A stretch of 64,000 nucleotides of DNA from Candidatus Bathyarchaeia archaeon (GTDB taxonomy: Archaea; Thermoproteota; Bathyarchaeia; Bathyarchaeales; Bathyarchaeaceae), in contig DATETJ010000009.1 in the NCBI GenBank assembly GCA_035283685.1, positions 124,001 to 188,000 on the forward strand. Direction: 5' to 3'. Below, one piece after another: positions 1 through 64,000 of the stretch (within the stretch, counting starts at the first letter, position 1; each line of letters opens with the position of its first letter). Made by a program: the position numbers and the translations under genes. The notes under the pieces are model-generated. The model worked only from the letters and a program-made list of their open reading frames with translations. It did not search any database and was not told the DNA's origin.

Positions 1-421
1 CTGTTTCTTTATGTTATGATGTAAATTTCATATGACGACTAGGTCATGACAGACTCACTTAAACTTTGCGGTGCAATTTTCTGCAAACCCTCTACTCATG
101 TCAGCTCGCCTTCGTTCAACTGTGCAGGCAAGGTTGCCCGGATTAGTCGCGTGAAAGGCATACTCCTCAGCCTGACACGATATCATCGCAGTTCTTGAAG
201 CAGTGTGACTGCGCCACACAACGACAAGCGGATACATTTAATGTCCACGAAAGCGGTTGTGGTCCGTTCAAAAGAAACCATGAAAAAGGAATTATCTCAG
301 CGTGACGCGAGGTAGAAATCTTCTGAATCAGAATTTTGTGTGCATAATGATTATAGTGCTCATTGGACATAGTTCACACCTGAGCGGAGAAGGTTGCGGG
401 TTGGCGTTTAGTTTGGGCAAA
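1..421. other. Left-edge stretch without a supported gene
   Basis: No reading frame here has a convincing start, ribosome-binding site or protein-like composition. Short open frames exist on both strands but look random. I see no tRNA or clear repeat. The stretch is probably intergenic or the decayed edge of a neighbouring locus. Confidence 0.4.
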
Positions 422-703
422 ATGCTTAGGAAAACTGCATCCAGATTCGTGTTCAAGTCGGGGCAATGGCTTGCTGAAGGCGTGTGTCAGATCAAGACAC
501 TAGTGGGAGTTTTAGGATCCGAAGATGAGACTGTAGAGTCGGCGAAAATTCTTTACCTTCTAAGCATTGTATTTCTAGTCTCGTTGGCTTTCCTTTCACC
601 TGATAAGATGTCGCAGTTGTTTGCACCTTCTCAACCAGGCTTTGGGATTATTGAGAAAGTGCAGGACACTGCTAAGGTGATTAGAAAACTCATTCAAATC
701 TGA
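422..703 (+). CDS. Small membrane protein, hypothetical
   Basis: A 93-residue reading frame from an ATG at 422; the frame stays open upstream to 302. It has one hydrophobic segment near residues 48-62 (ILYLLSIVFLVSLAFL), a basic N-terminus and a charged C-terminus, as expected for a small single-pass membrane protein. There is no clear Shine-Dalgarno sequence and I do not recognise a family. It may be a real small gene or an accidental open frame. The hydrophobic stretch flanked by charged residues is the only argument for it. Confidence 0.3.
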   Translation: MLRKTASRFVFKSGQWLAEGVCQIKTLVGVLGSEDETVESAKILYLLSIVFLVSLAFLSPDKMSQLFAPSQPGFGIIEKVQDTAKVIRKLIQI

Positions 704-1188
704 ATGTTCTGACCGTATTTTCTGTGTCGTGCAAATGATGTTAAGGGTAATGTGCGAGGTTGATCTGGCAAACCTGAATGGAAGCACGAATCAGCTTGAG
801 GCATCTACACACTCTCTTCTGATGTAGATTGTGGCTAATCCTGTGCGATGGGGTCAAATCTCGGTGTCACCATGCACCCTCCTTAGGACTCCTCAATCCA
901 GAACCAGTTGAGTTCACTCCATTTTCGACAACAAAGAGTTGAAGATAATCATCAACTACTGCTCGACAGGGCTACCTCTTCTCGGTTCACGAAATTGAAG
1001 GCGCCTCAACGTGCAGCCGTGTGGGTTTCAAACATTCTCCATTGCATTGAGTATGCGACGTTGGACCGAAAATCCATATCAGACGACAACAGACTTAATA
1101 TATACGATACACTTCCCATATACGCAAGGAGCATCGAGCAGGGTCTCCTTCCGCAACATAGAGGTTGATTGGAGGTGAACAAAAAGAA
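704..1188. other. Intergenic region with a promoter at its right end
   Basis: No supported gene. An open frame at 908-1168 uses a TTG start, lacks a ribosome-binding site and has unremarkable composition. The right end carries an AT-rich TATA-like box (about 1095-1104) and a Shine-Dalgarno sequence for the gene starting at 1189. Confidence 0.45.
1095..1104 (+). promoter_or_regulatory. TATA-like box for the 1189 gene
   Basis: The sequence ttaatatata lies about 90 bases ahead of the ATG at 1189. Archaeal transcription would start about 25 bases downstream (near 1127), giving a leader of about 60 bases. The Shine-Dalgarno GGAGGTG at 1171-1177 falls inside that leader. Confidence 0.5.
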
Positions 1189-1653
1189 ATGAGCGCAACG
1201 AAGAAGAGTCAGAGAACATTCCTAACAGTGACTTTACTTACTGTGATGGCCGTGACAACGGTTTTCGTGGTCTACGCCGCCGTGCTACTAACGCTGACAG
1301 GTACAACTGTGACCGTCATCCAAGAAGGTGGTTCAGTGGAATACAACCTTGACAACGCAAGCAATAGCTCGTGGGTCGGTAGCCTCCCATCCATAAACAC
1401 CGGCACTGAGTGGTATGCCAGAATCAACATCACAAACGCGGCGGCTCAGGACGTGACAGTCAATTGGACCCTGGAGCAGAACACGGGTTCATGGGTACCG
1501 GTCTCTACACCAGTGAATACAACTATAACGCTGTCAGCAGGTGACAACACGATCTATGCAACTGCAACTGGTGTGTTCACGGGCAACTACAACTGGGGCG
1601 GGCTTACAACAAGCGACGGAAGCTACAGAGTCAAAGCAACGGTCAACGGATAA
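1189..1653 (+). CDS. Membrane-anchored or exported Ser/Thr-rich beta protein, hypothetical
   Basis: 154 residues. The ATG at 1189 is chosen over an upstream in-frame start at 1165 because GGAGGTG sits 11 bases ahead of it. A basic N-terminus (MSATKKSQR) is followed by a hydrophobic helix at about residues 10-34, then a Thr/Asn/Gly-rich region with several N-x-S/T sites that reads like one beta-sandwich domain. This could be an uncleaved signal anchor or a pilin-like N-terminus; no clear prepilin peptidase site is visible. It is followed after 12 bases by another membrane-anchored gene, so the two are probably co-transcribed. Function unknown. Confidence 0.7.
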   Translation: MSATKKSQRTFLTVTLLTVMAVTTVFVVYAAVLLTLTGTTVTVIQEGGSVEYNLDNASNSSWVGSLPSINTGTEWYARINITNAAAQDVTVNWTLEQNTGSWVPVSTPVNTTITLSAGDNTIYATATGVFTGNYNWGGLTTSDGSYRVKATVNG

Positions 1654-1665
1654 GAGTGATTTTCA

Positions 1666-2361
1666 ATGGCTCTTTCCTTTGACATGTTGACAGGACTGAC
1701 GATATCGATCATACTGGGAATCCTCACAGTCTACGTAATAGTCGTCTACAAAAAAGGCTGGCTCAGAAGAGAATCAAGAGAAGACCAAGCATACTATCTG
1801 TGCCCCAGCCAAAAGTGTAGAAGAGTCTTCAAAAAACCCGTGTGGCTTACCGACCTATCGAAGACACCGCCGGAGTCTTATCAGGCCTGTCCCCATTGCG
1901 GCGTGAGCATCCAGACATTCAATTCCGCTAGCCTTCAAGCGAAGCCCGTACCTGAAGTCTCAGCTAAGCCAGCGTCTTTTCCACGCCAAGGCCAAAGCCA
2001 AGTTGATAATCCGCGTTCCTCGAAAGACGAAGCTTCCACCGCCAAAATGCGTCCCGTCGATGAATCACCTAGACCTGTTCTTCAAGCAAGCCCATCGCAA
2101 AGCACAAAGCCCGAAGGCTGGCAGGCAACTAGACCCATTTTTAAATTTCCACACATTCGAAACGATCCATTTCAGATGCAGCCCGAGGCACCGAAGAAGA
2201 GCACCGAGAAGGACCCGAACGAAAACCCGAAGAAATGCTCCCATTTTTTTGGATACGTGAAAACACTCCCAAAGAACATGCCTATTCCAGACGAATGCTT
2301 ATGGTGTCCATCTATAGTTGACTGCTTGTCACACGAACAAAAAGTAGAAGCCGAAGCCTAG
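1666..2361 (+). CDS. Membrane-anchored zinc-ribbon protein, hypothetical
   Basis: 231 residues. An N-terminal transmembrane helix (about 9-28) is followed by a zinc-ribbon-like region: a CPSQKC pair near residue 45 and a CPHC pair near residue 77. A long Pro/Ser/Lys-rich, probably disordered linker follows. The C-terminus has a further Cys cluster (KCSHFF, DECLWCPSIVDC) near residues 192-222, so there may be two metal-binding ends on a flexible cytoplasmic arm. GAGTGA about 8 bases before the ATG serves as ribosome-binding site. It lies directly downstream of the exported gene at 1189. I do not recognise the family; a role in membrane assembly or regulation is only a guess. Confidence 0.7.
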   Translation: MALSFDMLTGLTISIILGILTVYVIVVYKKGWLRRESREDQAYYLCPSQKCRRVFKKPVWLTDLSKTPPESYQACPHCGVSIQTFNSASLQAKPVPEVSAKPASFPRQGQSQVDNPRSSKDEASTAKMRPVDESPRPVLQASPSQSTKPEGWQATRPIFKFPHIRNDPFQMQPEAPKKSTEKDPNENPKKCSHFFGYVKTLPKNMPIPDECLWCPSIVDCLSHEQKVEAEA

Positions 2362-2388
2362 CCCCGGCTTTTCGACTAGCCTCAGATC

Positions 2389-2412
2389 AGCGCCATATTA
2401 CCAAATGGCGCT
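2389..2412. terminator. Perfect 8-bp stem-loop between convergent genes
   Basis: AGCGCCAT at 2389-2396 pairs exactly with ATGGCGCT at 2405-2412 around an 8-base loop. It lies between the stop of the plus-strand gene at 2361 and the stop of the minus-strand gene at 2500, so it could act on both transcripts. No strong T-tract follows on either side, so terminator function is inferred from position. Confidence 0.45.
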
Positions 2413-2499
2413 CCTGCCTAGCCCAACTCGAATTCGCCGGCAACCGTGTGCTTAGGTTTTCAGCAGTTAAGATGTCATACTAGCTCGATTCCACATTAC

Positions 2500-2958
2500 T
2501 TAGAGGGCGTACAAGATTCCATATATTATCACTCCGCTCAGAAAGCTAACATACCAAAGTGCGAGGGTTGCAAGACCGATATTTCTGTGCACATTCTTTC
2601 TCTTCCCTAACCCAACAACATCTCCCGTCTTCTGTCGCCATCTATAAGCCAGAAACACCTGAGAAACTGCAAGGACGAGAACTAGTACTGAAAGTATGCC
2701 GTGAGGAATTACAATCATCCGATAAATCGAGGCGAACTGTACCGGTGGGGCAGGAACTTGCTCTCTGATTAGTCTGCTTATCATGTAACTGATCACAAAA
2801 AGAGTGTTTGTTGTCACAGCCGTGCCCATTACAACGCAGTGTTTTCTTCTCCTCCTTTCATAGAAATACCCGATTGTGAAAAACAACGTAGTCATTACCT
2901 CCAGAATCAGGCCTATGTCCGAAAACAGGGAAGCCCGAGTCCCAAGAAGCCCAGTCAA
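2500..2958 (-). CDS. Four-helix membrane protein, DUF420-like
   Basis: 152 residues with about four transmembrane segments (near 14-31, 44-63, 82-106 and 129-150). A RRRRKHC motif follows the first helix, an IPHG motif lies in the third, and a VHR motif precedes the fourth. This spacing of His-containing helices resembles DUF420 membrane proteins, which are linked to heme/copper oxidase functions in bacteria; I hold the family assignment loosely. The start is a TTG at 2958 preceded by GGTGG about 10 bases upstream. An in-frame stop lies just before it, which fixes the N-terminus well. The gene is monocistronic and convergent with 1666-2361. Confidence 0.6.
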   Translation of the reverse strand: MTGLLGTRASLFSDIGLILEVMTTLFFTIGYFYERRRRKHCVVMGTAVTTNTLFVISYMISRLIREQVPAPPVQFASIYRMIVIPHGILSVLVLVLAVSQVFLAYRWRQKTGDVVGLGKRKNVHRNIGLATLALWYVSFLSGVIIYGILYAL

Positions 2959-3291
2959 GCCTTGTTACCACCATACTTTTTTCTTCTTAAGACGTTCCTG
3001 GCAACCAAGGCTATGTTGCGCATGCATTGGCTCTGGCTCCAACAAGCCTGACACTATCGGGTGGGTACCGCATAATCTTATCATAGATATAATCTTAATG
3101 GAAAATGGAACTGTACTTCCTTATCGAATTCTCTTTCGCAGGTTTCGGGCAGGTCACAAAACTGAAACGATGACACAGCACTGGAGACTGCGAAGATAAC
3201 CCGTGTCGCTCGTTTCTTGACATTCTTTACCTGCTCAGGAAACCCCGAAAATGAGATGCAAGCTGTCCTTTAGATGTTCACTGATAGTTGG
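2959..3291. other. Intergenic region between the membrane protein and tRNA-Glu
   Basis: No supported coding sequence. AT-rich patches around 3070-3115 could contain promoter elements, but I cannot assign one to a gene. Open frames on the plus strand here overlap the minus-strand gene and look spurious. Confidence 0.4.
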
Positions 3292-3366
3292 TGCTCCGGC
3301 CGGGATTTGAACCCGGGTCGGTGGCTCGAGAGGCCACTATACTTGACCGGACTATACTACCGGAGC
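3292..3366 (-). tRNA. tRNA-Glu (anticodon CTC)
   Basis: Read on the minus strand, the acceptor arm GCTCCGG pairs with CCGGAGC, followed by discriminator A at 3292. The anticodon stem GTGGC/GCCAC encloses the loop CTCTCGA, giving anticodon CTC. The T arm is a canonical CCGGG TTCAAAT CCCGG. CCA is not encoded and there is no intron. The 75-base length is normal. It lies downstream of the polymerase gene on the same strand. Confidence 0.95.
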
Positions 3367-3499
3367 CCCGGGACTGTACTGTGGTCATTTTCGTCTTCGT
3401 CGATGGCCACGATAATCCTTGTCACTGAAGCGTACATAATCAAGACCTCCCTCGGTTAATTTGCTTTCCTCTAACAGGTTGAGTTGCGTAGCACTGAGT

Positions 3500-5764
3500 T
3501 CACGCAAGCGGTTTTTGTCCTTCACAGTTAACAGCGAGGTCATAAAGATCATTTGTGGTGTAACCAAAAGGACCGAGAATGTTTGCGGCAGATGAGAACA
3601 AGAGGTTCATGAATTTCTGTAGGTCGTAGTGAGTGTTGGCGTCTATAAGTTGAGCTAGCTTAACTCGTCGATTTGCTCTTTTGTTTGCTGAATTGGTTAT
3701 CAGGTATTGCACTGTTTGTCCCGCTGTTATTTTTGCACCTGCCTTTATCAGTTGCTTAGCTGCTATTGCTTGAAGAACATCATGGGAATATTCAGACGGA
3801 TGCAGCGAAAGCCGCTTTGCTATCAATAAATCTTTAGCTTCAACTCTTTTTTCAGCAAGCTTTTTAGCGTAACTTCGCAGCACATCAATTGCTTCAGGTA
3901 TTCTTTGCATGAACTCTTCTGAGTTACGCGCTTTGGCAAGAATCTTAATCATGTCCACCTGCGCATCATGAATGAACTTGGGCGTGTCAGCTCTTCTGGC
4001 TTCGATTCCTCGTAACTTGATCTTTCGGGAGTCAAAAGCCCCGTAGTACCTATTCAGAACTGGAAAACCTGCGTGAGTTTTTGAGGGTAAAAAGACAATC
4101 CACCTGTATCGCCCTTCAACGTTCAACGGCACTCCAATTTCTCGGCTAACCGAACCGCATAGTTCTGCGTAGTCTCTGGGATCGGCGCCTTCCTTCTTCA
4201 GCCACAAAGAGTCAACGATCCCGTGGATAACTTCAAACCCGCGTTGCTCAGCGATTCGCATAGTCCTTAGCAGTGCATCACGGGCAAAGGCACAGACCGC
4301 TATATGCGCATCAACTTTGCCGAATCGAGAATTTTTGTAGCCTAGGTACCCAAAACAGGTAACAAGAATCCACTTTAATGCACTCTGTCTCTGATCATAG
4401 ATTTCTCTGAGCTCCAAGTCTTCAGTTTCGTTTCTAAGCTCCTTGTATAGTCTTCTTTTTCCGAGAATAAGCCACAATGTCTTAGGAATTATACCCTCTC
4501 GTTTACGGCAAACGTTGTAGCCCAGTTCAGGCACCCTGATTGACGAGTCGGGACAACATTTGCAGAGGATTGTTTCTGCCGAAATGTTTCGGGTGGCCAT
4601 CAGCACTGGAAACATAGAGGTAAAGTCAACTTCAACCACATTGTCATGTATCCCAAGCTTAGGCTCGAAGATGAATCCGCCTCGGTCTGCTACAAGTAGC
4701 TCCCAGCCTGACTTGTATGATTCGGGCTCGCTTTTCTTCCAAGGGATAAGAATATCGTCTTTGATTGCTTGAAATAGCTGCAGTGAAGACATTATTGTAC
4801 CTATGGAAGCTCTCGCTGCCCTGTGCAACGGAACCCCGCAAGTTCTTGATACCTCGATTAGACCCTGCAAACCACACGCGGAAAAAACAAACGTGTTTTG
4901 CACGTCAACATGTATGCGTCCATACAGCCTGTGCGCAGGCGCTTTGAAGTAGACTCGACCATAGGAAAAGAAAGTTGTTCCGCTTCTCCTTTCCGTTCTC
5001 AACGGGACGCCAGCTCTGTCTAAAATGAGACTGTGAAAAATGCCATTAGCAAGCGCACGGTGAGCCAGATACGGAAACAAAAAGGAATCGCCGCCTTCAG
5101 TAAAAATAATGTCCGGATCTTCTTTCTGCACAGCCTTAACCATGTCAAGAAGCTTCTGCCTTTCATCGCCTTCACTGATGAAGATTTCTCTACCGCTGGA
5201 TTCAAGAACGATGTTATCAATTGTGTCACCTAGAGATGGAAAAGCTTTCTTCTTTGCAATTTGAACCCGCAAGTTGAGTAGGCGAAGTGGCTGTAGCCTG
5301 TAATCAACGCTTTCAACTGAGTCCATTAAATGATAAGCCAGACGCTTGCCCTGAACAGCAACTCCAACGTAAGCCAGTGGAAAAATGCTCTTCTCATACA
5401 AATACGCCTGAACATCAGGCACATCAACATTGTAAAGTTTATACTTCTCATGCCTGCCTAACCTCAGGATTTTACGTGCAAAATGAGGTCTTACGCGGCA
5501 ATCCACTAATGTAATTTCCAATACTTTGGCTTTCTTATCATGCATCAAATCTGCAAATTTTTCTGTAAAACGCCACTTGGCAACAGATTCGTTACTCCTC
5601 AACTCGATGATTAGTTTAGATAAATCAGCGACGCTGCCCGATACGTAGATCTTGGGCTGAAATGCGTCAACGAACTTAACACGCTCTCCACCTTCAGTAA
5701 TGATCCAAACAGTAACTTCGCCAAAAGCTGAAGGGTATACGTCAAGTATCCATCCACGTAGCAT
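3500..5764 (-). CDS. B-family DNA polymerase, PolB2/Dpo2-like
   Basis: About 754 residues from the ATG at 5764; a TTG at 5821 would add 19 residues. Polymerase motif A reads VDFTSMFP (DxxSxYP in replicative enzymes), the fingers region has FGYLGYKNSRFG, and motif C reads HGIVDS instead of YGDTDS, so the first of its two Asp residues is replaced. In the exonuclease domain the usual YN..FD motif is degraded to TEGGDSFLFPY. This combination matches the archaeal PolB2 group, once thought inactive; a Sulfolobus member (Dpo2) has been reported to act in DNA-damage tolerance. It is therefore unlikely to be the main replicase and more likely a repair or translesion enzyme. No replication partner is adjacent. 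Confidence 0.8.
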   Translation of the reverse strand: MLRGWILDVYPSAFGEVTVWIITEGGERVKFVDAFQPKIYVSGSVADLSKLIIELRSNESVAKWRFTEKFADLMHDKKAKVLEITLVDCRVRPHFARKILRLGRHEKYKLYNVDVPDVQAYLYEKSIFPLAYVGVAVQGKRLAYHLMDSVESVDYRLQPLRLLNLRVQIAKKKAFPSLGDTIDNIVLESSGREIFISEGDERQKLLDMVKAVQKEDPDIIFTEGGDSFLFPYLAHRALANGIFHSLILDRAGVPLRTERRSGTTFFSYGRVYFKAPAHRLYGRIHVDVQNTFVFSACGLQGLIEVSRTCGVPLHRAARASIGTIMSSLQLFQAIKDDILIPWKKSEPESYKSGWELLVADRGGFIFEPKLGIHDNVVEVDFTSMFPVLMATRNISAETILCKCCPDSSIRVPELGYNVCRKREGIIPKTLWLILGKRRLYKELRNETEDLELREIYDQRQSALKWILVTCFGYLGYKNSRFGKVDAHIAVCAFARDALLRTMRIAEQRGFEVIHGIVDSLWLKKEGADPRDYAELCGSVSREIGVPLNVEGRYRWIVFLPSKTHAGFPVLNRYYGAFDSRKIKLRGIEARRADTPKFIHDAQVDMIKILAKARNSEEFMQRIPEAIDVLRSYAKKLAEKRVEAKDLLIAKRLSLHPSEYSHDVLQAIAAKQLIKAGAKITAGQTVQYLITNSANKRANRRVKLAQLIDANTHYDLQKFMNLLFSSAANILGPFGYTTNDLYDLAVNCEGQKPLA

Positions 5765-6001
5765 GTTAAGAGTGAAAAAACCTTTTTTCAATTCCACCAA
5801 ACCTTTCCCGCATTCCAACAATTTCGCGATTAAGTGGAAATGAAGCCAATGACTCTGAGAGCTTCTTAAACCATAGCGTCAGGACAGAAAGCAGGATTGC
5901 AGAGGGAGAAAAGCGAAACTATTAACCCGAAAAGTGCACCCTGAACCGTGTGCAGAATATAATGAGAACACGGGAAAATTTGAGTTATAGAAAATGCGAA
6001 T

Positions 6002-6472
6002 TTACCGCGATCCTTGAGTGATGTTTGTTTCTGTTTCTAGCTCTCTTGCTCGGGTCTCGATGAACTCGGCGACTTTGTCCTCACTGTATTTTCTAGCTTC
6101 TTCCTGCTTTTTCAAGTACTCTCTGATAGTTTTCAGAACATTCTCCATAACAACCGGCTTCAGTAGGTACGCGTCGGCTCCTTTGTTCACTGCTTCCATA
6201 GCATTTCCCAACGAAGGGTAACCCGTGACAATGATCTTGACCATTGGTGGAATACTGTCTTTCATAGCCTTTAGCAGCATCGTGCCTTCCATATCAGGTA
6301 GTCGGATGTCTATCAACGCAAGGTTGTAGAAATTGGCGTTAGATTTCTGTATGGCTTCATTTCCGCTCTCAGCCGTGTCAACATAGTACCCTTTTTCTTC
6401 TAGAACCGCTGACAAGGCTTTTCTTATGCTTTCATCGTCGTCGACGACAAGAATCCGTGCCCTTTCATCCAA
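6002..6472 (-). CDS. Response regulator with a single receiver domain
   Basis: 156 residues from a TTG at 6472, chosen because GGAGGTGA lies 5 bases upstream. The frame is open to 6502. The receiver fold is complete: acidic cluster DDD (residues 11-13), phospho-acceptor Asp55 in LIDIRLPD, Thr83 and Lys105 (LLKPV). A coiled, charged C-terminal tail of about 40 residues follows, with no DNA-binding domain. The start lies inside the 3' end of the histidine kinase gene (8-base overlap), so the two are translationally coupled and are very probably cognate partners. Output presumably goes through protein-protein contact. Confidence 0.9.
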   Translation of the reverse strand: MDERARILVVDDDESIRKALSAVLEEKGYYVDTAESGNEAIQKSNANFYNLALIDIRLPDMEGTMLLKAMKDSIPPMVKIIVTGYPSLGNAMEAVNKGADAYLLKPVVMENVLKTIREYLKKQEEARKYSEDKVAEFIETRARELETETNITQGSR

Positions 6473-8717
6473 GCCGCTCACCTCCGAAGGCTTCACGTTC
6501 AAGTGGAAGAGTCACTGTGAATGTGGTTCCTTTGCCCTCGGTGCTTTTCATGGAAATTCTTCCGTTGTGAGCTTCCACGATTCGCCTGCAGATGGACAAA
6601 CCCAGGCCCATTCCCTTGGCCTTCGTCGTAAAGAAGGGCGTCCATATTTTGGAGGACACATCGTCTGACATGCCCGTGCCAGTGTCGCTGAACACAATTT
6701 CCAAGTTGCCATCCAACAGCTTGCTTGAGATGGTGAGTGTACCGCCTTGAGGCATTGCATCGATCGCGTTCTTGATGATGTTAACGAAGGCTCTTTCTAA
6801 CGCTTCAACATCGACCCTCACCCGTGGTCTGCTGGATGTCCTGTCCTGCAAGTAGACGTTATCGGGGACCTTTGAAAGGACCAGAGCTTTTCGAAGCATC
6901 TCCTTAGGTGTGCTATCTCCGAGTTCCAGTCTGATCTCTCTCGAATAATCCAGGAGATCAGTTATGATTTTATCGGAGTACCGAATGTCATTCTCAATAA
7001 GCTCAAGCATCTCCTTTGACTTTTTGTTGGGGTTTGCACCAAGTTTTGATTTCAGATAGTAGGCAGCGCCTGCAATGCCAGTCAAAGGATTGCGCAAGTC
7101 GTGTCCTACCATGGCGGCTACTTCGCCGATCGCTGCGAATCTCTCCGCTTTCAGAAGTTGCTGCTGCATTCGTCTACGTTCAGAGATATCCTTCGTAACT
7201 GCGACAAAGCCAACGGGCTTTTCGGAAGCATCACGAACAACACTCGTTGAAAGCTCAGCCGGATACTCGCGACCCTCTTTGGTCAGCAGAGTGAGCTCCA
7301 CATTTCTCACTAAACCTTTCTCAAACGTTTCCTTCATATTTTCCAATGCTTTTTGGCGATCTTTCTCGGCAATGAGTTCAATTGCTCTCCTTCCGATCAA
7401 GTCATCCTCTGACGAGCCACCATACATTTTCCAAGATTGTTCCGTGCACATCGTGACGTTTGCTTCCAGATCAGTGACTGTGATGGCATCTGGCGATGCC
7501 GCTAGTATGCTCTTCAGTCTCTCTTCGCTTTCCTTTAGGTCACGTGTTCTTTCTTTCACTTTCTCCTCCAAGTGTTCAGCGTATTCTTTGATCTGGTTTT
7601 TTGCGTCGTCAAGCTGGTGGAATAGTTTAGCATTCTCAATGGCAACAGCAGCTTGATGGATGAAGAGTTCCAGTGGTGCAAGAGACTCCTTAGTCGGGCG
7701 CCTGCCATCTAATGGATCGTCTATGCTCAACACGCCGACTATGCGTCCCTCTGCTAATCTGAGTGGTGCGTAGAGCAGGTCCTGAGGGTCCCAGTCAACC
7801 ATTTCCTCAGGTGAAAGGTGGCTGTCAATGGTTGTGTTGGAGAATCTTTCTTTGACCCAGGGATCATTCCATGGGAGGTGGTAGAATTCACCTAGTTTGA
7901 AGCGTTGGAATTCTTGTCCGAATCGTTCGCGCCAGACATGTCCAGGGGGCCTTTTATCCCATAGGAACTGCTTTTCCTCGTCTGTCAACCCAACGGTGAC
8001 CAAGTCGTCAGGGCGTTCGATTTCTAGGTCCTCGTTTCTTACAGAGATGACCACTCTTCGCCATCCGAGTTCGGTGATTGCCTCAGCTATTTTTTGCAGC
8101 CTTTGGCGTAGATCCGTTGAGCGAATCAGTTCAGCCGAACTCTTCATTAGTGAGGTGAGTTGGTTGGAGCGTTTCTCAATCTCTTCGCGCTTCTCAAGAT
8201 TGCTGATTGCGGTCGCAGCGTGTGAAGCTAGAATTTGAAGCAACGTTGCGTCCTTTTCGTCGAATGCTCCCAGCCGTTTGCTCTCCACGTTTATGACGCC
8301 TACAACTCTGCCTTCGATTTCGACTGGAACTGCCAGCTCTGACTTGATGTCGAGTGAACCTAGCACGTAATCAGGTGCTTCAGTCACGTCGTACACGATA
8401 ACAGGCTTACGATTGTTGGCAGCCATCACGGTGATGCCTTTCTTGCTGCCGTCCAAAGGCAGCTGGAAATCCAGAGGATTAGAATAGCCTCGTTGGCATG
8501 CAACCCGGATGTAACCTTTGTTCTTTATCAAAAACGCTGCTTGCTCGAAGCCCAATATTTGCTGCATAGCATCTAAAGTGAGCTCGTAAACTTGTAAGAG
8601 GTCGCTCGCAGAGTTTAGCTTTCCCCCATAATAGTTCAAAGCCGAAAGCCGTTCTGCCAGCGTCTTGCCTTGAGACGCAATGGACTCAACTAGCACTTCG
8701 CTTTGATTCGATGGCAC
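6465..8717 (-). CDS. Sensor histidine kinase (GAF-GAF-PAS-HisKA-HATPase)
   Basis: 750 residues from a GTG at 8717, preferred because AAGGAGGA lies about 9 bases ahead; an upstream TTG at 8756 has no such signal. Domain order: GAF (about 35-175), second GAF (about 200-370), a coiled segment (370-400), PAS with PAC (about 405-515), HisKA with phospho-acceptor His539 in MVGHDLRNPL, and a HATPase with N box NIIKNAIDA (about 646), DTGTGM and GMGLGL. There are no transmembrane helices, so it is a cytosolic sensor for a small ligand or redox cue. It overlaps the upstream small gene by 28 bases and the downstream response regulator by 8, forming a tight operon. Confidence 0.93.
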   Translation of the reverse strand: MPSNQSEVLVESIASQGKTLAERLSALNYYGGKLNSASDLLQVYELTLDAMQQILGFEQAAFLIKNKGYIRVACQRGYSNPLDFQLPLDGSKKGITVMAANNRKPVIVYDVTEAPDYVLGSLDIKSELAVPVEIEGRVVGVINVESKRLGAFDEKDATLLQILASHAATAISNLEKREEIEKRSNQLTSLMKSSAELIRSTDLRQRLQKIAEAITELGWRRVVISVRNEDLEIERPDDLVTVGLTDEEKQFLWDKRPPGHVWRERFGQEFQRFKLGEFYHLPWNDPWVKERFSNTTIDSHLSPEEMVDWDPQDLLYAPLRLAEGRIVGVLSIDDPLDGRRPTKESLAPLELFIHQAAVAIENAKLFHQLDDAKNQIKEYAEHLEEKVKERTRDLKESEERLKSILAASPDAITVTDLEANVTMCTEQSWKMYGGSSEDDLIGRRAIELIAEKDRQKALENMKETFEKGLVRNVELTLLTKEGREYPAELSTSVVRDASEKPVGFVAVTKDISERRRMQQQLLKAERFAAIGEVAAMVGHDLRNPLTGIAGAAYYLKSKLGANPNKKSKEMLELIENDIRYSDKIITDLLDYSREIRLELGDSTPKEMLRKALVLSKVPDNVYLQDRTSSRPRVRVDVEALERAFVNIIKNAIDAMPQGGTLTISSKLLDGNLEIVFSDTGTGMSDDVSSKIWTPFFTTKAKGMGLGLSICRRIVEAHNGRISMKSTEGKGTTFTVTLPLEREAFGGERLG

Positions 8718-9061
8718 TGACTTAGCTCCTCCTTTTTGCTCGCCTTCCTCTGACAATAGCCTTGCTTTGCTGCTTCAACGTACTTTACGAAAGTCAAATT
8801 TGGTGCGTTCAGATTGACGCGGTAATCGATTTTTTCATGAAGACTTTTCATAATCAATATTTCTAAGTATTGTGCACCCAACCCGAAGATTTTCTCCATT
8901 GCCGTCACAAAAGCCTCAGTTTTGTAAGGAATTTCCTGCCTTTTGATGTTGAAACCTCTTTCAAGGTGGAAGTAAAGGGCTTGTTTCGAGGATTCCCCCA
9001 GCGAATTCAATTGCTCGTCAACCGCTTCTAGCAGTAGCTTTTCGAAGTCGCGTTGGTACAA
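8690..9061 (-). CDS. Small helical protein of the histidine-kinase operon
   Basis: 123 residues from a TTG at 9061 with GAGGA about 8 bases upstream. The first 75 residues form a compact helical domain with the conserved-looking segments SLGESSKQALYFHLER, IPYKTEAFVTAMEKIFG and GAQYLEILIMKSLHEKI. These recall a small archaeal output domain found in signal-transduction proteins (the NitrOD5 type, recalled from memory and not certain). The C-terminus is basic with two Cys residues. Its end overlaps the kinase start, so it is probably an adaptor or output partner of the kinase/regulator pair. Confidence 0.75.
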   Translation of the reverse strand: MYQRDFEKLLLEAVDEQLNSLGESSKQALYFHLERGFNIKRQEIPYKTEAFVTAMEKIFGLGAQYLEILIMKSLHEKIDYRVNLNAPNLTFVKYVEAAKQGYCQRKASKKEELSQCHRIKAKC

Positions 9062-9235
9062 TGGGTTTTCCTCGGAATGGAGTCTCGTGAGTCTAGAGAC
9101 ATCTGCGTTACATTGAATAAATCCATTATGAACTCATGATTTAGATTACTGCTTATGAACTAGAGACTGAAAGAGTGACGTAATCTACTTGGACGGAAAA
9201 ATCAGATAAAGTGAGAAAAAGTGGTTGGGAAGAGG

Positions 9236-10882
9236 CTAATACTCTTCGTCCATGCCTTCGCCTGGTCTGCCTGGACCTTTCTCTTCCTTGGGCCTTGTGG
9301 CAGCAATCACGTCGTCGATGCGCAGTATCATGCATGCAGCCTCTCCAGCCGATTTGATGGCCTGTTCCTTGACTCTCGAAGGTTCGATTACGCCTTCGCC
9401 ATGCATGTCCATGATCTTGCCTGTGAAAACATTGACGCCTTTGGCTTCGCCGCGAGCTTTCTCATGGGCTGACCTCAACCCAACCAAGATGTCTATGGGT
9501 TCTAACCCTGCGTTTTCAGCTAAGGTCTTGGGTATTACTTCCATGGATTCAGCAAACGCTTCAATGGCTAGCTGTTCTCTTCCACCGACTTCAGTGGCAT
9601 AGCCTCTGAGTTTTCTGGCAACCGCAGATTCGATGGCTCCTCCGCCAGGTACGATTTTGTTGTACTCGATGACATCAGAGACGACTGATAAGGCATCTTT
9701 CATGGCCCGTTCTGCTTCGTCCACCATTCGTTCAAGTCCAGCTCGGATGAGGATTGCCACTGATTTGGGATGTTTGCAGTTTTCGACAAACACCATCTTG
9801 TCTTCTCCGACCTTGCGTTCTTCAACAAGCCCTGCTTTGCCCAAGTCTTGTGCCTTGAGGTCTTTGAGATTGCTGGCCATTTTGCCTCCTGTGGCTCTTG
9901 CAAGTTTTTCCATGTCTGACTGTTTCACTCGGCGCGCCGCTAGAATGCCCTCTTTGGCCAGAAAGTGTTGCGCCATGTCATCGATGCCTTTTTGGCAGAA
10001 GACGACGTCTGCGTTTGAGGCTTTGATCTTGTCCACCATCTCTTTTAGCATGCGTGTTTCTTGGTCCAAAAATGCCTTGATTTGAGTTGGGTCTCGGATC
10101 CTGATTTCGGCGCTGAATTCTGTTTTTTCCACTTCTAGAGCCACGTCTAGGAGAGCTATTTTTGCGTTTTCGACGCGTTTTGGCATGCCGGGGTGGACCA
10201 CTTCTTTGTCGACTATGATGCCCTTCACTAGCTGTGAGTCGAATAGGCTTTTGCCTTCCTTCTTCACGATTTGAATTTGATCGATGTCGGCGATCATTCT
10301 GTCTCCGCGTTGCTCGGCGATCTGTTTGACTGCATCAATGGCAATTTCCGCGAAATGCTCTTTTGCCGCTCCAACAGCCTTACTTGCCATTGACGTTAAA
10401 GCCACTTTCTTGAGGGTTTCTCTGTCATTGATGTCAACTTTGGTGCCGAGTTTGTCCAATGTTTCAACGGCCATTTGAGTTGCTTTGCGGTAGCCGCTGA
10501 CAATCACCGTTGGATGAATGTTTTGATCGAGTAGTTCCTCAGCTCTTCGTAGGAGTTCCCCCGCCAGCACAACGGCTGTTGTGGTGCCGTCGCCGACCAT
10601 GTCGTCCTGCGTCTTGGCTACTTCGACAATCATTTTGGCCGCTGGATGTTCAACTTCCACTTCGTCGAGGATTGCTGCTCCGTCGTTTGTGATTGTTATG
10701 TCACCGAGGCTGTCGATCAGCATTTTGTCCATACCGCGAGGTCCTAGAGTAGTTCGCAGAACCTCTGAGATCACGCGCGCTGCCATGATGTTGTTTCGCT
10801 GCGCTTCTTTGCCTCTTCTCCGCGCTGTTCCTTCTTTCAGTATGAGCACAGGTTGTCCGCCCTGTGTTGTTAGGTAAGCCAT
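9236..10882 (-). CDS. thsA: Thermosome subunit (group II chaperonin)
   Basis: 548 residues, the normal thermosome length. The equatorial ATP site is intact: [12 protein letters not shown] near residue 45, [24 protein letters not shown] near 97, and the late VPGGGAIE motif near 415. The apical region (about 210-370) is typical. The C-terminus ends GEGMDEEY rather than in a long GGM repeat. Translation starts at the ATG at 10882 with GGAGG 11 bases upstream. It folds proteins in an ATP-driven double ring. The gene stands alone with its own strong promoter, and the archaeal histone gene follows upstream on the same strand. Confidence 0.97.
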
Positions 10883-10893
10883 GTTTCTAATTT

Positions 10894-10955
10894 CCTCCGA
10901 TTTACCTAGTTTTCTTTTAAACCTCTCACTACTGCATTTTTCTCGGAAATATAAA
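10894..10955 (-). promoter_or_regulatory. Promoter and ribosome-binding site of the thermosome gene
   Basis: Read on the minus strand, a TATA box (tttatattt, complement of 10947-10955) predicts a start about 26 bases downstream near 10924. The leader of about 42 bases contains GGAGG (complement of 10894-10898) shortly before the ATG at 10882. A second AT-rich box lies near 10912-10920 and could be an alternative. Confidence 0.55.
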
Positions 10956-11072
10956 CTTAACTCTCTTCTCGGTGACTAGCTTGGAGAAGGAAAGTCTCTG
11001 GTTATGTTCTTGCCTGGAGAGTTTTGGAGGTTTGTTAGCTTGTTTCAAAACTGGAGGATGAGCGAGAAGCGT

Positions 11073-11303
11073 CTATTTGCTCATGACTTTTCTGGATGCT
11101 ATTTCTATGTCTTCGGATTTTATTGTTTTTCGTCCGGCGTGCATGGCGTAGTCCATTGCTTCGCGTGCGATTTTTACGCCGATTTCGTCGAGGACTTTGG
11201 CTAGGGTTTTTGCTGCGCTTTCGCTTACTCTGTCTGCGCCTGCTTTTTTGCATATTCTGTGCATAGGAGCCACGGCTAGTTCTGGACCTGCCATTTTAAC
11301 CAT
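11073..11303 (-). CDS. Archaeal histone
   Basis: 76 residues from the ATG at 11303, or 73 from the ATG at 11294; neither has a clear Shine-Dalgarno, and the promoter suggests a very short leader. It is a single histone fold: LAVAPMHRICKKAGADRVS (helix 1), ESAAKTLAKVLDEIGVKIA with flanking residues (helix 2), and GRKTIKSEDIEIA before helix 3. The C-terminus MSK has no tail. The protein dimerises and wraps DNA as in HMf-type histones. The neighbouring thermosome gene is a separate transcription unit. Confidence 0.93.
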   Translation of the reverse strand: MVKMAGPELAVAPMHRICKKAGADRVSESAAKTLAKVLDEIGVKIAREAMDYAMHAGRKTIKSEDIEIASRKVMSK

Positions 11304-11331
11304 CCCGTAGGCTTCTTTTTCTATTTTAGGC

Positions 11332-11341
11332 AGTATTTAAG
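11332..11341 (-). promoter_or_regulatory. TATA box of the histone gene
   Basis: On the minus strand the sequence cttaaatact lies about 30-38 bases ahead of the ATG at 11303. Transcription would start near 11310, so the mRNA would be leaderless or nearly so. This agrees with the absence of a Shine-Dalgarno. Confidence 0.6.
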
Positions 11342-11481
11342 ACTTGTGAGCAGTGGGCTTAGTATGGTTAGTATGAGTTTGGAAAAATTTTTTCAGGGTG
11401 AAAGTTGAGCTTTTCAGTTTGCGTCTTGGGTTCTGTTGTTGTTTCTGTATGGTGTTTTGGGCGCTGATGACCGGTGTTCTA

Positions 11482-11547
11482 GCGTGACGTTCTATGTTGG
11501 CATGCGTGACGTTTAATGTTGGTTTGCGTGGTGTTTAGGTATGTTGC
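11482..11547. repeat. Three imperfect 22-bp tandem repeats
   Basis: Units begin at 11482, 11504 and 11526. The first two share GCGTGACGTT and ATGTTGG with two internal differences; the third (GCGTGGTGTTTAGGTATGTTG) is more diverged. The exact 22-base spacing shows a local duplication. Function unknown; no gene is near enough for this to be an obvious operator. Confidence 0.6.
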
Positions 11548-12131
11548 CGAGGCTCTGCGGAAAGAGAAATTTCAGAAGAAGAAGGCGCTATGCCCCTTAT
11601 ACCTTCTTCTATCATGTAGTGTTGGGACTGCTTGGACAGTTGTAGTTGAACATGCAGGCGTAGGCTGTTTGTGTGGGGTCTGAGTTTTTCATGTGTCGTT
11701 ACCTTCGGCTTAGAAACCGTAATAATACCGAGGTTCTGTGCGTGTGTGCGCGTGTGGCTGTGTGAAGTTGTTGTTGACGTTGAAGGGTTTGCCACAACAA
11801 CTCTTTGGATGTCTAGGCAAGTGGCTTCAGAAGTAGTAGTATGCGCCGCGTGTTTGATGGACTACTACTTCTATGCTGGTGCTGCGATGCGAGTTGAAGG
11901 CTGTGTGAGTGTCGTCGTCAAGTTGTTCCTAGTGACATCAACGAGTCATGGCGTTGTTTCTTGCGGTCTGTTTTGGTTTCAGGGTGATGTTTCTGGCTTA
12001 TTTGCTGCTGTCTTGTGACGAGTTTCATCACTGTTTAGGTTGAATGAATAATGGTTTGCTGTCTGTTTTGGATGGTTCAACATTCGGCTTGCGTGTAGTT
12101 GAAGGCTGTAGCTCTTTTTGGGAAGCTGAGA

Positions 12132-12172
12132 ACGACTTATCCCACAGCTTTGAACTGTGACATTTGAGTCGT
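12132..12172. other. Nested hairpin in the gene-poor stretch
   Basis: ACGACT (12132-12137) pairs with AGTCGT (12167-12172), and inside it CACAG (12143-12147) pairs with CTGTG (12155-12159) around a 7-base loop. This is a modest structure in a noncoding region, possibly part of a small RNA or the 3' end of the transcript from the minus-strand gene at 12413-12907. Confidence 0.3.
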
Positions 12173-12412
12173 GGGCTATGGGATCGTAGTTTAGCTTGCA
12201 CTGTCATTCGGCTGGCGATGTCTCCTGCTAAATCCTCATTTCTTGTTGGCTGCCATGTTGGATAATCGAATGCTTGAACACTACTAAGTTGATTAATTAT
12301 GAGCGCGTGCCAGTTGATCCCTTCTTGTTTGCATCGCTCCTTGTAATCTAGTTATGACAGATCTACAAAAATGGACAAAAAAGAGGGAATCGTGTGGAGA
12401 GACTTGATCTTT

Positions 12413-12907
12413 TCACTCTGGACCGAATCCACCTATCCACATTATGCCTGCGGCAGTTACTGGGGTGGGTGGAGGAACTGGGAATGGCGTTGTCACGCCG
12501 CGGACGTGGGCGTCGCTTTCAAGCAGGTATGCCCATGCTCCTGTGGCAGCGGTTATCCAGCCGTTTGACTTGAATTCAAAGCTCTTGAAGCTCCATACGC
12601 CTTCTTGATACATTGTGATTGATCCGTAGGTTGTCGTGATGATCCATGTTTCGGAATAATGTTCTGTGATGCCGGGAAAACTAGCACTGATCAGGCTGAG
12701 TGTGACAGTTCCTTCGATGTCTCCTGAAATGGTTCCAATCCACGTGTATGGCGACGAGCCCCCAAAGCCAACCCAATCCCAATTGAGCTGAAAAGACACG
12801 TCGCATCTAAGAGGCTCGTTGGGCTGTGCTGAAACTGCGGGCATCGACAGCGCGGACAGAAGCGCAACGAAACACAGCATGAGGGGCGTTAATAGCATCT
12901 TTCTCAT
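12413..12907 (-). CDS. Small secreted protein, hypothetical
   Basis: 164 residues from the ATG at 12907, fixed by GGAGGTGA about 8 bases upstream. The N-terminus MRKMLL plus a hydrophobic core ending AVSAQP is a classical cleavable signal peptide (cleavage about residue 28). The mature region is rich in Trp, Gly, Ser and Thr in alternating beta-strand patterns (IGTISGDIEGTVTLSL, TGAWAYLLESDAHVRG), suggesting one small beta-barrel or sandwich. The C-terminus is Pro-rich. I do not recognise the family. Its 5' region carries leader copy A, almost the same as the one ahead of the giant gene upstream, so the two are probably co-regulated. Confidence 0.8.
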   Translation of the reverse strand: MRKMLLTPLMLCFVALLSALSMPAVSAQPNEPLRCDVSFQLNWDWVGFGGSSPYTWIGTISGDIEGTVTLSLISASFPGITEHYSETWIITTTYGSITMYQEGVWSFKSFEFKSNGWITAATGAWAYLLESDAHVRGVTTPFPVPPPTPVTAAGIMWIGGFGPE

Positions 12908-12946
12908 TTCTCTTTCACCTCCTTTCTCCATTCATTTTCTTTCATC

Positions 12947-13148
12947 GCATTTTTCCATTCTTTTTTCAATTATTCAACAGCGCCTCAGGAAGAACCGGCT
13001 ACCCGAGAGGCTCCGAAAGCACAATTCAACCATAAGGATTGTCTAGAAAACTACGCTATGGGGAAAATACATAGGCTTTTTTCCCGAGAAGGGAAAAACA
13101 ACGATAAGACACAGGAAAAAAGAGAGGATTTAACTTTCTTCTTGCCGA
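12947..13148 (-). promoter_or_regulatory. Duplicated ~200-nt leader element, copy A
   Basis: This 202-base block aligns end to end with 18750-18952. On the minus strand it ends about 40 bases before the ATG at 12907. Conserved parts include a hairpin (tttttccc 13078-13085 with gggaaaaa 13091-13098), a CAATCC-TTATGGTT-GAATTG hairpin, and a GCCTC/GAGGC stem. The repeat of position relative to two secreted-protein genes suggests a cis-acting RNA leader or shared regulatory region. A duplicated gene remnant is the main alternative. Confidence 0.6.
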
Positions 13149-13210
13149 GTGAGCCACAGCTAAGTTGAGTGAGTCAGAAAAAAGAGGGGGAGGTTTGGGT
13201 TTAAAGGAGT

Positions 13211-16200
13211 CTACAGGTTTTGTTCGAGTTGGTCTATCCAGTCTTCGGCAGGAATGCTCCATGACCATGAGTAGGCGTTTTTGATTGTGCGTTGGGAGTA
13301 TCCGAAAGCGGTTTTGTAGTAGTCGACGGCTTTTGAGAGCCATCCTTGGGCAAGCCAGTAGTCGCCTTGGACGATGGAGTTGTCTGCGTAGGTGATTTCG
13401 TTCCAGAGCCAAGCTCGACTGTAGCCCAGTCGCGATTCTGAGTCTTCAACTGCGTCGACGGATAGGGCTCTTTCTGATTGTGCCTCGAACTTGGCTTTGC
13501 TTGACATCACCGTGTTTATTGCATCGAGCTGCTGGATGATTTGGTCTGCGGTGTTGCTTGGCATGTAGCCGTATTTGACCCAGTTCTTCAGGTCGTTCTT
13601 CAGGTATTCAAGTCTGCTTACTGCGAATTTGAGGGCGATCAAGCCTTCTGGTTTGTCGTCGAAGCCGTGTTTGACTGTGTCAAGATAGTTTATTGCGTTT
13701 GTGATGTCGGTTTCTGTTCTTGCAAGGTCGCCTATTATCCGGTCGTGCTTGTACTGATCAATGTTTCTGTCTTCATAGAGAGTTGACACGTGTTCTCGCA
13801 GAATTCTGATTCTCTCAAGTGCGTTTGTCAGGTGGTAGTCTAATACGAATATGCTTGCTTGTGTTGTCGCTTTTGACTGCGCCCATCCAACTGATGTGGC
13901 GCTTGCGTTGAAGTATTTGAAGCCAGGTGTCGCGTATCTTGGGATGGTTGCTGTCACCGGGATGGTGATGGAGCCTCCTTCTGGGATGAAGACTTTTTGT
14001 GTCGTCCATGAAAACCATTGTAGGTGGGCTTGATTTTGGAGCGGTATTCCGGTGTTGGTCAGCGCTATTGTTATTGCGTCGTCGAAGTTTTCGTTGTTGT
14101 AGACTTCAACGTTGAGGTCAACAGGGAACTGCGTCTGTGTGGTCATGGCTGGCATCGTCAGGGTCGAGGCTTCTGGTATGACGGCAACGGTCAAGCTGCC
14201 CTCTGGCGTGGTTGGCAACATGGGTGTGAAGTCAAGTGTTAGTGTAGCGTCTGCGCTGTCTGTTGCGCTCGGTGAGTTTTGTGAGGCTGCGGTCACCCTG
14301 AAGTTGTAGTCTTTTAGTATGAAGGCAGTTTCCGACGGTGGCGTGACGAACAAGTCTACTGTGGCTGTTTCGCTTGGGTTGACTGTGATCGATGCCTGAG
14401 AGAAGTAGAACCATGTCGGGTCTAGTCCCTGCAAAGTTGGGTCGTAGGTGTCGGGCACGTTTCCAGTGTTGTGGATACTTACGGTGTATTTTGTGGTTTT
14501 GAGTTCGTTGCCCGCTACTTGCGGGTCAATCGAGATGTCAACTCCATAACTTGGAATAACAACTGAGATGGTTGCTGGCGTGGTTGGGAAAACTCCCATT
14601 AGGCTGTCGTCAGATCTGTCGGTGTCGTTGTCAAAAGCTGTTGAAAACCATTGAATTCTTTGGTTGAGGTGCGCGGTCCATTCGCTCCTTAATATGTCGT
14701 ACCAGTAAACTCCTTGGGAAGAGCCTTGTGGGAGCATCCAATTCCAGTGTGAAAACCCGTCGGGGGATTCGTATCTGTAGTAGAAGTACACCCAAGAAAT
14801 ATCACTGTCGTCTGTCCATCGCACTGATAGTCGAATGTCTGATGGATATTCATGTGTGTATATTTGTCCGTCAGGCGGATTGAGAGCTGATCCTGCTGGC
14901 GCATCTGTGTCGTCATCGTCCACTATTGCAAGTCTCCCGCGGGCAAAACTGGAAAGCTCGGGATTGCTTACGCTTTCAACATTCACTCTGAAGTATGTCC
15001 ATATTGGAGGTTTGACCAGGTCCCAAAAGGGGGGATCCACAAGCGGCAGGGAAACACTCAACGTTCTGTTCGTAGCTCCGCCTGGTCCCAACGTAACTGG
15101 AAGTTTGGACAGCTTTTCGTAAGGGTTGTCGAACTCAAAATCCAGACCGTGTAATTTTACGTACCAGTTGGTTGTTATCCTGTAAGTTTCCGTGACAGCG
15201 TTAGGGTTGTAGATTGCCACTCTCCATCTTACTGTCTGCCCTGGCTCACCGTATTGACTGCGCTTTTCCGGCGGAGAGATAGTGACACGCGGGTTCGCGT
15301 TGAGTGTAATGTATTGTAGCGCGTTGTCTAGGATTAGCGTGGTCTGTTTTGTTGTTTCTACGTGTCCTAGTCTATCGATGCTGTAGTAGCTTATGTTGTG
15401 CGGGCCGTCACTGTACGCCCTTGTGAGAGGGTTGAATTCGTCGCCTAGTACTATTGGCTCTCCCGTGCATAACAGGTCCAATGTGGGATGCCTAAAGCAT
15501 CTCATTGCTGGTCTTGGACTCATGTAGTTTTTCCACTCGCCGTCGTCGACCTTGTAGTAGGTTTCAGGTGCGCCCGAAACGTCGTCCACGTTGAATTCCA
15601 TGACTGTGTCCGACGTCACGTAGGTGTTTCCCAACGCGTCAGTGAATCGAGGTTCGTCGACCTCCAGTGTTGTCTGTGGTGGGCCGTTGTTTAGGTGCAA
15701 GATCTGTACGTGTCTCTGTTCTGTTCCGTCGCCGTACGGTTCCTGGGTTTGGTAGCCTTGTGCAGCGTATTCGAGAATGTATACCCCATCCTCAAGAGGA
15801 ATAGGAAAAGGCGAGCATATTAGCATGTCATCTGTAAAGTGGCATTCGACACCCTCAAGCTTAATTGAGACTGTGGCGGAGTTTGCTTCGAACCTGCCTC
15901 GGCTCCATGAAGGCATGGGATCGCCTACCTTCCAGTAACGATATTGTAGGCGGTTGTAGTCGAGTCCACTGGCAGTCAATGTCAAAGACGTGTCAGATGT
16001 GATGACCGCTTTTCCATCACTTGAGATGTAACTAGGGCTTCCAAAGGTTAGACGACTCGACGGCGTGACATATGGATGACCAACTTCGTATATGCGGTAT
16101 CTAAGAGAGAAACAGCTTCCTTGGGGTGCTTTCCAGTCTTCGTAGCAACCATCGTGATTCCCCTCATTACTGTATCCTTCCCTTGCGAATAGGTTGTGAT

Positions 16201-18697
16201 ACCACGGTCCGTCGCCTTCCTTTTTCACTCGGTCATAAAGCTGAGGATCGTGGGAATGCCATGATTCGTCCCAACGATAAGGTGCTTCCATCCAGTATTC
16301 GCCTGATGTGCTCTCTGAGATCACCCCGAAGTCGTGCCACGAGTAATACCTCTGTTCGGCTACTCCAGGGTTATCGTCCACGTAACCGTGAACTAAATCC
16401 TTGTCATCTTCATATCCTGAGACCCACAAGTGAATGTTGTCGGATGGAAATACGGCAACATATTGGGACTGATCCAGGTAGTATCTGTCGTCTGTCACAT
16501 CGCCTGGAAGAGATAGCCAAAACCATTTATCATTAACGTTTGCTGCCAGACGATATTCTCCCTGATCGCCCCAGCCTTCTAGTTTGTCCCTTATACTGAT
16601 GCTATCAAATTCAATGTAGAATTCCCGAGCTGGTTGTAAAGGCACGTAGTCCCAGCGAGCCTCAATAGAGCGCGAATAAGTCTGGCCAACGTAGGTGTCC
16701 AAGGGCAATTTGACGTGAATTTTGCTTTCATTTGGCAAGGGAGTGACTATTGGATTATGTCCTCCGCCGACAGGGCCAGAAAGTATGCGATATTGAATCT
16801 CTGGATAATACCCTGGATAGATTTCAGGAGGACGTGGAGGCATTTGAACATCAAACTCCCAGTCTTGCCAAACCTCAACGCTGCCCATCAAGTTGGACCA
16901 CGGCTGGTATTGTGCATCTTCTGCCGTGATACAAGCGTCTCCATGTCCAGGATGATGAATATCGTTGCACAGATATTCGTGCGTGGCTCCTCCGCCTCGC
17001 GTATTGAACCAGATGTCAGTTCGTACTCCGGGAGTGTATGTTCCCCATAGGCTGCTGTCTGAGGACCATCGCATAGGCACTTGCCGCTGGGTTGCAATGC
17101 CGACTACAGGATGGAACTCGGTCTTGGGTTCGTGTCCGCAATCCCAAATCCACAGTCCCGTAAGCCAAACTCGATCACCTACGCTTGGCCAAGCGAACTG
17201 GTGGAAGTAGTCTGTTTCCCACTCCATGTGCATTTCATGGTCACCCAGATTTTCTACTTGCCCGTAGTCTGGGCTTACACCTGATAGCAGATGGTAATAT
17301 TCGGGGTCAAGCCTTACGTTGAAGACAAAGTCTTGAGACTCGTGGTTGAAAGGATGGTCCATCGAGGACACCCTAGCATATCTAACCTCGCCAGTTGCCT
17401 GCTTTGGCATGTTGTCACCGTCATACACGGGCATCCATGTGTCACCCCACGGCATCTCTGTAATGTACTTCTCCCACCAGTCTATGAGCGGCTCACAACG
17501 CTCATAGAAGTTGCTCGGCCTGGAAAGCTGAGCTTTCACAGGTTCAATCCTGAACGAAAAGACCGACAGAAAGGACGCTGCGAGAACAATGGCAAGAACC
17601 ACCACCGACCCTTGATTGACGAGTCTACGCATCGGCAAGAATCCTCGCACGCCTGACCTTTTCTTCGCGCAAACAATGGTAGCAGCGAGACCAGAGAAAG
17701 CCAAAGTCAACTCAACAGGATATCTCCTTTCTGCGATGACTGGAACCGATTCGACGCTCTGCAATGGAGCTGCAAGCACTTTGTCAATGCTCGCTTTCAA
17801 CGTTGACTCAGTGTTGAAGCCTCTGAAATCACGATACAAATACCCTTTTGCACTCTTTTCAAAAATCAAGAGCATCGTTGGAAATCCGTTTACGCCAAAC
17901 TCTCCTAACACCTGTGTGTTCTCGTCACCGTTGACGCGAATGAAAACAACTTCATCCTTGTACAAAGTCTCGAACTCGTTGACAATCGGCGTCTGTTTGG
18001 CACAGTAATGACACCAGTCTGTGTAGAAATACACAAACGCCATCTTGCCCGAATTCAACACTGGATCAATCTTTGGACTCAAAGAATACACGCTGGACAT
18101 GTAAGGGCCTTCAGAACTCACAAACCGCATCGTAGGCACAGTAGAGTGAAACACAACATAGGCAACCAGCAGACCAAGCGAAACAACAACCAGTACCGTT
18201 GTCCACCACTTAACTCTAGCCATGCGCTTCATTCCAGCAAGCTTACTGGACATCGAGCCAAGCATTGACGAACCAAGAATCACTGCGAACATGCCGAGAG
18301 CATATACAGATGGCGTGAAACCGAGAATCGTTGGCGGTCCACTGCACGTTGCGCTTGTTGCAGCGCACAGCAGAGAGTCAGAGGCGAAAGATTCAATGTA
18401 GATCAGGTAGCCAGAGACCAGTACTCCAAGCATCGAAAACGCGGCAACCGCCTTGATCACCGTGCCCTTCATCTTAAGCTTCAAGCCGACCAACGAAGCG
18501 ATCAGAACGGTCACTGCGAGACCTCTCAGAATCCAACAGAAAACACACGGTTGAGCAACGAAAGCCTGCAGGGCAAAGCTGCCCAACACAGCAAACGAAG
18601 AAAGAGCCAGTGTTATGCCCAAGAAACCATTCTGAAGTCCTGAAACAGATGAATCGATAGCTTCCGCTGACACTTCGAAATTTTTGAAATCTTTCAA
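13211..18697 (-). CDS. DsbB/VKOR-like + thioredoxin + giant extracellular domain fusion
   Basis: 1828 codons in one uninterrupted frame. Residues about 20-185 form a polytopic DsbB/VKOR-like domain with CVFC (Cys51/Cys54) and a second Cys pair (Cys111, Cys118). A thioredoxin domain (about 205-310) follows with DWCHYC (Cys229/Cys232) and cis-Pro273. Two more hydrophobic helices come next, the second (about 363-382) preceded by MRRLVNQG and ending VKAQ like a signal peptide. The remaining ~1440 residues are extracellular: Trp/Tyr-rich beta domains with scattered Cys, several Ig/CARDB-like repeats (about 900-1600), and a helical C-terminal domain. The called start is TTG at 18697 with GGTGAG 4 bases upstream; see findings on an alternative. 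A reasonable role is disulfide formation in its own or other exported domains. Confidence 0.8.
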   Translation of the reverse strand: MKDFKNFEVSAEAIDSSVSGLQNGFLGITLALSSFAVLGSFALQAFVAQPCVFCWILRGLAVTVLIASLVGLKLKMKGTVIKAVAAFSMLGVLVSGYLIYIESFASDSLLCAATSATCSGPPTILGFTPSVYALGMFAVILGSSMLGSMSSKLAGMKRMARVKWWTTVLVVVSLGLLVAYVVFHSTVPTMRFVSSEGPYMSSVYSLSPKIDPVLNSGKMAFVYFYTDWCHYCAKQTPIVNEFETLYKDEVVFIRVNGDENTQVLGEFGVNGFPTMLLIFEKSAKGYLYRDFRGFNTESTLKASIDKVLAAPLQSVESVPVIAERRYPVELTLAFSGLAATIVCAKKRSGVRGFLPMRRLVNQGSVVVLAIVLAASFLSVFSFRIEPVKAQLSRPSNFYERCEPLIDWWEKYITEMPWGDTWMPVYDGDNMPKQATGEVRYARVSSMDHPFNHESQDFVFNVRLDPEYYHLLSGVSPDYGQVENLGDHEMHMEWETDYFHQFAWPSVGDRVWLTGLWIWDCGHEPKTEFHPVVGIATQRQVPMRWSSDSSLWGTYTPGVRTDIWFNTRGGGATHEYLCNDIHHPGHGDACITAEDAQYQPWSNLMGSVEVWQDWEFDVQMPPRPPEIYPGYYPEIQYRILSGPVGGGHNPIVTPLPNESKIHVKLPLDTYVGQTYSRSIEARWDYVPLQPAREFYIEFDSISIRDKLEGWGDQGEYRLAANVNDKWFWLSLPGDVTDDRYYLDQSQYVAVFPSDNIHLWVSGYEDDKDLVHGYVDDNPGVAEQRYYSWHDFGVISESTSGEYWMEAPYRWDESWHSHDPQLYDRVKKEGDGPWYHNLFAREGYSNEGNHDGCYEDWKAPQGSCFSLRYRIYEVGHPYVTPSSRLTFGSPSYISSDGKAVITSDTSLTLTASGLDYNRLQYRYWKVGDPMPSWSRGRFEANSATVSIKLEGVECHFTDDMLICSPFPIPLEDGVYILEYAAQGYQTQEPYGDGTEQRHVQILHLNNGPPQTTLEVDEPRFTDALGNTYVTSDTVMEFNVDDVSGAPETYYKVDDGEWKNYMSPRPAMRCFRHPTLDLLCTGEPIVLGDEFNPLTRAYSDGPHNISYYSIDRLGHVETTKQTTLILDNALQYITLNANPRVTISPPEKRSQYGEPGQTVRWRVAIYNPNAVTETYRITTNWYVKLHGLDFEFDNPYEKLSKLPVTLGPGGATNRTLSVSLPLVDPPFWDLVKPPIWTYFRVNVESVSNPELSSFARGRLAIVDDDDTDAPAGSALNPPDGQIYTHEYPSDIRLSVRWTDDSDISWVYFYYRYESPDGFSHWNWMLPQGSSQGVYWYDILRSEWTAHLNQRIQWFSTAFDNDTDRSDDSLMGVFPTTPATISVVIPSYGVDISIDPQVAGNELKTTKYTVSIHNTGNVPDTYDPTLQGLDPTWFYFSQASITVNPSETATVDLFVTPPSETAFILKDYNFRVTAASQNSPSATDSADATLTLDFTPMLPTTPEGSLTVAVIPEASTLTMPAMTTQTQFPVDLNVEVYNNENFDDAITIALTNTGIPLQNQAHLQWFSWTTQKVFIPEGGSITIPVTATIPRYATPGFKYFNASATSVGWAQSKATTQASIFVLDYHLTNALERIRILREHVSTLYEDRNIDQYKHDRIIGDLARTETDITNAINYLDTVKHGFDDKPEGLIALKFAVSRLEYLKNDLKNWVKYGYMPSNTADQIIQQLDAINTVMSSKAKFEAQSERALSVDAVEDSESRLGYSRAWLWNEITYADNSIVQGDYWLAQGWLSKAVDYYKTAFGYSQRTIKNAYSWSWSIPAEDWIDQLEQNL

Positions 18698-18749
18698 TTT
18701 CTCACCAACTGCGCTAAGACAAACGTTCTCTTCAACAGCTTTTTCAAAT

Positions 18750-18952
18750 GCATTTTTCCATTTCTCCTTTCAATTTTATATCAGCGCCTCCCAGGAAGCA
18801 CCGGCTGCCCAAGAGGTTCTGAAAGCGCAATCCAACCATAAGGATTGCACTGGGAAACTAGGCTGTGGAAAAATACCTAAGCATTTTTCCCACGAGGGGA
18901 AAAACGACCATAAGACATAGAAAAACACGGGAATTTACCATTTCGTTGCCGA
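18750..18952 (-). promoter_or_regulatory. Duplicated ~200-nt leader element, copy B
   Basis: 203 bases, collinear with copy A at 12947-13148, ending about 50 bases ahead of the TTG at 18697. It has a perfect 7-bp GCAATCC/GGATTGC hairpin with the loop TTATGGTT, and an 8-bp tttttccc/gggaaaaa hairpin (18884-18891 with 18897-18904). The 54-base core (18793-18846) differs from copy A at 7 positions. At its 3' end an AAAGGAG and ATGGAAAAATGC are also present; the ATG motif is shared with copy A. Confidence 0.6.
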
Positions 18953-18988
18953 ACAGTATTTCTTTTACAGAAAAAGAAGGAATCTCAG

Positions 18989-21900
18989 CTATGTCAGAAG
19001 ATCTGGCGCCTTTTCTTTAACATACCTTCTAACCAACTCTTTCTCGTAATGAATTCTAGCCCTCAAAATATGTCCCCCTCTGCCCCTCTCCCCAAGAAAA
19101 GTCTCCAAGTCCACCAGCCCCTTCCTCTGCAACTCAGACAAACCATGACCCAAACGACCACCAGCTCCGTACAAACTCCTCTTAGACACCCCAGCTCCCT
19201 TAATGATCTGAGGAAAACTCCTCCAACCAGACTTCTCAACGCTTAATCTCTGCTTCACACAATCCTCGACAAAGGCGTCAACAAGATAGTTGAAAACAAC
19301 CTGAGACACCTTAGACTCAAACTTAACAACGGGAAGAATCTTAGCCTCTTCAACTGTAATCGTCTTGAAATTTCCCAGTTCATCAACGTAAACCACTTGA
19401 GGGGACAAGCTGACGCCGACGATGTCTGCGATCTGAACCCAGATGCTAACCGACTCCACAGAAAGAGGATCCAGTCTTTTACCCCTCATGTTCAACGAAG
19501 CACCCTCCAATGCGCAATAAGAAGGCACCCTCAGAACTTTACATCTAGGAGGCACAAGATCGTCTATCCTAACTAACAAGCCGGGTCTTTTGCCAACGTT
19601 GACCAAGTCAAGCTTGACCTCAAACTCTTCACTCGGGACAAATTCCTTTGGAACAGAAAAACTAGCCCTTATATTTACAGACTCAAAACCATTCAACCCT
19701 GCCGCCCTCCCTGTCAAATCCGGCGTCGATCGATTGATCGCGTCACGTACGGCTCTTGTCTCTTGAGATGTCAATAGAGTGCTCTTGACGACTGGGTCGT
19801 TGAGTTGTGACGCTACCGCTTCTATAAGAGCTATTGCCTTGACATAATGCTCGTTGGCTTTTCGTGCGTTCCCGTGTTTCTCCTCCAAGAGACCAAAAAA
19901 ATAATGGATTTGCCAGAGCTGGGTTGGGCTGCCCATCTGCTGCGCCAAATTCAAAGCCTCCTCTATCAACTTGACTGCTTCCTCTATGTTGCCCATTTTC
20001 GCGAGCACTTCAGCCTTTAACCTAAGGCCCTGGGCTACGTACTTCTTTGCGCCAGCCTTCTTAGATATGGCTAGGGAACCTTCGGCAAATTCTAGTGCTT
20101 GATGGCAATCGCCTCTTGCCAGTGCAATCACTCCGCGACCGAGGAGTATGCGAGTTTCGATGCGCCACCAGCCCACTCGATGTTGTTGATACTGGGTGAT
20201 TACTTCTCTGAAGTATTTTTCTGCGTTCTCGTAGTCATTCTTGTACAAATAATCCATTCCTAAGTTTAACAAGGACATAGGCACTGCACCACTTGCCCTG
20301 CTTTTTTGGTGTCCTCTAGCATTCTCTATTGCTTCGTTATTGTATTTCAAGGCAAGTTCGACGTTTGATAAGTCATGATAAATCCAACCGAGAGTGTTGA
20401 GGATCATGCAAAATAGAGACACATCACCATAATCCCGGGCGAGTTGAAGAGACCTCCGCCCAGTTGAGATGGCTTCATTGTATTCTCCTCTACCCGCAAG
20501 AACCATGCTCAAGAACCATAATTTGTACATTGTTAAAGGGATGCTACCGACTTCTTCTGCTAACGCAAGTGCTTTGTTGAGGTTTTCCTCAGCTTGATTG
20601 AATTCGCCTTTCCAGTTATAGTAGAATCCGAGCGTCTGGAGATTGCCGGCCTCGGTGATTCTGTCACCAACTTCTTTGCATATCCTAGAAGACTCTTCAA
20701 GCCGCACGCGGGCTTCATCTATTGTATCCAGCCCCCACACAAGTGCATAGCCAATCGCTCCTAGACTTCTAGCTTCTAGAGGTTTGTTGCCTGTTCTTCT
20801 AGCCGTTTCAAGCGCTGTTGTAAGATGCCGCATAGCTTCTTCCATTTCTCCGAAATATGTCTCATAAGAGCTACCTAACCAATAGTGTGCTTCTGCGATC
20901 ATTGATTCGTCCTTGACGTTTGTTGCATTTTGCAGCATGGAATTGAAATCGCATCTGGCTTTCGTCTTTTCATCTTGGTTCAGCCAAGCTATGCCTCTGT
21001 TTTTGTAGATTTTAGCAAGGTTTTCGCTTGTGCCAAGGCTTGGGGTTTTTTGAGCGGTCTCTAATGCTTCATTTAGATAATCTATCGCTTGTGCATTTGC
21101 ATGAATATTTGCAGCTTTTTCACCAAGTTTAAGGAGGTATTCAAACGCTTTTTCGGAAACACCCCCTTCGATAGAGTGAAGAACCATGTCTGCCATGTAA
21201 CCGTCCGTGATTTGTTTAGTGAGGGCTTGTTCAATACAATGCGCAATTTTGAGATGGTAAATCCTCCTAAGTTCGGTGGGCAGACTTCCGTAGATGACTT
21301 CTCTAATTTTGTGATGCGTGAACTCAAATTCAGAATCGATTGAATGTATTAATCGATGTTTCTGCTCAAGTTCAACCAGCATTCGCAAAACATCGGCTAC
21401 ATCTACTGTCAATGCTCTACTCAAAATGTCGGGGGTGAAAGAATGGCCACAAACGGCAGCGACGTCCAAAAGCTTCCTTTTTTCGCGATCTAGTCTTACA
21501 AATCTTCGAGTGATAACTTCGTGGACCTTGGAAGGTATCCCCATTTTTTCCATTGAACCAGTGAGTGTCCAGCGTTCATCTATCTTTGAAAGGTGACCTT
21601 CATCTGCAAGCATGTTGAGTATTTCAATTGCGAACAAGGGGTTGCCTTCGGTTTCTTCAAAAAGCTTTTCCTCGAATTTCTCATTCAACGATGAGCGAAA
21701 AATCGACTTTAAAAGCTCCGGGAAATCATTTCGCCTTAAACGGGTCAACTCCATTTCGGTCAGAAGGTCTTCTCGGCTCATTGAGAACATAGTTTCTTCT
21801 AGGGGATGAGGTCTCTCTCCCTCAGCATGAGCAAGTTCTTCCAGCCTGTATGTTCCAATGATGAGAAGCCGAGAGTTTCTGCATTCTCTTGACAAGTAGT

Positions 21901-22459
21901 GAAGCAAAGCTAGGCTTAATGGATCTGCCCAATGCAAATCATCCAAGAACAAAATCAGAGGCTCTTGGGCAGATAGCTGAAGAAGAACTCTTGCGGCTGC
22001 TTCAAAGGTTCTATCTCTCTCGATTTGAGGAGTCAAATATGGTTCATGTTTCTTAGGTTCCTGCGCAAATTCCGAATCCTCAAACCATCCAGTGGTTCTC
22101 AACTGCTTCGATATAACGGATTTCGTTTTTCCATCGCTTATGGCGGATATGTAACTGTTGAAGGCCTCTCTGAAAGGAAAATAAGGGATGTTTGCCTCGC
22201 TTAAGCACCAACCTGCAAAAATCCCTGTTCCCTTCTTCTTCGCAAGAGTCAGAAACTCGTTGGCAAGTCTAGTCTTTCCGACCCCAGCCTCTCCAGAAAT
22301 AAACACCGTAGTTCCTTTTCCATTCAAAGCAGAATAAAGATGCTGCGTAAGTTGCTCAATTTCATGATCCCTACCGACCAGTGCTGGCTCAGCAGGGAGT
22401 CTAGACATGCCATAACCCATTAGAAAAAGCCACGAACTCTCTGAAAAGGTTTGTCCCAT
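18989..22459 (-). CDS. AAA ATPase-TPR regulator with C-terminal winged helix
   Basis: 1156 residues from the ATG at 22459; ATGs at 22420 and 22408 are also possible and none has a ribosome-binding site. An AAA_16/STAND-type ATPase is present (Walker A GEAGVGKT at 56-63, Walker B LILFLDDLHW near 168), followed by helical arms and about ten TPR units (about 430-880). A beta domain of about 100 residues follows (about 925-1035), then a basic winged-helix-like C-terminus (GVSKRSLYGAGGRLGHGL, LSELQRKGLVDLETF). The layout resembles MalT-like STAND transcription regulators, in which ligand binding on the TPRs releases the ATPase. It lies directly upstream of, and co-oriented with, the two secreted-protein genes, so it may regulate them; this is inference. 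Confidence 0.85.
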   Translation of the reverse strand: MGQTFSESSWLFLMGYGMSRLPAEPALVGRDHEIEQLTQHLYSALNGKGTTVFISGEAGVGKTRLANEFLTLAKKKGTGIFAGWCLSEANIPYFPFREAFNSYISAISDGKTKSVISKQLRTTGWFEDSEFAQEPKKHEPYLTPQIERDRTFEAAARVLLQLSAQEPLILFLDDLHWADPLSLALLHYLSRECRNSRLLIIGTYRLEELAHAEGERPHPLEETMFSMSREDLLTEMELTRLRRNDFPELLKSIFRSSLNEKFEEKLFEETEGNPLFAIEILNMLADEGHLSKIDERWTLTGSMEKMGIPSKVHEVITRRFVRLDREKRKLLDVAAVCGHSFTPDILSRALTVDVADVLRMLVELEQKHRLIHSIDSEFEFTHHKIREVIYGSLPTELRRIYHLKIAHCIEQALTKQITDGYMADMVLHSIEGGVSEKAFEYLLKLGEKAANIHANAQAIDYLNEALETAQKTPSLGTSENLAKIYKNRGIAWLNQDEKTKARCDFNSMLQNATNVKDESMIAEAHYWLGSSYETYFGEMEEAMRHLTTALETARRTGNKPLEARSLGAIGYALVWGLDTIDEARVRLEESSRICKEVGDRITEAGNLQTLGFYYNWKGEFNQAEENLNKALALAEEVGSIPLTMYKLWFLSMVLAGRGEYNEAISTGRRSLQLARDYGDVSLFCMILNTLGWIYHDLSNVELALKYNNEAIENARGHQKSRASGAVPMSLLNLGMDYLYKNDYENAEKYFREVITQYQQHRVGWWRIETRILLGRGVIALARGDCHQALEFAEGSLAISKKAGAKKYVAQGLRLKAEVLAKMGNIEEAVKLIEEALNLAQQMGSPTQLWQIHYFFGLLEEKHGNARKANEHYVKAIALIEAVASQLNDPVVKSTLLTSQETRAVRDAINRSTPDLTGRAAGLNGFESVNIRASFSVPKEFVPSEEFEVKLDLVNVGKRPGLLVRIDDLVPPRCKVLRVPSYCALEGASLNMRGKRLDPLSVESVSIWVQIADIVGVSLSPQVVYVDELGNFKTITVEEAKILPVVKFESKVSQVVFNYLVDAFVEDCVKQRLSVEKSGWRSFPQIIKGAGVSKRSLYGAGGRLGHGLSELQRKGLVDLETFLGERGRGGHILRARIHYEKELVRRYVKEKAPDLLT

Positions 22460-22546
22460 GTTTCAAACCATTCAAGAAACCTGAAGACTTGCTTCAATTC
22501 TCATTTCGGCTCCAACTTCTCGTCAGGAGTCTGATTCCACGAAAAA

Positions 22547-22572
22547 TGGCGCCCTGGCCGGGATTTTCAAAC
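22547..22572 (-). other. Possible tRNA 3'-end remnant
   Basis: On the minus strand the sequence ends ATCCCGGCCAGGGCGCCA, resembling a tRNA T-arm 3' half, acceptor strand and CCA. It shares the 11-base string ggccgggattt (plus strand 22556-22566) with the tRNA-Glu gene. No matching 5' half is visible upstream, so it is not a functional tRNA. It could be the scar of an integration into a tRNA gene, or chance. Confidence 0.25.
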
Positions 22573-23604
22573 AGTGGTCCATTTGTCAGGAGTATCTTTG
22601 TTTCGTTGTTTTATTTTTAGTCCTAGCCAGATGAGTCCGATTGCGAAGGCTAGGGCTACGAGGCTCATGCCCGCCGTGACGTCCTTTCGGCTCTTGTCAA
22701 GCTCCTGCAACGGAGCAAACACAAGGAAAAACGTTAACGCTCCACTGCACAAGGCGAAAACATGCATGTCACTTGCCTTTTCACCCCAGTTGAAACGTTT
22801 GAGAAAAATGAACATCAAGAAGATGAGAAGTGGACCATACAGCATTGCAACAGGCCAAGGAACAAGATAAGGCGAAGAATAGAAACCGAGAAAGAAAGCA
22901 AAGCCAGCCACAGCAGCCACAATCCAAAGCACAATGGTCTTTGGTAAAGCCTTCTGACCGTGCATTCCCCAATCGGCAGGAAGCCTTCTAGCTAGGTAAA
23001 CAAATACAAGCATTATGGCTATTCCGAACAGGTATTGAGGCAGCGGCGTCCAATAATTCATCATAGTCGAGAAGAGAAACACCCCGAACACGGTAACCGC
23101 AGTCAACACTATGAGAAGTGCACCGAACACCTTTTTCCCAACCCAGCTCTCATCACGACGCTGAGGACAAGCCAAGTCAACCAAGAGAATCGGAATGGTT
23201 ATGCTGAAGACAGCGTGGTAAATCGTCAACATTTCAGCCCAAACCCAGTTGACGCCTAACCACCGTCCGTATACAGCCATCGGACCCAAATCAACCCAGA
23301 ACGGGCTGAACCAGCTCGTAACCAGCAACCCCTCTTCAAGCACACCGTAGGCTGCACCCAGCAGTAGAGTTGAGCCAACGCCTTTCTTCCACCGCACCGT
23401 CAACTCGCGAATAATCACGGCGCCACTGCCGTACAAACAAACAATCATTAGAAAGCCAAAGGGAGTGAAAAACTCGGCAGGCGGTGCTGAACCCGAAAGA
23501 AGTTCACCGATAGCTGGCGACAACAAGAAAAGCGCAAGCGCAGGCGGAAAACGCAGCCTCAACCTCTTGACTCCATGGAACTGCAACGAAAACTGATGTC
23601 TCAC
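22567..23604 (-). CDS. Polytopic membrane protein, hypothetical
   Basis: About 345 residues with 9-10 predicted transmembrane helices. An EEGLLVTSWF motif lies in one of the early helices, which recalls the EE motif of CPBP-type intramembrane proteases, but the later His/Asn motifs of that family are not evident. The start is unresolved. The frame stays open to 23697, where it would overlap tatD. AAGGAG occurs at the complement of 23606-23611, directly against the GTG at 23604, and a TTG at 23586 is another option. A TATA-like ttaataaagg near 23623-23632 supports a start in this zone. It is divergent from tatD. Function unknown. Confidence 0.7.
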   Translation of the reverse strand: MRHQFSLQFHGVKRLRLRFPPALALFLLSPAIGELLSGSAPPAEFFTPFGFLMIVCLYGSGAVIIRELTVRWKKGVGSTLLLGAAYGVLEEGLLVTSWFSPFWVDLGPMAVYGRWLGVNWVWAEMLTIYHAVFSITIPILLVDLACPQRRDESWVGKKVFGALLIVLTAVTVFGVFLFSTMMNYWTPLPQYLFGIAIMLVFVYLARRLPADWGMHGQKALPKTIVLWIVAAVAGFAFFLGFYSSPYLVPWPVAMLYGPLLIFLMFIFLKRFNWGEKASDMHVFALCSGALTFFLVFAPLQELDKSRKDVTAGMSLVALAFAIGLIWLGLKIKQRNKDTPDKWTTV

Positions 23605-23670
23605 TCTCCTTGTATAGCCTTTATTAACCAAAAATCCATTTTCATTTTCTAAAAAGGGCGAAGAACAACC

Positions 23671-24447
23671 ATGAAATTCGTCGACGCACACATCCACCTC
23701 TCAGATCCAGAATACAACGGAAAAATCCCAGCGATTATCGAAGACGCCAAACAAACAGGCATCGTAGCCCTAGTCTCAAACAGCATGAACTTAGAAACCA
23801 GCAAAACCAGCCTCAGACTAGCCCAAGAACACCCAAGCATGGTCAACGCAGCTCTAGGCATTCACCCGCGGAACGCCAACCAACTAGCACCAAACGAACT
23901 TGAACAAACCATAAACCTCATTCAACAAAACAAAGAAAAAGTAACCGCAATAGGAGAGATAGGCTTAGACCCCCAATACGCCAAACGAAGAGAGCAGAAG
24001 AATGCACAGGCAACAGTCTTCCACGAAATGCTAAAGGCCGCTGAAAGACTAGAGCTTCCCGTCATCGTTCACTCAAGATGGAGCGCCCAGAAAATTCTCG
24101 ACACACTGCCTTCTTACACAATAAAAGGTGTCCTGTGGCACTGGTTCAGCGGTCCAGTCGAGCTCTTGCCAAAAATCGTTGAACGCGGAGACTATGTCTC
24201 CGAAGGACCACCAGCCGCATTTTCGGAAAGAATACAAGAAATTGTTCGAACTGTCCCATTGGAACGTCTTCTAACGGAAACTGATGGACCAGTTCGGTAC
24301 TATGGTCCCTTTGAGCACAAGCCAACCACGCCGGCGTTCATTCCAGAAGTCATAAGGGCAATGGCGCGCGTCAAGGAAGTGGAAGAGAGAAAGGTCATCG
24401 AGCAGATTCTGAGCAACTTCACAGATCTATTCAATATAGCCCTCTGA
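23671..24447 (+). CDS. TatD-family metal-dependent hydrolase
   Basis: 258 residues. The TIM-barrel metallohydrolase signatures are present: VDAHIHLSDPEY at the N-terminus (HxH metal ligands), ALGIHPRN, a catalytic Glu in AIGEIGLDPQYA, PVIVHSR, LWHWFSG and LLTETDGP (Asp ligand). Family members act as 3'-5' DNA/RNA exonucleases or on related phosphoesters. The length is typical. It is divergent from the membrane protein at 22567 and followed by a 250-base gap before r-protein S17e. Confidence 0.9.
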   Translation: MKFVDAHIHLSDPEYNGKIPAIIEDAKQTGIVALVSNSMNLETSKTSLRLAQEHPSMVNAALGIHPRNANQLAPNELEQTINLIQQNKEKVTAIGEIGLDPQYAKRREQKNAQATVFHEMLKAAERLELPVIVHSRWSAQKILDTLPSYTIKGVLWHWFSGPVELLPKIVERGDYVSEGPPAAFSERIQEIVRTVPLERLLTETDGPVRYYGPFEHKPTTPAFIPEVIRAMARVKEVEERKVIEQILSNFTDLFNIAL

Positions 24448-24704
24448 ATAGCTTTGAATTGCGGGTGCCAATGTTGCAAAGCCACAAACCAGCAATGAAA
24501 AGCAAAGGGATAGTCGAAATGTCACAGAAATCCGTTGCGCAAAACTTCAGATCAAGGAAAACTACAGAGTCTTGTCGATCAACGAACCACTCTTAGAAAA
24601 GGCTGTCAAGTTGTTTGGTGAAAGCTAAACGCTTATGACTAAGTAAGCCATAAAAGGTGCCAAGAACACAACAGTTCGCCAACACAATGAGGTTGAGCCG
24701 GTAT

Positions 24705-24950
24705 TTGGGTAAGGTTCGTCCAGAGAAAGTCAAGAAAGTCGCTAGGGAACTGGTGAAACGTTTCCCAGGCCAATTCACGACAGACTTCGAGAGCAATAAG
24801 AAAGTGCTCGCATCAAAAGCGACCATTTACTCGACTAAACTCAGAAACCTGATAGCCGGCTATGTAACAAGACTTCTCGTAATCGCAAAGGCAGCGGAAG
24901 CCGGCGAATCAGAAGAAGAAACTGAAGGCTCTGAGGAAGAAACAGACTAA
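24705..24950 (+). CDS. rps17e: 30S ribosomal protein S17e
   Basis: The conserved block GKVRPEKVKKVARELVKRF, then FTTDFESNKKVL and KLRNLIAGYVTRLL, identifies S17e. I favour the TTG at 24705, which gives the canonical (M)GKVRP N-terminus and has GAGGT about 10 bases upstream; an ATG at 24687 and a GTG at 24657 are also in frame. The product is about 81 residues with an acidic Glu-rich tail (EEETEGSEEETD) longer than usual. It is part of the small ribosomal subunit. Confidence 0.93.
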   Translation: MGKVRPEKVKKVARELVKRFPGQFTTDFESNKKVLASKATIYSTKLRNLIAGYVTRLLVIAKAAEAGESEEETEGSEEETD

Positions 24951-25002
24951 CTTCCTATCATGGTTCATTCTTGGAAACGCCCCTGGATGTTGAAGACTTC
25001 TC

Positions 25003-25866
25003 ATGCAAAAGCTAGGTTATAGGAGTCTATCCAGAGCCCAATATTCATTGACGGGCTTAGTGATATTCACCATAGGATTCCTCATAACTTTCAGCGCTCG
25101 CCTCTACCTATCCTCGACCCAAACGCCACAAACAGAGGCTGTTGGAGCTATCGACGCGATTGTTGAAGTTGCACTCAAGCTCAGTCTTGTTTTGATTCCT
25201 ATTCTTTTCATCAAGCTAATTCACCGGGAACCTCTGAACCGATTTGGCATTGCAGCGGGCAAAACGCCTTTCAAGCATTTGGCGATTGGGGCTTCCACAG
25301 CCCTGCTGTGGCTTTTCCTCAACTACCTAGCTTTGCTATCTATTTTCGGCTTCGACGTCATCACAATCAGAGGCTGGACATACGTGCAGTCACCTGCTTG
25401 GCTTTTCCAGTTCTTCCACCTCCTGACACTGAACAGCATAGGCGAGGAAATCGAAAGCAGGGCGTATCTGCAATCTGTGTTTTCGCGAGCAACAAGCATA
25501 AGAGGAGGCATAGCAGTTTCCGCAGTTTTGTTTGGTGTCGGCCACGTTCCCATAAATCTCTACATCTATCACTCCAGCGCAATGACAACTGTGTTCAATG
25601 TTACAGGCGCCGCAATCTTCGGCGTGGTAGCTGGCTACCTTTACGCAATCACGGGCAACATTCTGGCGTCCATATCTCTTCACAGCGTGTGGAACGTAAT
25701 GCAAGTATCTCTTCCATTGCAGATCGACATTCCGACAAGCACGTCTTTCATCATGTATGTCTTTACTGGCGCAGCAAGCCTCATAATACTGTTTATAATA
25801 CTCGCATTACTTATTCTGCTGCACAGACGTAAACCACATTGGCTCGTGAAAAGCGAGGCAACTTAA
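25003..25866 (+). CDS. CPBP-family intramembrane metalloprotease
   Basis: 287 residues with about eight transmembrane helices. The family motifs are complete: GEEIESRAYLQ (EExxxR) near residue 148, FGVGH near 180, and SLHSVWNV (HxxxN) near 230. CPBP/Abi proteins are membrane proteases; in eukaryotes the related Rce1 cleaves prenylated CAAX proteins, and in bacteria some act in bacteriocin immunity. Substrates here are unknown. The next gene begins 1 base after its stop, suggesting co-transcription. Confidence 0.9.
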   Translation: MQKLGYRSLSRAQYSLTGLVIFTIGFLITFSARLYLSSTQTPQTEAVGAIDAIVEVALKLSLVLIPILFIKLIHREPLNRFGIAAGKTPFKHLAIGASTALLWLFLNYLALLSIFGFDVITIRGWTYVQSPAWLFQFFHLLTLNSIGEEIESRAYLQSVFSRATSIRGGIAVSAVLFGVGHVPINLYIYHSSAMTTVFNVTGAAIFGVVAGYLYAITGNILASISLHSVWNVMQVSLPLQIDIPTSTSFIMYVFTGAASLIILFIILALLILLHRRKPHWLVKSEAT

Positions 25867-25867
25867 G

Positions 25868-26245
25868 ATGCCATTGATCAACAACTATCAAAAAGGCTGG
25901 GCGCTACGATACCTGCGCGAAGCCAAAGCTGAGTTGTCCGCAGCTCAGAAAACACCTTACATGGCGCCTGGATTGATTCTGGAAGCCATACGGAAGGCTC
26001 AGGCGGCTATCTACTACAGTCTGGGTGATCCACCGTCGATAGAAGCCATTGTAAGAGAGGCTGTCTTCAAGAAACAGCTTGTAAAAGAACCTGTCCTGCA
26101 CACCTTGGTTGAGATTGAGAGAACAGTGCAGGAGGTAGCCCAGATACCTGAGTCTGAAATGGAGAAAGCAATGAAGCATGCAGATGATATCGTCAAGGTC
26201 GCCTCGGACATTGTACAGCTGCTCACTGGCGAAAAATCAGATTAA
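25868..26245 (+). CDS. Small all-helical protein, HEPN-like
   Basis: 125 residues, almost entirely alpha-helical. The segment GLILEAIRKAQAAIYYSLGD resembles the second helix of HEPN-type proteins that pack as four-helix bundles, but the RxxxxH catalytic motif of HEPN RNases is absent. It may be a scaffold or a partner of the adjacent ParB/SerK-like protein. The start ATG is one base after the protease stop. Confidence 0.6.
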   Translation: MPLINNYQKGWALRYLREAKAELSAAQKTPYMAPGLILEAIRKAQAAIYYSLGDPPSIEAIVREAVFKKQLVKEPVLHTLVEIERTVQEVAQIPESEMEKAMKHADDIVKVASDIVQLLTGEKSD

Positions 26246-26255
26246 CAAGACTATC

Positions 26256-27149
26256 ATGCTATATTTGGTGACGGCTATTTTGCCCACGCCAGTTGCCTAC
26301 ATTGTCGCTGACAGAAGACTAGACCTGAGTATCGCAATACTCGATATAAGCATGCTCCATCTGCACGAGGAAACTATTCCGGAACTGATGAACTACCTAG
26401 CGCGCGCCATCAATGCTGACGCATACATCAAACATCCGATCATCGTGGACCAAAAGTCGCTGGTGGTCCTAGATGGAGTTCATCGAGTCGCGGCATTGGG
26501 CAAAATCGGAGTCAGGCGGGTCCCGGCGTGTCTTGTCGACTACGGCAACTCAGCGATTCAAGTGCTGAGCTGGTACAGAACCATAACAAACTCCTCAAAT
26601 GCCGACAAAATCCTCGGGCAAATTAAGAAAACAGACTGCACCTTAGAAAGTACCGAAGAAAAACCTGAACATTTGATCGGTGTTTCTCCCACGGTTGCCG
26701 CGCTTCTGTTTCGAAGCCAAACCTTTCTTGTTAACCATCCTTTCAGACACCTGCAAGAAGCCTACGACGTAATTGGACGCATTGAAGAACGGCTAACGGG
26801 TGCCGGGTTCAAGGTAAGGTACGAAGCTCAGCAGGATGCACTTGAGAACCTAAGGCGAAAATTAGCTTCCGCGGTGCTCTGCACTCCTACGATTAGCAAG
26901 GAGGAAATCATCAAATCAGCCCTGTCTAAGCGCATTTTCGCGTGGAAAGCCACAAGGCACGTCATTCCAGCCCGACCCTTGAGCGTGAATGCGCCTCTTA
27001 TCCTCTTGAGAGACAGAAATAAATCCTTATCCCAAGTTAACGACGGTCTGAGACACCTACTGAAGGAAAGGAAACTACGACGGTTGCCTGCGGGAAGCGT
27101 TGTCGACGGTAGAAGATACGAAGAAGAACTGTATGTCTTCGAGGAATGA
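26256..27149 (+). CDS. ParB/sulfiredoxin-fold protein, SerK-like
   Basis: About 297 residues from the ATG at 26256; the frame is open back to 26178, inside the preceding gene. The first third carries a ParB-like core: HPIIVDQKSLVVLDGVHRVAA with DGxHR, then GVRRVPACLVDY and a Trp-Tyr-Arg (SWYR). This matches the archaeal free-serine kinase family (SerK, described in Thermococcus) better than plasmid ParB, because there is no HTH. The rest is a region of unknown fold. If a kinase, it would make O-phosphoserine from serine and ADP. The following ThiS/MoaD-like gene starts 5 bases after the stop. Confidence 0.65.
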   Translation: MLYLVTAILPTPVAYIVADRRLDLSIAILDISMLHLHEETIPELMNYLARAINADAYIKHPIIVDQKSLVVLDGVHRVAALGKIGVRRVPACLVDYGNSAIQVLSWYRTITNSSNADKILGQIKKTDCTLESTEEKPEHLIGVSPTVAALLFRSQTFLVNHPFRHLQEAYDVIGRIEERLTGAGFKVRYEAQQDALENLRRKLASAVLCTPTISKEEIIKSALSKRIFAWKATRHVIPARPLSVNAPLILLRDRNKSLSQVNDGLRHLLKERKLRRLPAGSVVDGRRYEEELYVFEE

Positions 27150-27153
27150 AATC

Positions 27154-27444
27154 GTGACAGTGAATATTAAGATCAGACCGCTAGGAGTGTTTCGACAATT
27201 GATTGAAAAGGACCAGATAGCAATGAAGCTTAGCAAAGCAACCATCAGAGACGTTGTTCAGGCCCTAGCTGAGTCAATGTCGCTTGAGGCTAGAAGACTA
27301 CTAATCGACCCCGAGCTAAACGACCCACGCCCAAACACACTCATCCTTGTAAATGGGCGAGAGATCAGTGCCCTCAATGGCTTGGAGACAGAAGTCAGCG
27401 ACGGTGACGAAGTGACATTTATTCCAGTTGCACACGGCGGCTAA
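27154..27444 (+). CDS. ThiS/MoaD-like ubiquitin-fold protein ending in Gly-Gly
   Basis: 97 residues from a GTG at 27154, preferred because GAGGA lies 8 bases upstream. Beta-grasp fold: VTVNIKIRPLGVFRQLI, an ATIRDVVQAL helix, LILVNGREI, and the C-terminal DGDEVTFIPVAHGG. The terminal Gly-Gly is the site adenylated or thiocarboxylated in sulfur carriers and in archaeal SAMP protein modifiers. No E1-like gene is adjacent. It overlaps the convergent zinc-ribbon gene by 4 bases. Confidence 0.87.
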   Translation: MTVNIKIRPLGVFRQLIEKDQIAMKLSKATIRDVVQALAESMSLEARRLLIDPELNDPRPNTLILVNGREISALNGLETEVSDGDEVTFIPVAHGG

Positions 27445-27719
27445 CGTTCGATCTGCGGTCCACGTTCTACTGGGATGGCGGATGTGGTTGCCACGTTGCC
27501 AGTTTCCATGGGTTCCGACGCGAGTGCTCTCGCCGCTTTCAGTTCAGGCAGTGTGTTCAAATCGTACGTCTTCTTAGAATGCCCACATACTTGGCACTCG
27601 TAGACCAACGTCAAGGCGGATAGGGGATTATTGGAAAAATCTACCAACAAGTGAGCCGTCTGCTTCTGACAGCTTATGCACAGCAAGATCACTGTGGGGT
27701 TGTATTGTGGGTGAACCAT
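27441..27719 (-). CDS. Small zinc-ribbon protein, hypothetical
   Basis: 92 residues from the ATG at 27719. Two CxxC knuckles (CISC near residue 14, CQVC near 42) separated by about 25 residues form a likely zinc ribbon, followed by a low-complexity tail. It is convergent with the ThiS/MoaD gene (4-base overlap). No family recognised. Confidence 0.6.
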   Translation of the reverse strand: MVHPQYNPTVILLCISCQKQTAHLLVDFSNNPLSALTLVYECQVCGHSKKTYDLNTLPELKAARALASEPMETGNVATTSAIPVERGPQIER

Positions 27720-27877
27720 CCTCTATCAACATCTAGCCGTAGGCTTCGTCGCCCTTTAAATGGTTATGAACCAAGCGTAATGATTCAGGCTTCAGATTTG
27801 GTTGACCAAAGAAAATCGGATGTTCACGGCGTAACATTCACGAGAAGCTGGTAATCTCCATGCTTGTTGGGGAAGTC

Positions 27878-27887
27878 TTAAATATAT
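27878..27887 (+). promoter_or_regulatory. TATA box of the rps15 operon
   Basis: ttaaatatat lies about 45 bases ahead of the ATG at 27927. The predicted start near 27909 leaves a leader of about 18 bases with GGTGG at 27914-27918 as ribosome-binding site. It probably drives rps15, the DHH gene and pcc1. Confidence 0.6.
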
Positions 27888-27926
27888 CGATGGAATCGCT
27901 GTCTTAGAGTTCACGGTGGAAATGAT

Positions 27927-28367
27927 ATGCCAAAAACCGAACGAGGCAAAGCCCAGTCCACTCGACCAGTTGGGAAGCGACCGCCAGCTTGGGCTAAATA
28001 CACGCCCGAAGAGGTCGAGTCTCTCGTTATCAAACTGGCTAGAGATGGACAAAGCTCCAGCAAGATAGGCATAGTCTTGCGCGATCAGTACGGCATACCT
28101 CTGACCAAACCAATTGCTGGGAAATCCGTTACGGATATAATGAAACAGTCGGGGTTGGTTCCATCCATTCCTGAGGACATGGAGGTCTTGTTAAAGAAGG
28201 TTTCCCGACTATCGGTTCATCTGGAGAGAAACAAGAAAGACAAGTACAATGTGCGGGCGCGACAGAACATAGAGGCGAAGATTCACAAGCTCGCCAGATA
28301 CTACAAACGTGAAGGTCTCTTGCCAGCCGACTGGAAATATGAGGCGAAAACCGCCAGTTTGGTTTAG
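27927..28367 (+). CDS. rps15: 30S ribosomal protein S15
   Basis: 146 residues, the archaeal/eukaryotic S15p/S13e length. The archaeal N-terminal extension (RPPAWAKYTPEEVESLVIKL, GIVLRDQYGIP) precedes the S15 core (HLERNKKDKYNVRARQNIE, KIHKLARYYKREGLLPADWKY). It binds 16S rRNA in the platform. It is followed by the RecJ-like DHH gene after 5 bases, and then pcc1, a gene order that I recall as common in archaea. Confidence 0.96.
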   Translation: MPKTERGKAQSTRPVGKRPPAWAKYTPEEVESLVIKLARDGQSSSKIGIVLRDQYGIPLTKPIAGKSVTDIMKQSGLVPSIPEDMEVLLKKVSRLSVHLERNKKDKYNVRARQNIEAKIHKLARYYKREGLLPADWKYEAKTASLV

Positions 28368-28372
28368 GTGCA

Positions 28373-29833
28373 TTGGCTCTGGAAAAAAACGGTCAATTTG
28401 AGTCTTTTTTTAGTGCGGCGGCTCAAGCAGCAGACGTCGCGAAAAAATGTATCAACGATGGCGGCTTTATCCACGTCGTTTCTCACTTAGATGCAGATGG
28501 ACTGGCAGCAGCGGGCATAATCGGAGCAGCGCTGGCAAGATTTGACGCCACATTTCGCATAAGGATTGAACGGTGGCTGGACGAAAAAGTCATTGAACGC
28601 ATCGCTACCGACAAACATACGCTCATAGTTTTCTGCGATTTCGGCAGCGGCGACCTCGACTTCTTAAATACCAAACTGAAAGACAGACAAACTGTAATCC
28701 TCGACCATCATCAGCCAGTGAGCAGCGCAGACCCTGCTTTCGCTCACGTGAATCCCCATTTGCATGGAATCGATGGTTCGCGAGACCTGAGTTCAGCAGG
28801 AATCACGTATTTCGTAGCAAAAGCTCTAGACCCTCGAAACACGGATTTGTCGGGCACAGCCATTGTAGGCGCCCTTGGCGATATGCAAGATAAGTATGAA
28901 CAGCGCAAGTTGGGCGGACCAAACGCGCTTATTGTGGAAGACGCCCAAAAAGTTGGCTGCCTCAGAACTGAGACTGACCTGATGTTTTTCGGCAGAGAAA
29001 CCCGTCCAATTCACAGGGCTTTGGCTTGTACCACAACGCCTTTCATCGCTGGTCTGAGCGGCGAAGAAGACAAGAGTCTAGCTTTCCTGGCTAATCTCGG
29101 CATCGCGCCGAAGAAAGGCGAGAAATGGCGGGCTTTACGAGATTTGTCTGAAGATGAAAAGAAAAAACTCTTCAACGCATTAGCGGATTATATGGTGTCG
29201 CGCGGTCTGCCCGGGGACGCGGCGCTTAGCCTTCGGGGAAGTGTCTACACACTGGTTCATGAAGAGCCTTGGACTCCGTTACGCGATGCCAGAGAGTTTT
29301 CAGTCCTGTTGAACGCGACGGGGCGTATGGACAGGCCGAGTTTGGGCATCGCTATTTGCATGGGAGATCGCGGGGCTGCGTTAGAAGAAGCAAACGCCGT
29401 GCTTGAGGATTACAGACGAACCATCACGAAGTATTTGAACTGGCTTATGGAGCCCAATATGGACCGCATTGAAGAGCTGGGCAGCATTTACGTGGTGCGC
29501 GGCGAAGGTGTAATTGACGATAAAATCATAGGCACAATATCCTCCATCCTGTCTACCAATCTAGCCAAGCCTGAAAAACCCATCATTGCCTACGCGACCG
29601 TTCCCAAAGAGAATCTGGCAAAGATATCAGCTCGAGCTATAGACACGATTGTCGCTAAGGGACTAAACCTCGGTGAAATCCTAAGAGTTGCAGCTGAAAA
29701 AAGTGCGGGCAAAGGCGGAGGACATAACATTGCAGCTGGAGCGCAAGTGCCCATCAATGAATTGGATTCGTTCATCAAATCGGTCAATGCACTCGTCAAA
29801 GATCAGTTGGAAGCTTCAAAACTTGGAAGCTGA
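28373..29833 (+). CDS. DHH-family phosphoesterase, archaeal RecJ/GAN-like
   Basis: 486 residues from a TTG at 28373 with AGGTG about 4 bases upstream. The DHH motifs are intact: SHLDADGLAAAG near residue 40, FCDFGSGD near 87 and ILDHHQP near 111. The C-terminal DHHA1 domain ends with the Gly-rich GKGGGHNIAAGA. Archaeal members are 5'-3' or 3'-5' single-strand exonucleases; the GAN branch associates with GINS in the replisome. It lies between rps15 and pcc1 and overlaps pcc1 by 11 bases, so it is co-expressed with translation genes. Confidence 0.88.
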   Translation: MALEKNGQFESFFSAAAQAADVAKKCINDGGFIHVVSHLDADGLAAAGIIGAALARFDATFRIRIERWLDEKVIERIATDKHTLIVFCDFGSGDLDFLNTKLKDRQTVILDHHQPVSSADPAFAHVNPHLHGIDGSRDLSSAGITYFVAKALDPRNTDLSGTAIVGALGDMQDKYEQRKLGGPNALIVEDAQKVGCLRTETDLMFFGRETRPIHRALACTTTPFIAGLSGEEDKSLAFLANLGIAPKKGEKWRALRDLSEDEKKKLFNALADYMVSRGLPGDAALSLRGSVYTLVHEEPWTPLRDAREFSVLLNATGRMDRPSLGIAICMGDRGAALEEANAVLEDYRRTITKYLNWLMEPNMDRIEELGSIYVVRGEGVIDDKIIGTISSILSTNLAKPEKPIIAYATVPKENLAKISARAIDTIVAKGLNLGEILRVAAEKSAGKGGGHNIAAGAQVPINELDSFIKSVNALVKDQLEASKLGS

Positions 29834-30068
29834 AATCTCGCTTTCGTACAAGACCAGCAGAGAAGCTGAAGCAGTCGCTAGGGCTGTGTCTCCTGACAAC
29901 GCAAGGGTTCCCAAGGACTTGAGCATCAGAACCACAAGACAAGGAACAAGAGTCCTTACGATTCTAAAATGCAGAGCAACCATGCTAACCTTCATTTCCA
30001 CAATGGATGATTTATTGAGCGCCGTTTCTGTGGCTGAAAGATCTGTTTCAGCTGTAAAGAAGCGGTGA
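29823..30068 (+). CDS. KEOPS complex subunit Pcc1
   Basis: 82 residues from a TTG at 29823, giving the usual (M)EAEISL N-terminus; an ATG at 29787 would add 12. The sequence has the Pcc1 pattern: AEISLSYKTSREAEAVARAV, SPDN, a TTRQGTRVLTILKC beta strand and a long C-terminal helix (STMDDLLSAVSVAER). Pcc1 dimerises in the KEOPS complex, which makes t6A37 in ANN-decoding tRNAs. The other KEOPS genes are not in the window. It overlaps the end of the DHH gene. Confidence 0.85.
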   Translation: MEAEISLSYKTSREAEAVARAVSPDNARVPKDLSIRTTRQGTRVLTILKCRATMLTFISTMDDLLSAVSVAERSVSAVKKR

Positions 30069-30273
30069 GCTAGTCTCCTGATCGAAGCATGCAGAAATAG
30101 TCACCGAATGCAAGGAAAGACCAACTGAAAACGGGCGCAATTTACTTCAACGCGTGCCGTCTCTTCCCTCATTGTCAACAACCTCATTATCGAAAGCTTA
30201 ACTATAAAGCTGAAAATAAGTAGTGAACATTCGCAGATTGTCGAGTCCCAGATAAGGTCGGTGATTCATAGAG

Positions 30274-31557
30274 ATGTTGGACATTAAGCTGATACGTGAA
30301 AATCCGGAAATGGTGCGAAAGAACTTAGAGAAGCGAGGCGACCCTGACTTGCAGAAACAGTTGAACGACCTGATTCGGTCCGACGCGGAATGGAGGCAAC
30401 TCCTGACCCAAGTCAACGAACTAAGACACAAGAGAAGAATAGTAACAGAAGAGGTTGCCAAGCTCAAGAAAGAGGGAGAGGACGCTGCCCAAAAGCTGAG
30501 AGAAGCCAAAAGCATACCAGAACAAATCGAAAAACTTGAGAAAGAAGTTGAGAATCGCAGGGAAAAAGTCAACAACCTGCTTTATCGTTTGCCCAACCTG
30601 TTGCACGACTCCGTTCCATTTGGCAAAAACGAAGGGGCTAACGAAATAGTGCGTCTCGTAGGCAAGCCGCTCGAGTTCGATTTTCCACCAAAGAATCATA
30701 TGGAAATCGCGCAGAATCTCGACTTGGTTGACGCTGAAAGAGCGGCAAAGATCGCTGGGCACGGGTTCTACTACCTCAAAGGAGCGCTTGCGCTCTTGGA
30801 CTTGGCAATACTGCGGTACGCCGTGGATTTCTTGGTAAAACGAGGATACCAGCTTGTTGAACCGCCTTCCATGCTCCGTAAGAGAGCATACCTGGGCGCC
30901 ACTGACCTTGAATTCTTTGAAGAACAGCTTTACAAGATTGAAGGCGAAGAGCTGTACATGATAGCCACAGCTGAACACCCGTTAGCCGCGTATTTCATGG
31001 ACGACGTAATCGAACAGAGCGCCTTGCCCGTAAAACTCGTTGGATTCAGCACCAATTTCCGAAAGGAGGTGGGAGCTCACGGCAAGTACACCAAAGGCTT
31101 ATTCCGCATGCATCAGTTCAATAAAGTTGAGCAGTTTATCTTTTGTCTGCCACAAGACTCCTGGATACTCCATGAGGAACTCCAGAAGAACGCCGAAGAC
31201 TTGTACGCGGGTTTAGGGCTTCATTTCAGAACGACAAATGTTTGCACTGGCGACATTGGAAACTTGGCGGCCAAGAAATACGACATAGAGGTGTGGATGG
31301 CTGATGGCGTTTACCGGGAAATAGGCTCCAACTCCAACTGCACTGATTACCAAGCCAGGCGACTCAATATCCGATACCGAGAGAAAAAGGGGATGGCACC
31401 AGCAGGCTTTGTGCACACGCTAAACAACACAGCCTTAGCAACGAGTCGAACGATGATGGCAATATTGGAGCAATACCAGCAAAAAGACGACTCAGTTGTC
31501 ATACCCAAGGCATTGAGACCGTACATGAATGAAACCGAGAAGATAACGAAGGCATAA
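30274..31557 (+). CDS. serS: Seryl-tRNA synthetase
   Basis: 427 residues. The N-terminal coiled-coil arm (about 30-105) binds the long variable arm of tRNA-Ser. Class II motif 2 (FSTNFRKEVGAHGKYTKGLF, RMHQFNKVEQF) and motif 3 (YREIGSNSNCTDYQARRLNI) are intact. This is the common bacterial/archaeal type, not the rare methanogen type. A TATA-like element occurs near 30197-30209. It is monocistronic between pcc1 and rps3ae. Confidence 0.96.
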   Translation: MLDIKLIRENPEMVRKNLEKRGDPDLQKQLNDLIRSDAEWRQLLTQVNELRHKRRIVTEEVAKLKKEGEDAAQKLREAKSIPEQIEKLEKEVENRREKVNNLLYRLPNLLHDSVPFGKNEGANEIVRLVGKPLEFDFPPKNHMEIAQNLDLVDAERAAKIAGHGFYYLKGALALLDLAILRYAVDFLVKRGYQLVEPPSMLRKRAYLGATDLEFFEEQLYKIEGEELYMIATAEHPLAAYFMDDVIEQSALPVKLVGFSTNFRKEVGAHGKYTKGLFRMHQFNKVEQFIFCLPQDSWILHEELQKNAEDLYAGLGLHFRTTNVCTGDIGNLAAKKYDIEVWMADGVYREIGSNSNCTDYQARRLNIRYREKKGMAPAGFVHTLNNTALATSRTMMAILEQYQQKDDSVVIPKALRPYMNETEKITKA

Positions 31558-31570
31558 ACGAATAATAAAG

Positions 31571-31580
31571 GTTTTAATAC
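31571..31580 (+). promoter_or_regulatory. TATA-like box of rps3ae
   Basis: gttttaatac lies about 40 bases ahead of the GTG at 31619, placing transcription start near 31602 with a short leader. Confidence 0.45.
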
Positions 31581-31618
31581 TTCACGCAACCATTTTCAGT
31601 CGCAACGAGGGCAAAAAA

Positions 31619-32227
31619 GTGTCTGCAAAAAAGCGCGTCCGTGACAAGTGGCGTACCAAGGATTGGTTCTCGGTTGTGGCGCCTCAATACTTTGGCGCAA
31701 CCGAGCTTGGCTCAGTTCCAGCTGATGAATCGTCCAAGCTCGTTGGAAGGGTCGTCGACGCTACGTTGTACGATTTGACCAATGACTTCGCCCATCAGTA
31801 TTTGAAAATGTATTTTCAAGTGTCTGACATTGACGGAAAAATAGCCCGTACAGTCTTTAAAGGACACGAATACAGTCGTGATTACTTACGCAGTCTTGTG
31901 AGAAGGAAGACAACGAGGATAGACATGCTTCAGAATGTAGCCACACAAGATGGCTACCAACTACGCCTAGCTGTCTGTGCCTTCACGCTTACACGCATAC
32001 GAACCACTCAAGAACAAGCTATTCGAGCCATAATGAAGAACACTGTGAATGAAAAGGGAAAAGCCCTCACATTCGACCAATTTGTGCAGGAAGTAGTGCT
32101 CGGGAAAATAGCTTCAGACATTTACAACGAAGCAAAGAAAGTTGCACCCATGCGCCACGTAGGCATACGCAAGTCCAAACTAATTGCGCAACCGGGGCAA
32201 GTTGTTCAGCCCAGCGTAGCAGGATAG
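31619..32227 (+). CDS. rps3ae: 30S ribosomal protein S3Ae
   Basis: 202 residues from a GTG at 31619. Diagnostic segments are KKRVRDKWRTKDWFSVVAP, VGRVVDATLYDLTNDF, KMYFQVSDIDG, FKGHEYSRDYLRSLVRRKT and the final RHVGIRKSK. It is a small-subunit protein restricted to archaea and eukaryotes. The next gene starts 17 bases downstream. Confidence 0.96.
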   Translation: MSAKKRVRDKWRTKDWFSVVAPQYFGATELGSVPADESSKLVGRVVDATLYDLTNDFAHQYLKMYFQVSDIDGKIARTVFKGHEYSRDYLRSLVRRKTTRIDMLQNVATQDGYQLRLAVCAFTLTRIRTTQEQAIRAIMKNTVNEKGKALTFDQFVQEVVLGKIASDIYNEAKKVAPMRHVGIRKSKLIAQPGQVVQPSVAG

Positions 32228-32244
32228 GTGCCGAAGGCAGAGTT

Positions 32245-32865
32245 TTGCATCGCAAACCCTCGGACTTTATCAAGGATAAAGTTGCCATGGAAGCCGCTCT
32301 TCTGCTCTACACCCAACAGGAGAAGGAGTTCAAACAAGCGAAGCGGCGAGCAGCCAAAACACTAGCATCTAGGATGCTGCCAAGCAACAAAGATATAGCC
32401 CAAGAACTAGACAAAATAGCAGATGACATGGAAGGTCCGGCGAGGAAAGAACGACTTGCTCAGATGAGAAAGAGTGCGCTGTCAATAATGGTCATGCTCG
32501 GCGAGTTTCATCCTAGGCTAGTTGGCAGCGTGTGGAGAGGCACGTCGCATAAGAACAGTGACATAGACATCGAAGTTTTCACAACCGAGCACGCAAAAGT
32601 GCTTGGAAGACTCAAACAAAACAGCTTTCTGGTTCGAAAGGCGGAGTTACAATCAGTCACCAAAGGCAACGAAAACGAAAAAGCATTCCACATTTACCTA
32701 GCCTTGCCGCCCAAATACGAAGTTGAACTAGTTGTCCGTGATCCTGAAAAGATCGATGAGGTTGACATGTGCGAGACCTATGGGGATCCCATAAAAGGAC
32801 TAAGAATCCATCAACTTCGAAGAATCCTTTTAATCAACCCTACGCAAAAGTTCGTGCCCACGTAG
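32245..32865 (+). CDS. Nucleotidyltransferase-fold protein
   Basis: 206 residues from a TTG at 32245; an ATG at 32287 is an alternative. The central motif GSVWRGTSHKNSDIDIEVF has the G-S...DxD signature of polymerase-beta-type nucleotidyltransferases. Upstream is a long basic helix (about 20-85). The third catalytic acid may be in YEVELVVRD. This is not a CCA-adding or MNT-type enzyme I can name. It is probably co-transcribed with rps3ae, so an RNA substrate is conceivable. Confidence 0.65.
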   Translation: MHRKPSDFIKDKVAMEAALLLYTQQEKEFKQAKRRAAKTLASRMLPSNKDIAQELDKIADDMEGPARKERLAQMRKSALSIMVMLGEFHPRLVGSVWRGTSHKNSDIDIEVFTTEHAKVLGRLKQNSFLVRKAELQSVTKGNENEKAFHIYLALPPKYEVELVVRDPEKIDEVDMCETYGDPIKGLRIHQLRRILLINPTQKFVPT

Positions 32866-33096
32866 CTACAAACACACCTTGTGGCTAGATCAGGCGTTTC
32901 CCGTGTTACTTCAACAAGTGGCGCGAGCATTGGGTGTTCATCTTTGCCTTTTCATATCTCCAAGGACAAGACTTACTGAGTCTGCAGAGCCAGTGTTCTT
33001 TCCATAAAGCGTTGGTTGACATGGGTGACCAGTGAAAAAAAGCAGATCTGTCCTCTCTGGTTCTTTGGTGTTTTGTTGAACAAATAGTGCAAATAG

Positions 33097-33105
33097 GTTA
33101 AATAC
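33097..33105 (+). promoter_or_regulatory. TATA box for a probably leaderless gene
   Basis: gttaaatac lies about 28 bases ahead of the ATG at 33130, so transcription should begin at or next to the start codon. Confidence 0.55.
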
Positions 33106-33129
33106 GGGATGTTTCTTGTAGAAAAATAG

Positions 33130-33525
33130 ATGGCTAAGGCACCGTCACTCAAGCGAGAAGAGCTGAATCTAAAAGAGATGGGAAACATGGAGTTCGACAA
33201 AAAGCGGTTCAGGAAAATGTTTTCAAGTTTAGCTGACGAAATGGAGACAGATGAAAACCGCGTGAAGATTTCATCGGTCCGCTCCGATGTCGGTATTGCC
33301 GAACGCGCCACGGCAAAGAGATTCGACAACTTCATTCCAGACGCAGTAGATTACATCCGCCGATGCGACGACCAAAAGCAAGCCGAGGAAATCATAGACT
33401 ACCTTGAAAAGAGACACGAAATCACAGTTGAACACGCGCAGAAGCTGCGGAGGCAGCTCAAGACGAAGGGCGTCAGAAGTTTCGGACCGAAGAAGCAGGA
33501 TGACTACTATTCTCGCGCTGAATAG
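33130..33525 (+). CDS. Conserved archaeal protein, DUF2095-like
   Basis: 131 residues, charged and helical. Segments MEFDKKRFRKMFSSLADEM and VDYIRRCDDQKQAEEIIDYL, with a basic C-terminal KLRRQLKTKGVRSFGPKK, fit the archaeal DUF2095 family as I remember it. The C-terminal motif of a short helix followed by RSFGPKKxxDYY suggests nucleic-acid or ribosome contact, which is inference. It stands alone with a leaderless promoter. Confidence 0.65.
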   Translation: MAKAPSLKREELNLKEMGNMEFDKKRFRKMFSSLADEMETDENRVKISSVRSDVGIAERATAKRFDNFIPDAVDYIRRCDDQKQAEEIIDYLEKRHEITVEHAQKLRRQLKTKGVRSFGPKKQDDYYSRAE

Positions 33526-33651
33526 CAAACTGGCCATACGATTGGTGTTCTGTAAGTCTCACTTGTCGGTTCGTTCTCTAAAGGAAAGTAAATAAGCATA
33601 ATCTGCAGAATATACCGCAAAGCGAAATGGAAAAACCCGCAACAATGACAT

Positions 33652-35472
33652 GTGGTGTATGCATTGAAGAAACTGTTGCCTGCAATTGCCCTCTGCCTAC
33701 TATTCGTTGTCTCACTCATAACGATGGCGTCGCCATTCACGGTTAAGGCTTCTCCTTCAGCCTCGTTCGACGTGAAGGCTGAGCATGTTGTTGACATTCG
33801 AGAGAGCGGACTGCTTGTGATCAACGACACAGTGACGTTGTCAACTAGTGCAGGCGACAGCGTTGAACCACTTCAAAATTACGTGATAGGCTTTCCCTTT
33901 GACTACCACTCTGATTTGGCCTATGTATTCGCTTACGAAACGCTAAGCCAAGCAAAACAATTGTCCGTTGACATGAATGCTGGGATTGGCAGAACTGGCT
34001 TCTACGCAGTTAGAGTGAACTTCCCCATGTCCATTGACATAAGCAACGGTGGCTCTTACAAGTTCACCGTGGTTTTCGTGTTTTCAAACAGCATTGCGCT
34101 CAGTGTTTTCCCACTTGAGGAGGCAACGGTGGTATTCTATAACGTCAGTTTTCCAGCTTATCCAAGCCTGCCTAACGCTGCAAAAGAAGTAGATCTTCGA
34201 ATAATCATGCCTGCTACACTCAACTATACAAGGAGCTCCTACGAAAAAGCAGGCATAAACTTTACTAGGACCGCCGAGGGTCTTAATAGCGTCTTCAGCT
34301 ATGTTAAGATCGATTTGACTGAGTTTTCACGAGACCCTGCATGGTTCTATGCTTCCAGAACAGGCGGAACCACACAATTCTTGGACGTTGACGAAGTTGA
34401 ACGCAAAATTGACATCTTTGGCAATGATCGAATAGTTGTATCGGATTCCTACACAGCATCGAATAAGGCTGGGGAGCTCGCGGGATTTCAACTTAAGCTG
34501 CCGGCAGAGGCATTTGAGATATCTGCTTTCGACGAGTTTGGACTGGTTTCAGAGAGTAATGTGAAGACGCAACAGGCAAGCACATATACAAATACAACGA
34601 TAACGTTCACGCTTCCACACGCAGAGGGCGAGGAGATTCATCTCCTTGTCCGATACAGCCTGCCTTGGAAGAACCACGTCACGCAGAGCAGCTTTGGCGA
34701 GTTTCGCGTCTCGCTGCTCCTCTTTGAGAAACCTGATTTGGCAATACGAAAGCTAACGGTGGGAGTTGCGCTTCCCGAAGGTGCAACTCTGAGCTCTCCA
34801 CTAAACTCAGGGAGCCTGCATGATCTTCAGAGCGCTGCCTTTTCGAGTCAATTTACTTTCATCTTTCAGAACGCCACTGCATTCCATGATTTTGCACTTG
34901 ATTTTACCTATCAACGACCGATCTTCTGGAGTTCTTTTCGTCCCACAGTCTGGATGGGCACCTTTGTCTTGATCGCAGGCGCGTTAGTCGGTGCGTGGCA
35001 CGTTTATCAACCACAACCTTCGGCACCACTGCCAACAGCCGTCGTCAGTGTCCGCGCCGAAGACCTTAGGTCCTTTGTTAGCCTCTACGATGAGAAGCTA
35101 CGACTCCTCAAGGAAAGCGGATCTTTGGAGGCAGCGGCACGCAAAGGCAAGATACCTCGCAGGCAGTACAAAGTTCGAAAAACGACAATAGATGGTCGCA
35201 TGGCCTCGGTCTCCCGCGATTTGTCGGCATCCAGGAACAAGCTACGCATGGCTAGTCCAAGATACGCTGAACTGATGCGCCAGCTCGAAGTGGCTGAGAC
35301 TGAGTTGACTGGAGCAGAAACGGAGATCAACAGGGCAGAGATTCGATACCGTCGTGGAGACCTTTCAGCCCAGGCATATCATAATGTCCTTGAAACTGCC
35401 TATAGACGAAGAGAAAAGACTCAGACAACTGTTGACGGCGTCCTTCTGAGGCTGAGAGAAGAGATCAGTTAG
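33652..35472 (+). CDS. Membrane-anchored surface protein with cytoplasmic coiled coil
   Basis: 606 residues from a GTG at 33652. An N-terminal signal sequence (about 5-32, ending VKASPSA) leads to a beta-rich ectodomain of about 390 residues in two similar halves (VKAEHVVDIRESG and VDEVERKIDIFGND both open with related strands). A transmembrane helix follows (about 437-455), then a cytoplasmic region of about 130 residues that is strongly coiled-coil. There are no Cys-based or enzymatic motifs. It resembles archaeal transmembrane surface proteins of unknown role; the coiled coil could contact cytosolic partners. Confidence 0.75.
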   Translation: MVYALKKLLPAIALCLLFVVSLITMASPFTVKASPSASFDVKAEHVVDIRESGLLVINDTVTLSTSAGDSVEPLQNYVIGFPFDYHSDLAYVFAYETLSQAKQLSVDMNAGIGRTGFYAVRVNFPMSIDISNGGSYKFTVVFVFSNSIALSVFPLEEATVVFYNVSFPAYPSLPNAAKEVDLRIIMPATLNYTRSSYEKAGINFTRTAEGLNSVFSYVKIDLTEFSRDPAWFYASRTGGTTQFLDVDEVERKIDIFGNDRIVVSDSYTASNKAGELAGFQLKLPAEAFEISAFDEFGLVSESNVKTQQASTYTNTTITFTLPHAEGEEIHLLVRYSLPWKNHVTQSSFGEFRVSLLLFEKPDLAIRKLTVGVALPEGATLSSPLNSGSLHDLQSAAFSSQFTFIFQNATAFHDFALDFTYQRPIFWSSFRPTVWMGTFVLIAGALVGAWHVYQPQPSAPLPTAVVSVRAEDLRSFVSLYDEKLRLLKESGSLEAAARKGKIPRRQYKVRKTTIDGRMASVSRDLSASRNKLRMASPRYAELMRQLEVAETELTGAETEINRAEIRYRRGDLSAQAYHNVLETAYRRREKTQTTVDGVLLRLREEIS

Positions 35473-35577
35473 CGCATATGTGCGTTAAGACTGATTGATG
35501 CTTTTTCGAAGAGAGGTAAATGCTTTTATCTGTCAATCTTTACTGTGAAGGATTCTTCAAAAAGGGACGAGCTGAGG

Positions 35578-35760
35578 ATGGTTGAAGTCAAGATAGATCT
35601 CGACAAATGCGACGGTTGCGCCACGTGCAAAGACACGTGCCCTGTCAGCGTTTTCGAGATAGTTGACGGAAAATCGCAAGTAGTCAATGTCAAGGACTGC
35701 CTCGCCTGTCGAGCATGCGAAGTTCAATGCCCGAACCAATGCATCCAAATAATAGAGTAA
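35578..35760 (+). CDS. Two-cluster [4Fe-4S] ferredoxin
   Basis: 60 residues from the ATG at 35578; the frame is open to 35545. It has two complete cluster motifs: CDGCATCKDTCP and CLACRACEVQCP. It is an electron carrier, perhaps for oxidoreductases such as the tungsten AOR elsewhere in the window. It is convergent with the HDAC-family gene 12 bases away. Confidence 0.93.
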   Translation: MVEVKIDLDKCDGCATCKDTCPVSVFEIVDGKSQVVNVKDCLACRACEVQCPNQCIQIIE

Positions 35761-35772
35761 GCGCGAGACGCA

Positions 35773-36831
35773 TCACAGTTCCCAAAAAGCTGATTGAACG
35801 CGCTTCACGTCAGTTATGATTTGTTCGGCCTTTCTCTGCACTCGGGGATGTCCAGTTGGGCGACTGTCACTAACCCTGTAAGAGGATTTTGCCATTTTCG
35901 ATATGGCTGATGTAACCATTTTTCCCAAGAAATTGAGGCTGTAACCCCCCTCAAGCGAAGCTACGAGTTTCCCAGCGCAAACTTTAGCCGCTAGGTTCAC
36001 GATTTTGGCAAAAGTTTCTTCATAACCTTTCATAGATAAAGAGAGATCGCCCACCGGATCGGTGTAGTGTCCATCGAAGCCCGCCGAAACCAGAATAAAC
36101 TCAGGCTCATACTGGTGGGCAATGGGCACAACGATTTCGTCAAAAGCTCGTTGATAATCTGCATCGCCTATTTTAAAGGGTAAGGGCACGTTAACGGTGA
36201 AGCCTAGTCCTTCACCTTCGCCAAGTTCGTCCACGAAGCCTGTGCCAGGGAAACCGATTGAATCCTCATGCAGACTTATGTAGAGCACTTTGTCTGTGCC
36301 ATAGAAAATCTCCTGAGTTCCATTTCCATGATGCGTATCGACATCAAGAATAAGAACACGATTCAGACCCATGTGACTAAGCAGATAGGAAGCAGCCACG
36401 GCGACATTATTGAAAAGACAGAAGCCCAAGGCGTAGTAAGGACCGGCATGATGCCCGGGCGGACGAACCAACGCAAACGCGTTGTTTGCTCTGCACTCAA
36501 ACACCATGTTCACAGCGTCCACAACAGCCCCAACCGCAAGCATAGCTACCTGACAACTCTTGGAACTGACAACCGTATCACCCAAGTCGAGGACTCCGCC
36601 GCCTGCAGCACACGTCTTCTCCACAAGCTCAACATACTCTGCCTCATGGACAAGTTCAACATCTTCACGCCTCGAACGCTTAGGCTCAATGTAAGCGCAT
36701 CTTTCAGACTGCAATAAACCGCTTCGGCTTAGTTCCTCAACAATAACTCTCAAACGGCGAGGCGTTTCGGGATGATCAGTCCCAGGGTCGTGCTCGAGGA
36801 ATCTTGGACTATAGTATATTGCTGTGTTCAC
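35773..36831 (-). CDS. Histone-deacetylase-family (AcuC/AphA-like) hydrolase
   Basis: 352 residues from a GTG at 36831. The zinc-dependent active site is intact: RPPGHHAGP (His pair), ILDVDTHHGNGTQ (Asp and His ligands), SAGFDGHYTDP (Asp ligand) and the Gly-rich ASLEGGYSL. Members deacetylate acetyl-lysine, acetylpolyamines or small N-acetyl compounds. The GTG start overlaps the stop of the upstream asparagine-synthase-like gene by 4 bases, so they are translationally coupled and probably act in one pathway. The only histone gene in the window is 25 kb away, so a small-molecule substrate is at least as likely as histones. Confidence 0.92.
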   Translation of the reverse strand: MNTAIYYSPRFLEHDPGTDHPETPRRLRVIVEELSRSGLLQSERCAYIEPKRSRREDVELVHEAEYVELVEKTCAAGGGVLDLGDTVVSSKSCQVAMLAVGAVVDAVNMVFECRANNAFALVRPPGHHAGPYYALGFCLFNNVAVAASYLLSHMGLNRVLILDVDTHHGNGTQEIFYGTDKVLYISLHEDSIGFPGTGFVDELGEGEGLGFTVNVPLPFKIGDADYQRAFDEIVVPIAHQYEPEFILVSAGFDGHYTDPVGDLSLSMKGYEETFAKIVNLAAKVCAGKLVASLEGGYSLNFLGKMVTSAISKMAKSSYRVSDSRPTGHPRVQRKAEQIITDVKRVQSAFWEL

Positions 36832-38294
36832 TCGCTTCGTCCCCAGTTGGGGTAAACGCTTCTGAAGGCTTCTTCAACATACTCACGCGCCGTTAAACCT
36901 TTGTCTCTAGCTCCACTTCTGAGCGCCTTGTCCACGCCAGTGGCAAACTGAACCGCCTTCTTGGGCTTCTCCGCAATAAACGCAGGGATGCCTAAGTTAT
37001 ATGCGACTTGACGCAAGACTCTCTTCCTCAAGCCGTCGGTCGCGGACGCTATTCTCAGATCAACTGGCAGACTTAAAGCGAAACGCACCACATCAGTGTC
37101 AACGAACGGCAGGCGCAGATCAACCTTGTGGAAGGCGCAGACGGGCCCATCTCTTTGGAAATTTGTCTCATAGGAAAAAATCATGTCATGATACAACGTT
37201 TCCGCCACTTTTTCGGCACCATTCCTTTCATAAACCGTTAAGTATCTGCGGTAGCCACCAAACAGCTCATCGGCGCCCTGACCGGCCAACAAAACATGGC
37301 ATCCTAGTTTTGAAGCTATTTTAGCTGTCCAGAAGAACGGAATAGCCACGCTTATCTTCATAACATCAGGTTCTTCAATTAACCAAAGAACTCTTGAAAG
37401 CGCCTCGTCAACCTCACGAATCCCAAATGCGTGAAGCTTGATCGGCAAGCCGAGCGCTTCAGCAGCTTTCTCAGCATGTGCAAGCTCAGGTTGTCCCTCC
37501 AACCCAACGGAAATCAAATCGACTGAAACATCACATTTCTTTGCCAAGCAAGCGACTACGCTGCTGTCTAAGCCGCCTGAAAAAGCCACTCCGACTCTCG
37601 TAACATCGCACACTCTTTTCAATGTTGATTCTTCAAGAAGCTTCTGCAAGCGTCTTGCAGCAGCATTCAGTTCTATCTTTTCTTGGGGTGGCTTTGTGAT
37701 AGCGCTGGCTATTTCAAAAGTGAATCCCCTTCGGTTTGCTTTCGCTAAATTGCCAGGCGGAAATGAATAAGCCTGTTCTACCCCGACTTTCCATAACGCC
37801 TTGCGCTCAGTGGCAACAGCACATATCTTCATGTCCGAGCCATAGTAAAGCGGCATTACTCCAAGTTGATCTCTTCCGATCAGCATCTGCCTAGGAGAAG
37901 CAACAGCAAAGGTAAAAGCTCCTTCGAAGTTCGTGAGCAGCCTCTCCGCCGCTCCTTCGCACTTATCTTTTTCATCAGTCAAATCTTTGTCATGCCGGCT
38001 CGCCGAAGATCGAGGCAAGACTTGCCCTAAAACAACAGTGGCGCAGTCGTTCGTCAAACGAGACAAGCCGCATCGGCTCAAGATCGCGTTGGGTCCATGA
38101 TGCCCTATCGCCACATTAGAGGGCTCATTTACATGCTCTCTCAACTCTTCGTGAGATCTTGCCGAAACTGTCACTGTTGGGGTGACTAGTTCGCAGGTGC
38201 CAGTTCCCCGATGAGACAAAGCTTTGAGCATTGTGATGACTGAAGGAACAACATCCGCGTCACATCTGCTTAGCGCTGCAACTAAAGCAACCAT
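36828..38294 (-). CDS. Asparagine synthase-related protein lacking the Cys2 nucleophile
   Basis: 488 residues. The N-terminal region (1-190) has the class II glutaminase outline (LKALSHRGTGT, VAIGHHGPNAI, GRDQLGVMPLYYG), but the protein begins MVALVAALS where glutaminases begin MCG, so the nucleophilic Cys is missing. The C-terminal synthetase domain is intact, with the PP-loop AFSGGLDSSVVA near residue 239 and LLAGQGADELFGGYRRY near 340. It probably adenylates a carboxylate and uses free ammonia or another amine. No in-frame upstream start restores a Cys. It overlaps the HDAC-family gene. Confidence 0.85.
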   Translation of the reverse strand: MVALVAALSRCDADVVPSVITMLKALSHRGTGTCELVTPTVTVSARSHEELREHVNEPSNVAIGHHGPNAILSRCGLSRLTNDCATVVLGQVLPRSSASRHDKDLTDEKDKCEGAAERLLTNFEGAFTFAVASPRQMLIGRDQLGVMPLYYGSDMKICAVATERKALWKVGVEQAYSFPPGNLAKANRRGFTFEIASAITKPPQEKIELNAAARRLQKLLEESTLKRVCDVTRVGVAFSGGLDSSVVACLAKKCDVSVDLISVGLEGQPELAHAEKAAEALGLPIKLHAFGIREVDEALSRVLWLIEEPDVMKISVAIPFFWTAKIASKLGCHVLLAGQGADELFGGYRRYLTVYERNGAEKVAETLYHDMIFSYETNFQRDGPVCAFHKVDLRLPFVDTDVVRFALSLPVDLRIASATDGLRKRVLRQVAYNLGIPAFIAEKPKKAVQFATGVDKALRSGARDKGLTAREYVEEAFRSVYPNWGRSE

Positions 38295-38447
38295 TGGTGA
38301 AGCTCTCTCACGCTAGTCATGTCTTTACTATGGGTGATAGCGGAATCGCTTTAACATTTTGGAATTGAGGTCGTTCGGGCTAAAATGAAGACCAGCCCAA
38401 AAAGCTCTTTTGTCACTAGCAGCCTAGCATTGTCGAGAGGCTGCTGT

Positions 38448-39629
38448 ATGGGTTTTAGGGAATTTGAGAAGAAAGCAGCTGAGGCTATTGCGGAGCTTCG
38501 AAAACCAGGAGCTAAAGAGATCCTAATTGTACATCACGATGACGCGGATGGTCTTTGCTCGGCTGCTATTATGAAAGCAACTATGGAGCGCGAGGGTTTC
38601 AAAGTTAGAGCCTTCTGTCTAGAGAAGGTCTACGGGGAAGTTGTCGATGATTTGCACAAGGGCAGCAACAAGATAATAATTTATTCAGACATTGGCTCAG
38701 CTCATGTCGACTTCATATCGAAGGCTAATTCAGGCAGAAACCTCACAATCATTCTTGATCATCATCATGACCCACCGGAAGCAACGGACGCATTGGTTTT
38801 TGACTTGAATCTAGAACGGTTCGGTTTCGAGGGCGACACCGAGTTTTCAGGCGCCACGTGCAACTATCTTTTCGCTAGGCTCCTAGACAGGGAGAACATC
38901 AACCTTTCCTACTTGGCATTAGTTGCTAGCCGCGAAATCCCGGGAGATATCGTCGGCTTGAATAAAATGGTTCTTGACGAAGCTGTTGAGAAACAGTTAG
39001 TCAAGGTTGATGGAAAGAGAATCAAAGTAGTTAAGCTAGGTGCAAGTGTCGACAACATCTTCGCCAAACTCCAAATCTTGGGCGCGGTCGGCTACTATGA
39101 GGGTGGACCTGAACTGGGCATTCAAGCTTGTCTTAATGGAATCACTGCAGAAGTCAAGGCGAAGGTTGACGAGTGGGAAGAGAAAAGGAAGAATGTGAAC
39201 AAACGCCTAATTGGATGGCTCTATAGGGAAAGGCTGAAGGAGATGAGACATCTTCAATGGTTTGACGCAGGCAACATGTACAAGGGTATGGGAACCAAAG
39301 TAATTGGACAGTTCTGCTCCTACCTCTCGTATCGGACACGCCTCATAAAGCCAGACAAGTACATTTTTGGTTTCATGAATGTTCAGCCTGAGGTGCCCGG
39401 ATGGGAAGGAAAACTGGCAGGCCCCTTGGTCAAGGTGTCGGTTCGTGTTCCGAAAGCTCTCCATGATCTAATAGACAAGGGGAAAATGCGTAATGCTGTC
39501 GACCTTGTAGTTCGAGCCTCGCAAGGCTTCGGCATCGCTGACGGACACAAGTACGCAGCCAACGTTGCTGTATCAGCCGACAGAAAGGATGCTCTCTTGG
39601 AAAACGCCGATGCCCATGCCATGATATAA
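38448..39629 (+). CDS. Second DHH-family phosphoesterase
   Basis: 393 residues from the ATG at 38448 (GAGAGG about 8 bases ahead); an in-frame ATG at 38385 would add 21. Catalytic motifs are VHHDDADGLCSAA, IIYSDIGSAH and ILDHHHDPP. The C-terminal part differs from the first DHH protein at 28373, and the DHHA1-like end reads RASQGFGIADGHKYAA. It may be a nuclease or cyclic-dinucleotide phosphodiesterase; the archaeal RecJ-like group is the nearest I recognise. It is monocistronic, divergent from the asparagine-synthase-like gene. Confidence 0.85.
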   Translation: MGFREFEKKAAEAIAELRKPGAKEILIVHHDDADGLCSAAIMKATMEREGFKVRAFCLEKVYGEVVDDLHKGSNKIIIYSDIGSAHVDFISKANSGRNLTIILDHHHDPPEATDALVFDLNLERFGFEGDTEFSGATCNYLFARLLDRENINLSYLALVASREIPGDIVGLNKMVLDEAVEKQLVKVDGKRIKVVKLGASVDNIFAKLQILGAVGYYEGGPELGIQACLNGITAEVKAKVDEWEEKRKNVNKRLIGWLYRERLKEMRHLQWFDAGNMYKGMGTKVIGQFCSYLSYRTRLIKPDKYIFGFMNVQPEVPGWEGKLAGPLVKVSVRVPKALHDLIDKGKMRNAVDLVVRASQGFGIADGHKYAANVAVSADRKDALLENADAHAMI

Positions 39630-39671
39630 ACATGTTGGCGTCTAAATTGACTCGTTTATGTCATAAAAATT

Positions 39672-39679
39672 GATATATA
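39672..39679 (+). promoter_or_regulatory. TATA box of the purF operon
   Basis: gatatata predicts transcription start near 39702. That supports the ATG at 39718 as the start of purF, with a leader of about 15 bases, over further upstream in-frame codons. Confidence 0.5.
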
Positions 39680-39717
39680 CGTGTATGATGTCTCTTGTGA
39701 TGCGGGAAGTCGAAGCA

Positions 39718-41211
39718 ATGGAAGACGCCATAAAAGAAGAGTGCGGAGTCTTTGCTGCCAAAGATTTCAAAGGTGACTCGGTTTTTCAATATGTTTACTG
39801 GGGACTACGTGGGCAAAACCATCGGGGTCACCAGTCACACGGCATACTCACTTATGACGGTAGTTTTCACGCTTACAAAGGGCTAGACCTCGTTCCAAAA
39901 CTGAAAAAAAGCGAACTCCAATCACTGTTAGACAATCTGCCCGGGCATGTCGGTATTGGCAATGTGCGCTACACAACCTCAGGTGGAACTGATGAACAGT
40001 CGCTTGTCAAAGGCACACAACCCTTTTTCTTGAAAACCAATCACATTGGAATGGCTATAGCGTTCAACGGCAACATAGTCAACACCGTGCAACTCAGATG
40101 GGAGATTAGGAACAAAGTTCTTGATTTCAGTTATGATTGCGATGTTGAGCTTTTGGGCAACAAACTACTAATGAGCCTGTTGGAAAACAAGGACTTGTCC
40201 ACAGCCGTTAGAGACTGCATGACGGACGTAGAGGGCGCCTTCTCAGTTGTGGGAGTGACCCAAGAGGGCGAATTATTCGGGTTCAAAGACCCATACGGTA
40301 TAAAGCCTCTCTGTTGCGGTCGTCACCCCACCAAGAGCGTGTGGGCTTTGTCATCCGAAACAGTAGGCTTGGACATTAATGGCTTCCAATTTGATTTCGA
40401 AGTAAATCCGGGCGAACTAGTCGTAGCTACAAAAGACGGTTTTACACGCACGCAAATTATGCCCCGTCGAAGAAAGGCTTTGTGCGCCTTCGAATTCGCC
40501 TATTTCGCAAGACCTGACTCAAGACTTGGCAACCGTTACGTGTATGAGGTCCGCGAAGAGTTCGGCAGAAACCTTACTCGGGAGTATCCTGAAGTGACCA
40601 AGGATGCCGACTTGATTGTTTCCATGCCTGAAACAGGCGATGACGTAGCTTACGGCATGCACGAGACGACAGGTCTGAGATGGGAACGATCAATACGAAG
40701 ACATAGGTACGTTACAGAAAGAGCGTTCATTCTGCTGGCTGATGAGCGCCACGCCACAATTGACCGAAAAATAAACGTGCTCCCGCAAAAAATCGATGGC
40801 AAAAAAGTCCTAGTCACGGAGGACAGCATAGTACGAGGCGACACGACCAAGGTTGTTGTTGAAAAACTCCGCCGGCTCGGAGCTAAGAAAATTCATTTAT
40901 TTATTACCTACCCACGCATAATCGGTCCATGCTTCTACGGAATCGACATGGCGACTTACAGCGAGCTTATCGGTTTCCGCCACGCCCCAGACGAAATCGC
41001 GACCATAATAGGCGCCGACTCGGTCAACTATCAGTCAGTAGAAGGATTTGTCAAATCGATTGGAATGAGCGAGGAAGAACTCTGCATGGCTTGCGTAACA
41101 GGCAAGTATCCAACTCCGCTTGCGCAGAAGATGGCAGACGAAATGAAGGCGAATGTTGAAAAAGGCCACGAGGAGACCGGGCGGGTCTACGAAGTGGCAA
41201 GCGTGATCTGA
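39718..41211 (+). CDS. purF: Amidophosphoribosyltransferase
   Basis: About 497 residues from the ATG at 39718; the frame is open back to 39670. The catalytic Cys (KEECGVF) follows a propeptide of 8 residues, as in self-processing PurF. The glutaminase motifs (RGQNHRGHQSHGI, GNVRYTTSGG, DPYGIKPL) and the PRPP loop LVTEDSIVRGDTTK are intact. Cys residues in ALCAFEFAYFARPDS, IGPCFYG and ELCMACVTGKYP match the [4Fe-4S]-type enzyme. It makes phosphoribosylamine, the first committed step of purine synthesis. Its stop overlaps the purD ATG (TGATG). Confidence 0.96.
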   Translation: MEDAIKEECGVFAAKDFKGDSVFQYVYWGLRGQNHRGHQSHGILTYDGSFHAYKGLDLVPKLKKSELQSLLDNLPGHVGIGNVRYTTSGGTDEQSLVKGTQPFFLKTNHIGMAIAFNGNIVNTVQLRWEIRNKVLDFSYDCDVELLGNKLLMSLLENKDLSTAVRDCMTDVEGAFSVVGVTQEGELFGFKDPYGIKPLCCGRHPTKSVWALSSETVGLDINGFQFDFEVNPGELVVATKDGFTRTQIMPRRRKALCAFEFAYFARPDSRLGNRYVYEVREEFGRNLTREYPEVTKDADLIVSMPETGDDVAYGMHETTGLRWERSIRRHRYVTERAFILLADERHATIDRKINVLPQKIDGKKVLVTEDSIVRGDTTKVVVEKLRRLGAKKIHLFITYPRIIGPCFYGIDMATYSELIGFRHAPDEIATIIGADSVNYQSVEGFVKSIGMSEEELCMACVTGKYPTPLAQKMADEMKANVEKGHEETGRVYEVASVI

Positions 41212-42629
41212 TGGAAAAAGTCGGCATCTTAGTTATTTCATACGGCTCGAGAGAAGCCGCCTTTGTAGACGCCTTCGCTCGAAGTACAAACTACAAGACT
41301 GAACTATACATCATTGACAAGCAGAGGAACCCGTACAATATTAGGAAAGCCAAGGAACACAACGTGATATCAGACCTCAACATAGAGGCAATAACCGAGT
41401 TCGTAAGGAAACGCAAAGACAAAATAGACTTTGGAATTGTTGGCCCAGAAAAACCCATAGTTGAAGGCGTTCGTGATCTGGTCGAAGGCAAAACCCATGT
41501 ACCCATCATCTGTCCGACCAGGGAATTTGCCATCGAAGCAAGCAAGGTTGCGCAACGCTTGCTACTGGACAGAGTTGCCCCCGAGGCAAACCCGAAGTTC
41601 AAGATCTTCAATCCTAAAGACCAGGGGAGTACTGCGGCGCTGAGAAAGGATGTCTATGCGTGGTTGGAGACATTGAAGAACGAGGCGGTGGTGAAGCCGG
41701 ACAGACCCGCGGCTGGAAAAGGTGTAGGTGTGTGGGGTGATCATTTTAACACTCGCGAGGAACTATTTGACCATGTGGTGGCTAACTATCAACATGGCGC
41801 CGTGGTAATAGAAGAGAAGGTTGAAGGCGAAGAGTCCAGTTTCCAAGCTTTTTGCGACGGAAAACACATTGTACCCTTGCCTGAAACCCGAGACTACAAG
41901 AGAGCCTTCGACGGTGACGAAGGACCGAACACAGGTGGAATGGGCTCTTACAAAAGCGTAGGCAACATTTTGCCTTTTATGGAAGCGGAAGACAGAGAAA
42001 AAGAAATCGAATTGGTTTACAAGCTTTTCAGGGAACTGCGGAAGAAAGCAAGCAGCACGGACCTGCGGGGCATACCGTTCTACGAGGCCTTCATGCACAC
42101 TGCGGGAGGACCCAAAGTTCTGGAGAATAACAGCAGACCCGGCGACCCCGAAATTCAGTGCCTACTACCGCTTCTGAAAGACGATTTCGTCGACATCTGC
42201 TACAGAATCCTAGAGGGCAACCTAACCAAAGTCAACATAGAAAGCAAAGCAACAGTAGTAATCTACAAGGCGCCACCGAACTATGGTGGATACTCAACCA
42301 CGTTTCCAAACCACATGAGCGAAAACGAGGTGAACACTCCGGTCGACCTGACTGAAGTCGAAAAGCTGTGCATGAAACATGAGGGTGATATGCACGTTTA
42401 TCCTGGATCAATGGAAACAAGGGAGGATGGCAAAACTTACGCATTGACGTCCAGAGCTGTATGCGTGGTTGGCACTGGTGGTACGATAGAGGAAGCGAGA
42501 GAGATCTCGCTGAAGGGTGTTAAGGCGATCACGGGTGGGGCGCTTTGGCATCGAAACGACATAGCCTCAAGGGAACACATTGCCAGAAGCGTAGAACATA
42601 TGAAACGCCTGAGGCTTCAAAGGGCATGA
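41211..42629 (+). CDS. purD: Phosphoribosylamine-glycine ligase
   Basis: 472 residues, somewhat longer than typical PurD (about 430). The ATP-grasp core carries VVKPDRPAAGKGVGVW, VIEEKVEGEESSFQAFCDG, RDYKRAFDGDEGPNTGGMG and ENNSRPGDPEIQ. The N-domain has ISYGSREAA and GPEKPIVEGV. It makes GAR, the acceptor for the first formylation. It starts on the last base of the purF stop codon, and its own stop overlaps the ATG of the HAD-like gene. Confidence 0.95.
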   Translation: MEKVGILVISYGSREAAFVDAFARSTNYKTELYIIDKQRNPYNIRKAKEHNVISDLNIEAITEFVRKRKDKIDFGIVGPEKPIVEGVRDLVEGKTHVPIICPTREFAIEASKVAQRLLLDRVAPEANPKFKIFNPKDQGSTAALRKDVYAWLETLKNEAVVKPDRPAAGKGVGVWGDHFNTREELFDHVVANYQHGAVVIEEKVEGEESSFQAFCDGKHIVPLPETRDYKRAFDGDEGPNTGGMGSYKSVGNILPFMEAEDREKEIELVYKLFRELRKKASSTDLRGIPFYEAFMHTAGGPKVLENNSRPGDPEIQCLLPLLKDDFVDICYRILEGNLTKVNIESKATVVIYKAPPNYGGYSTTFPNHMSENEVNTPVDLTEVEKLCMKHEGDMHVYPGSMETREDGKTYALTSRAVCVVGTGGTIEEAREISLKGVKAITGGALWHRNDIASREHIARSVEHMKRLRLQRA

Positions 42630-43732
42630 CTTCGGCCCGCACATCGGCGTCGCAGAAAATCTTCATCTCTGATTGTGAAGGACCAATTTCAAAGAACGAC
42701 AATGCCTTCGAACTCGCAAGCCATTTCATTCCAAAAGGCGATCGTCTATTCACTCTGATAAGTCGATATGACGACATACTCGCCGACATTGTGAAGCGTG
42801 TAGGCTACAAGGCAGGAGACACACTAAAGCTTATTCTACCGTTCTTGAAAGCCTACGGCGCGTCTGATGAGAAGATGCGTGACTTTTCATCGCAAAACTT
42901 GATTCTGATGCCCGGCGCAAAGGAAATGCTTAAGTTCGTTCGCGGTTTCATGCCATCTTACATTGTCAGCACCAGCTATGCGCAGTATATGCACGCTCTG
43001 TGTGTCGCAGTAGAGTTTCCTTTTGAGAACGTACGTTGTACACGCGTGGATTTAGACAATTATGTTGTCGTCAGCCGTGAGGAAGCAGAAGTTAAACGCC
43101 TTGCAGAAAGGATAGTCAGGCTTCCTATGCTAAAGATTCCCAGAGGCGCTGGGTCTCTAGCGGATCTTCCTAAGAGAATGCAGGACACTGTGCAGAGACT
43201 GGACGAAATCTTCTGGGAGGAAATCCCTAGCATGAAGATAGGCAGATTAGTAGCCGAAGTCAACCCGGTTGGTGGGTCAGAAAAAGCTGCTGAAGTGAAA
43301 GACATCGTAACCAAGCTAAACAGGGGCCTTGAGAACGTGATGTATGTTGGTGACAGCATAACAGATGCGTCAGCTTTTCAACTGGTGCGTGGCGCTGGAG
43401 GCTTAGCGGTTTCCTTCAATGGAAATAACTTTGCAGTAAGGGAGGCGGAAGTTGCGGTGCTTTCAAGAAACGCTATCGTGACAGCAGTGTTGGCAAGCAT
43501 TTTCAGCCGTTTTGGAAAAGCTCGACTTGTGACATTCATTAGAGAATGGAAGCCATCAACAATGGAAAAAGCCGGTTTATATGAGCCTTTGAATGAATGC
43601 TTCACCAAGACCTGTAGCGACGAATTCCCAACGATTAAGTTAATAACTGGACGAAACGTGGCGAAATTGATGCAGGAGAGCACACTGTTCCGCAAGAAAG
43701 TGAGAGGCGAAGCGGTGGGGAAACTAGGATAG
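42626..43732 (+). CDS. HAD-superfamily hydrolase of the purine operon
   Basis: 368 residues from the ATG at 42626, overlapping the purD stop in ATGA; the frame is open to 42545, inside purD. HAD motif I reads FISDCEGPISKNDNA, where Asp is the nucleophile but the usual second Asp is Glu. Motif II is YIVSTSYAQYM and motif IV VMYVGDSITDASAF. The long central helical insert (about 150-240) is unlike phosphoserine phosphatase. It resembles the archaeal COG4030-type predicted hydrolases, from memory. Translational coupling to purD suggests a phosphatase acting on a purine-pathway or formyl-carrier metabolite. Confidence 0.78.
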   Translation: MTSARTSASQKIFISDCEGPISKNDNAFELASHFIPKGDRLFTLISRYDDILADIVKRVGYKAGDTLKLILPFLKAYGASDEKMRDFSSQNLILMPGAKEMLKFVRGFMPSYIVSTSYAQYMHALCVAVEFPFENVRCTRVDLDNYVVVSREEAEVKRLAERIVRLPMLKIPRGAGSLADLPKRMQDTVQRLDEIFWEEIPSMKIGRLVAEVNPVGGSEKAAEVKDIVTKLNRGLENVMYVGDSITDASAFQLVRGAGGLAVSFNGNNFAVREAEVAVLSRNAIVTAVLASIFSRFGKARLVTFIREWKPSTMEKAGLYEPLNECFTKTCSDEFPTIKLITGRNVAKLMQESTLFRKKVRGEAVGKLG

Positions 43733-43748
43733 AAACCATTGCGTGGCG

Positions 43749-44648
43749 ATGAAATTGGCGGAAGTTGAGAATACTTATGCAGAGGCGTTCGATGGATTGT
43801 TCTGTCGCATTTTGATCACGGCTAGGGATAAGACTCGCCTCGAAAAAGCAGCTTTTGGGTCAACAGCTTTACCAATGGTTGTAATCGGCAGAACAGAGGG
43901 CGGCGTGGAAAGATTGCTGAAACCTGCCGAAACTCCTGATGGACGCGTCGGCGTGATAGTTCAGTTTTGGGGCGGCATCGACGAGTCCAAACCAATTGAA
44001 GCTTCGCTTAAGAAGTTCATAAGAGAGGTTTCGTACCGAATCCGTCAGGAAATCTTAGTTGAGCCCACTACTTGCGTTCTCGACGCGTCAGACTCACAAA
44101 CTAAATTCGATGTCATGGACACCGTGGGCCATTGTGGCGACGGTTTTGAATGGGAAGAAGTGTATGCTGAACGCCGAGTCATCAATGTTCCGATTATGAT
44201 GCCCACTTTCCGCATTGAACGCTACTTAGGCTACGGTGTTGGCGTGTCCGGCGGCAATCTTTGGCTTATGTGCCAAAACGAAGACTTGGCCCTGAAGGCG
44301 GGGGATAAAGCGCTCGAAGCTGTGCATGTAATAGAAGGGGTAATTACGCCGTTTGATGTGTGCGCGGCGGGTTCCAAGCCTGAAACCAAGTATCCGGAGA
44401 TTGGACCGACAACCAATCATCTCTATGCCCCTTCGCTGAGAGAGAAGATTTCCGACTCAAAGGTGCCCGAAGGCGTGAACTCCATTCCGGAGATCGTGAT
44501 CAATGGCGTGTCGCTCTACGCCGTCAAAGAGGCTATGAAAGCCGCGATAGACGCGGTTAAGGATATTCAGGGCGTTGTCAAAATCTCGGCGGGCAACTAT
44601 GACGGCAAGCTAGGCAAATACAAAATATACCTTCATGAGCTGCTGTAA
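43749..44648 (+). CDS. ftr: Ftr homologue: formylmethanofuran-tetrahydromethanopterin formyltransferase
   Basis: 299 residues from the ATG at 43749 (a GTG at 43743 is also possible), the normal Ftr length. Recognisable Ftr features are VENTYAEAFDGLFCRILIT, ETPDGRVGVIVQFW, GHCGDGFEWEE, GYGVGVSGGNLWLM, and the hallmark C-terminus EIVINGVSLYAVKEAMKAA followed by GVVKISAGNYDGKLGKYKIYLHELL-type residues. Ftr moves a formyl group between methanofuran and N5 of tetrahydromethanopterin in the archaeal Wood-Ljungdahl/C1 pathway. Here it is embedded in the purF operon, 16 bases after the HAD-like gene and directly ahead of the PfkB kinase, which suggests a link to purine formylation. Confidence 0.88.
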   Translation: MKLAEVENTYAEAFDGLFCRILITARDKTRLEKAAFGSTALPMVVIGRTEGGVERLLKPAETPDGRVGVIVQFWGGIDESKPIEASLKKFIREVSYRIRQEILVEPTTCVLDASDSQTKFDVMDTVGHCGDGFEWEEVYAERRVINVPIMMPTFRIERYLGYGVGVSGGNLWLMCQNEDLALKAGDKALEAVHVIEGVITPFDVCAAGSKPETKYPEIGPTTNHLYAPSLREKISDSKVPEGVNSIPEIVINGVSLYAVKEAMKAAIDAVKDIQGVVKISAGNYDGKLGKYKIYLHELL

Positions 44649-45548
44649 ATGAAGTTCGACGCAGTCGGTTTTGGCGCGTTAAACGTGGACAAACTCTATC
44701 ATGTCAACAAGATTGCCAGAGGAGGCGAAGAAAGCTTTATCCTGCGCATTAGCGAGGCGCCAGGCGGCTCAGCTGCTAACACTATTGTTGGCTTGGCAAG
44801 ACTAGGCGCGAAAACTGGATTCATTGGGAAAATCGCCAGCGACCATGAAGGCGAGCTGCTTCTTCACGACTTTAGAAGCGAGGGCGTCAACGTTGAGGGC
44901 GTAGTAATTGCTGAACATGGACGCAGTGGCACTGTTGAAGCATTCGTTGACAAGAAAGGCGAAAGAGCGCTTTATGTGCATCCCAGCGTCAACGACACAC
45001 TGGAATTCAAAGACGTAGATCTGAAGTACGCTGAACAAACTGAGTTCTTGCACCTAACATCAATGGATAACAAACCCTTTCAAGCCCAGAAAAAACTCGT
45101 CGAAGAACTACTAAACGTGAAAGTAAGCTTCGACCCCGGGGAAATCTACGCAAAAAAGGGGTTGACCAAACTCAGACCTATCATAAAACGAAGTTTAGTT
45201 GTTATGCCGAGCGAAAATGAGTTGAGAATGCTAGCTGAAAAAGACTTCAAAAACGGCGCTGCGGCGCTGCTCAAAGAAGGCGCCAAAATAGTGGCCGTCA
45301 AACTGGGCGAGAAGGGATGCTACGTCACAAACGGCAGCGAAAGCCACTTGATTCCGCCGTTCAAGACCAAGGTTGTCGACACAACGGGTGCTGGAGATGC
45401 CTTTTGCGCAGGCTTCCTCTACGGACTAATCAAGAACAAGGATTTGTACGCATGTGGACGACTCGGAAACTTTGTAGCTTCAAAATGCATAGCTAAAGTG
45501 GGCGCCCGAACAGGACTGCCGCGAGCCTCTGATCTCAGGTGCTTCTAA
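44649..45548 (+). CDS. PfkB-family carbohydrate or nucleoside kinase
   Basis: 299 residues starting immediately after the Ftr stop. N-terminal GALNVDKLYHVNKI and GGSAANTIVGLARLG, a central MPSENELRML and the C-terminal DTTGAGDAFCAGFLYG (anion hole and catalytic Asp) define the ribokinase/PfkB fold. Substrate cannot be read from sequence; ribose or a nucleoside would fit the purine operon. It is convergent with purQ, with a 4-base overlap of stop codons. Confidence 0.9.
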   Translation: MKFDAVGFGALNVDKLYHVNKIARGGEESFILRISEAPGGSAANTIVGLARLGAKTGFIGKIASDHEGELLLHDFRSEGVNVEGVVIAEHGRSGTVEAFVDKKGERALYVHPSVNDTLEFKDVDLKYAEQTEFLHLTSMDNKPFQAQKKLVEELLNVKVSFDPGEIYAKKGLTKLRPIIKRSLVVMPSENELRMLAEKDFKNGAAALLKEGAKIVAVKLGEKGCYVTNGSESHLIPPFKTKVVDTTGAGDAFCAGFLYGLIKNKDLYACGRLGNFVASKCIAKVGARTGLPRASDLRCF

Positions 45549-46363
45549 AGCTTCTTGACCAAGTAGTCGACAACTGACTCGAAGACAAGTCTCCCATCAG
45601 CATACTTGCTAAGTCTGCCGTATCTGGTGCGGTCTGGTTGCTGCCAAGTGAAGTAGGCTCGTTCTGGATGAGGCATTAAGCCGAATATTGTGCCTGTTTG
45701 GTCGCATATCGCTGCTATATCGTGGAAGGAGCCGTTTGGGTTTATTGGGAATCTGCCTTGGGCGGTCTCGCCATCTTCGGTGCAATATTGGAAAACCAGT
45801 TGGTCATTTTCGATGAGTTCATTTAGTTTTTCATTTTGCTTGCTTCTCTCAAACATAAACCGGCCTTCTCCGTGAGCAATTGGAATGTGGATGACTTGCT
45901 CCTTCTTAACTCTCTTAGTGAATATGCACTTGCCTTTGCTTTCATGCTTCAGATGAACCCAGACACAACGATAACCGATCGGTACGTTTGTCGCCAACGC
46001 GGCTTGAGGCAACTCACTTAACCCGTTGAACCCGGGGAGCAAGCCAGCTTCAACTAGAATTTGAAAGCCGTTACAGATGCCAAGAATCGGACGTTCTTCA
46101 TTAACGAACTCCTTTAGGCTGTGCCCAAGCCTTGCTATCACGCTCTTCGCAAGTATGGCGCCTGCCCGAACGTAGTCCCCATAGGAAAAGCCCCCTGGGA
46201 AAACAAGTACGTGATAATCAAGTAGATTGTTTTTTCTGGCAACATCGTTCAGATGAGCAACTTCAGCTCCGACCCCTATATTGATGAAAGCACGTCGAGT
46301 TTCCGCGTCACAGTTGGTTCCGCCAACGCGCAAAATGCACACTCTGATGTCCTTAGGTTTCAT
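45545..46363 (-). CDS. purQ: FGAM synthase glutaminase subunit
   Basis: 272 residues. Class I glutaminase: nucleophile in PILGICNGFQILVEAGLLPG, oxyanion region FPGGFSYGDYVRAGAI, and the His-Glu pair in GLMPHPERAY. Works with PurL and PurS to turn FGAR into FGAM. The N-terminus overlaps the end of purL by 11 bases. Confidence 0.96.
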   Translation of the reverse strand: MKPKDIRVCILRVGGTNCDAETRRAFINIGVGAEVAHLNDVARKNNLLDYHVLVFPGGFSYGDYVRAGAILAKSVIARLGHSLKEFVNEERPILGICNGFQILVEAGLLPGFNGLSELPQAALATNVPIGYRCVWVHLKHESKGKCIFTKRVKKEQVIHIPIAHGEGRFMFERSKQNEKLNELIENDQLVFQYCTEDGETAQGRFPINPNGSFHDIAAICDQTGTIFGLMPHPERAYFTWQQPDRTRYGRLSKYADGRLVFESVVDYLVKKL

Positions 46364-48746
46364 AGGCTACGGCTCCGAAAGCGGTTTTCCAAGCTTTTCT
46401 AAGGGTCGCCAAATCTGTTCCAACTATCATCCTGCTATTCGTGGAGTAGACAGTGAATTTAGATTCTTTCTTGACTCGCCCAATTAACTCGCATGATTTA
46501 CCTTTCATCAGTTCTTCGAAATCCCCTTCGTGGTTTGCATCGACTTCAACCAGAAAGCGACTGTTAGATTCTGAGAACAGGATGAGATCGTTGCGAATCA
46601 AGCTTCTGGGTTTGGGCACGTTTTTCAGGAACAATTCCACGCCGTAGTTGCCTGTGAAAGCCATTTCAGCTGCGGCAATCGCCAGTCCACCTTCCGATAA
46701 ATCGTGGCACGCCCGTATAAAACCCGCGTCAATTGCTTTCACAACTGACTCAACGGCTTGCTTAGCTGTTTTCACATTAACTTGAGGCACCGATTTTCCA
46801 AGAAATCCCCTGAGCCTGTAGTATTCAGAGCCGCCTAGCTCGGGAAGACTACTCCCTATCAAATAGAGTGAGTTGCTGGGCTGTTTCAGATCCATTGTAA
46901 CGGCCTTTCGCACATCTGGAACTATTCCTACAGCCGTGATCAGAAGCGTAGGTGTCACAGAACCAAGAGGCGACTCGTTGTAGAGGCTGTCCTTACCAGA
47001 AATAAACGGTGTCTTAAATCCTAAAGCAATATCATGGCATGCCTGACACGCCTGCACCAAAGAGCCTAGACGATCGGGCTTTTCGGGGTTTCCCCAGGTG
47101 AAGTTGTCAAGCAACGCGATTCTGCGTCCGCCCACAGCTGTGTTGTTCCTAACTGCTTCATCAATATTCGATGCTGCCATCCAATATGCGCTGATTCTGC
47201 CATAGTTTGGGTTGATCCCGCATGAAACAACTATGCCTCTCCAAGAGTTGTCCAATGGCTTGATTACTGCTGCGTCGTTTGGACCAGCATACGTGCCCTG
47301 AAGCGGTTTGATGGCAGTGTTGCCCTTCACTTCGTGGTCATAGCTGCGCACAACTGCCTCTTTGCTGGCAATATTGGGCGCCGACAAAAGCCTCAGAATA
47401 ACATTCCCTACGTCACTTGGCTCTCTGAAAGTTGGTTCACTCTGGAATTCAATGGTTAGGTTAGCCTTCCTTTTTGCTGTAGGCGGTTCAAATAGAAAAT
47501 CTATGTCTATCTCGGCAACTCGTCGGCCTTCATAACTTATGATGAGCACAGGTGACTGCGTAAATCTGCCAATCGGCGCAGCCTCAACGTCCTCACGCTC
47601 AAAGACTGATAAAACTTCTCGGAGATTTCGTGGCGGAATCGCCAACAGCATTCTTTCTTGGGACTCGGAGATGTAGATCTCCCACGGCGCCAAACCTGCA
47701 TACTTCAGTGGAACCTTATCGAGCTCAACAATTGCGCCACAGCCTGCTGCAAGAGCACGTTCGCCAACAGCTGAGGATAAGCCTCCTCCACCAAGGTCTG
47801 TTATTCCTGAACCTAGTCCACGATCGCGGACTTCGAGCACTGCCCTTTTCAACTTCTCCTCTTCAATCGGATTAGCTATCTGGACCGCTGGACGCGAGAT
47901 CTCTTCCGACTTCTCAGTCAACTCAGCTGAGGCAAATGTGACCCCGTGAATGCCATCGCGGCCAGTCTTGCCGCCGACTAACAGAATTATGTCGTTTGGT
48001 TTTATGTTTCGTACATGCTTAGCCTTTGGAAGAATGCCGAAGCAGCCGCAGTATACCACAACATTGCCTGTGTAGCTCTCGTCGAAGTAGATGGCTCCAT
48101 TGACTGTTGGGATGCCCATGTTGTTACTGTATGCGCCTATGCCAGCGACGACACCGCTGTAAACATACTTCGGATGCTTGATTCCATACGGCAGCTTGTC
48201 ATAATCATAGCCCAATGGTCCAAAACCGAGAACGTCAGTGCAAGCTATTGGATCCGCCCAAACGCCCAAGATATCCCTTATGACGCCACCTACACCTGTT
48301 GCTGCCCCGCCGAAAGGTTCGACGGCAGACGGATGGTTGTGTGTTTCAACCTTGGCTGCAACCGCGAATCCCTTGTCAAAGTCAACTATGCCTGCATTGT
48401 CTTCAAAAACCGAGACGCACCAAGGTGGATCGATTTTCTCCGTGACTTTGGCGATGTAGGTTCTGAACAGGCTTTTGATTCTCTTTCGACCTGCAATTAT
48501 TTCGCCTTTGAAGGTTTTGTGGAAGCAATGTTCTGACCAAGTTTGCCCAATAGTCTGCAGCTCGACATCTGTAGGACTTCGCCTTTTCTGAACAAAGTAT
48601 TTCCTGACTTTCTTCATTTCCTCTAAGTTTAGACCGATAGCAAGTTCCCTACTGACCTGGTGCAGTTGTTTTTCGCTAGCGTCTTTCAATGGGATTTCAT
48701 GAAGCGGAAAAGGCAAAGGGCGCTTTTTGTACAAGCTGGTCTTCAT
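46353..48746 (-). CDS. purL: FGAM synthase large subunit
   Basis: 797 residues from the ATG at 48746, which shares a base with the purS stop (TGATG); a TTG one codon earlier is possible. It is small-type PurL without a fused glutaminase. Signature segments are GQTWSEHCFHKTF, KVETHNHPSAVEPFGGAATGVGG (in part), LVGGKTGRDGIHG, DLGGGGLSSAVGE and ISGKDSLYNE. It is the ATP-dependent subunit of the PurLQS complex. Confidence 0.96.
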   Translation of the reverse strand: MKTSLYKKRPLPFPLHEIPLKDASEKQLHQVSRELAIGLNLEEMKKVRKYFVQKRRSPTDVELQTIGQTWSEHCFHKTFKGEIIAGRKRIKSLFRTYIAKVTEKIDPPWCVSVFEDNAGIVDFDKGFAVAAKVETHNHPSAVEPFGGAATGVGGVIRDILGVWADPIACTDVLGFGPLGYDYDKLPYGIKHPKYVYSGVVAGIGAYSNNMGIPTVNGAIYFDESYTGNVVVYCGCFGILPKAKHVRNIKPNDIILLVGGKTGRDGIHGVTFASAELTEKSEEISRPAVQIANPIEEEKLKRAVLEVRDRGLGSGITDLGGGGLSSAVGERALAAGCGAIVELDKVPLKYAGLAPWEIYISESQERMLLAIPPRNLREVLSVFEREDVEAAPIGRFTQSPVLIISYEGRRVAEIDIDFLFEPPTAKRKANLTIEFQSEPTFREPSDVGNVILRLLSAPNIASKEAVVRSYDHEVKGNTAIKPLQGTYAGPNDAAVIKPLDNSWRGIVVSCGINPNYGRISAYWMAASNIDEAVRNNTAVGGRRIALLDNFTWGNPEKPDRLGSLVQACQACHDIALGFKTPFISGKDSLYNESPLGSVTPTLLITAVGIVPDVRKAVTMDLKQPSNSLYLIGSSLPELGGSEYYRLRGFLGKSVPQVNVKTAKQAVESVVKAIDAGFIRACHDLSEGGLAIAAAEMAFTGNYGVELFLKNVPKPRSLIRNDLILFSESNSRFLVEVDANHEGDFEELMKGKSCELIGRVKKESKFTVYSTNSRMIVGTDLATLRKAWKTAFGAVAYET

Positions 48747-48994
48747 CAAGCTTCCTCTATCTCAAAACGATAGCTGTCCTTTACAGGATTTGCCAGCAGT
48801 CGCTTGCACATTTCGTCAACGGTCTTTCTGGCTTCAACTTGGTTTCTAGCCTCGAATACAATCTCATAGACCTTGCTGACGCCAACTCTGGAGACCTTGT
48901 AGTTCAACTCCACCAACGATTGCTTCGTTGTTTCGCCTTCCGGGTCAGAGTGGCCTGGTTTAAGTCTAACCTCAACTCTAGCACGGAATTTCAT
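48746..48994 (-). CDS. purS: FGAM synthase small subunit
   Basis: 82 residues, the usual PurS size. FRARVEVRLKPGHSDPEGETT, ALVEL-type strand (SLVELNY), VSRVGVSKVYEIVFEA and DEMCKRLLANPVKD are typical. It bridges PurL and PurQ and helps channel ammonia. It is translationally coupled to purL. Confidence 0.95.
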   Translation of the reverse strand: MKFRARVEVRLKPGHSDPEGETTKQSLVELNYKVSRVGVSKVYEIVFEARNQVEARKTVDEMCKRLLANPVKDSYRFEIEEA

Positions 48995-49081
48995 ACGGAG
49001 AATCTCATATACAAGTATTTATCAATTTTCATCACATTCCTATGTAAAATTTCACTCAACCTGTCGAAAGACAATCAACGG

Positions 49082-50179
49082 CTATTCTCGAGAAAGATGC
49101 ATTTTCTTTCCTTCATATTTAACGACGATCTTGCCCATTTCTGTAACCGTGCCTATTGATTCGGTCTCAATGCCACCTCTGCACAGCAAATCAACAGCTT
49201 CATCCTTAGCTCCTCTGTCCACGACCACTGCGAAGCCCCAGCCCATGTTGAAGGTCTTGAACATCTCATGGTCCGAAATAGGTTTTCGACGCTTCTCAGA
49301 AACTTGCTGGATAAGGCGGAATATTGGCTGCGACTTGAAGTTGTCGAATTCGAACCCTATACATTTGTTGATGTGCATAAGTTTGTCGAATTTGAGGTAA
49401 GCGTCGCCCGTGATGTGAACCATTGCCTTGATCTCGAGGCTTCCCGCAAGCCTGACCATTGGTTTAACGTAGATCCGTGTTGGCTCGAGAACTTCGTAAA
49501 CAAGTTCTCTGCCCAACCCATCTGGAACGTCGAAGGGTTCGTATGCGCCCCCCCAATGTTTGAACAAAACCTTTCGTGCAAGTGAAATGCCGTTGCTGTG
49601 GATGCCTGAGCTACGCATGCCAATGACTACGTCTCCAGGCTTCAGGTTACTTCCATAAATGATGCTGTGTTTGTGCACCTCGCCGACCGAAGCGAAGACC
49701 ATGTCAAAGCCTTTTCCCTCTGCAATGCCCTTGATGAGGTCAGGAACGTCGCCGATTTCGCCACTTGGCACCACGCACTCTGCTTCTTCAGCACCTCCAA
49801 CTATGCCCTTCATCCATTCTCTGATTAGAGCAGGGTTAGAAACATGAGCGTGAATGTTGTCAGCTAACGCTAGAGGACGCGCACCTGAACGTATGACATC
49901 GTTAACGGCCATGGCTATGCCATCGATGCCGATGGTGTCATATTTGTCAGCGAGTTGAGCTATCAAGACCTTTGTGCCGATTTCTTCGATGACCAAGTCG
50001 AGGTACATGTTGCCGCCAATGGGGAAAATGTTGCCGTACGGGAGCTTGACAATAGGCCCGTATCTGCTGAACCTATACGTCTTACCAAGGGTTTCTAATG
50101 CTTTCTTTGATTTCGTGCGGAGTCTTCGATCCACACCTACCTCGGCATAAGTTAGCGTCTTAGCTGGTTTTTTAGGCAT
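49082..50179 (-). CDS. purM: AIR synthase
   Basis: 365 residues from the ATG at 50179; a GTG at 50191 would add 4. It is of the PurM/PurL ATP-binding fold with YAEVGVDRRLRTKSK, DTIGIDGIAMAVNDVIRSGARPL-type residues, GMRSSGIHSNGISLARK and HITGDAYLKFDKL. Canonical PurM has GDLVAMNVNDIL and GLASSGLHSNGYSL, so the match is clear, although it is more like the divergent archaeal form. It cyclises FGAM to AIR. Confidence 0.92.
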   Translation of the reverse strand: MPKKPAKTLTYAEVGVDRRLRTKSKKALETLGKTYRFSRYGPIVKLPYGNIFPIGGNMYLDLVIEEIGTKVLIAQLADKYDTIGIDGIAMAVNDVIRSGARPLALADNIHAHVSNPALIREWMKGIVGGAEEAECVVPSGEIGDVPDLIKGIAEGKGFDMVFASVGEVHKHSIIYGSNLKPGDVVIGMRSSGIHSNGISLARKVLFKHWGGAYEPFDVPDGLGRELVYEVLEPTRIYVKPMVRLAGSLEIKAMVHITGDAYLKFDKLMHINKCIGFEFDNFKSQPIFRLIQQVSEKRRKPISDHEMFKTFNMGWGFAVVVDRGAKDEAVDLLCRGGIETESIGTVTEMGKIVVKYEGKKMHLSRE

Positions 50180-50195
50180 TGAATTCTTCACTCGT

Positions 50196-51632
50196 TTAAG
50201 TTACGATGAGATGAAGTTTCTTCTCTTTCGATGCCCGCTTGATCTCCAACGCAATTCGGTCGCCCATACTCATTGTCTTGTTATACTTGGCGTTAGCGTA
50301 TTGCGAACCTATGCCCATGTGCACGTTGGTTCCGCCTCCGTGTCTCAAAGCCACATCCTGTGTCACTGGAATGTGCATGAGGGGTTCAGCGCCTTCTGGA
50401 ACATCGTACAACCCGTAATCCATTGCTGTTTTGGCTTCAGAACCCATTGTGACATCAACTTTGACTGACGGATTGTGCTCATACTTTGATATCTTGTCCC
50501 AAGTGATAAGTGTCTGTAGGCACCAAGCACCGATTATGCCTGGTGTCAAATGCTTCTTCATTGCCAATAAGTAGGCATCGGCATATCGATGCATGTCCTT
50601 CAGCAACGATTCACGCAGACTCATGACAAGGTGAGCTGAAACTTCGAATGAAGGTACTCGTTTGATTTTCGCCTGTACATCCATAGGCAAACGTTTGACG
50701 CCGTCCAGAATTGTTTCACGCCGCTCATCTATGGATAGAAACTGATTTGCCAGGCAAGTTCTAGCCTCTTCTAAACTGGTTTTGTGGAGTTTGGCGTACC
50801 ATTTGTCAACGTCTCCCCAGTCCTCTTGGGCGTCAAGAGGTGAAAAGAAGAAGTTGAAGTTGGCGTGTGGTCCTAACACGATTTGTTCGATGCGCGCGCG
50901 TTCCAAGCACTCCTTGTTCAAGTTGCCGATCTGCATTTCCCTTTCGACCTTAGCTTCCAAATCGTTGGAATCCGCCGCGAAGATGAATTCGCGCTCAAAG
51001 GATCGGTGCGCATGTTCCGCCTTTAGCAGAATGGGGTCTTCGATGGCTTCTTTGAAGCGTATCCCAGTTTTGTGCACCTCGAATTTGTAGGATTTCGGAT
51101 AAGGTATGTGGGCTTTTTCCGCGAACCAGTAATAGTCCTTTTCGATTTCGCCTCGATTCTCCACCTTCAAAGCCAATCTTGAACCAAGGATTGGAACAGG
51201 GTAATCATTTTCGATGTCACTGCAATATTCGTCTCCGCCCACGTAGACCGAGAAAGCCCTGTTGGGGATTTGCATGCACTCCAATTCGACAAGCTCGTCT
51301 GTGTACTTCAGTATGTCTTTATATTCGTTCAGAATCAGGATGACGCTTCGCCATTTCTTATCAGTTTTCTTGATGTCTGATGGATCATCGGTTACGACAA
51401 GGTCGCTTCGCACCTGAGCCGGCAGGTCTTCTACAGGTTTGCCTGACTCGCCAACCATTGGATTTTGAAGATAGATGCGCGCCCTTCCACGAGTGGTGTA
51501 AATTATGCTTCTCAAGCCGTAGTTTCTTTGCCCTTGCCACGCATCCAAGGCTGAATGAGAACCAAGATTAAGTCCAATCGGTTCCTTGTATGATCGTGCT
51601 ATTTCTTGCATTTCTTCTCTTGCTATGACCAT
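50196..51632 (-). CDS. purP: PurP-like ATP-grasp ligase (FAICAR synthetase family)
   Basis: 478 residues, about 100 longer than the best-known PurP proteins (about 360). Family features are IGLNLGSHSALDAWQGQRNYG, VGGDEYCSDIENDYPVPILG, the ATP-grasp segments DPILLKAEHAHRSFEREFIF and VLGPHANFNFFFSP, and the C-terminal RHGGGTNVHMGIGSQYAN followed by MSMGDRIALEIK. PurP uses formate and ATP to formylate AICAR in archaea. It ends 16 bases before purM. The extra length may mean a paralogue with another role. Confidence 0.85.
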   Translation of the reverse strand: MVIAREEMQEIARSYKEPIGLNLGSHSALDAWQGQRNYGLRSIIYTTRGRARIYLQNPMVGESGKPVEDLPAQVRSDLVVTDDPSDIKKTDKKWRSVILILNEYKDILKYTDELVELECMQIPNRAFSVYVGGDEYCSDIENDYPVPILGSRLALKVENRGEIEKDYYWFAEKAHIPYPKSYKFEVHKTGIRFKEAIEDPILLKAEHAHRSFEREFIFAADSNDLEAKVEREMQIGNLNKECLERARIEQIVLGPHANFNFFFSPLDAQEDWGDVDKWYAKLHKTSLEEARTCLANQFLSIDERRETILDGVKRLPMDVQAKIKRVPSFEVSAHLVMSLRESLLKDMHRYADAYLLAMKKHLTPGIIGAWCLQTLITWDKISKYEHNPSVKVDVTMGSEAKTAMDYGLYDVPEGAEPLMHIPVTQDVALRHGGGTNVHMGIGSQYANAKYNKTMSMGDRIALEIKRASKEKKLHLIVT

Positions 51633-51643
51633 TTAAATCACGC

Positions 51644-51679
51644 CTCTGTAAACAGAGAAAACCGCATATAACGGTTTTC
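51644..51679 (-). promoter_or_regulatory. Two adjacent inverted repeats and TATA box ahead of purP
   Basis: GAAAACCG (51657-51664) and CGGTTTTC (51672-51679) are a perfect 8-bp inverted repeat whose 7-base spacer contains the minus-strand TATA-like ttatatg. Next to it CTCTG (51644-51648) and CAGAG (51653-51657) form a second 5-bp repeat near the predicted transcription start. The ATG is at 51632. A repressor bound here would cover TATA and start site. Confidence 0.5.
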
Positions 51680-51736
51680 GTTAGAGTGTTTGAACGAATA
51701 TTAACAGTTTTAGTGTCTATATCTTGTCTAAAAAAT

Positions 51737-52570
51737 CTAGAAATCTCTACCTGTCAAAAGCTCATACGCTTCAATGTATTTCTTTGAGGTCTCAAGGATC
51801 ACGTGTTCAGGCAAATCTGGGGCAGGCGGCTGCTTATTCCAACCTACACTAACCAAGTAGTCGCGGACACACTGTTTATCATAGCTAAACTGATCCTGCC
51901 CGACTCGGTGTTTTTCCTTAGACCAGAATCTGCTCGAGTCGGGTGTTATGCACTCGTCTATGAGCATCAGTTCATTATTGGAGAAGCCGAATTCGAATTT
52001 TGTGTCGGCGATTATTATGCCGTGTGTCTCTGCCGTATCTGAGGCTCTTTCATAGATTCTTAAGCTTACTTCCTCGACTTCGGTAGCCAAGGATTTGCCG
52101 ATTTGCTTTGAAACGTCTTCTCGTGACAGCTCGGTGTCGTGACCTGTGTCGGCTTTGGTTGTGGGCGTCAAAATTGGGCTCTTGAGTTTCTCCGCTTTTT
52201 CCAAGCCTTTTGGTAACGACGTCGACTTGCCTTGCTTGTAGCTTTCCCATAATGAGCCGTAGAGATAGCCTCTGACAACAAATTCGACTTTGATGGGTTT
52301 TGACTTCTTAACAAGAACTGAGCGGGGATCAACTACATCGATGACGTGGTTGGCAACTATATCTGCAGTCTGATTGAACCAATAGTTTGATATTCGGTTC
52401 AGGGCTTCGCCTTTAAATGGAATACCGTTTGGCAGTACAACGTCAAATGCTGAGATTCTGTCTGTTGACACAATGAGCAGCTTATCGCCTAGGTCGTAGA
52501 CGTCTCGCACTTTACCCCTCTTAAATAAGGGAAGTGGAAGACTTGTTTCCATCACAACTTCAGTTTGCAT
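51737..52570 (-). CDS. purC: SAICAR synthase
   Basis: 277 residues. Motifs are FKRGKVRDVYDLGDKLLIVSTDRIS-type N-terminus, AFDVVLPNGIPFKGEALNRIS, VRGYLYGSLWESY, ILTPTTKADTGHDTELS, IIIADTKFEFGF and IDECITPDSSRFW. It condenses CAIR with aspartate. The start overlaps the purE stop by 1 base. The 104-base gap to purP contains a separate promoter-like region. Confidence 0.96.
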   Translation of the reverse strand: MQTEVVMETSLPLPLFKRGKVRDVYDLGDKLLIVSTDRISAFDVVLPNGIPFKGEALNRISNYWFNQTADIVANHVIDVVDPRSVLVKKSKPIKVEFVVRGYLYGSLWESYKQGKSTSLPKGLEKAEKLKSPILTPTTKADTGHDTELSREDVSKQIGKSLATEVEEVSLRIYERASDTAETHGIIIADTKFEFGFSNNELMLIDECITPDSSRFWSKEKHRVGQDQFSYDKQCVRDYLVSVGWNKQPPAPDLPEHVILETSKKYIEAYELLTGRDF

Positions 52571-53145
52571 CAGGTGTCCTCTGCGTGCTCCGCATGTTCT
52601 CCGTGTTCTAAGTGATCGATGCGTTCTATGTGTTCGCGTTCCCTTTCATGCTCTTCTTTTTTGAGCAGATCGGCATCAGCTTTTGCCACAACGCTCTTCA
52701 AGGTGTTCATGCAATCGACAACGCGGTTCGTAAGCGAAGGATTAGATAATGCCAAGATTTTCACCGCCAAGAGGGCGGCATTCTCGGGAGATGACACCAA
52801 ACTTACAGCTATGCCTTGGGGCATCATCATCGAAGAGAACATTTTTGGAAGCCCAAGCTTTTCAAGGTCTGGTGGGCAAGCAATAACGGGATATTTGGAA
52901 TTGCCTGCGACAACGCCTGAAAGCGCGTCTGACAAACCAGCCATTGTGATATAGACAATATTGTCCTCGGATTGTTCGAAACCCTTTAGATCACTAAGCA
53001 GTTTGTCGGTGTGCCTGTGTGCAGAATTGATCCTGAATATGCATTTGACTGGGAAGCGGGACTCGCGTAGAAAATCCTTGACTCGATGAGCAAACGCCAA
53101 GTCACTTATGGAGCCTAGAAGAACTACAATTTTCCCTTCTGCCAT
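52570..53145 (-). CDS. purE: AIR carboxylase, class II PurE-like
   Basis: 191 residues from the ATG at 53145 (AGGCGGA upstream). N-terminal VVLLGSISDLAFAHRVKDFL and NSAHRHTDKL are PurE-like. The loop ITMAGLSDALSGVVAGNS followed by VIACPP, and FSSMMMPQGIAVSLV then PENAALLAVKILAL, match class II PurE (AIR carboxylase that uses CO2 directly) rather than the AGGAAHLPG loop of class I mutases. The last 28 residues are an unusual Glu/His/Arg-rich tail. No purK is present in the window, consistent with class II. Confidence 0.88.
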   Translation of the reverse strand: MAEGKIVVLLGSISDLAFAHRVKDFLRESRFPVKCIFRINSAHRHTDKLLSDLKGFEQSEDNIVYITMAGLSDALSGVVAGNSKYPVIACPPDLEKLGLPKMFSSMMMPQGIAVSLVSSPENAALLAVKILALSNPSLTNRVVDCMNTLKSVVAKADADLLKKEEHEREREHIERIDHLEHGEHAEHAEDT

Positions 53146-53222
53146 TTTCAATCCGCCTATTGTTTGACAGTTCGATTATAAAATCATAATGGTAATAACG
53201 AAAGAACTGTGATGCCAAATGC

Positions 53223-55748
53223 CTAGTCGGGCGGTTCTGAGGAAAGCGGCTCGTTGTGCGCTATCAATCTCCGATCCTCAGCAATGCCCTCAACGATCTT
53301 CCTCACAAATTCATCCTCCAAAGTGACCCGCCCTACTTGATGCAGAGCGCCATTTGTTATAGAAGCGATTCTTTCTGTTACCACCAGACCATAGGTTTCT
53401 CGACCATACAGCTTCGGATTGGTGTTCACCACAATTGTGTGGATTCCTTCTTTCTTTATAGTCTTCGAAACATCCATGACGTCCTTTATTGCCCAGTCTT
53501 CGTATTTTCGAACAGCTATGCCCACTTCATCGAATTGGCGGATTTCGCCGGTCGACATGCTTCTTTTCAAGGGCACGTTGGCGCTTCCGTCAGTCATGAT
53601 TATCATGACAGGTATGGTGGAGACGTCCCTTCTCTTCGCTTCTTTCAAAACTTCCCAAGCTTTGAGCATGCCAGTGGCTAGAGGCGTGAAGCCACTGATC
53701 TTCAGACCCGCCAGCCTGCTTGCCACTACTCGAAGATTGGTTATTGGGTGTTGAACAACCACTGCGCCCGTGTCTTTGACTGCTACAATACCAACACGAT
53801 CCCTGGAACGGCATGCTTCTTTGTGAGAGCTTAGAATGGCGGTTTTCAAGGCTTCTATGTTCATGAGCATGGAGCCGCTTAGGTCAATGACAAACATGAT
53901 GGTCATGGGAGCTTTGTACAGTCTCAGTTTTTCTCGTACATCCTGTAAGCCTATTTGGAGCGCTGTGGCAATCGGTTTCTCTCTTACACTTTGTTTAGTT
54001 GCCGCGGCTCGGATAGTTGCTGGCAAATGAATGTCCTTTGGCTTGCCTCTTGGAAGCCTCCATCCATAAGGTCGACCTCGATGCTGCGTTGTGACTGTTT
54101 CAGCGCGTCTACCCACGTGACTATGCAGCTTCTTTTTCTTCTTCGTCCGCATCTCGGAATGTCTGAAGGCGACGAGAAAGCTCTCTTTCAGCCGGGCGAA
54201 CGCGGACACGCCTTCGTTCAAGTGCGTGACTCCAACTACCGAGCTAACTGTAGGAATGGGTGCTCTAGTGACAAGCGTGGAAAAGCCCTTGGCGGAATCA
54301 GGTGTTTTGGGCTCAGAACTTACCGTCGGCGAGGCTTTGTCGTCCTTTTTAACATCTTTTTCTTGCACGTCGGCTGTTTCGCTCGTCTTGAAGTTCGCGT
54401 CTTTGAGTGCGCCGTCCACCACCGGAGAGTCCTTCAATCCTTTTTTGAGCCTCTTCCCCTTGGCAAAGACTGCGCCGCCGGTTAACCTGTTGAAAGTGAA
54501 ATAGGCGCGGGACCATATGGAGCGTGCCCTCTCACGTTTCTTCAGGCGGTCTTCCTCCTTTTCTGTTGCTTCTCTTTGTTGCCAGACTAGGACTCTGCCT
54601 TTGGCTTTTCCCTTCGTTCCCGGTTGAGGCGGTCCTGTGTCTTCCAGGTATTTGATCTCTTTTGCCCTCGTGGCAAGGGCTTGTTTGATTTCTTCCGGCG
54701 TAGCAGCCTCGAGAAAGCCGCCTTCTCTGGTTCTGTGGCTGAGGACAAGTTCTGCGGCCACCATAACATCATTTAATGTGACTTGGGTTCGGTTCTCAAA
54801 AGCAGCCAACGTTACTGCGGCTTTGTGTATAACTATATCTGGTCTCATGCCGTCTACTTTCAGGTCTAAGCAAGCTTTGCAGATTATTTCGAGAAGTTCC
54901 TGCGGCATTTCAACCTTTGGCAAACCCTCTCTTGCCCGAAAAATCCTGTTTCGAAGCTCCTCCTGCAAAGGTTGAAATTCTTTATGGAATTTCTCAGGAT
55001 CGACTTCGAACTTAGTGTTTCTTTTGACGACTTCTATCCTGTCTTCAACGGTTGATATCCTGCCAACCGTTACCGATAACGGAAACCTGTCAAGAAGCTG
55101 CGGTCTTAATTCGCCTTCCTCAGGATTCATTGTGCCGATGAAGATGAACCGTGATGGATGCCTTACCGAGATTCCCTCTCTTTCTACAACGTTCCAGCCC
55201 GTAGCCGCTGCATCTAGCAAATCGTCGGCAATGTGGTCGGGCAAAAGGTTTACCTCGTCCACGTAGAGAATGTTCTGGTTTGCTTCAGCAAGAATTCCAG
55301 GTTCCAGGGCCTGGACCCCGAGTTTTATGGCTTTTTCCACGTCGAGGCTGCCCACAACCCGATCTTCAGTTGCGCCTAAGGGCAGGTCAACCACAATCAT
55401 CTCTCGCTCTTCTGCGGGCAGTTTCTCGGCTTTGCGATAGCGTTCGCTGCAAAGAGCACACATGTTGGTGAGGTCAACTGGGTTGCAGTTGAAGTGGCAA
55501 ATCGTCGACACTGTTATTTTTGGCAAAATGTCTGCTAGAGCGCGGACAACCGTAGTTTTTCCTGAGCCTTTTGGTCCGCGAATCAACACACCACCCACCT
55601 TCGGGTTGATGGCGTTGATGAGTATGGACAAACGGAGTTTATCGAGATCAACAATGGCTGAGAAAGGAAACAGCGTGCGCTTCTGCATTGGCGGCTGTAC
55701 ACCCAGATAATGGTGATAGACTGGAGCACCATTTAAACGAATCTGCAT
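53223..55748 (-). CDS. Mg-chelatase-like ChlI/ChlD fusion (AAA + VWA)
   Basis: 841 residues from the ATG at 55748; an ATG at 55688 would remove 20. The N-terminal AAA+ domain has Walker [12 protein letters not shown], a Cys-rich insert [17 protein letters not shown]-type (four Cys), Walker [14 protein letters not shown] and the sensor [22 protein letters not shown] charged linker (about 380-590) leads to a VWA domain with the MIDAS motif VIDLSGSM near residue 630 and [10 protein letters not shown]. This architecture is used in metal insertion (Mg or Co chelatase). No CobN/ChlH subunit is nearby. It is divergent from the oxidoreductase genes at 55858. Confidence 0.85.
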
Positions 55749-55857
55749 ATTGTGAGTGGCCTTTTACTCGCCGTGAATGAGTTAGAACGCGCAAACGACA
55801 CGCTAATAAGAAGCAGCGAACATGCATAATTCTCTCAATTCGAAGGCGAAGGATAAC

Positions 55858-56385
55858 ATGCGTTCTAGAAAGCGAATATGGATTGCCCGTGATTTTCTAA
55901 AGTGCAGTGGTTGCCGAAAATGCGAAATCGCCTGCTCACTTCATCGTGAAAGGCGAATATGGCCTGAGGCGTCTCGAATTCGCGTGTTCATGCTTGTTCC
56001 CGGCGCCGAGGTCCCACACCTATGCGCGCAGTGTGAGGATTACCCATGCGTCAAAGCTTGTTCAATGGGCGCATTGTCTATAAGCCAGAAAACTGGCGCA
56101 GTTCTGGTAAACGAGGAACAGTGCACTGCTTGTGGCGTTTGCATTGAAGCCTGTCCAGGAAGGGTGCCGCATCTGCATCCTGTCAAGAAAACGATACTTA
56201 TCTGTGATCTGTGTAATGGGCGACCTCTATGCGCCAAGGTTTGCCAAGAAGGCAGTTGGGATGCGCTTGAGACCACGACTCGAAGCTCGTGGCAAGTCTA
56301 TAAGGTGCACGCTCGCAAGCCTGAGGAAATAACGCGTGAGATAGTGCGCAACCTTTACGGTGAAGCAGGGGAGGAATTTATCTAA
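55858..56385 (+). CDS. Polyferredoxin subunit, AOR-associated
   Basis: 175 residues from the ATG at 55858; the frame is open to 55822. It has four Cys clusters: CSGCRKCEIAC, CAQCEDYPCVKAC, CTACGVCIEACP and CDLCNGRPLCAKVC, for up to four [4Fe-4S] centres, in the pattern of HycB/DmsB-like electron-transfer subunits. It ends 1 base before the AOR gene start, so it is likely the electron acceptor of that enzyme. Confidence 0.9.
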   Translation: MRSRKRIWIARDFLKCSGCRKCEIACSLHRERRIWPEASRIRVFMLVPGAEVPHLCAQCEDYPCVKACSMGALSISQKTGAVLVNEEQCTACGVCIEACPGRVPHLHPVKKTILICDLCNGRPLCAKVCQEGSWDALETTTRSSWQVYKVHARKPEEITREIVRNLYGEAGEEFI

Positions 56386-56386
56386 A

Positions 56387-58264
56387 ATGCGAGGATATGC
56401 TGGCAAGTTCCTAGACATCGATCTTTCAACACGGAAAGTAATGCAGACCAAGTTTGACGAGGGCGTTTTGAGGCGTTTCATTGGGGGTCGAGGTCTAGCC
56501 GCCAAAATTCTCTGGGATAGGCTAGGTGAAAAATGGGAGACGGTGGACCCTTTTGCACCCGAAAACGTGCTCACAGTTTTGACTGGCCCCTTGACAGGTT
56601 TCTTTCCGGGCGCCAGAATCTGTGTATCAGGCAAGTCACCCCAGAGCAACGGCATGGTTGGCTCCACTGTGGGTGGAGAGTTCGGGGTCGATTTGAAGTG
56701 CGCTGGTTACGATGGCATAATTGTCACAGGGAAAGCTTCCAACCCTTGTTATCTATCAATCTTCGATGATCAAGTCTCGATTAAAGACGCAAGTCACGTA
56801 TGGGGTAAGAATGGCAAGCAGACGCTCAAAATCCTAACTGAGGAAACAAGAAGAGAGCTGAAAGCAACTTATCCAGAGTATGGAGAATTGAAGGAGCCAC
56901 AGGCCCTTTACATTGGACCTGCAGGTGAGACTCAGACCAGAATTGCAGCGGTTATGGAAAAGTGGACCCACGCCGCTGGGTACGGCGGCTACGGAGGAGT
57001 AATGGGCAGCAAGAACCTGAAGGCCATAGTCGTCAAAGGATTGGGTCCGCTTCCAGAGGTTGAGGACATAGAGAAAGTCGGCGAACTCATAAAAGACGCA
57101 GACAAGAAGTGCTACAAGGCTGGAGCTTTTCGAAGATGGGGCACCGGAGCAGGAGGCTACAACTTCGGAGCTCGGACGAGCTCTGAGCCGGTGCGAAACT
57201 GGCAAGAGGAGTGGCATGACGAAAGAAGCTTTGCGGTGGATAAATTTGAGCAAAGACTGTGGGTTAAGAGGTACTGGGCTGATTATGGTTGTCCCACTTC
57301 ATGCCTAAAAGTAGCCATGCCAAGGGTTGGCGAGTTCAAAGGAAGCGTTACCGATAATCCCGACTACGAGTTGCAGGCTTACTTAGGACCGAATTTGGGT
57401 ATTTTTAAGCCTGAAGACAATGTTTTTCTTTCTTCGCTGATTGACGACTTGGGTTTGTGTGGAATTCAGGGAGGCAACACGTTGGCTTTTGCAGCTGAAC
57501 TTTATCAACGCGGCGTTGTAAGCGCAGAGGACTTAGGTGGCATCGAACTCCAATGGGGAAACACGAAGGCATTTGCAGAACTGGCTACAAAGATTTCCAA
57601 GCGTGAGGGGCTTGGCAGCGTGTTCGCCGAGGGTGCGTATAGGGCTGCGCTACAACTTGGAAAAAGGAAAAGCATGAATCTACTGCCTTACGCGGTTGTT
57701 GAAAAAGGCATGGCTATCGGCGCTCATGGCATTCGAAGCGGCAGAGACTACCCCACCGTCATGTCGTATGCGTGCAATGTGCAAGCAGGCGACCATACTT
57801 CGCTACCATCCTCGCCAACGGAACGTGAAAACGGCGAGTTCAACACAATACTGGATGACTCAGCCGTGTACTGCTCGTTCAACACGTTTTCCACAGGGAT
57901 GGATCTCGTTTGGGATTTCTTCGATGCAGTCACGGGTTGGGAAAACCTGCGCCAAGAGTGGCATGACACAAACGCGTTGCGCATAATTCAACTGCAACGC
58001 GCCATGCTGCTTTTGGGAGGACCTGACATACGATGGAAAGCCAACGCAGATGACGATAACCCACTAAGATTCTATGAGCCGCTGCCCACAGGCCCCTATA
58101 AGGGAAAGACAGTGGACAAGAAATCGTTTGAAGAGCACAAGCAGGAATACTACGACGCGATGGGATGGAATAAAGCTGGTCTGCCTACACCAGAACTGCT
58201 CAGAAAACTGGGATTAGATCAAGTGGAAGAAAAACTCAGAAAAGTCAACATTCTGCAGCGCTAA
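56387..58264 (+). CDS. aor: Tungsten aldehyde:ferredoxin oxidoreductase family protein
   Basis: 625 residues from the ATG at 56387, with GGGGAGG in the end of the preceding gene. Features are GRGLAAKILWDRL, VLTVLTGPLTGFFPGARICVSGKSP-type residues, GGEFGVDLKCAGYDGI, EKWTHAAGYGGYGGVMGSKNLKAIVVKG (in part), and ENGEFNTILDDSAVYCSFN. The cluster motif reads DYGCPTSC; the Cys expected three residues before the first Cys is Asp. AOR enzymes oxidise aldehydes with a W-pterin and ferredoxin. Substrate unknown. Confidence 0.92.
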   Translation: MRGYAGKFLDIDLSTRKVMQTKFDEGVLRRFIGGRGLAAKILWDRLGEKWETVDPFAPENVLTVLTGPLTGFFPGARICVSGKSPQSNGMVGSTVGGEFGVDLKCAGYDGIIVTGKASNPCYLSIFDDQVSIKDASHVWGKNGKQTLKILTEETRRELKATYPEYGELKEPQALYIGPAGETQTRIAAVMEKWTHAAGYGGYGGVMGSKNLKAIVVKGLGPLPEVEDIEKVGELIKDADKKCYKAGAFRRWGTGAGGYNFGARTSSEPVRNWQEEWHDERSFAVDKFEQRLWVKRYWADYGCPTSCLKVAMPRVGEFKGSVTDNPDYELQAYLGPNLGIFKPEDNVFLSSLIDDLGLCGIQGGNTLAFAAELYQRGVVSAEDLGGIELQWGNTKAFAELATKISKREGLGSVFAEGAYRAALQLGKRKSMNLLPYAVVEKGMAIGAHGIRSGRDYPTVMSYACNVQAGDHTSLPSSPTERENGEFNTILDDSAVYCSFNTFSTGMDLVWDFFDAVTGWENLRQEWHDTNALRIIQLQRAMLLLGGPDIRWKANADDDNPLRFYEPLPTGPYKGKTVDKKSFEEHKQEYYDAMGWNKAGLPTPELLRKLGLDQVEEKLRKVNILQR

Positions 58265-58274
58265 GAAGCTGTCG

Positions 58275-58712
58275 TTAAGTGATGCTTACGTTTTGAATTT
58301 GGAAGTAACGTTTGGCCAGGAATCTTATGCGCTCCGCGTTGCGCCCGTTCTTTCCTATGGCTACGCCTTTGTCTCGTGCGTTTACTGAAACCACTGCAAT
58401 TGATTTGCCGTCTGGTCGCTCAGTTATCCGTATTTCGTTTACGTGTGCGGGTTTTAAGGCGTTCTTGATGAACTGCTGTGGGCTGGTGGAATGCTCTATA
58501 ATCTCGTGTTTTTTTCCAGTCATTCTTTCAAGCAAGTGGATGTTTTTGCCGCCTTTACCGATGGCTACGCCGATGTCGCCCTCTTTGACCACAAAAATGA
58601 TACGACTCTGTTCGTCGTCTACAATGCAATCTCTGACCGTTGCGCTTGTAATGCTTTCAAACAAGGCTATGTAACGCATTTCTTTGCTCGTCAGCCGAAT
58701 ACCGCTATTCAT
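58275..58712 (-). CDS. nusA: NusA-like KH-domain transcription factor
   Basis: 145 residues with two KH domains: IIFVVKEGDIGVAIGKGGKNIHLLE, and IAVVSVNARDKGVAIGKNGRNAERI (each shown in part), both with the GxGG/GxNG loop. It is the archaeal short NusA without the S1 domain. It overlaps the end of rpl30e by 8 bases in the rpoB-rpoA-rpl30e-nusA operon. In many archaea rps12 and rps7 follow; here the neighbour is the convergent AOR gene instead. Confidence 0.93.
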   Translation of the reverse strand: MNSGIRLTSKEMRYIALFESITSATVRDCIVDDEQSRIIFVVKEGDIGVAIGKGGKNIHLLERMTGKKHEIIEHSTSPQQFIKNALKPAHVNEIRITERPDGKSIAVVSVNARDKGVAIGKNGRNAERIRFLAKRYFQIQNVSIT

Positions 58713-59064
58713 CCGTTTCCTCCGCAGTCGTCATCTCCGTTTCTTCGTCGCTCGCCTCTGCATCTTCCTGTATTGTCTTCAGTATGTCGGAGTCCCCGGG
58801 TTCGCGAATCGTCATGGCAGAAACCGCGAATGGTTTCCCACATGTCATGCCCAAGTCTATGCTGGCGCCTTTATAAATAACTACTGGGACGCCTGAAAGC
58901 TTGGCGTAATATGTCACATCCTCTCTAACGTTGGACGGGCAATTAGAAGCCAGAACGATGAGTTTTCCCCTGCCAAGCTTGGCGTTTTTTGCAGCATTGC
59001 TGCCGCCTAGCATTACTTTACCTGTCTTCATTGCAGTCGCAATGGCTCTGTCCATATCGATCAT
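58705..59064 (-). CDS. rpl30e: 50S ribosomal protein L30e
   Basis: 119 residues. AIATAMKTGKVMLGGSNAAK, KLIVLASNCPSN, YYAKLSGVPVVIYKGASIDLG and TCGKPFAVSAMTI are typical of the L7Ae/L30e fold. The tail is extended and acidic (about 20 residues rich in Glu and Thr), similar in style to the S17e tail. Its ATG overlaps the rpoA stop (ATGA). Confidence 0.95.
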   Translation of the reverse strand: MIDMDRAIATAMKTGKVMLGGSNAAKNAKLGRGKLIVLASNCPSNVREDVTYYAKLSGVPVVIYKGASIDLGMTCGKPFAVSAMTIREPGDSDILKTIQEDAEASDEETEMTTAEETDE

Positions 59065-62000
59065 TGATTGCTTCCTCGCGCAAGCGTCGCCATGTAAAGG
59101 TCAACTAGTCCAGTGCCGATAGGTATGGACTGCCCCACAATAACATTTTCGGTCACGCCTTTCAGTGGGTCGCTTTCGCCTTTGATGGCGGCGTCAACGA
59201 TGTTCGGCACGGTGATTTCAAAGGCTGCTCTGGCCAAGACGCTGGATTTCTCGCCGCTGATACCATGTCTGCCGATCTGGCGCACTTCGCCCGTCACTGT
59301 CATGATGTCGGCTACAAGCATAACGTGTCGGATGTCAACGTCCAAGCCTTGTTCTTCAAGGACTCCCATGGCTTCCTGAATTATGACGCTTCTAGCTGCC
59401 TCAATGCCCAGAGTCTTAGCGATCTCGTGAATGTGATTCGTGATTGTACGAATTGGATCGATGCCCGCAACGTCTAACACTTTAGGTAGGTTTGAGCCGT
59501 CTGTGTGGATGACCCATTCACCCTTCTCCTCTGTCACAAGCACTCGTCGGATCCCAGGAATGCCTTTTACATGATGGCTTGGCACCTTGTCCTTTAGTTT
59601 ACGCGCGTCAACTTTCTTGGGTTTGAGGTACAATTTGTCACCCTTAATTCGCAGGGTGGCGTTGGGCAGGCGCATGATGTTCTCTAGTTGCTTAAGCGTT
59701 ACCCCCCGGTCTTCCATCATTGTTGGATCCGTTTGAATAACAACCTCTTCAAGTTCTGGCGCTACGTATGGCTCGGTTTTGATGATGTCCTGCAGCGTGG
59801 TTGAGATGATTTCACGCGCCACCTCTGTAGCCTTGCTCTTGCTGTCTCCGTGCTCTTTATCCAAGTAAATCGTCATAATCGGCGTGGACGGCATTCTGCG
59901 TGCGTCGACAATTTCAATCAAACGGGGCAAGCCTAGTGTGACGTTTTGCTCTCTTACGCCCGCGTAATGGAACGTTCTCAACGTCATCTGAGTGCCCGGT
60001 TCACCAATGGACTGAGCGGCAACAATGCCGACTGCCTCGCCGGGCTCAACCAACGCTTTCCTGTAATTTTCATGGGTTAGCGCCACAGCTTTTTCTACGC
60101 CTTTTCGTGGCAACTCTTCTTTGCCCATTTCGTTTCTTAGTTCGTCAACCAGCATGGGCGTGAGCTTGTCTCGGACTTGATCGATGGCTTCCTTTATGTA
60201 TTCTTTCGGCGCCGCTTTGCCTTTTTCAACCATAATTCTAATCTGTTCCGCGATGCGAGACACGTTAACGGCTTTGCCATGGTCGCTTTTCGCTGGATCC
60301 ACTCCATCTTCGCCGTATTGGAATTGAATGATGTCGCCGATAGAGTTGCGCACTGTTCCATCGTACTCGATGCGGAGATGCTCCAAAGCGTTGATGAGGC
60401 GTCTCTGCATGTAGCCGCTCTGTTGTGTTCGAACCGCGGTGTCCACCAAGCCTTCACGTCCACCCATAGAGTGGAAGAAGAACTCCACAGGATCCAATCC
60501 CTGACGGTACGAAGCGTCGACGAAACCTCGGGCAGTGGGGGACGGATCGCCTAGCTTGAAGTGCGGCAAAGCACGTTCAAGATAGCCTCTCATGATTCGC
60601 TTTCCACGCACCGACTGTTGTCCCACAATCGCGGTCATTTGACCAATGTTTAGGCTTGATCCTCGTGCTCCAGTCTGCGTCATTATCAAGCCTGAGTTTT
60701 GGCTTCCAAAGGCGGTTTCAGCGGTTCTGCCAGCTTTGTCTCGGGCTTCAGCTAGCTCGTTCATGACGTAGATTTCAAAGGAGTCAGCTAATGTTTGACC
60801 TGGAAGACGTAGCAGGGTTCCGTCCTTGTACTGTTTGATTAACCCGTTAATTGCTTCTTCAGAGGCAGCGATGATTTGCCGGATTCTTTTCTGTGCCGCA
60901 GGAGGTAGTTCCATCTCGTCATATGAGTACGTGAAGCCGTGAATCGTCATGAACATGTTTAGAAGTCGACAAACATGGTTAAGGAATTCCCGTCCTCTGG
61001 CTGAACCGTAGTCCTTTATTATTCTGTGCAGTAGCGATTCGGATTGTTCGGCGCCTATTGCAGCTCGGTCAATGACTCCTCTTTTCAGTTCGCCGTCTTT
61101 GATGACAACGTAGGCGTCGTACTCGCATCCGTCCAGACACTTCTTTCCGCAAGCCACGCACGTAGCCGCTTTGAAAGCATAGTTTAGATCTTTAGGTATG
61201 AACAGGCTAAAAATCTGCTTTCCAGTCCACAGTGGCTCAGCTTTCTTGATTTCTGGTTCTGGAAGAGGTCCGTCATAGCCCGCAGCAAGCGTAAGTTTGC
61301 ACACTTCTTCTCGGTTGAGAAGTGATGACGTTCTTGTGAGCAGGTATGCAGCTGTGATAAAGTCGGTCTTGGCGCCGATTATCGGTCCTCCAAATCTAGG
61401 CGAGAGAATCTGATCCTGCACCTGCATGAGCATGCGGGCTTCAGTTTGCGCCTCCTCGCTTTGAGGTATATGAAGGTTCATTTCGTCTCCGTCGAAGTCT
61501 GCGTTGTAAGGGGGACAGACTGTCAAGTGAAGCCGGAAGGTTTTGTGCGGCAGAACTTTAACGTAGTGCGCCATGATGGACATTCGGTGCAACGACGGCT
61601 GTCGGTTGAAAATTGCTATGTCGCCGTCCGTGAGATGGCGTTCGACAACGAACATCGGTTCGATTCCTTCAGCGATCTTGTCTCTGTCCGTGACGAACTC
61701 TAAGCGTATGCGTTTGCCGTCGGGGCGAACGATGTAAAGAGCACCTGGATACTTCTCTGGTCCATTGATCACCAGCTTGCGCATTGCTTCGATATTCCAA
61801 GACGTGACTTTCTCAGGCATAGAAAGCCGCATTGCAACTTCAAGCGGCACGCCAACCTCGCTTATGTCAAGATTCGGGTCCGGTGAAATCACTGTGCGAG
61901 CCGAAAAGTCCACTCGTTTACCGGACAGATTGCTTCTGAATCTGCCTTCTTTGCCTTTAAGTCTCTGGGAAAGCGTCTTAAGCGCTCTGCCTGAACGATG

Positions 62001-62885
62001 TCTCGCCGGCGGAATGCCTGAGGCTTCATTGTTGAAATAAGTGGTCACATGATATTGGAGAAGCTCAGAAAGGTCTTGTATAATGAGCGTGGGGGCACCT
62101 GCTTCCATGTTTTCCTTTAAGCGCTGGTTGATGCGGATGATGTCCACGAGTTTGTGAGTCAAGTCGTCTTCTGAGCGAATGCCCGATTCCAATGTGATGG
62201 ACGGCCTAACATAGACTGGGGGAACAGGCAACACTTGAAGGACCATCCATTCAGGTCGCGCCACAAGTGGATTGAAGCCGAACAATTCCAAGTCATCGTT
62301 AGATATGCGTTCAAGTCGCTCCCGTATCATGCTAGGTGTCGATCTGGACGCGCCTTCGTCGCCAATCTCATGGAAAGTCGTAGGCTTGGTGAACTCAAGC
62401 TTATATTGAGGCGCGCCACAATGAGGACACTCTTTGCTCTTTGATTCGTGGAAGACCTTTTTGTAAAGATCGTCCGGCACCAATCCTAAGAGCTTGCGTG
62501 TCTTCTCGATTTTCAGTTTCAACCTCCCAATGCGTTGCTCGGAAAGCATAATTCGACCGCAGTTTCGACATGTGGAATTCAGTAAGTCATGGACTATTTT
62601 TGTGAACTCCACATGGATGATTGGTGCCGCGAGTTCGATTTGCCCAAAATGCCCTGGGCATCGGATGGCAGTGTTGCCGCAGGTTTTGCATCTTTGTCTT
62701 GGTTCCAGCGTTCCTAGGCGACCGTCCATAAGCCCAGATGTGATTGGGGCGCCATCTTCGTCGTAGGTGTCGGCTGTGTGAATTTCGGCAACGGATAGCC
62801 TACGAATGTCCTGTGGGGACATTACGCCAAAGTAGACTTGATCAACAATCTTGTGAACTGATTCTTCTCCAGCTGTAGCTGCCAT
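59061..62885 (-). CDS. rpoA: RNA polymerase subunit A, fused A'+A''
   Basis: About 1274 residues from the ATG at 62885, placed directly after the rpoB stop; the frame extends to 63014 only by overlapping rpoB. N-terminal zinc sites CKTCGNTAIRCPGHFG and CRNCGRIM are followed by clamp and the catalytic NADFDGDEMNLHIPQ. The A'' part continues without break: EAVGIVAAQSIGEPGTQMTL, FHYAGVREQNVTLGLPRL and the jaw domain. In most Euryarchaeota and Crenarchaeota A' and A'' are separate genes, so fusion is a lineage marker. It forms the active centre with RpoB. Confidence 0.96.
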   Translation of the reverse strand: MAATAGEESVHKIVDQVYFGVMSPQDIRRLSVAEIHTADTYDEDGAPITSGLMDGRLGTLEPRQRCKTCGNTAIRCPGHFGQIELAAPIIHVEFTKIVHDLLNSTCRNCGRIMLSEQRIGRLKLKIEKTRKLLGLVPDDLYKKVFHESKSKECPHCGAPQYKLEFTKPTTFHEIGDEGASRSTPSMIRERLERISNDDLELFGFNPLVARPEWMVLQVLPVPPVYVRPSITLESGIRSEDDLTHKLVDIIRINQRLKENMEAGAPTLIIQDLSELLQYHVTTYFNNEASGIPPARHRSGRALKTLSQRLKGKEGRFRSNLSGKRVDFSARTVISPDPNLDISEVGVPLEVAMRLSMPEKVTSWNIEAMRKLVINGPEKYPGALYIVRPDGKRIRLEFVTDRDKIAEGIEPMFVVERHLTDGDIAIFNRQPSLHRMSIMAHYVKVLPHKTFRLHLTVCPPYNADFDGDEMNLHIPQSEEAQTEARMLMQVQDQILSPRFGGPIIGAKTDFITAAYLLTRTSSLLNREEVCKLTLAAGYDGPLPEPEIKKAEPLWTGKQIFSLFIPKDLNYAFKAATCVACGKKCLDGCEYDAYVVIKDGELKRGVIDRAAIGAEQSESLLHRIIKDYGSARGREFLNHVCRLLNMFMTIHGFTYSYDEMELPPAAQKRIRQIIAASEEAINGLIKQYKDGTLLRLPGQTLADSFEIYVMNELAEARDKAGRTAETAFGSQNSGLIMTQTGARGSSLNIGQMTAIVGQQSVRGKRIMRGYLERALPHFKLGDPSPTARGFVDASYRQGLDPVEFFFHSMGGREGLVDTAVRTQQSGYMQRRLINALEHLRIEYDGTVRNSIGDIIQFQYGEDGVDPAKSDHGKAVNVSRIAEQIRIMVEKGKAAPKEYIKEAIDQVRDKLTPMLVDELRNEMGKEELPRKGVEKAVALTHENYRKALVEPGEAVGIVAAQSIGEPGTQMTLRTFHYAGVREQNVTLGLPRLIEIVDARRMPSTPIMTIYLDKEHGDSKSKATEVAREIISTTLQDIIKTEPYVAPELEEVVIQTDPTMMEDRGVTLKQLENIMRLPNATLRIKGDKLYLKPKKVDARKLKDKVPSHHVKGIPGIRRVLVTEEKGEWVIHTDGSNLPKVLDVAGIDPIRTITNHIHEIAKTLGIEAARSVIIQEAMGVLEEQGLDVDIRHVMLVADIMTVTGEVRQIGRHGISGEKSSVLARAAFEITVPNIVDAAIKGESDPLKGVTENVIVGQSIPIGTGLVDLYMATLARGSNQ

Positions 62886-62887
62886 GC

Positions 62888-64000
62888 TTATGCCCGCTCC
62901 TTTAGTTTCAGTTTCGGGGTTACACACAGGCTCATAAGTTCTTGTAAGAGCAGCTTGAAAGCGTAAGACACGACGACTGGCGAAACGCTGCCCTTGTCCT
63001 CGCATACACGGCACACGTACTTGCGCTGTTTGATATCGTAGAAAGCGATGTAGCCACAGTTTTCACAGATGTAGAGTAAATATCGATCGGATTCTTCGAG
63101 CAGTCGGTCGCGCAGCAACATAGCAGCGCCGTGTCCTATTAGGCAGTCTCTTTCCATTTCGCCGAATCGCAAGCCGCCGCCTCGAGCTCTGCCCTCAGTC
63201 GGCTGCCTAGTCAACATCTGCACCTGTCCTCGTGCCCTAGCGTGAATCTTGTCAGCGACCATGTGATGCAGTTTCTGATAATATACGACGCCCATGAAAA
63301 TGTCAACACCGAATCGTTCACCTGTGATGCCGTTGTACAAGGTGTCTCTGCCTGTGTGGCTGAAGCCCAGATCTTTGAGCATGCGCTTGAGATCGTCTGG
63401 TTTTTCGTTAACAAACGGCGTGCCATCAACTGGTTTGCCTCTGGCTGAGCCGACCTTTCCAGCGATTGATTCTAGGAATTGCCCAATGGTCATGCGTGAA
63501 GGCATTGCGTGAGGGTTAATTATGATATCTGGAACTACGCCATCCAAGCTGAACGGCATGTCCTCTTGGGGAATAATCATACCAATAACGCCCTTCTGCC
63601 CATGTCTTGAAGCAAATTTGTCGCCTAGTTCGGGAACGCGCTGGTCGCGCACTCGCACTTTGACTAGTTTGCTGCCTTCGCCGGTTTCAGTTATAAAAAT
63701 CTGATCTACAACTCCTGTCTCAGCAGGCCGCACGTCCACCGAGGTGTCGCGCATGGTAGGGCCTTTGATCTCGAACTCTTTGTATTCTTCCAAGAATCTG
63801 GGTGGACTTGTGCGTCCTATTAGTACGTCGCCGCCATTTACAGGGGCTTCGAGTCCAATGATGCCGTCTGGCTCCAGCAAACGATAATATTGTTCGCCCC
63901 TATAGCCTCTTATGCCAGCCTCCGGGGTTAGGAATTTGTCTTTTAACCCGCCCAAGTATTGGCGGCACTCGCCCTCATAGATTCTGTAGAACGTTGAGCG
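62888..64000 (-). CDS. rpoB: RNA polymerase subunit B, C-terminal part (runs off the window)
   Basis: The frame is open from the stop at 62888 to the window edge, so only about 370 C-terminal residues are seen. Clear RpoB segments are [70 protein letters not shown] and the C-terminal zinc site CENCGY...CRVCEDK. It is the second-largest catalytic subunit. rpoA follows with no gap beyond the stop codon. Confidence 0.97.

Follow-up and report, generated by a model that had tools for sequence, protein, structure and literature searches.

MalT-like STAND proteins are activators, and the MalT/AfsR type combines an AAA/NTPase, MalT-like TPR repeats and a C-terminal DNA-binding domain, a LuxR/GerE HTH, in a single large protein. 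Riboswitches and the other cis-regulatory RNAs of Rfam are conserved intergenic elements with hairpins ahead of a gene. TrmB-type regulators carry a winged helix on a sensor; TrmB of P. furiosus binds a palindrome at BRE/TATA, TrmB sites have the form TACT-N3-AGTA or TGM, and repression of this type, by blocked polymerase recruitment, is documented (PMC4158304).

Here we describe a locus from a stretch of 64,000 nucleotides of Candidatus Bathyarchaeia DNA (the window) that resembles each of these systems in part. Its regulator has the MalT/AfsR layout of an AAA_16 ATPase and MalT-like TPR repeats (both by Pfam), a further segment and a C-terminal DNA-binding domain. However, that domain is not a LuxR/GerE HTH, and other members of the family have no ATPase but a FIST or a TPR module by itself; the protein thus has the NTPase and TPR parts of a MalT/STAND regulator without its HTH, and we do not assign it to that class. 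As in TrmB-type regulators, a winged helix on a sensor is paired with a palindromic operator, here predicted to lie at or near the BRE/TATA of the targets. In contrast to TrmB, the operator reads GGAAAAATnCCTAnnTATTTTTCC, not TACT-N3-AGTA or TGM, and no family in Pfam, not even TrmB, matches the winged helix, so we do not place it in the TrmB family. Like cis-regulatory RNAs, the element is conserved, intergenic and accompanied by hairpins, but it matches no Rfam covariance model and its conservation follows a DNA-binding domain. We conclude that the conserved core is very probably a DNA operator, likely placed over the core promoter and bound by the winged helix of the regulator at 18989-22459. 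The computed parts of this reading are dyad conservation, the link to the regulator, distance to the start codon, the predicted fold and the co-change of residue and base.

Table 1. Features of the locus, in coordinates of the window
Feature	Position	Strand	Basis or remark
Regulator gene, 1156 aa	18989..22459	-	Pfam; homologues adjoin dyads
C-terminal winged-helix DNA-binding domain (predicted), 113 aa	18992..19330	-	AlphaFold, Foldseek
Extra inverted half-site TTTTTCCC, 5' of operator B	18897..18904	-	Sequence; 5' arm of tttttccc/gggaaaaa hairpin
Dyad, putative operator B, GGAAAAATGCTTAGGTATTTTTCC	18867..18890	-	PWM score 34.1, top score in window; dyad kept at ~20 other sites
Inverted repeat CAATCC-TTATGGTT-GGATTG, leader B	18828..18847	-	Possible RNA hairpin; leader z -3.19
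Gene B, 1828-aa membrane/exported protein, DsbB-like and thioredoxin domains	13211..18697	-	Candidate target of operator B
Extra inverted half-site TTTTTCCC, 5' of operator A	13091..13098	-	Sequence
Dyad, putative operator A, GGAAAAAAGCCTATGTATTTTCCC	13061..13084	-	PWM score 29.8
Inverted repeat CAATCC-TTATGGTT-GAATTG, leader A, one mismatch	13022..13041	-	Sequence; leader z -1.43
Gene A, 164-aa exported protein	12413..12907	-	Candidate target of operator A

The original prediction described two collinear blocks of ~200 bases, each 40-50 bases upstream of a gene for an exported protein. Both statements were borne out by BLAST of the host genome and by the gene positions. Blocks 12947-13148 (A) and 18750-18952 (B), on the minus strand, are collinear and 81% identical over ~175 bases (E=6e-38), end ~40-50 nt from ATG 12907 and TTG 18697, respectively, and precede proteins with hydrophobic N-termini. 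They are the only copies of the repeated block in the host genome (2.28 Mb, 12 contigs), and because the genes flanking A and B are unrelated, we consider them a duplicated regulatory segment rather than a gene duplication. A third copy, C, lies in genome G036, which belongs to another family of the same order, 5' of a gene whose product is exported and at least 931 aa long (L004/L082). Both B and C are found directly 3' of the same gene, which codes for the regulator of ~1150-1190 aa; the proteins of the window and G036 share 73% identity over their C-terminal ~100 residues.

By reading the DNA behind distant relatives of the regulator C-terminal domain (47-55% identity), we found that the core of both blocks is a 24-bp near-palindromic dyad with an inverted half-site upstream. 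The tttttccc/gggaaaaa hairpin noticed earlier consists of this third half-site and the left half of the dyad, and a third, inverted half-site precedes the dyad in seven sites (A, B, C, L083, L084, L085 and L060). At up to two mismatches, the host genome (2.28 Mb) holds dyads A and B and one more, 149 bp 3' of the sole other detected paralogue of the regulator; a search at three mismatches gave no control hits. A pattern based on TTATGG showed no excess over the control in the host genome. The second regulator/dyad pair of the host (dyad at L081:4109-4132) stands 5' of a gene for a 79-aa soluble protein, whose small family is also present in L087, L089 and L100.

Of 163 genomes from the order, 13 bear the regulator and 9 of these have the dyad, against 1 of the 150 that lack the regulator, the co-occurrence expected of an operator of an adjoining winged-helix regulator (Fisher p=4e-11, a value to be read with the regulator/dyad pairs as non-independent, since the relatives form homologous cassettes of similar spacing). 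Relatives of the winged helix come with the dyad in Bathyarchaeia, and also in records that bear the labels Baldrarchaeota, Methanomethylicus and Thaumarchaeota. Sites left out of PWM building still scored highly: 28.8 for L096 (with L059, from Bathyarchaeum), 30.3 for L083, 27.4 for L084, 26.3 for L060 (Ca. Baldrarchaeota), 22.8 for L065 (Thaumarchaeota) and 21.3 for L061 (Methanomethylicus). Shuffled DNA (2.56 Mb) yielded two scores of at least 20 and none of at least 23. At many loci the dyad follows the regulator stop codon by 149-160 bp, the usual range being 65-200 bp. The regulators in G009 and G027 have no dyad nearby. In UBA233 (G027), the regulator contig lacks the dyad and three dyads are located on other contigs, each 5' of a gene for an exported protein; on this arrangement, they are a predicted small regulon in trans. 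Pattern matches in G047 and G243 were rejected as chance, there being no detected regulator in either genome and no sensible target.

The C-terminal domain of the regulator is modelled by AlphaFold as a winged helix (pLDDT 86, pTM 0.82), and a Foldseek search with this model returned mostly general winged-helix proteins at the top (best E 0.0045). Its recognition helix begins VSKRS and its wing is RGRGG, which is present in every aligned member; insertion of this wing in the minor groove of an A-tract is plausible. The sensor modules fused to the same winged helix vary, being an AAA ATPase with TPR, TPR only, or FIST. In L092, a Pfam FIST/FIST_C match replaces AAA/TPR, and the N-termini of L090 and L061 are similar to it. 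In L065 (Thaumarchaeota-labelled) and L106 (a closed genome from the phylum of the window), a TPR regulator carries the winged helix N-terminally, and in both the upstream dyad faces a divergent gene for an exported protein. We found no archaeal paper that combines a FIST domain with a winged helix-turn-helix, and none on Bathyarchaeia regulons. We conclude that the regulator represents a previously uncatalogued archaeal one-component family with a predicted winged helix.

The outer base of the operator and one residue of the recognition helix seem to change in concert. In the motif [VI][SP]X, lysine at X pairs with outer base C in 12 of 12 cases. Where the outer base is A, X is phenylalanine (three related cases) or valine, which makes four cases in two lineages. 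L097 has glutamine with site ACAAAAAT...ATTTTTGT and outer base G, and L106 has proline with a weak site, CGAAAAT...ATTTTCG, and also outer base G. The exception is L065, where leucine is found with outer base C. Comparing lysine and non-lysine members against the outer base gave Fisher p=0.002, uncorrected for phylogeny and with L097 and L106 outside the test. This co-change is an indirect sign that the regulator may bind the dyad directly.

In nearly all sites, 27-58 nt separate the end of the dyad from the start codon, and most have a Shine-Dalgarno motif in this interval; the distance is 16 nt in L106 and 32 nt in L105, both weak matches, and 73 nt in C. Measured this way, most sites fall in the putative promoter region of their targets. 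The archaeal TATA box is 26-27 bp 5' of the start site (PMC4158304), and taken with the distance to the codon, this makes an overlap of dyad and core promoter probable. A promoter profile of the window covered 11 genes, too few for a TATA peak to show. In L060 and L083, gene A has orthologues of about 47% identity that also follow directly on a dyad, with leaders of 40-52 nt. For A and B themselves, ~100 nt or more separate dyad and start codon, and their leaders are ~100 nt longer than those of their relatives, a difference that the operator alone leaves unexplained.

A hydrophobic N-terminus was found in 15 of 23 targets, the rest being mostly soluble proteins of ~77 aa, several of them mutually related. 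The expectation of more copies 5' of exported proteins held in that further archaeal copies exist, and their targets are mostly, not always, exported. At L095:5040-6776, the gene behind the dyad codes for an exported protein that contains collagen triple-helix repeats. Gene B joins a DsbB-like disulfide-forming membrane domain and a thioredoxin to a long remainder of extracellular appearance in a single protein, and the AlphaFold model of gene A has a pLDDT of 39. The 1828-aa frame of gene B is without an ATG or GTG start, and coding-like sequence extends 5' of TTG 18697 to a stop (18697-18770, minus strand). ATGGAAAAATGC, common to leaders A and B, is one base out of the gene B frame at an A5 run, which may reflect a homopolymer error, a leader peptide or a frameshift. 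In leader A, a short ORF (MKENEWRKEVKEK; 12908-12960, minus strand) ends in a stop that shares bases with the gene A start codon.

The original prediction suggested that the block, which it could match to no riboswitch class, could be a cis-regulatory RNA that coordinates an exported system. No Rfam model matched at the gathering threshold and nothing meaningful appeared at permissive thresholds. Both inverted repeats that it named are present, although the stem of copy A (CAATCC/GAATTG) carries one C.A mismatch, and the second, loop-related motif, TTATSGT, does recur in the A/B alignment. Copy A folds no better than shuffled sequence (z -0.95), and copy B gave z -3.28. Leader C (L082:2795-2867, minus strand) contains a 17-bp hairpin with TTATGG at the loop (z -4.31) on a stem unrelated to those of A and B. 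A covariance model built from A, B and C (R1) recovered only these three as strong matches among the 163 genomes of the order, and its weak matches in G027 (E 0.05 and 0.09) are dyads. A loose hairpin pattern likewise returned A, B, C and scattered chance matches across the order; the leader hairpin is absent from relatives and occurs only in A, B and this one distant copy. The predicted covarying pairs did not emerge for the dyad, since its covariation score was equalled in 72 of 500 shuffles and its count of paired cells in 34 of 500, while the pair counts over 24 sites are symmetric in 79.6% of cells.

Hairpins in the 5' UTR could control the exported-protein genes at the level of translation or of termination, which would make the block a leader RNA. 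This would suit the good folding of leader B, the very good folding of C, the TTATGG in loops of unrelated stems and the long distance from dyad to start codon in A and B. However, it is the dyad that is widely conserved; it changes along with the recognition helix, its pairs covary no more than shuffles do, and the gene A orthologues keep the dyad on leaders of ordinary folding and length, so the RNA reading fails for the core. In addition, leader A folds poorly, hairpin 1 has no compensatory change among A, B and C, and the spacer varies in relatives. Because the dyad lies close to the start codon, relatives' leaders are short and mostly unstructured, and the pairing of regulator and site recurs across several archaeal phyla, we consider it improbable that the block is chiefly an RNA switch; the element stands as a cis-regulatory element of exported-protein genes whose core is a DNA dyad. 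The 3' part of the block, the hairpin with the TTATGGTT loop, may still act as leader RNA within this subgroup. A two-layer switch, in which a family-wide DNA operator is joined in A, B and C by a leader hairpin bound via its TTATGGT loop, would explain why three copies, drawn from two families, share a loop on differing stems, and each of the three also carries TTATSGT 5' of the operator. We regard it as unlikely, though less so than the RNA reading of the whole block, with only three copies known, of which two are duplicates from a single genome, a weakened stem in copy A, and an upstream TTATSGT that would not be transcribed if the dyad acts as the promoter.

The two remaining explanations concern position and descent. 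The usual location of the dyad 65-200 bp 3' of the regulator stop codon would fit a transcription terminator of the regulator gene, but copy A, L083, L084 and L085 are not behind a regulator gene, the dyad lies upstream of the regulator and faces away from it in L096 and L065, no T-run follows it, and it tracks the recognition helix; we hold a terminator to be very improbable. Even less credit is due to a recent neutral duplication and nothing more, which would account for two 81% identical copies in the host genome but not for a core kept in other families and phyla where the flanks are not.

For the favoured reading, a DNA operator bound by the winged helix, we propose the following model. 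The regulator would bind the dyad, probably as a dimer, with a further contact at the third half-site where there is one. Once bound, it would block TBP/TFB or RNA polymerase until the sensor part responds, and the sensor modules would thereby put the adjacent gene and a few distant genes under control of the sensed signal. Repression is probably the mode of action and is slightly favoured over activation, which keeps a substantial share because STAND proteins of the MalT-like kind act as activators.

Our literature searches turned up no regulon described for these uncultured archaea. The analysis yields a family of regulators together with its DNA site, likely targets, which are mostly secreted proteins, and a candidate rule that relates a recognition residue to an operator base. 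It also suggests that one DNA-binding domain keeps its operator across archaeal phyla while the sensor is exchanged among AAA/TPR, TPR and FIST modules.

Follow-up and report, generated by a model that had tools for sequence, protein, structure and literature searches.

The formylation of GAR to FGAR has been listed as a gap in the purine pathway of several groups of archaea. In the passages drawn on here, Brown et al. (2011, PMC3261824) give no GAR formyltransferase for two Archaeoglobi, four Methanobacteria-type methanogens (there called "Methanomicrobiales") and M. kandleri (Methanopyrus), and in 2022 ANME-1 was added, from which both PurN and PurT are reported absent (Chadwick et al. 2022, PMC9012536). 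The passages of the latter paper also describe Ftr2, a paralogue of the formyltransferase Ftr, in ANME-1, ANME-2a, ANME-2b, Archaeoglobales and deep methanogens, with M. kandleri and M. marburgensis among the carriers named; there it is an uncharacterised protein, the missing PurN and PurT are mentioned separately, and the link is not drawn in the passages concerned. Similar genes are known from Methanothermobacter, in which an Ftr-like and a ribokinase-like gene are classed, in the passages that treat them, as the hydrogenase subunits EhaS and EhaT (PMC3087415). Among open-licence PMC papers we found none that connects Ftr2 with purine synthesis.

Here we consider an ftr homologue that lies within a purine cluster. 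The window, by which we mean the whole 64,000-nucleotide stretch of Bathyarchaeia DNA that was analysed, carries purF-purD-HAD-ftr-pfkB on the + strand and purQ, purL, purM, purP, purC and purE on the - strand, as read from open reading frames and profile matches:

39670..41211, +, purF (amidophosphoribosyltransferase); TIGR01134 317.7 bits, below the cut-off of 350; start codon uncertain
41211..42629, +, purD (GAR synthetase), divergent subtype; TIGR00877 262.3 bits, below the cut-off of 288; N-terminal loop altered
42626..43732, +, HAD phosphatase-like protein of the AF1437 family with a DxEGP motif, tentatively proposed as a GAR 5'-phosphatase; PDB 1y8a profile match 164 bits; HAD motifs kept
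43749..44648, +, ftr2, an Ftr paralogue, the proposed GAR-step formyltransferase; PF01913/PF02741; own clade; window E250 invariant
44649..45548, +, pfkB-family kinase, ribokinase/adenosine-kinase-like, tentatively proposed as an FGAR-restoring kinase; PF00294 182.1 bits; GAGD motif
45545..46363, -, purQ; NF002252 299.4 bits, above cut-off
46353..48749, -, purL; TIGR01736 672.8 bits, above cut-off
49082..50191, -, purM; TIGR00878 247.1 bits, above cut-off
50196..51632, -, purP (formate-dependent AICAR formylation), divergent; DUF1297 152.8 and DUF1246 66 bits; below NCBIfam cut-offs
51737..52570, -, purC; NF010568 349.8 bits, above cut-off
52570..53151, -, purE; AIRC PF00731 113.5 bits

The + strand genes are closely packed. 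Position 41211 is both the end of purF and the start of purD, the purD stop and the HAD start overlap by four bases (ATGA at 42626-42629), the HAD gene ends at 43732, and ftr, which may begin at GTG 43743 or at the ATG at 43749 chosen in the earlier note, ends at 44648, with pfkB following at 44649 without a gap; these coordinates bear out the gene order and the overlapping or near-zero spacing which that note described. Two side observations concern other parts of the window. The PurP product (50196-51632) scores far below every NCBIfam cut-off that it matched, and its DUF1297 match is split into two stretches; at 13211-18697 there is an ORF of 1828 aa in which Pfam recognises a thioredoxin domain close to the beginning and hardly anything more.

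Genes for the steps on either side of GAR formylation are present in the cluster, and no known gene for that step itself (PurN or PurT) lies within it. The absence of purN and purT from the window, on which the earlier note had remarked, extends to the whole 2.28 Mb genome (98.1% complete, 3.6% contaminated), which has no match to PF00551 (Formyl_trans_N), the domain of PurN-type proteins, and none to TIGR01142 (the ATP-grasp PurT equivalog); these models matched 12 of 14 and 14 of 14 control genomes respectively. A genome search also answers the question of a second ftr, since it finds three Ftr copies, of which the window's is one. At L001 lies a copy that the curated model TIGR03119 accepts as canonical Ftr (399.5 bits against a cut-off of 292.6). 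The third copy (L003 1024-1941; contig 9 of the same genome, G000, 389016-389450) is very divergent, with a tree branch of 1.22 and a score of 287.6, slightly below both curated cut-offs, and its neighbours, judged by eye, are malate/lactate dehydrogenase-like and glutamine synthetase-like.

The Ftr2 clade

The product of the window's ftr has both Ftr domains (FTR 136.9 bits, FTR_C 188.3 bits by Pfam), and Pfam recognises no further domain in it, Formyl_trans_N included. It is recognised by the subfamily model NF002554 and scores 229.5 against the TIGR03119 cut-off of 292.6, so it falls outside that equivalog. Its AlphaFold model (pLDDT 86) is predicted to share the fold of solved structures of canonical Ftr, the formylmethanofuran:H4MPT formyltransferase (PDB 1ftr, 1m5h, 1m5s; EC 2.3.1.101), with TM-scores of 0.87-0.89. 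Aligned with canonical Ftr, the Ftr2 proteins have 45 near-invariant columns in common with it, whereas a further 11 columns are fixed to a different residue. None of the 44 Ftr2 rows, nor any canonical row, departs from Glu at the position of Glu245 (E250 in the window). We take Glu245 to be the key catalytic residue of canonical Ftr, on the strength of the 2006 complex structure.

A tree of 76 Ftr proteins, built by a quick method with SH-aLRT values and without bootstrap, includes 14 Ftr2 rows from the window's class and 30 from named lineages. All 44 form one clade (SH-aLRT 100, stem 0.82) outside the canonical clade, and it unites the window's class with the paralogues of Archaeoglobi, Methanopyri, ANME-1 and Methanobacteriaceae; by description and by the present tree, the Ftr2 of the passages cited above (PMC9012536) belongs to this same clade. 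The earlier note expected a distinct clade always linked to pur genes, and only the first part of this stands. In the window's class ftr2 is purD-linked, which canonical Ftr is not, but Archaeoglobi and ANME-1 have it away from pur genes, with no evident shared neighbours in the regions examined, and in a Methanobacteriaceae genome it is adjacent to hydrogenase genes. The single Methanobacteriaceae Ftr2 row nests among those of the window's class, which suggests transfer of the HAD-ftr2-pfkB triad. That triad (L279 7895-10791) adjoins hydrogenase and polyferredoxin genes, suggesting transfer into an eha operon.

Ftr2, PurN and PurT among archaeal genomes

We have examined the distribution of Ftr2 in two sets of genomes, most of which are drafts. 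The class set holds 128 genomes, at least 90% complete, searched with the Ftr2 alignment, PF00551 and TIGR01142; Ftr2 was counted from 357 bits upwards (the next match in the list has 265), and PurT was counted for family f9 only, where a match of about 300 bits is accompanied by a second piece, the other listed matches being at most about 65 bits. Ninety-five of these genomes have Ftr2 only, 25 have PurN-type or PurT only, none has both and eight have neither. Five of the eight (G229, G265, G009, G278 and G285) also lack PurD and one (G178) is a contig end; the other two, G276 and G291, have PurD, yet no Ftr2, PurN or PurT. The named set derives from a scan with canonical Ftr that gave 80 named loci, the genomes of 50 of which were searched with an Ftr2 threshold of at least 374 bits (next lower, 265). 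Ftr2 is present in 30, PurN or PurT in 16, both in none and neither in four. The carriers of Ftr2 are three of three Methanopyri, the one Methanobacteriaceae, 15 of 17 Archaeoglobi and ANME-1/Alkanophaga-type genomes; PF00551 matches 12 of the 50, and PurT is found in four Methanococci (at least 577 bits, or a split match in G317). Among the four with neither, G298 lacks PurD, G308 and G332 are draft assemblies (0.9 and 0.8 Mb), and G296 (Baldrarchaeum) has PurD with no Ftr2, PurN or PurT found. G276, G291 and G296 may reflect either incomplete assembly or another solution. We considered and rejected weak PurT homologues elsewhere as a further solution; the TIGR01142 matches outside f9 and the Methanococci, of at most about 65 bits, fall mostly on ORFs of about 1,070-1,130 aa, which resemble other ATP-grasp enzymes.

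Across the genomes sampled in these searches Ftr2 excludes PurN and PurT, and genomes of all four lineages with a reported gap (Archaeoglobi, Methanobacteria-type methanogens, Methanopyrus and ANME-1) carry Ftr2. Fisher p-values for the co-occurrence counts take no account of how the genomes are related. The exclusion is not absolute, since the passages of Chadwick et al. (PMC9012536) place PurN, alongside Ftr2, in ANME-2a and ANME-2b, which lie outside both of our sets.

The arrangement of the locus in relatives tells a similar story. With the HAD protein as bait, 33 of 200 genomes of the phylum gave a match, all of them among the 36 that belong to the window's class and none among the 164 outside it. 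When the regions around 32 of these matches were compared (the window's own being excluded), the order purD-HAD-ftr2-pfkB was found kept in 28, including one (L037) in which about 3.3 kb separate ftr2 from pfkB; because it is kept in so many same-class regions, this order is not due to chance. In one of the remaining four the contig ends inside the HAD gene (L065), and three, from G193, G025 and G040, differ. In G193 a 330-aa PurN-like gene is situated between purD and HAD, and folD follows pfkB. In G025 and G040 folD likewise follows pfkB and a PurN-like gene follows purD, at about 12 kb from HAD in G040 and on a separate contig from it in G025, and a search with the Ftr2 alignment finds no Ftr2 in either genome. 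According to lineage, the slot after purD is filled by HAD-ftr2-pfkB, purN-folD, purN-like or purT-purE, and in these regions Ftr2 thus occupies the position held by purN or purT in relatives. Swaps occur even within families, with Ftr2 (G208) or PurN-like (G193) in f12 and Ftr2 (G017) or PurN (G277) in f7. On a PurD tree of 68 rows, restricted to genomes with exactly one solution and usable for counting switches and not as a test of exclusion, there are eight switches between Ftr2 and the others on the best tree, and at least five on well-supported branches. PurN and PurT would share with Ftr2 the step proposed here as well as the slot, but they have no domain in common with it, and their donor is folate, or formate with ATP, as opposed to the H4MPT- or methanofuran-bound formyl group proposed for Ftr2.

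The HAD and PfkB genes

The genes on either side of ftr2 appear to have a connection with it that goes beyond their position. An alignment of the HAD protein was searched in 80 genomes, 33 with Ftr2 and 47 without; the HAD is present in 31 of the former and absent from 42 of the latter. The Ftr2 genomes without a clear HAD are G325 and G306 (an 18-bit match only, scored as absent), and the five with HAD and no Ftr2 are G025, G040, G193, G178 (the contig end) and G298. The association extends to ANME-1-type genomes, Archaeoglobi and Methanopyri, in which the HAD gene and ftr2 lie apart. Linkage within the triad takes other forms as well: HAD with pfkB in three Archaeoglobi loci (L327, L331 and L333), pfkB with ftr2 in three loci of Methanopyri, and the complete set in the Methanobacteriaceae locus.

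Both proteins keep the motifs of their families. In the HAD protein motifs I-IV are retained (the Asp nucleophile, Ser/Thr, Lys and GDxxxD, a class IB-like pattern), except that motif I reads DxE, not DxD, in all rows shown, so that the second Asp is replaced; this may weaken hydrolysis. ThrH (1rku), which is a Foldseek match at rank 13, also has Glu at this position. The closest solved structure to the AF2 model (pLDDT 92) is AF1437 (PDB 1y8a), an uncharacterised HAD protein of Archaeoglobus fulgidus and a member of the same family (164 bits, TM 0.80/0.93, DxEGP in both), followed by phosphoserine phosphatases. PfkB keeps the GAGD and GG..AN motifs, and among solved structures it comes closest to adenosine kinase and ribokinases.

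The PurN-like proteins of the three exceptional genomes warrant a closer examination. We aligned 25 of 37 archaeal PurN-type proteins, the 12 dropped being near relatives, L264, L090 and L091. The loop SGxG[ST/E]N is kept in all 22 aligned proteins from genomes without HAD. The PurN-like proteins of G025, G040 and G193, all with HAD, still have the catalytic residues Asn, His and Asp; their loop, however, reads [ST]GRDxx, and they are without the EH segment found further on in canonical PurN. From E. coli PurN we take the loop and the EH segment to bind the phosphate of GAR. Two proteins left out of the alignment, L090 (G289) and L091 (G288), are second Formyl_trans_N proteins from HAD-less genomes, whose first 60 residues contain no SGxGxN loop; each of these genomes has another copy with the loop. 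On contig 17 of G281 and contig 16 of G209 (L073, L074, L088 and L089) two different Formyl_trans_N genes are adjacent, with their phosphate loops intact. Two families supply the three loop-less PurN-like proteins; as the corresponding PurD rows may group together, the pattern may go back to a single event.

Judged from the PurN-like gene and folD, the donor in the PurN-like genomes would be folate; judged from Ftr, that in the Ftr2 genomes would be methanopterin. As the donors differ yet HAD and PfkB are the same, these two enzymes most likely act on the acceptor, and this leads to the proposed order of dephosphorylation, formylation and re-phosphorylation. Two other readings were tried and rejected. 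A part in H4MPT or methanofuran biosynthesis does not agree with the Methanococci and Methanosarcinales, which have Ftr and no HAD. The idea that the divergent PurD is itself a phosphate-free enzyme fails because its altered N-terminal loop does not track HAD; the Archaeoglobi, Methanobacteriaceae and Methanopyri with Ftr2 have another PurD type, and G181, G280, G286 and G287 have the divergent type by score, yet no HAD. This divergent subtype (about 222-281 bits), with its altered N-terminal loop, is seen in the window's order, in ANME-1-type genomes and in a few others.

A proposed role in purine synthesis

Taken together, these comparisons suggest that in archaea with H4MPT as C1 carrier Ftr2 probably replaces PurN and PurT, acting as the formyltransferase that turns GAR into FGAR. 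The recruitment of this branch as an alternative GAR formyltransferase, which the earlier note had put forward beside a supply of formyl-H4MPT to purine synthesis, is therefore well supported as a candidate, by the lack of PurN and PurT, the separate clade, the exclusion in two genome sets and the replacement at the same locus. Beyond what that note proposed, the neighbouring HAD and PfkB likewise seem to belong functionally to the system, in view of their co-occurrence, their linkage and the PurN-like loop. In the reaction that we envisage, the primary amine of GAR would take the place of that of methanofuran, and formyl-H4MPT (or formyl-methanofuran) plus the amine would give the formamide; either carrier could be the donor, the two being indistinguishable from sequence.

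A bolder suggestion, which we put forward tentatively and at somewhat less than even odds, is a three-enzyme phosphate detour to FGAR. HAD would strip the 5'-phosphate from GAR, Ftr2 would formylate the resulting glycinamide riboside, and PfkB would re-phosphorylate the formylated riboside, giving PurL its FGAR; a formyl transfer that is in itself weakly favourable would be pulled forward by the hydrolysis before it and the ATP-driven step after it. In genomes that lost Ftr2, a loop-less PurN relative would have taken over the riboside, HAD and PfkB having stayed. We know of no purine pathway that uses such a detour, and the part of HAD and PfkB in the GAR step, new here, is less certain than the role of Ftr2. 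In a variant of our proposal Ftr2 alone formylates GAR, with HAD and PfkB serving some other purine-linked task such as metabolite repair or ribose supply. This has the simplest chemistry and would suit both the lineages in which HAD is unlinked to ftr2 and the two Ftr2 genomes without a clear HAD; however, the distribution of HAD tracks Ftr2 and not purine synthesis generally, and the phosphate loop is lost in exactly the three PurN-like proteins that occur with HAD, so that we regard the variant as rather unlikely, though a serious contender.

Other explanations would take Ftr2 away from the GAR step altogether. It might hydrolyse or shuttle formyl-methanofuran or formyl-H4MPT so as to supply formate to PurP and to a hypothetical formate-dependent GAR enzyme, in the manner of the bacterial formyltransferase/hydrolase complex; Ftr homologues do occur within that complex (Fhc, 6s6y) and a formate-dependent PurP is encoded in the window. 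Lineages with PurT that need formate (the Methanococci and family f9 of the class) are nonetheless without Ftr2, the GAR enzyme remains missing everywhere, and neither the replacement by purN after purD nor the HAD/PurN-like pattern is accounted for, which makes formate supply a poor prospect. That Ftr2 is simply a further C1-pathway isoenzyme of Ftr, in the purine operon by accident, would agree with the fold held in common with solved Ftr (TM 0.87-0.89), the retained catalytic Glu and the NF002554 match, but hardly with a TIGR03119 score of 229.5 against 292.6 in a genome whose L001 copy passes at 399.5, with a separate clade on a long stem or with the exclusion of PurN and PurT; we consider it very improbable. 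Least credible of all is the existing annotation, under which the Ftr-like and kinase genes are EhaS and EhaT, subunits of an energy-converting hydrogenase and not C1 or sugar enzymes. In its favour are the transcription of these genes together with ehaA-R in Methanothermobacter, as PMC3087415 cites, and the Methanobacteriaceae triad, which has the same HAD-ftr2-pfkB order and adjoins hydrogenase genes; in the window's class, however, the triad follows purD, the neighbours of ftr2 in the window are pur genes and not an eha operon, the catalytic motifs are conserved, and no hydrogenase gene adjoins ftr2 in seven Archaeoglobi, ANME-1-type and Methanopyri regions (ORFs by eye).

Isotope labelling bears on the proposal that Ftr2 acts at the GAR step, and across methanogens it is inconsistent, which counts against that role. 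As cited in passages of Brown et al. (PMC3261824), the C8 of purines in Methanosphaera stadtmanae comes from acetate C2 even when formate is available, and in M. smithii C8 is not so derived. The M. stadtmanae result, read there as a sign of a folate carrier, is in our view easier to reconcile with a C1 unit bound to a carrier than with free formate.

If Ftr2 does act in this way, purine C8 in these archaea would be drawn from the methanopterin C1 pool, contrary to the statement in the same paper that formyl-H4MPT "is not believed" to be the formyl donor (Brown et al. 2011, PMC3261824). Genes of the EhaS/EhaT type would be re-assigned, and AF1437, solved and so far functionless, would gain a role. 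The phosphate detour, if it too is real, would give a central pathway an unusual logic.
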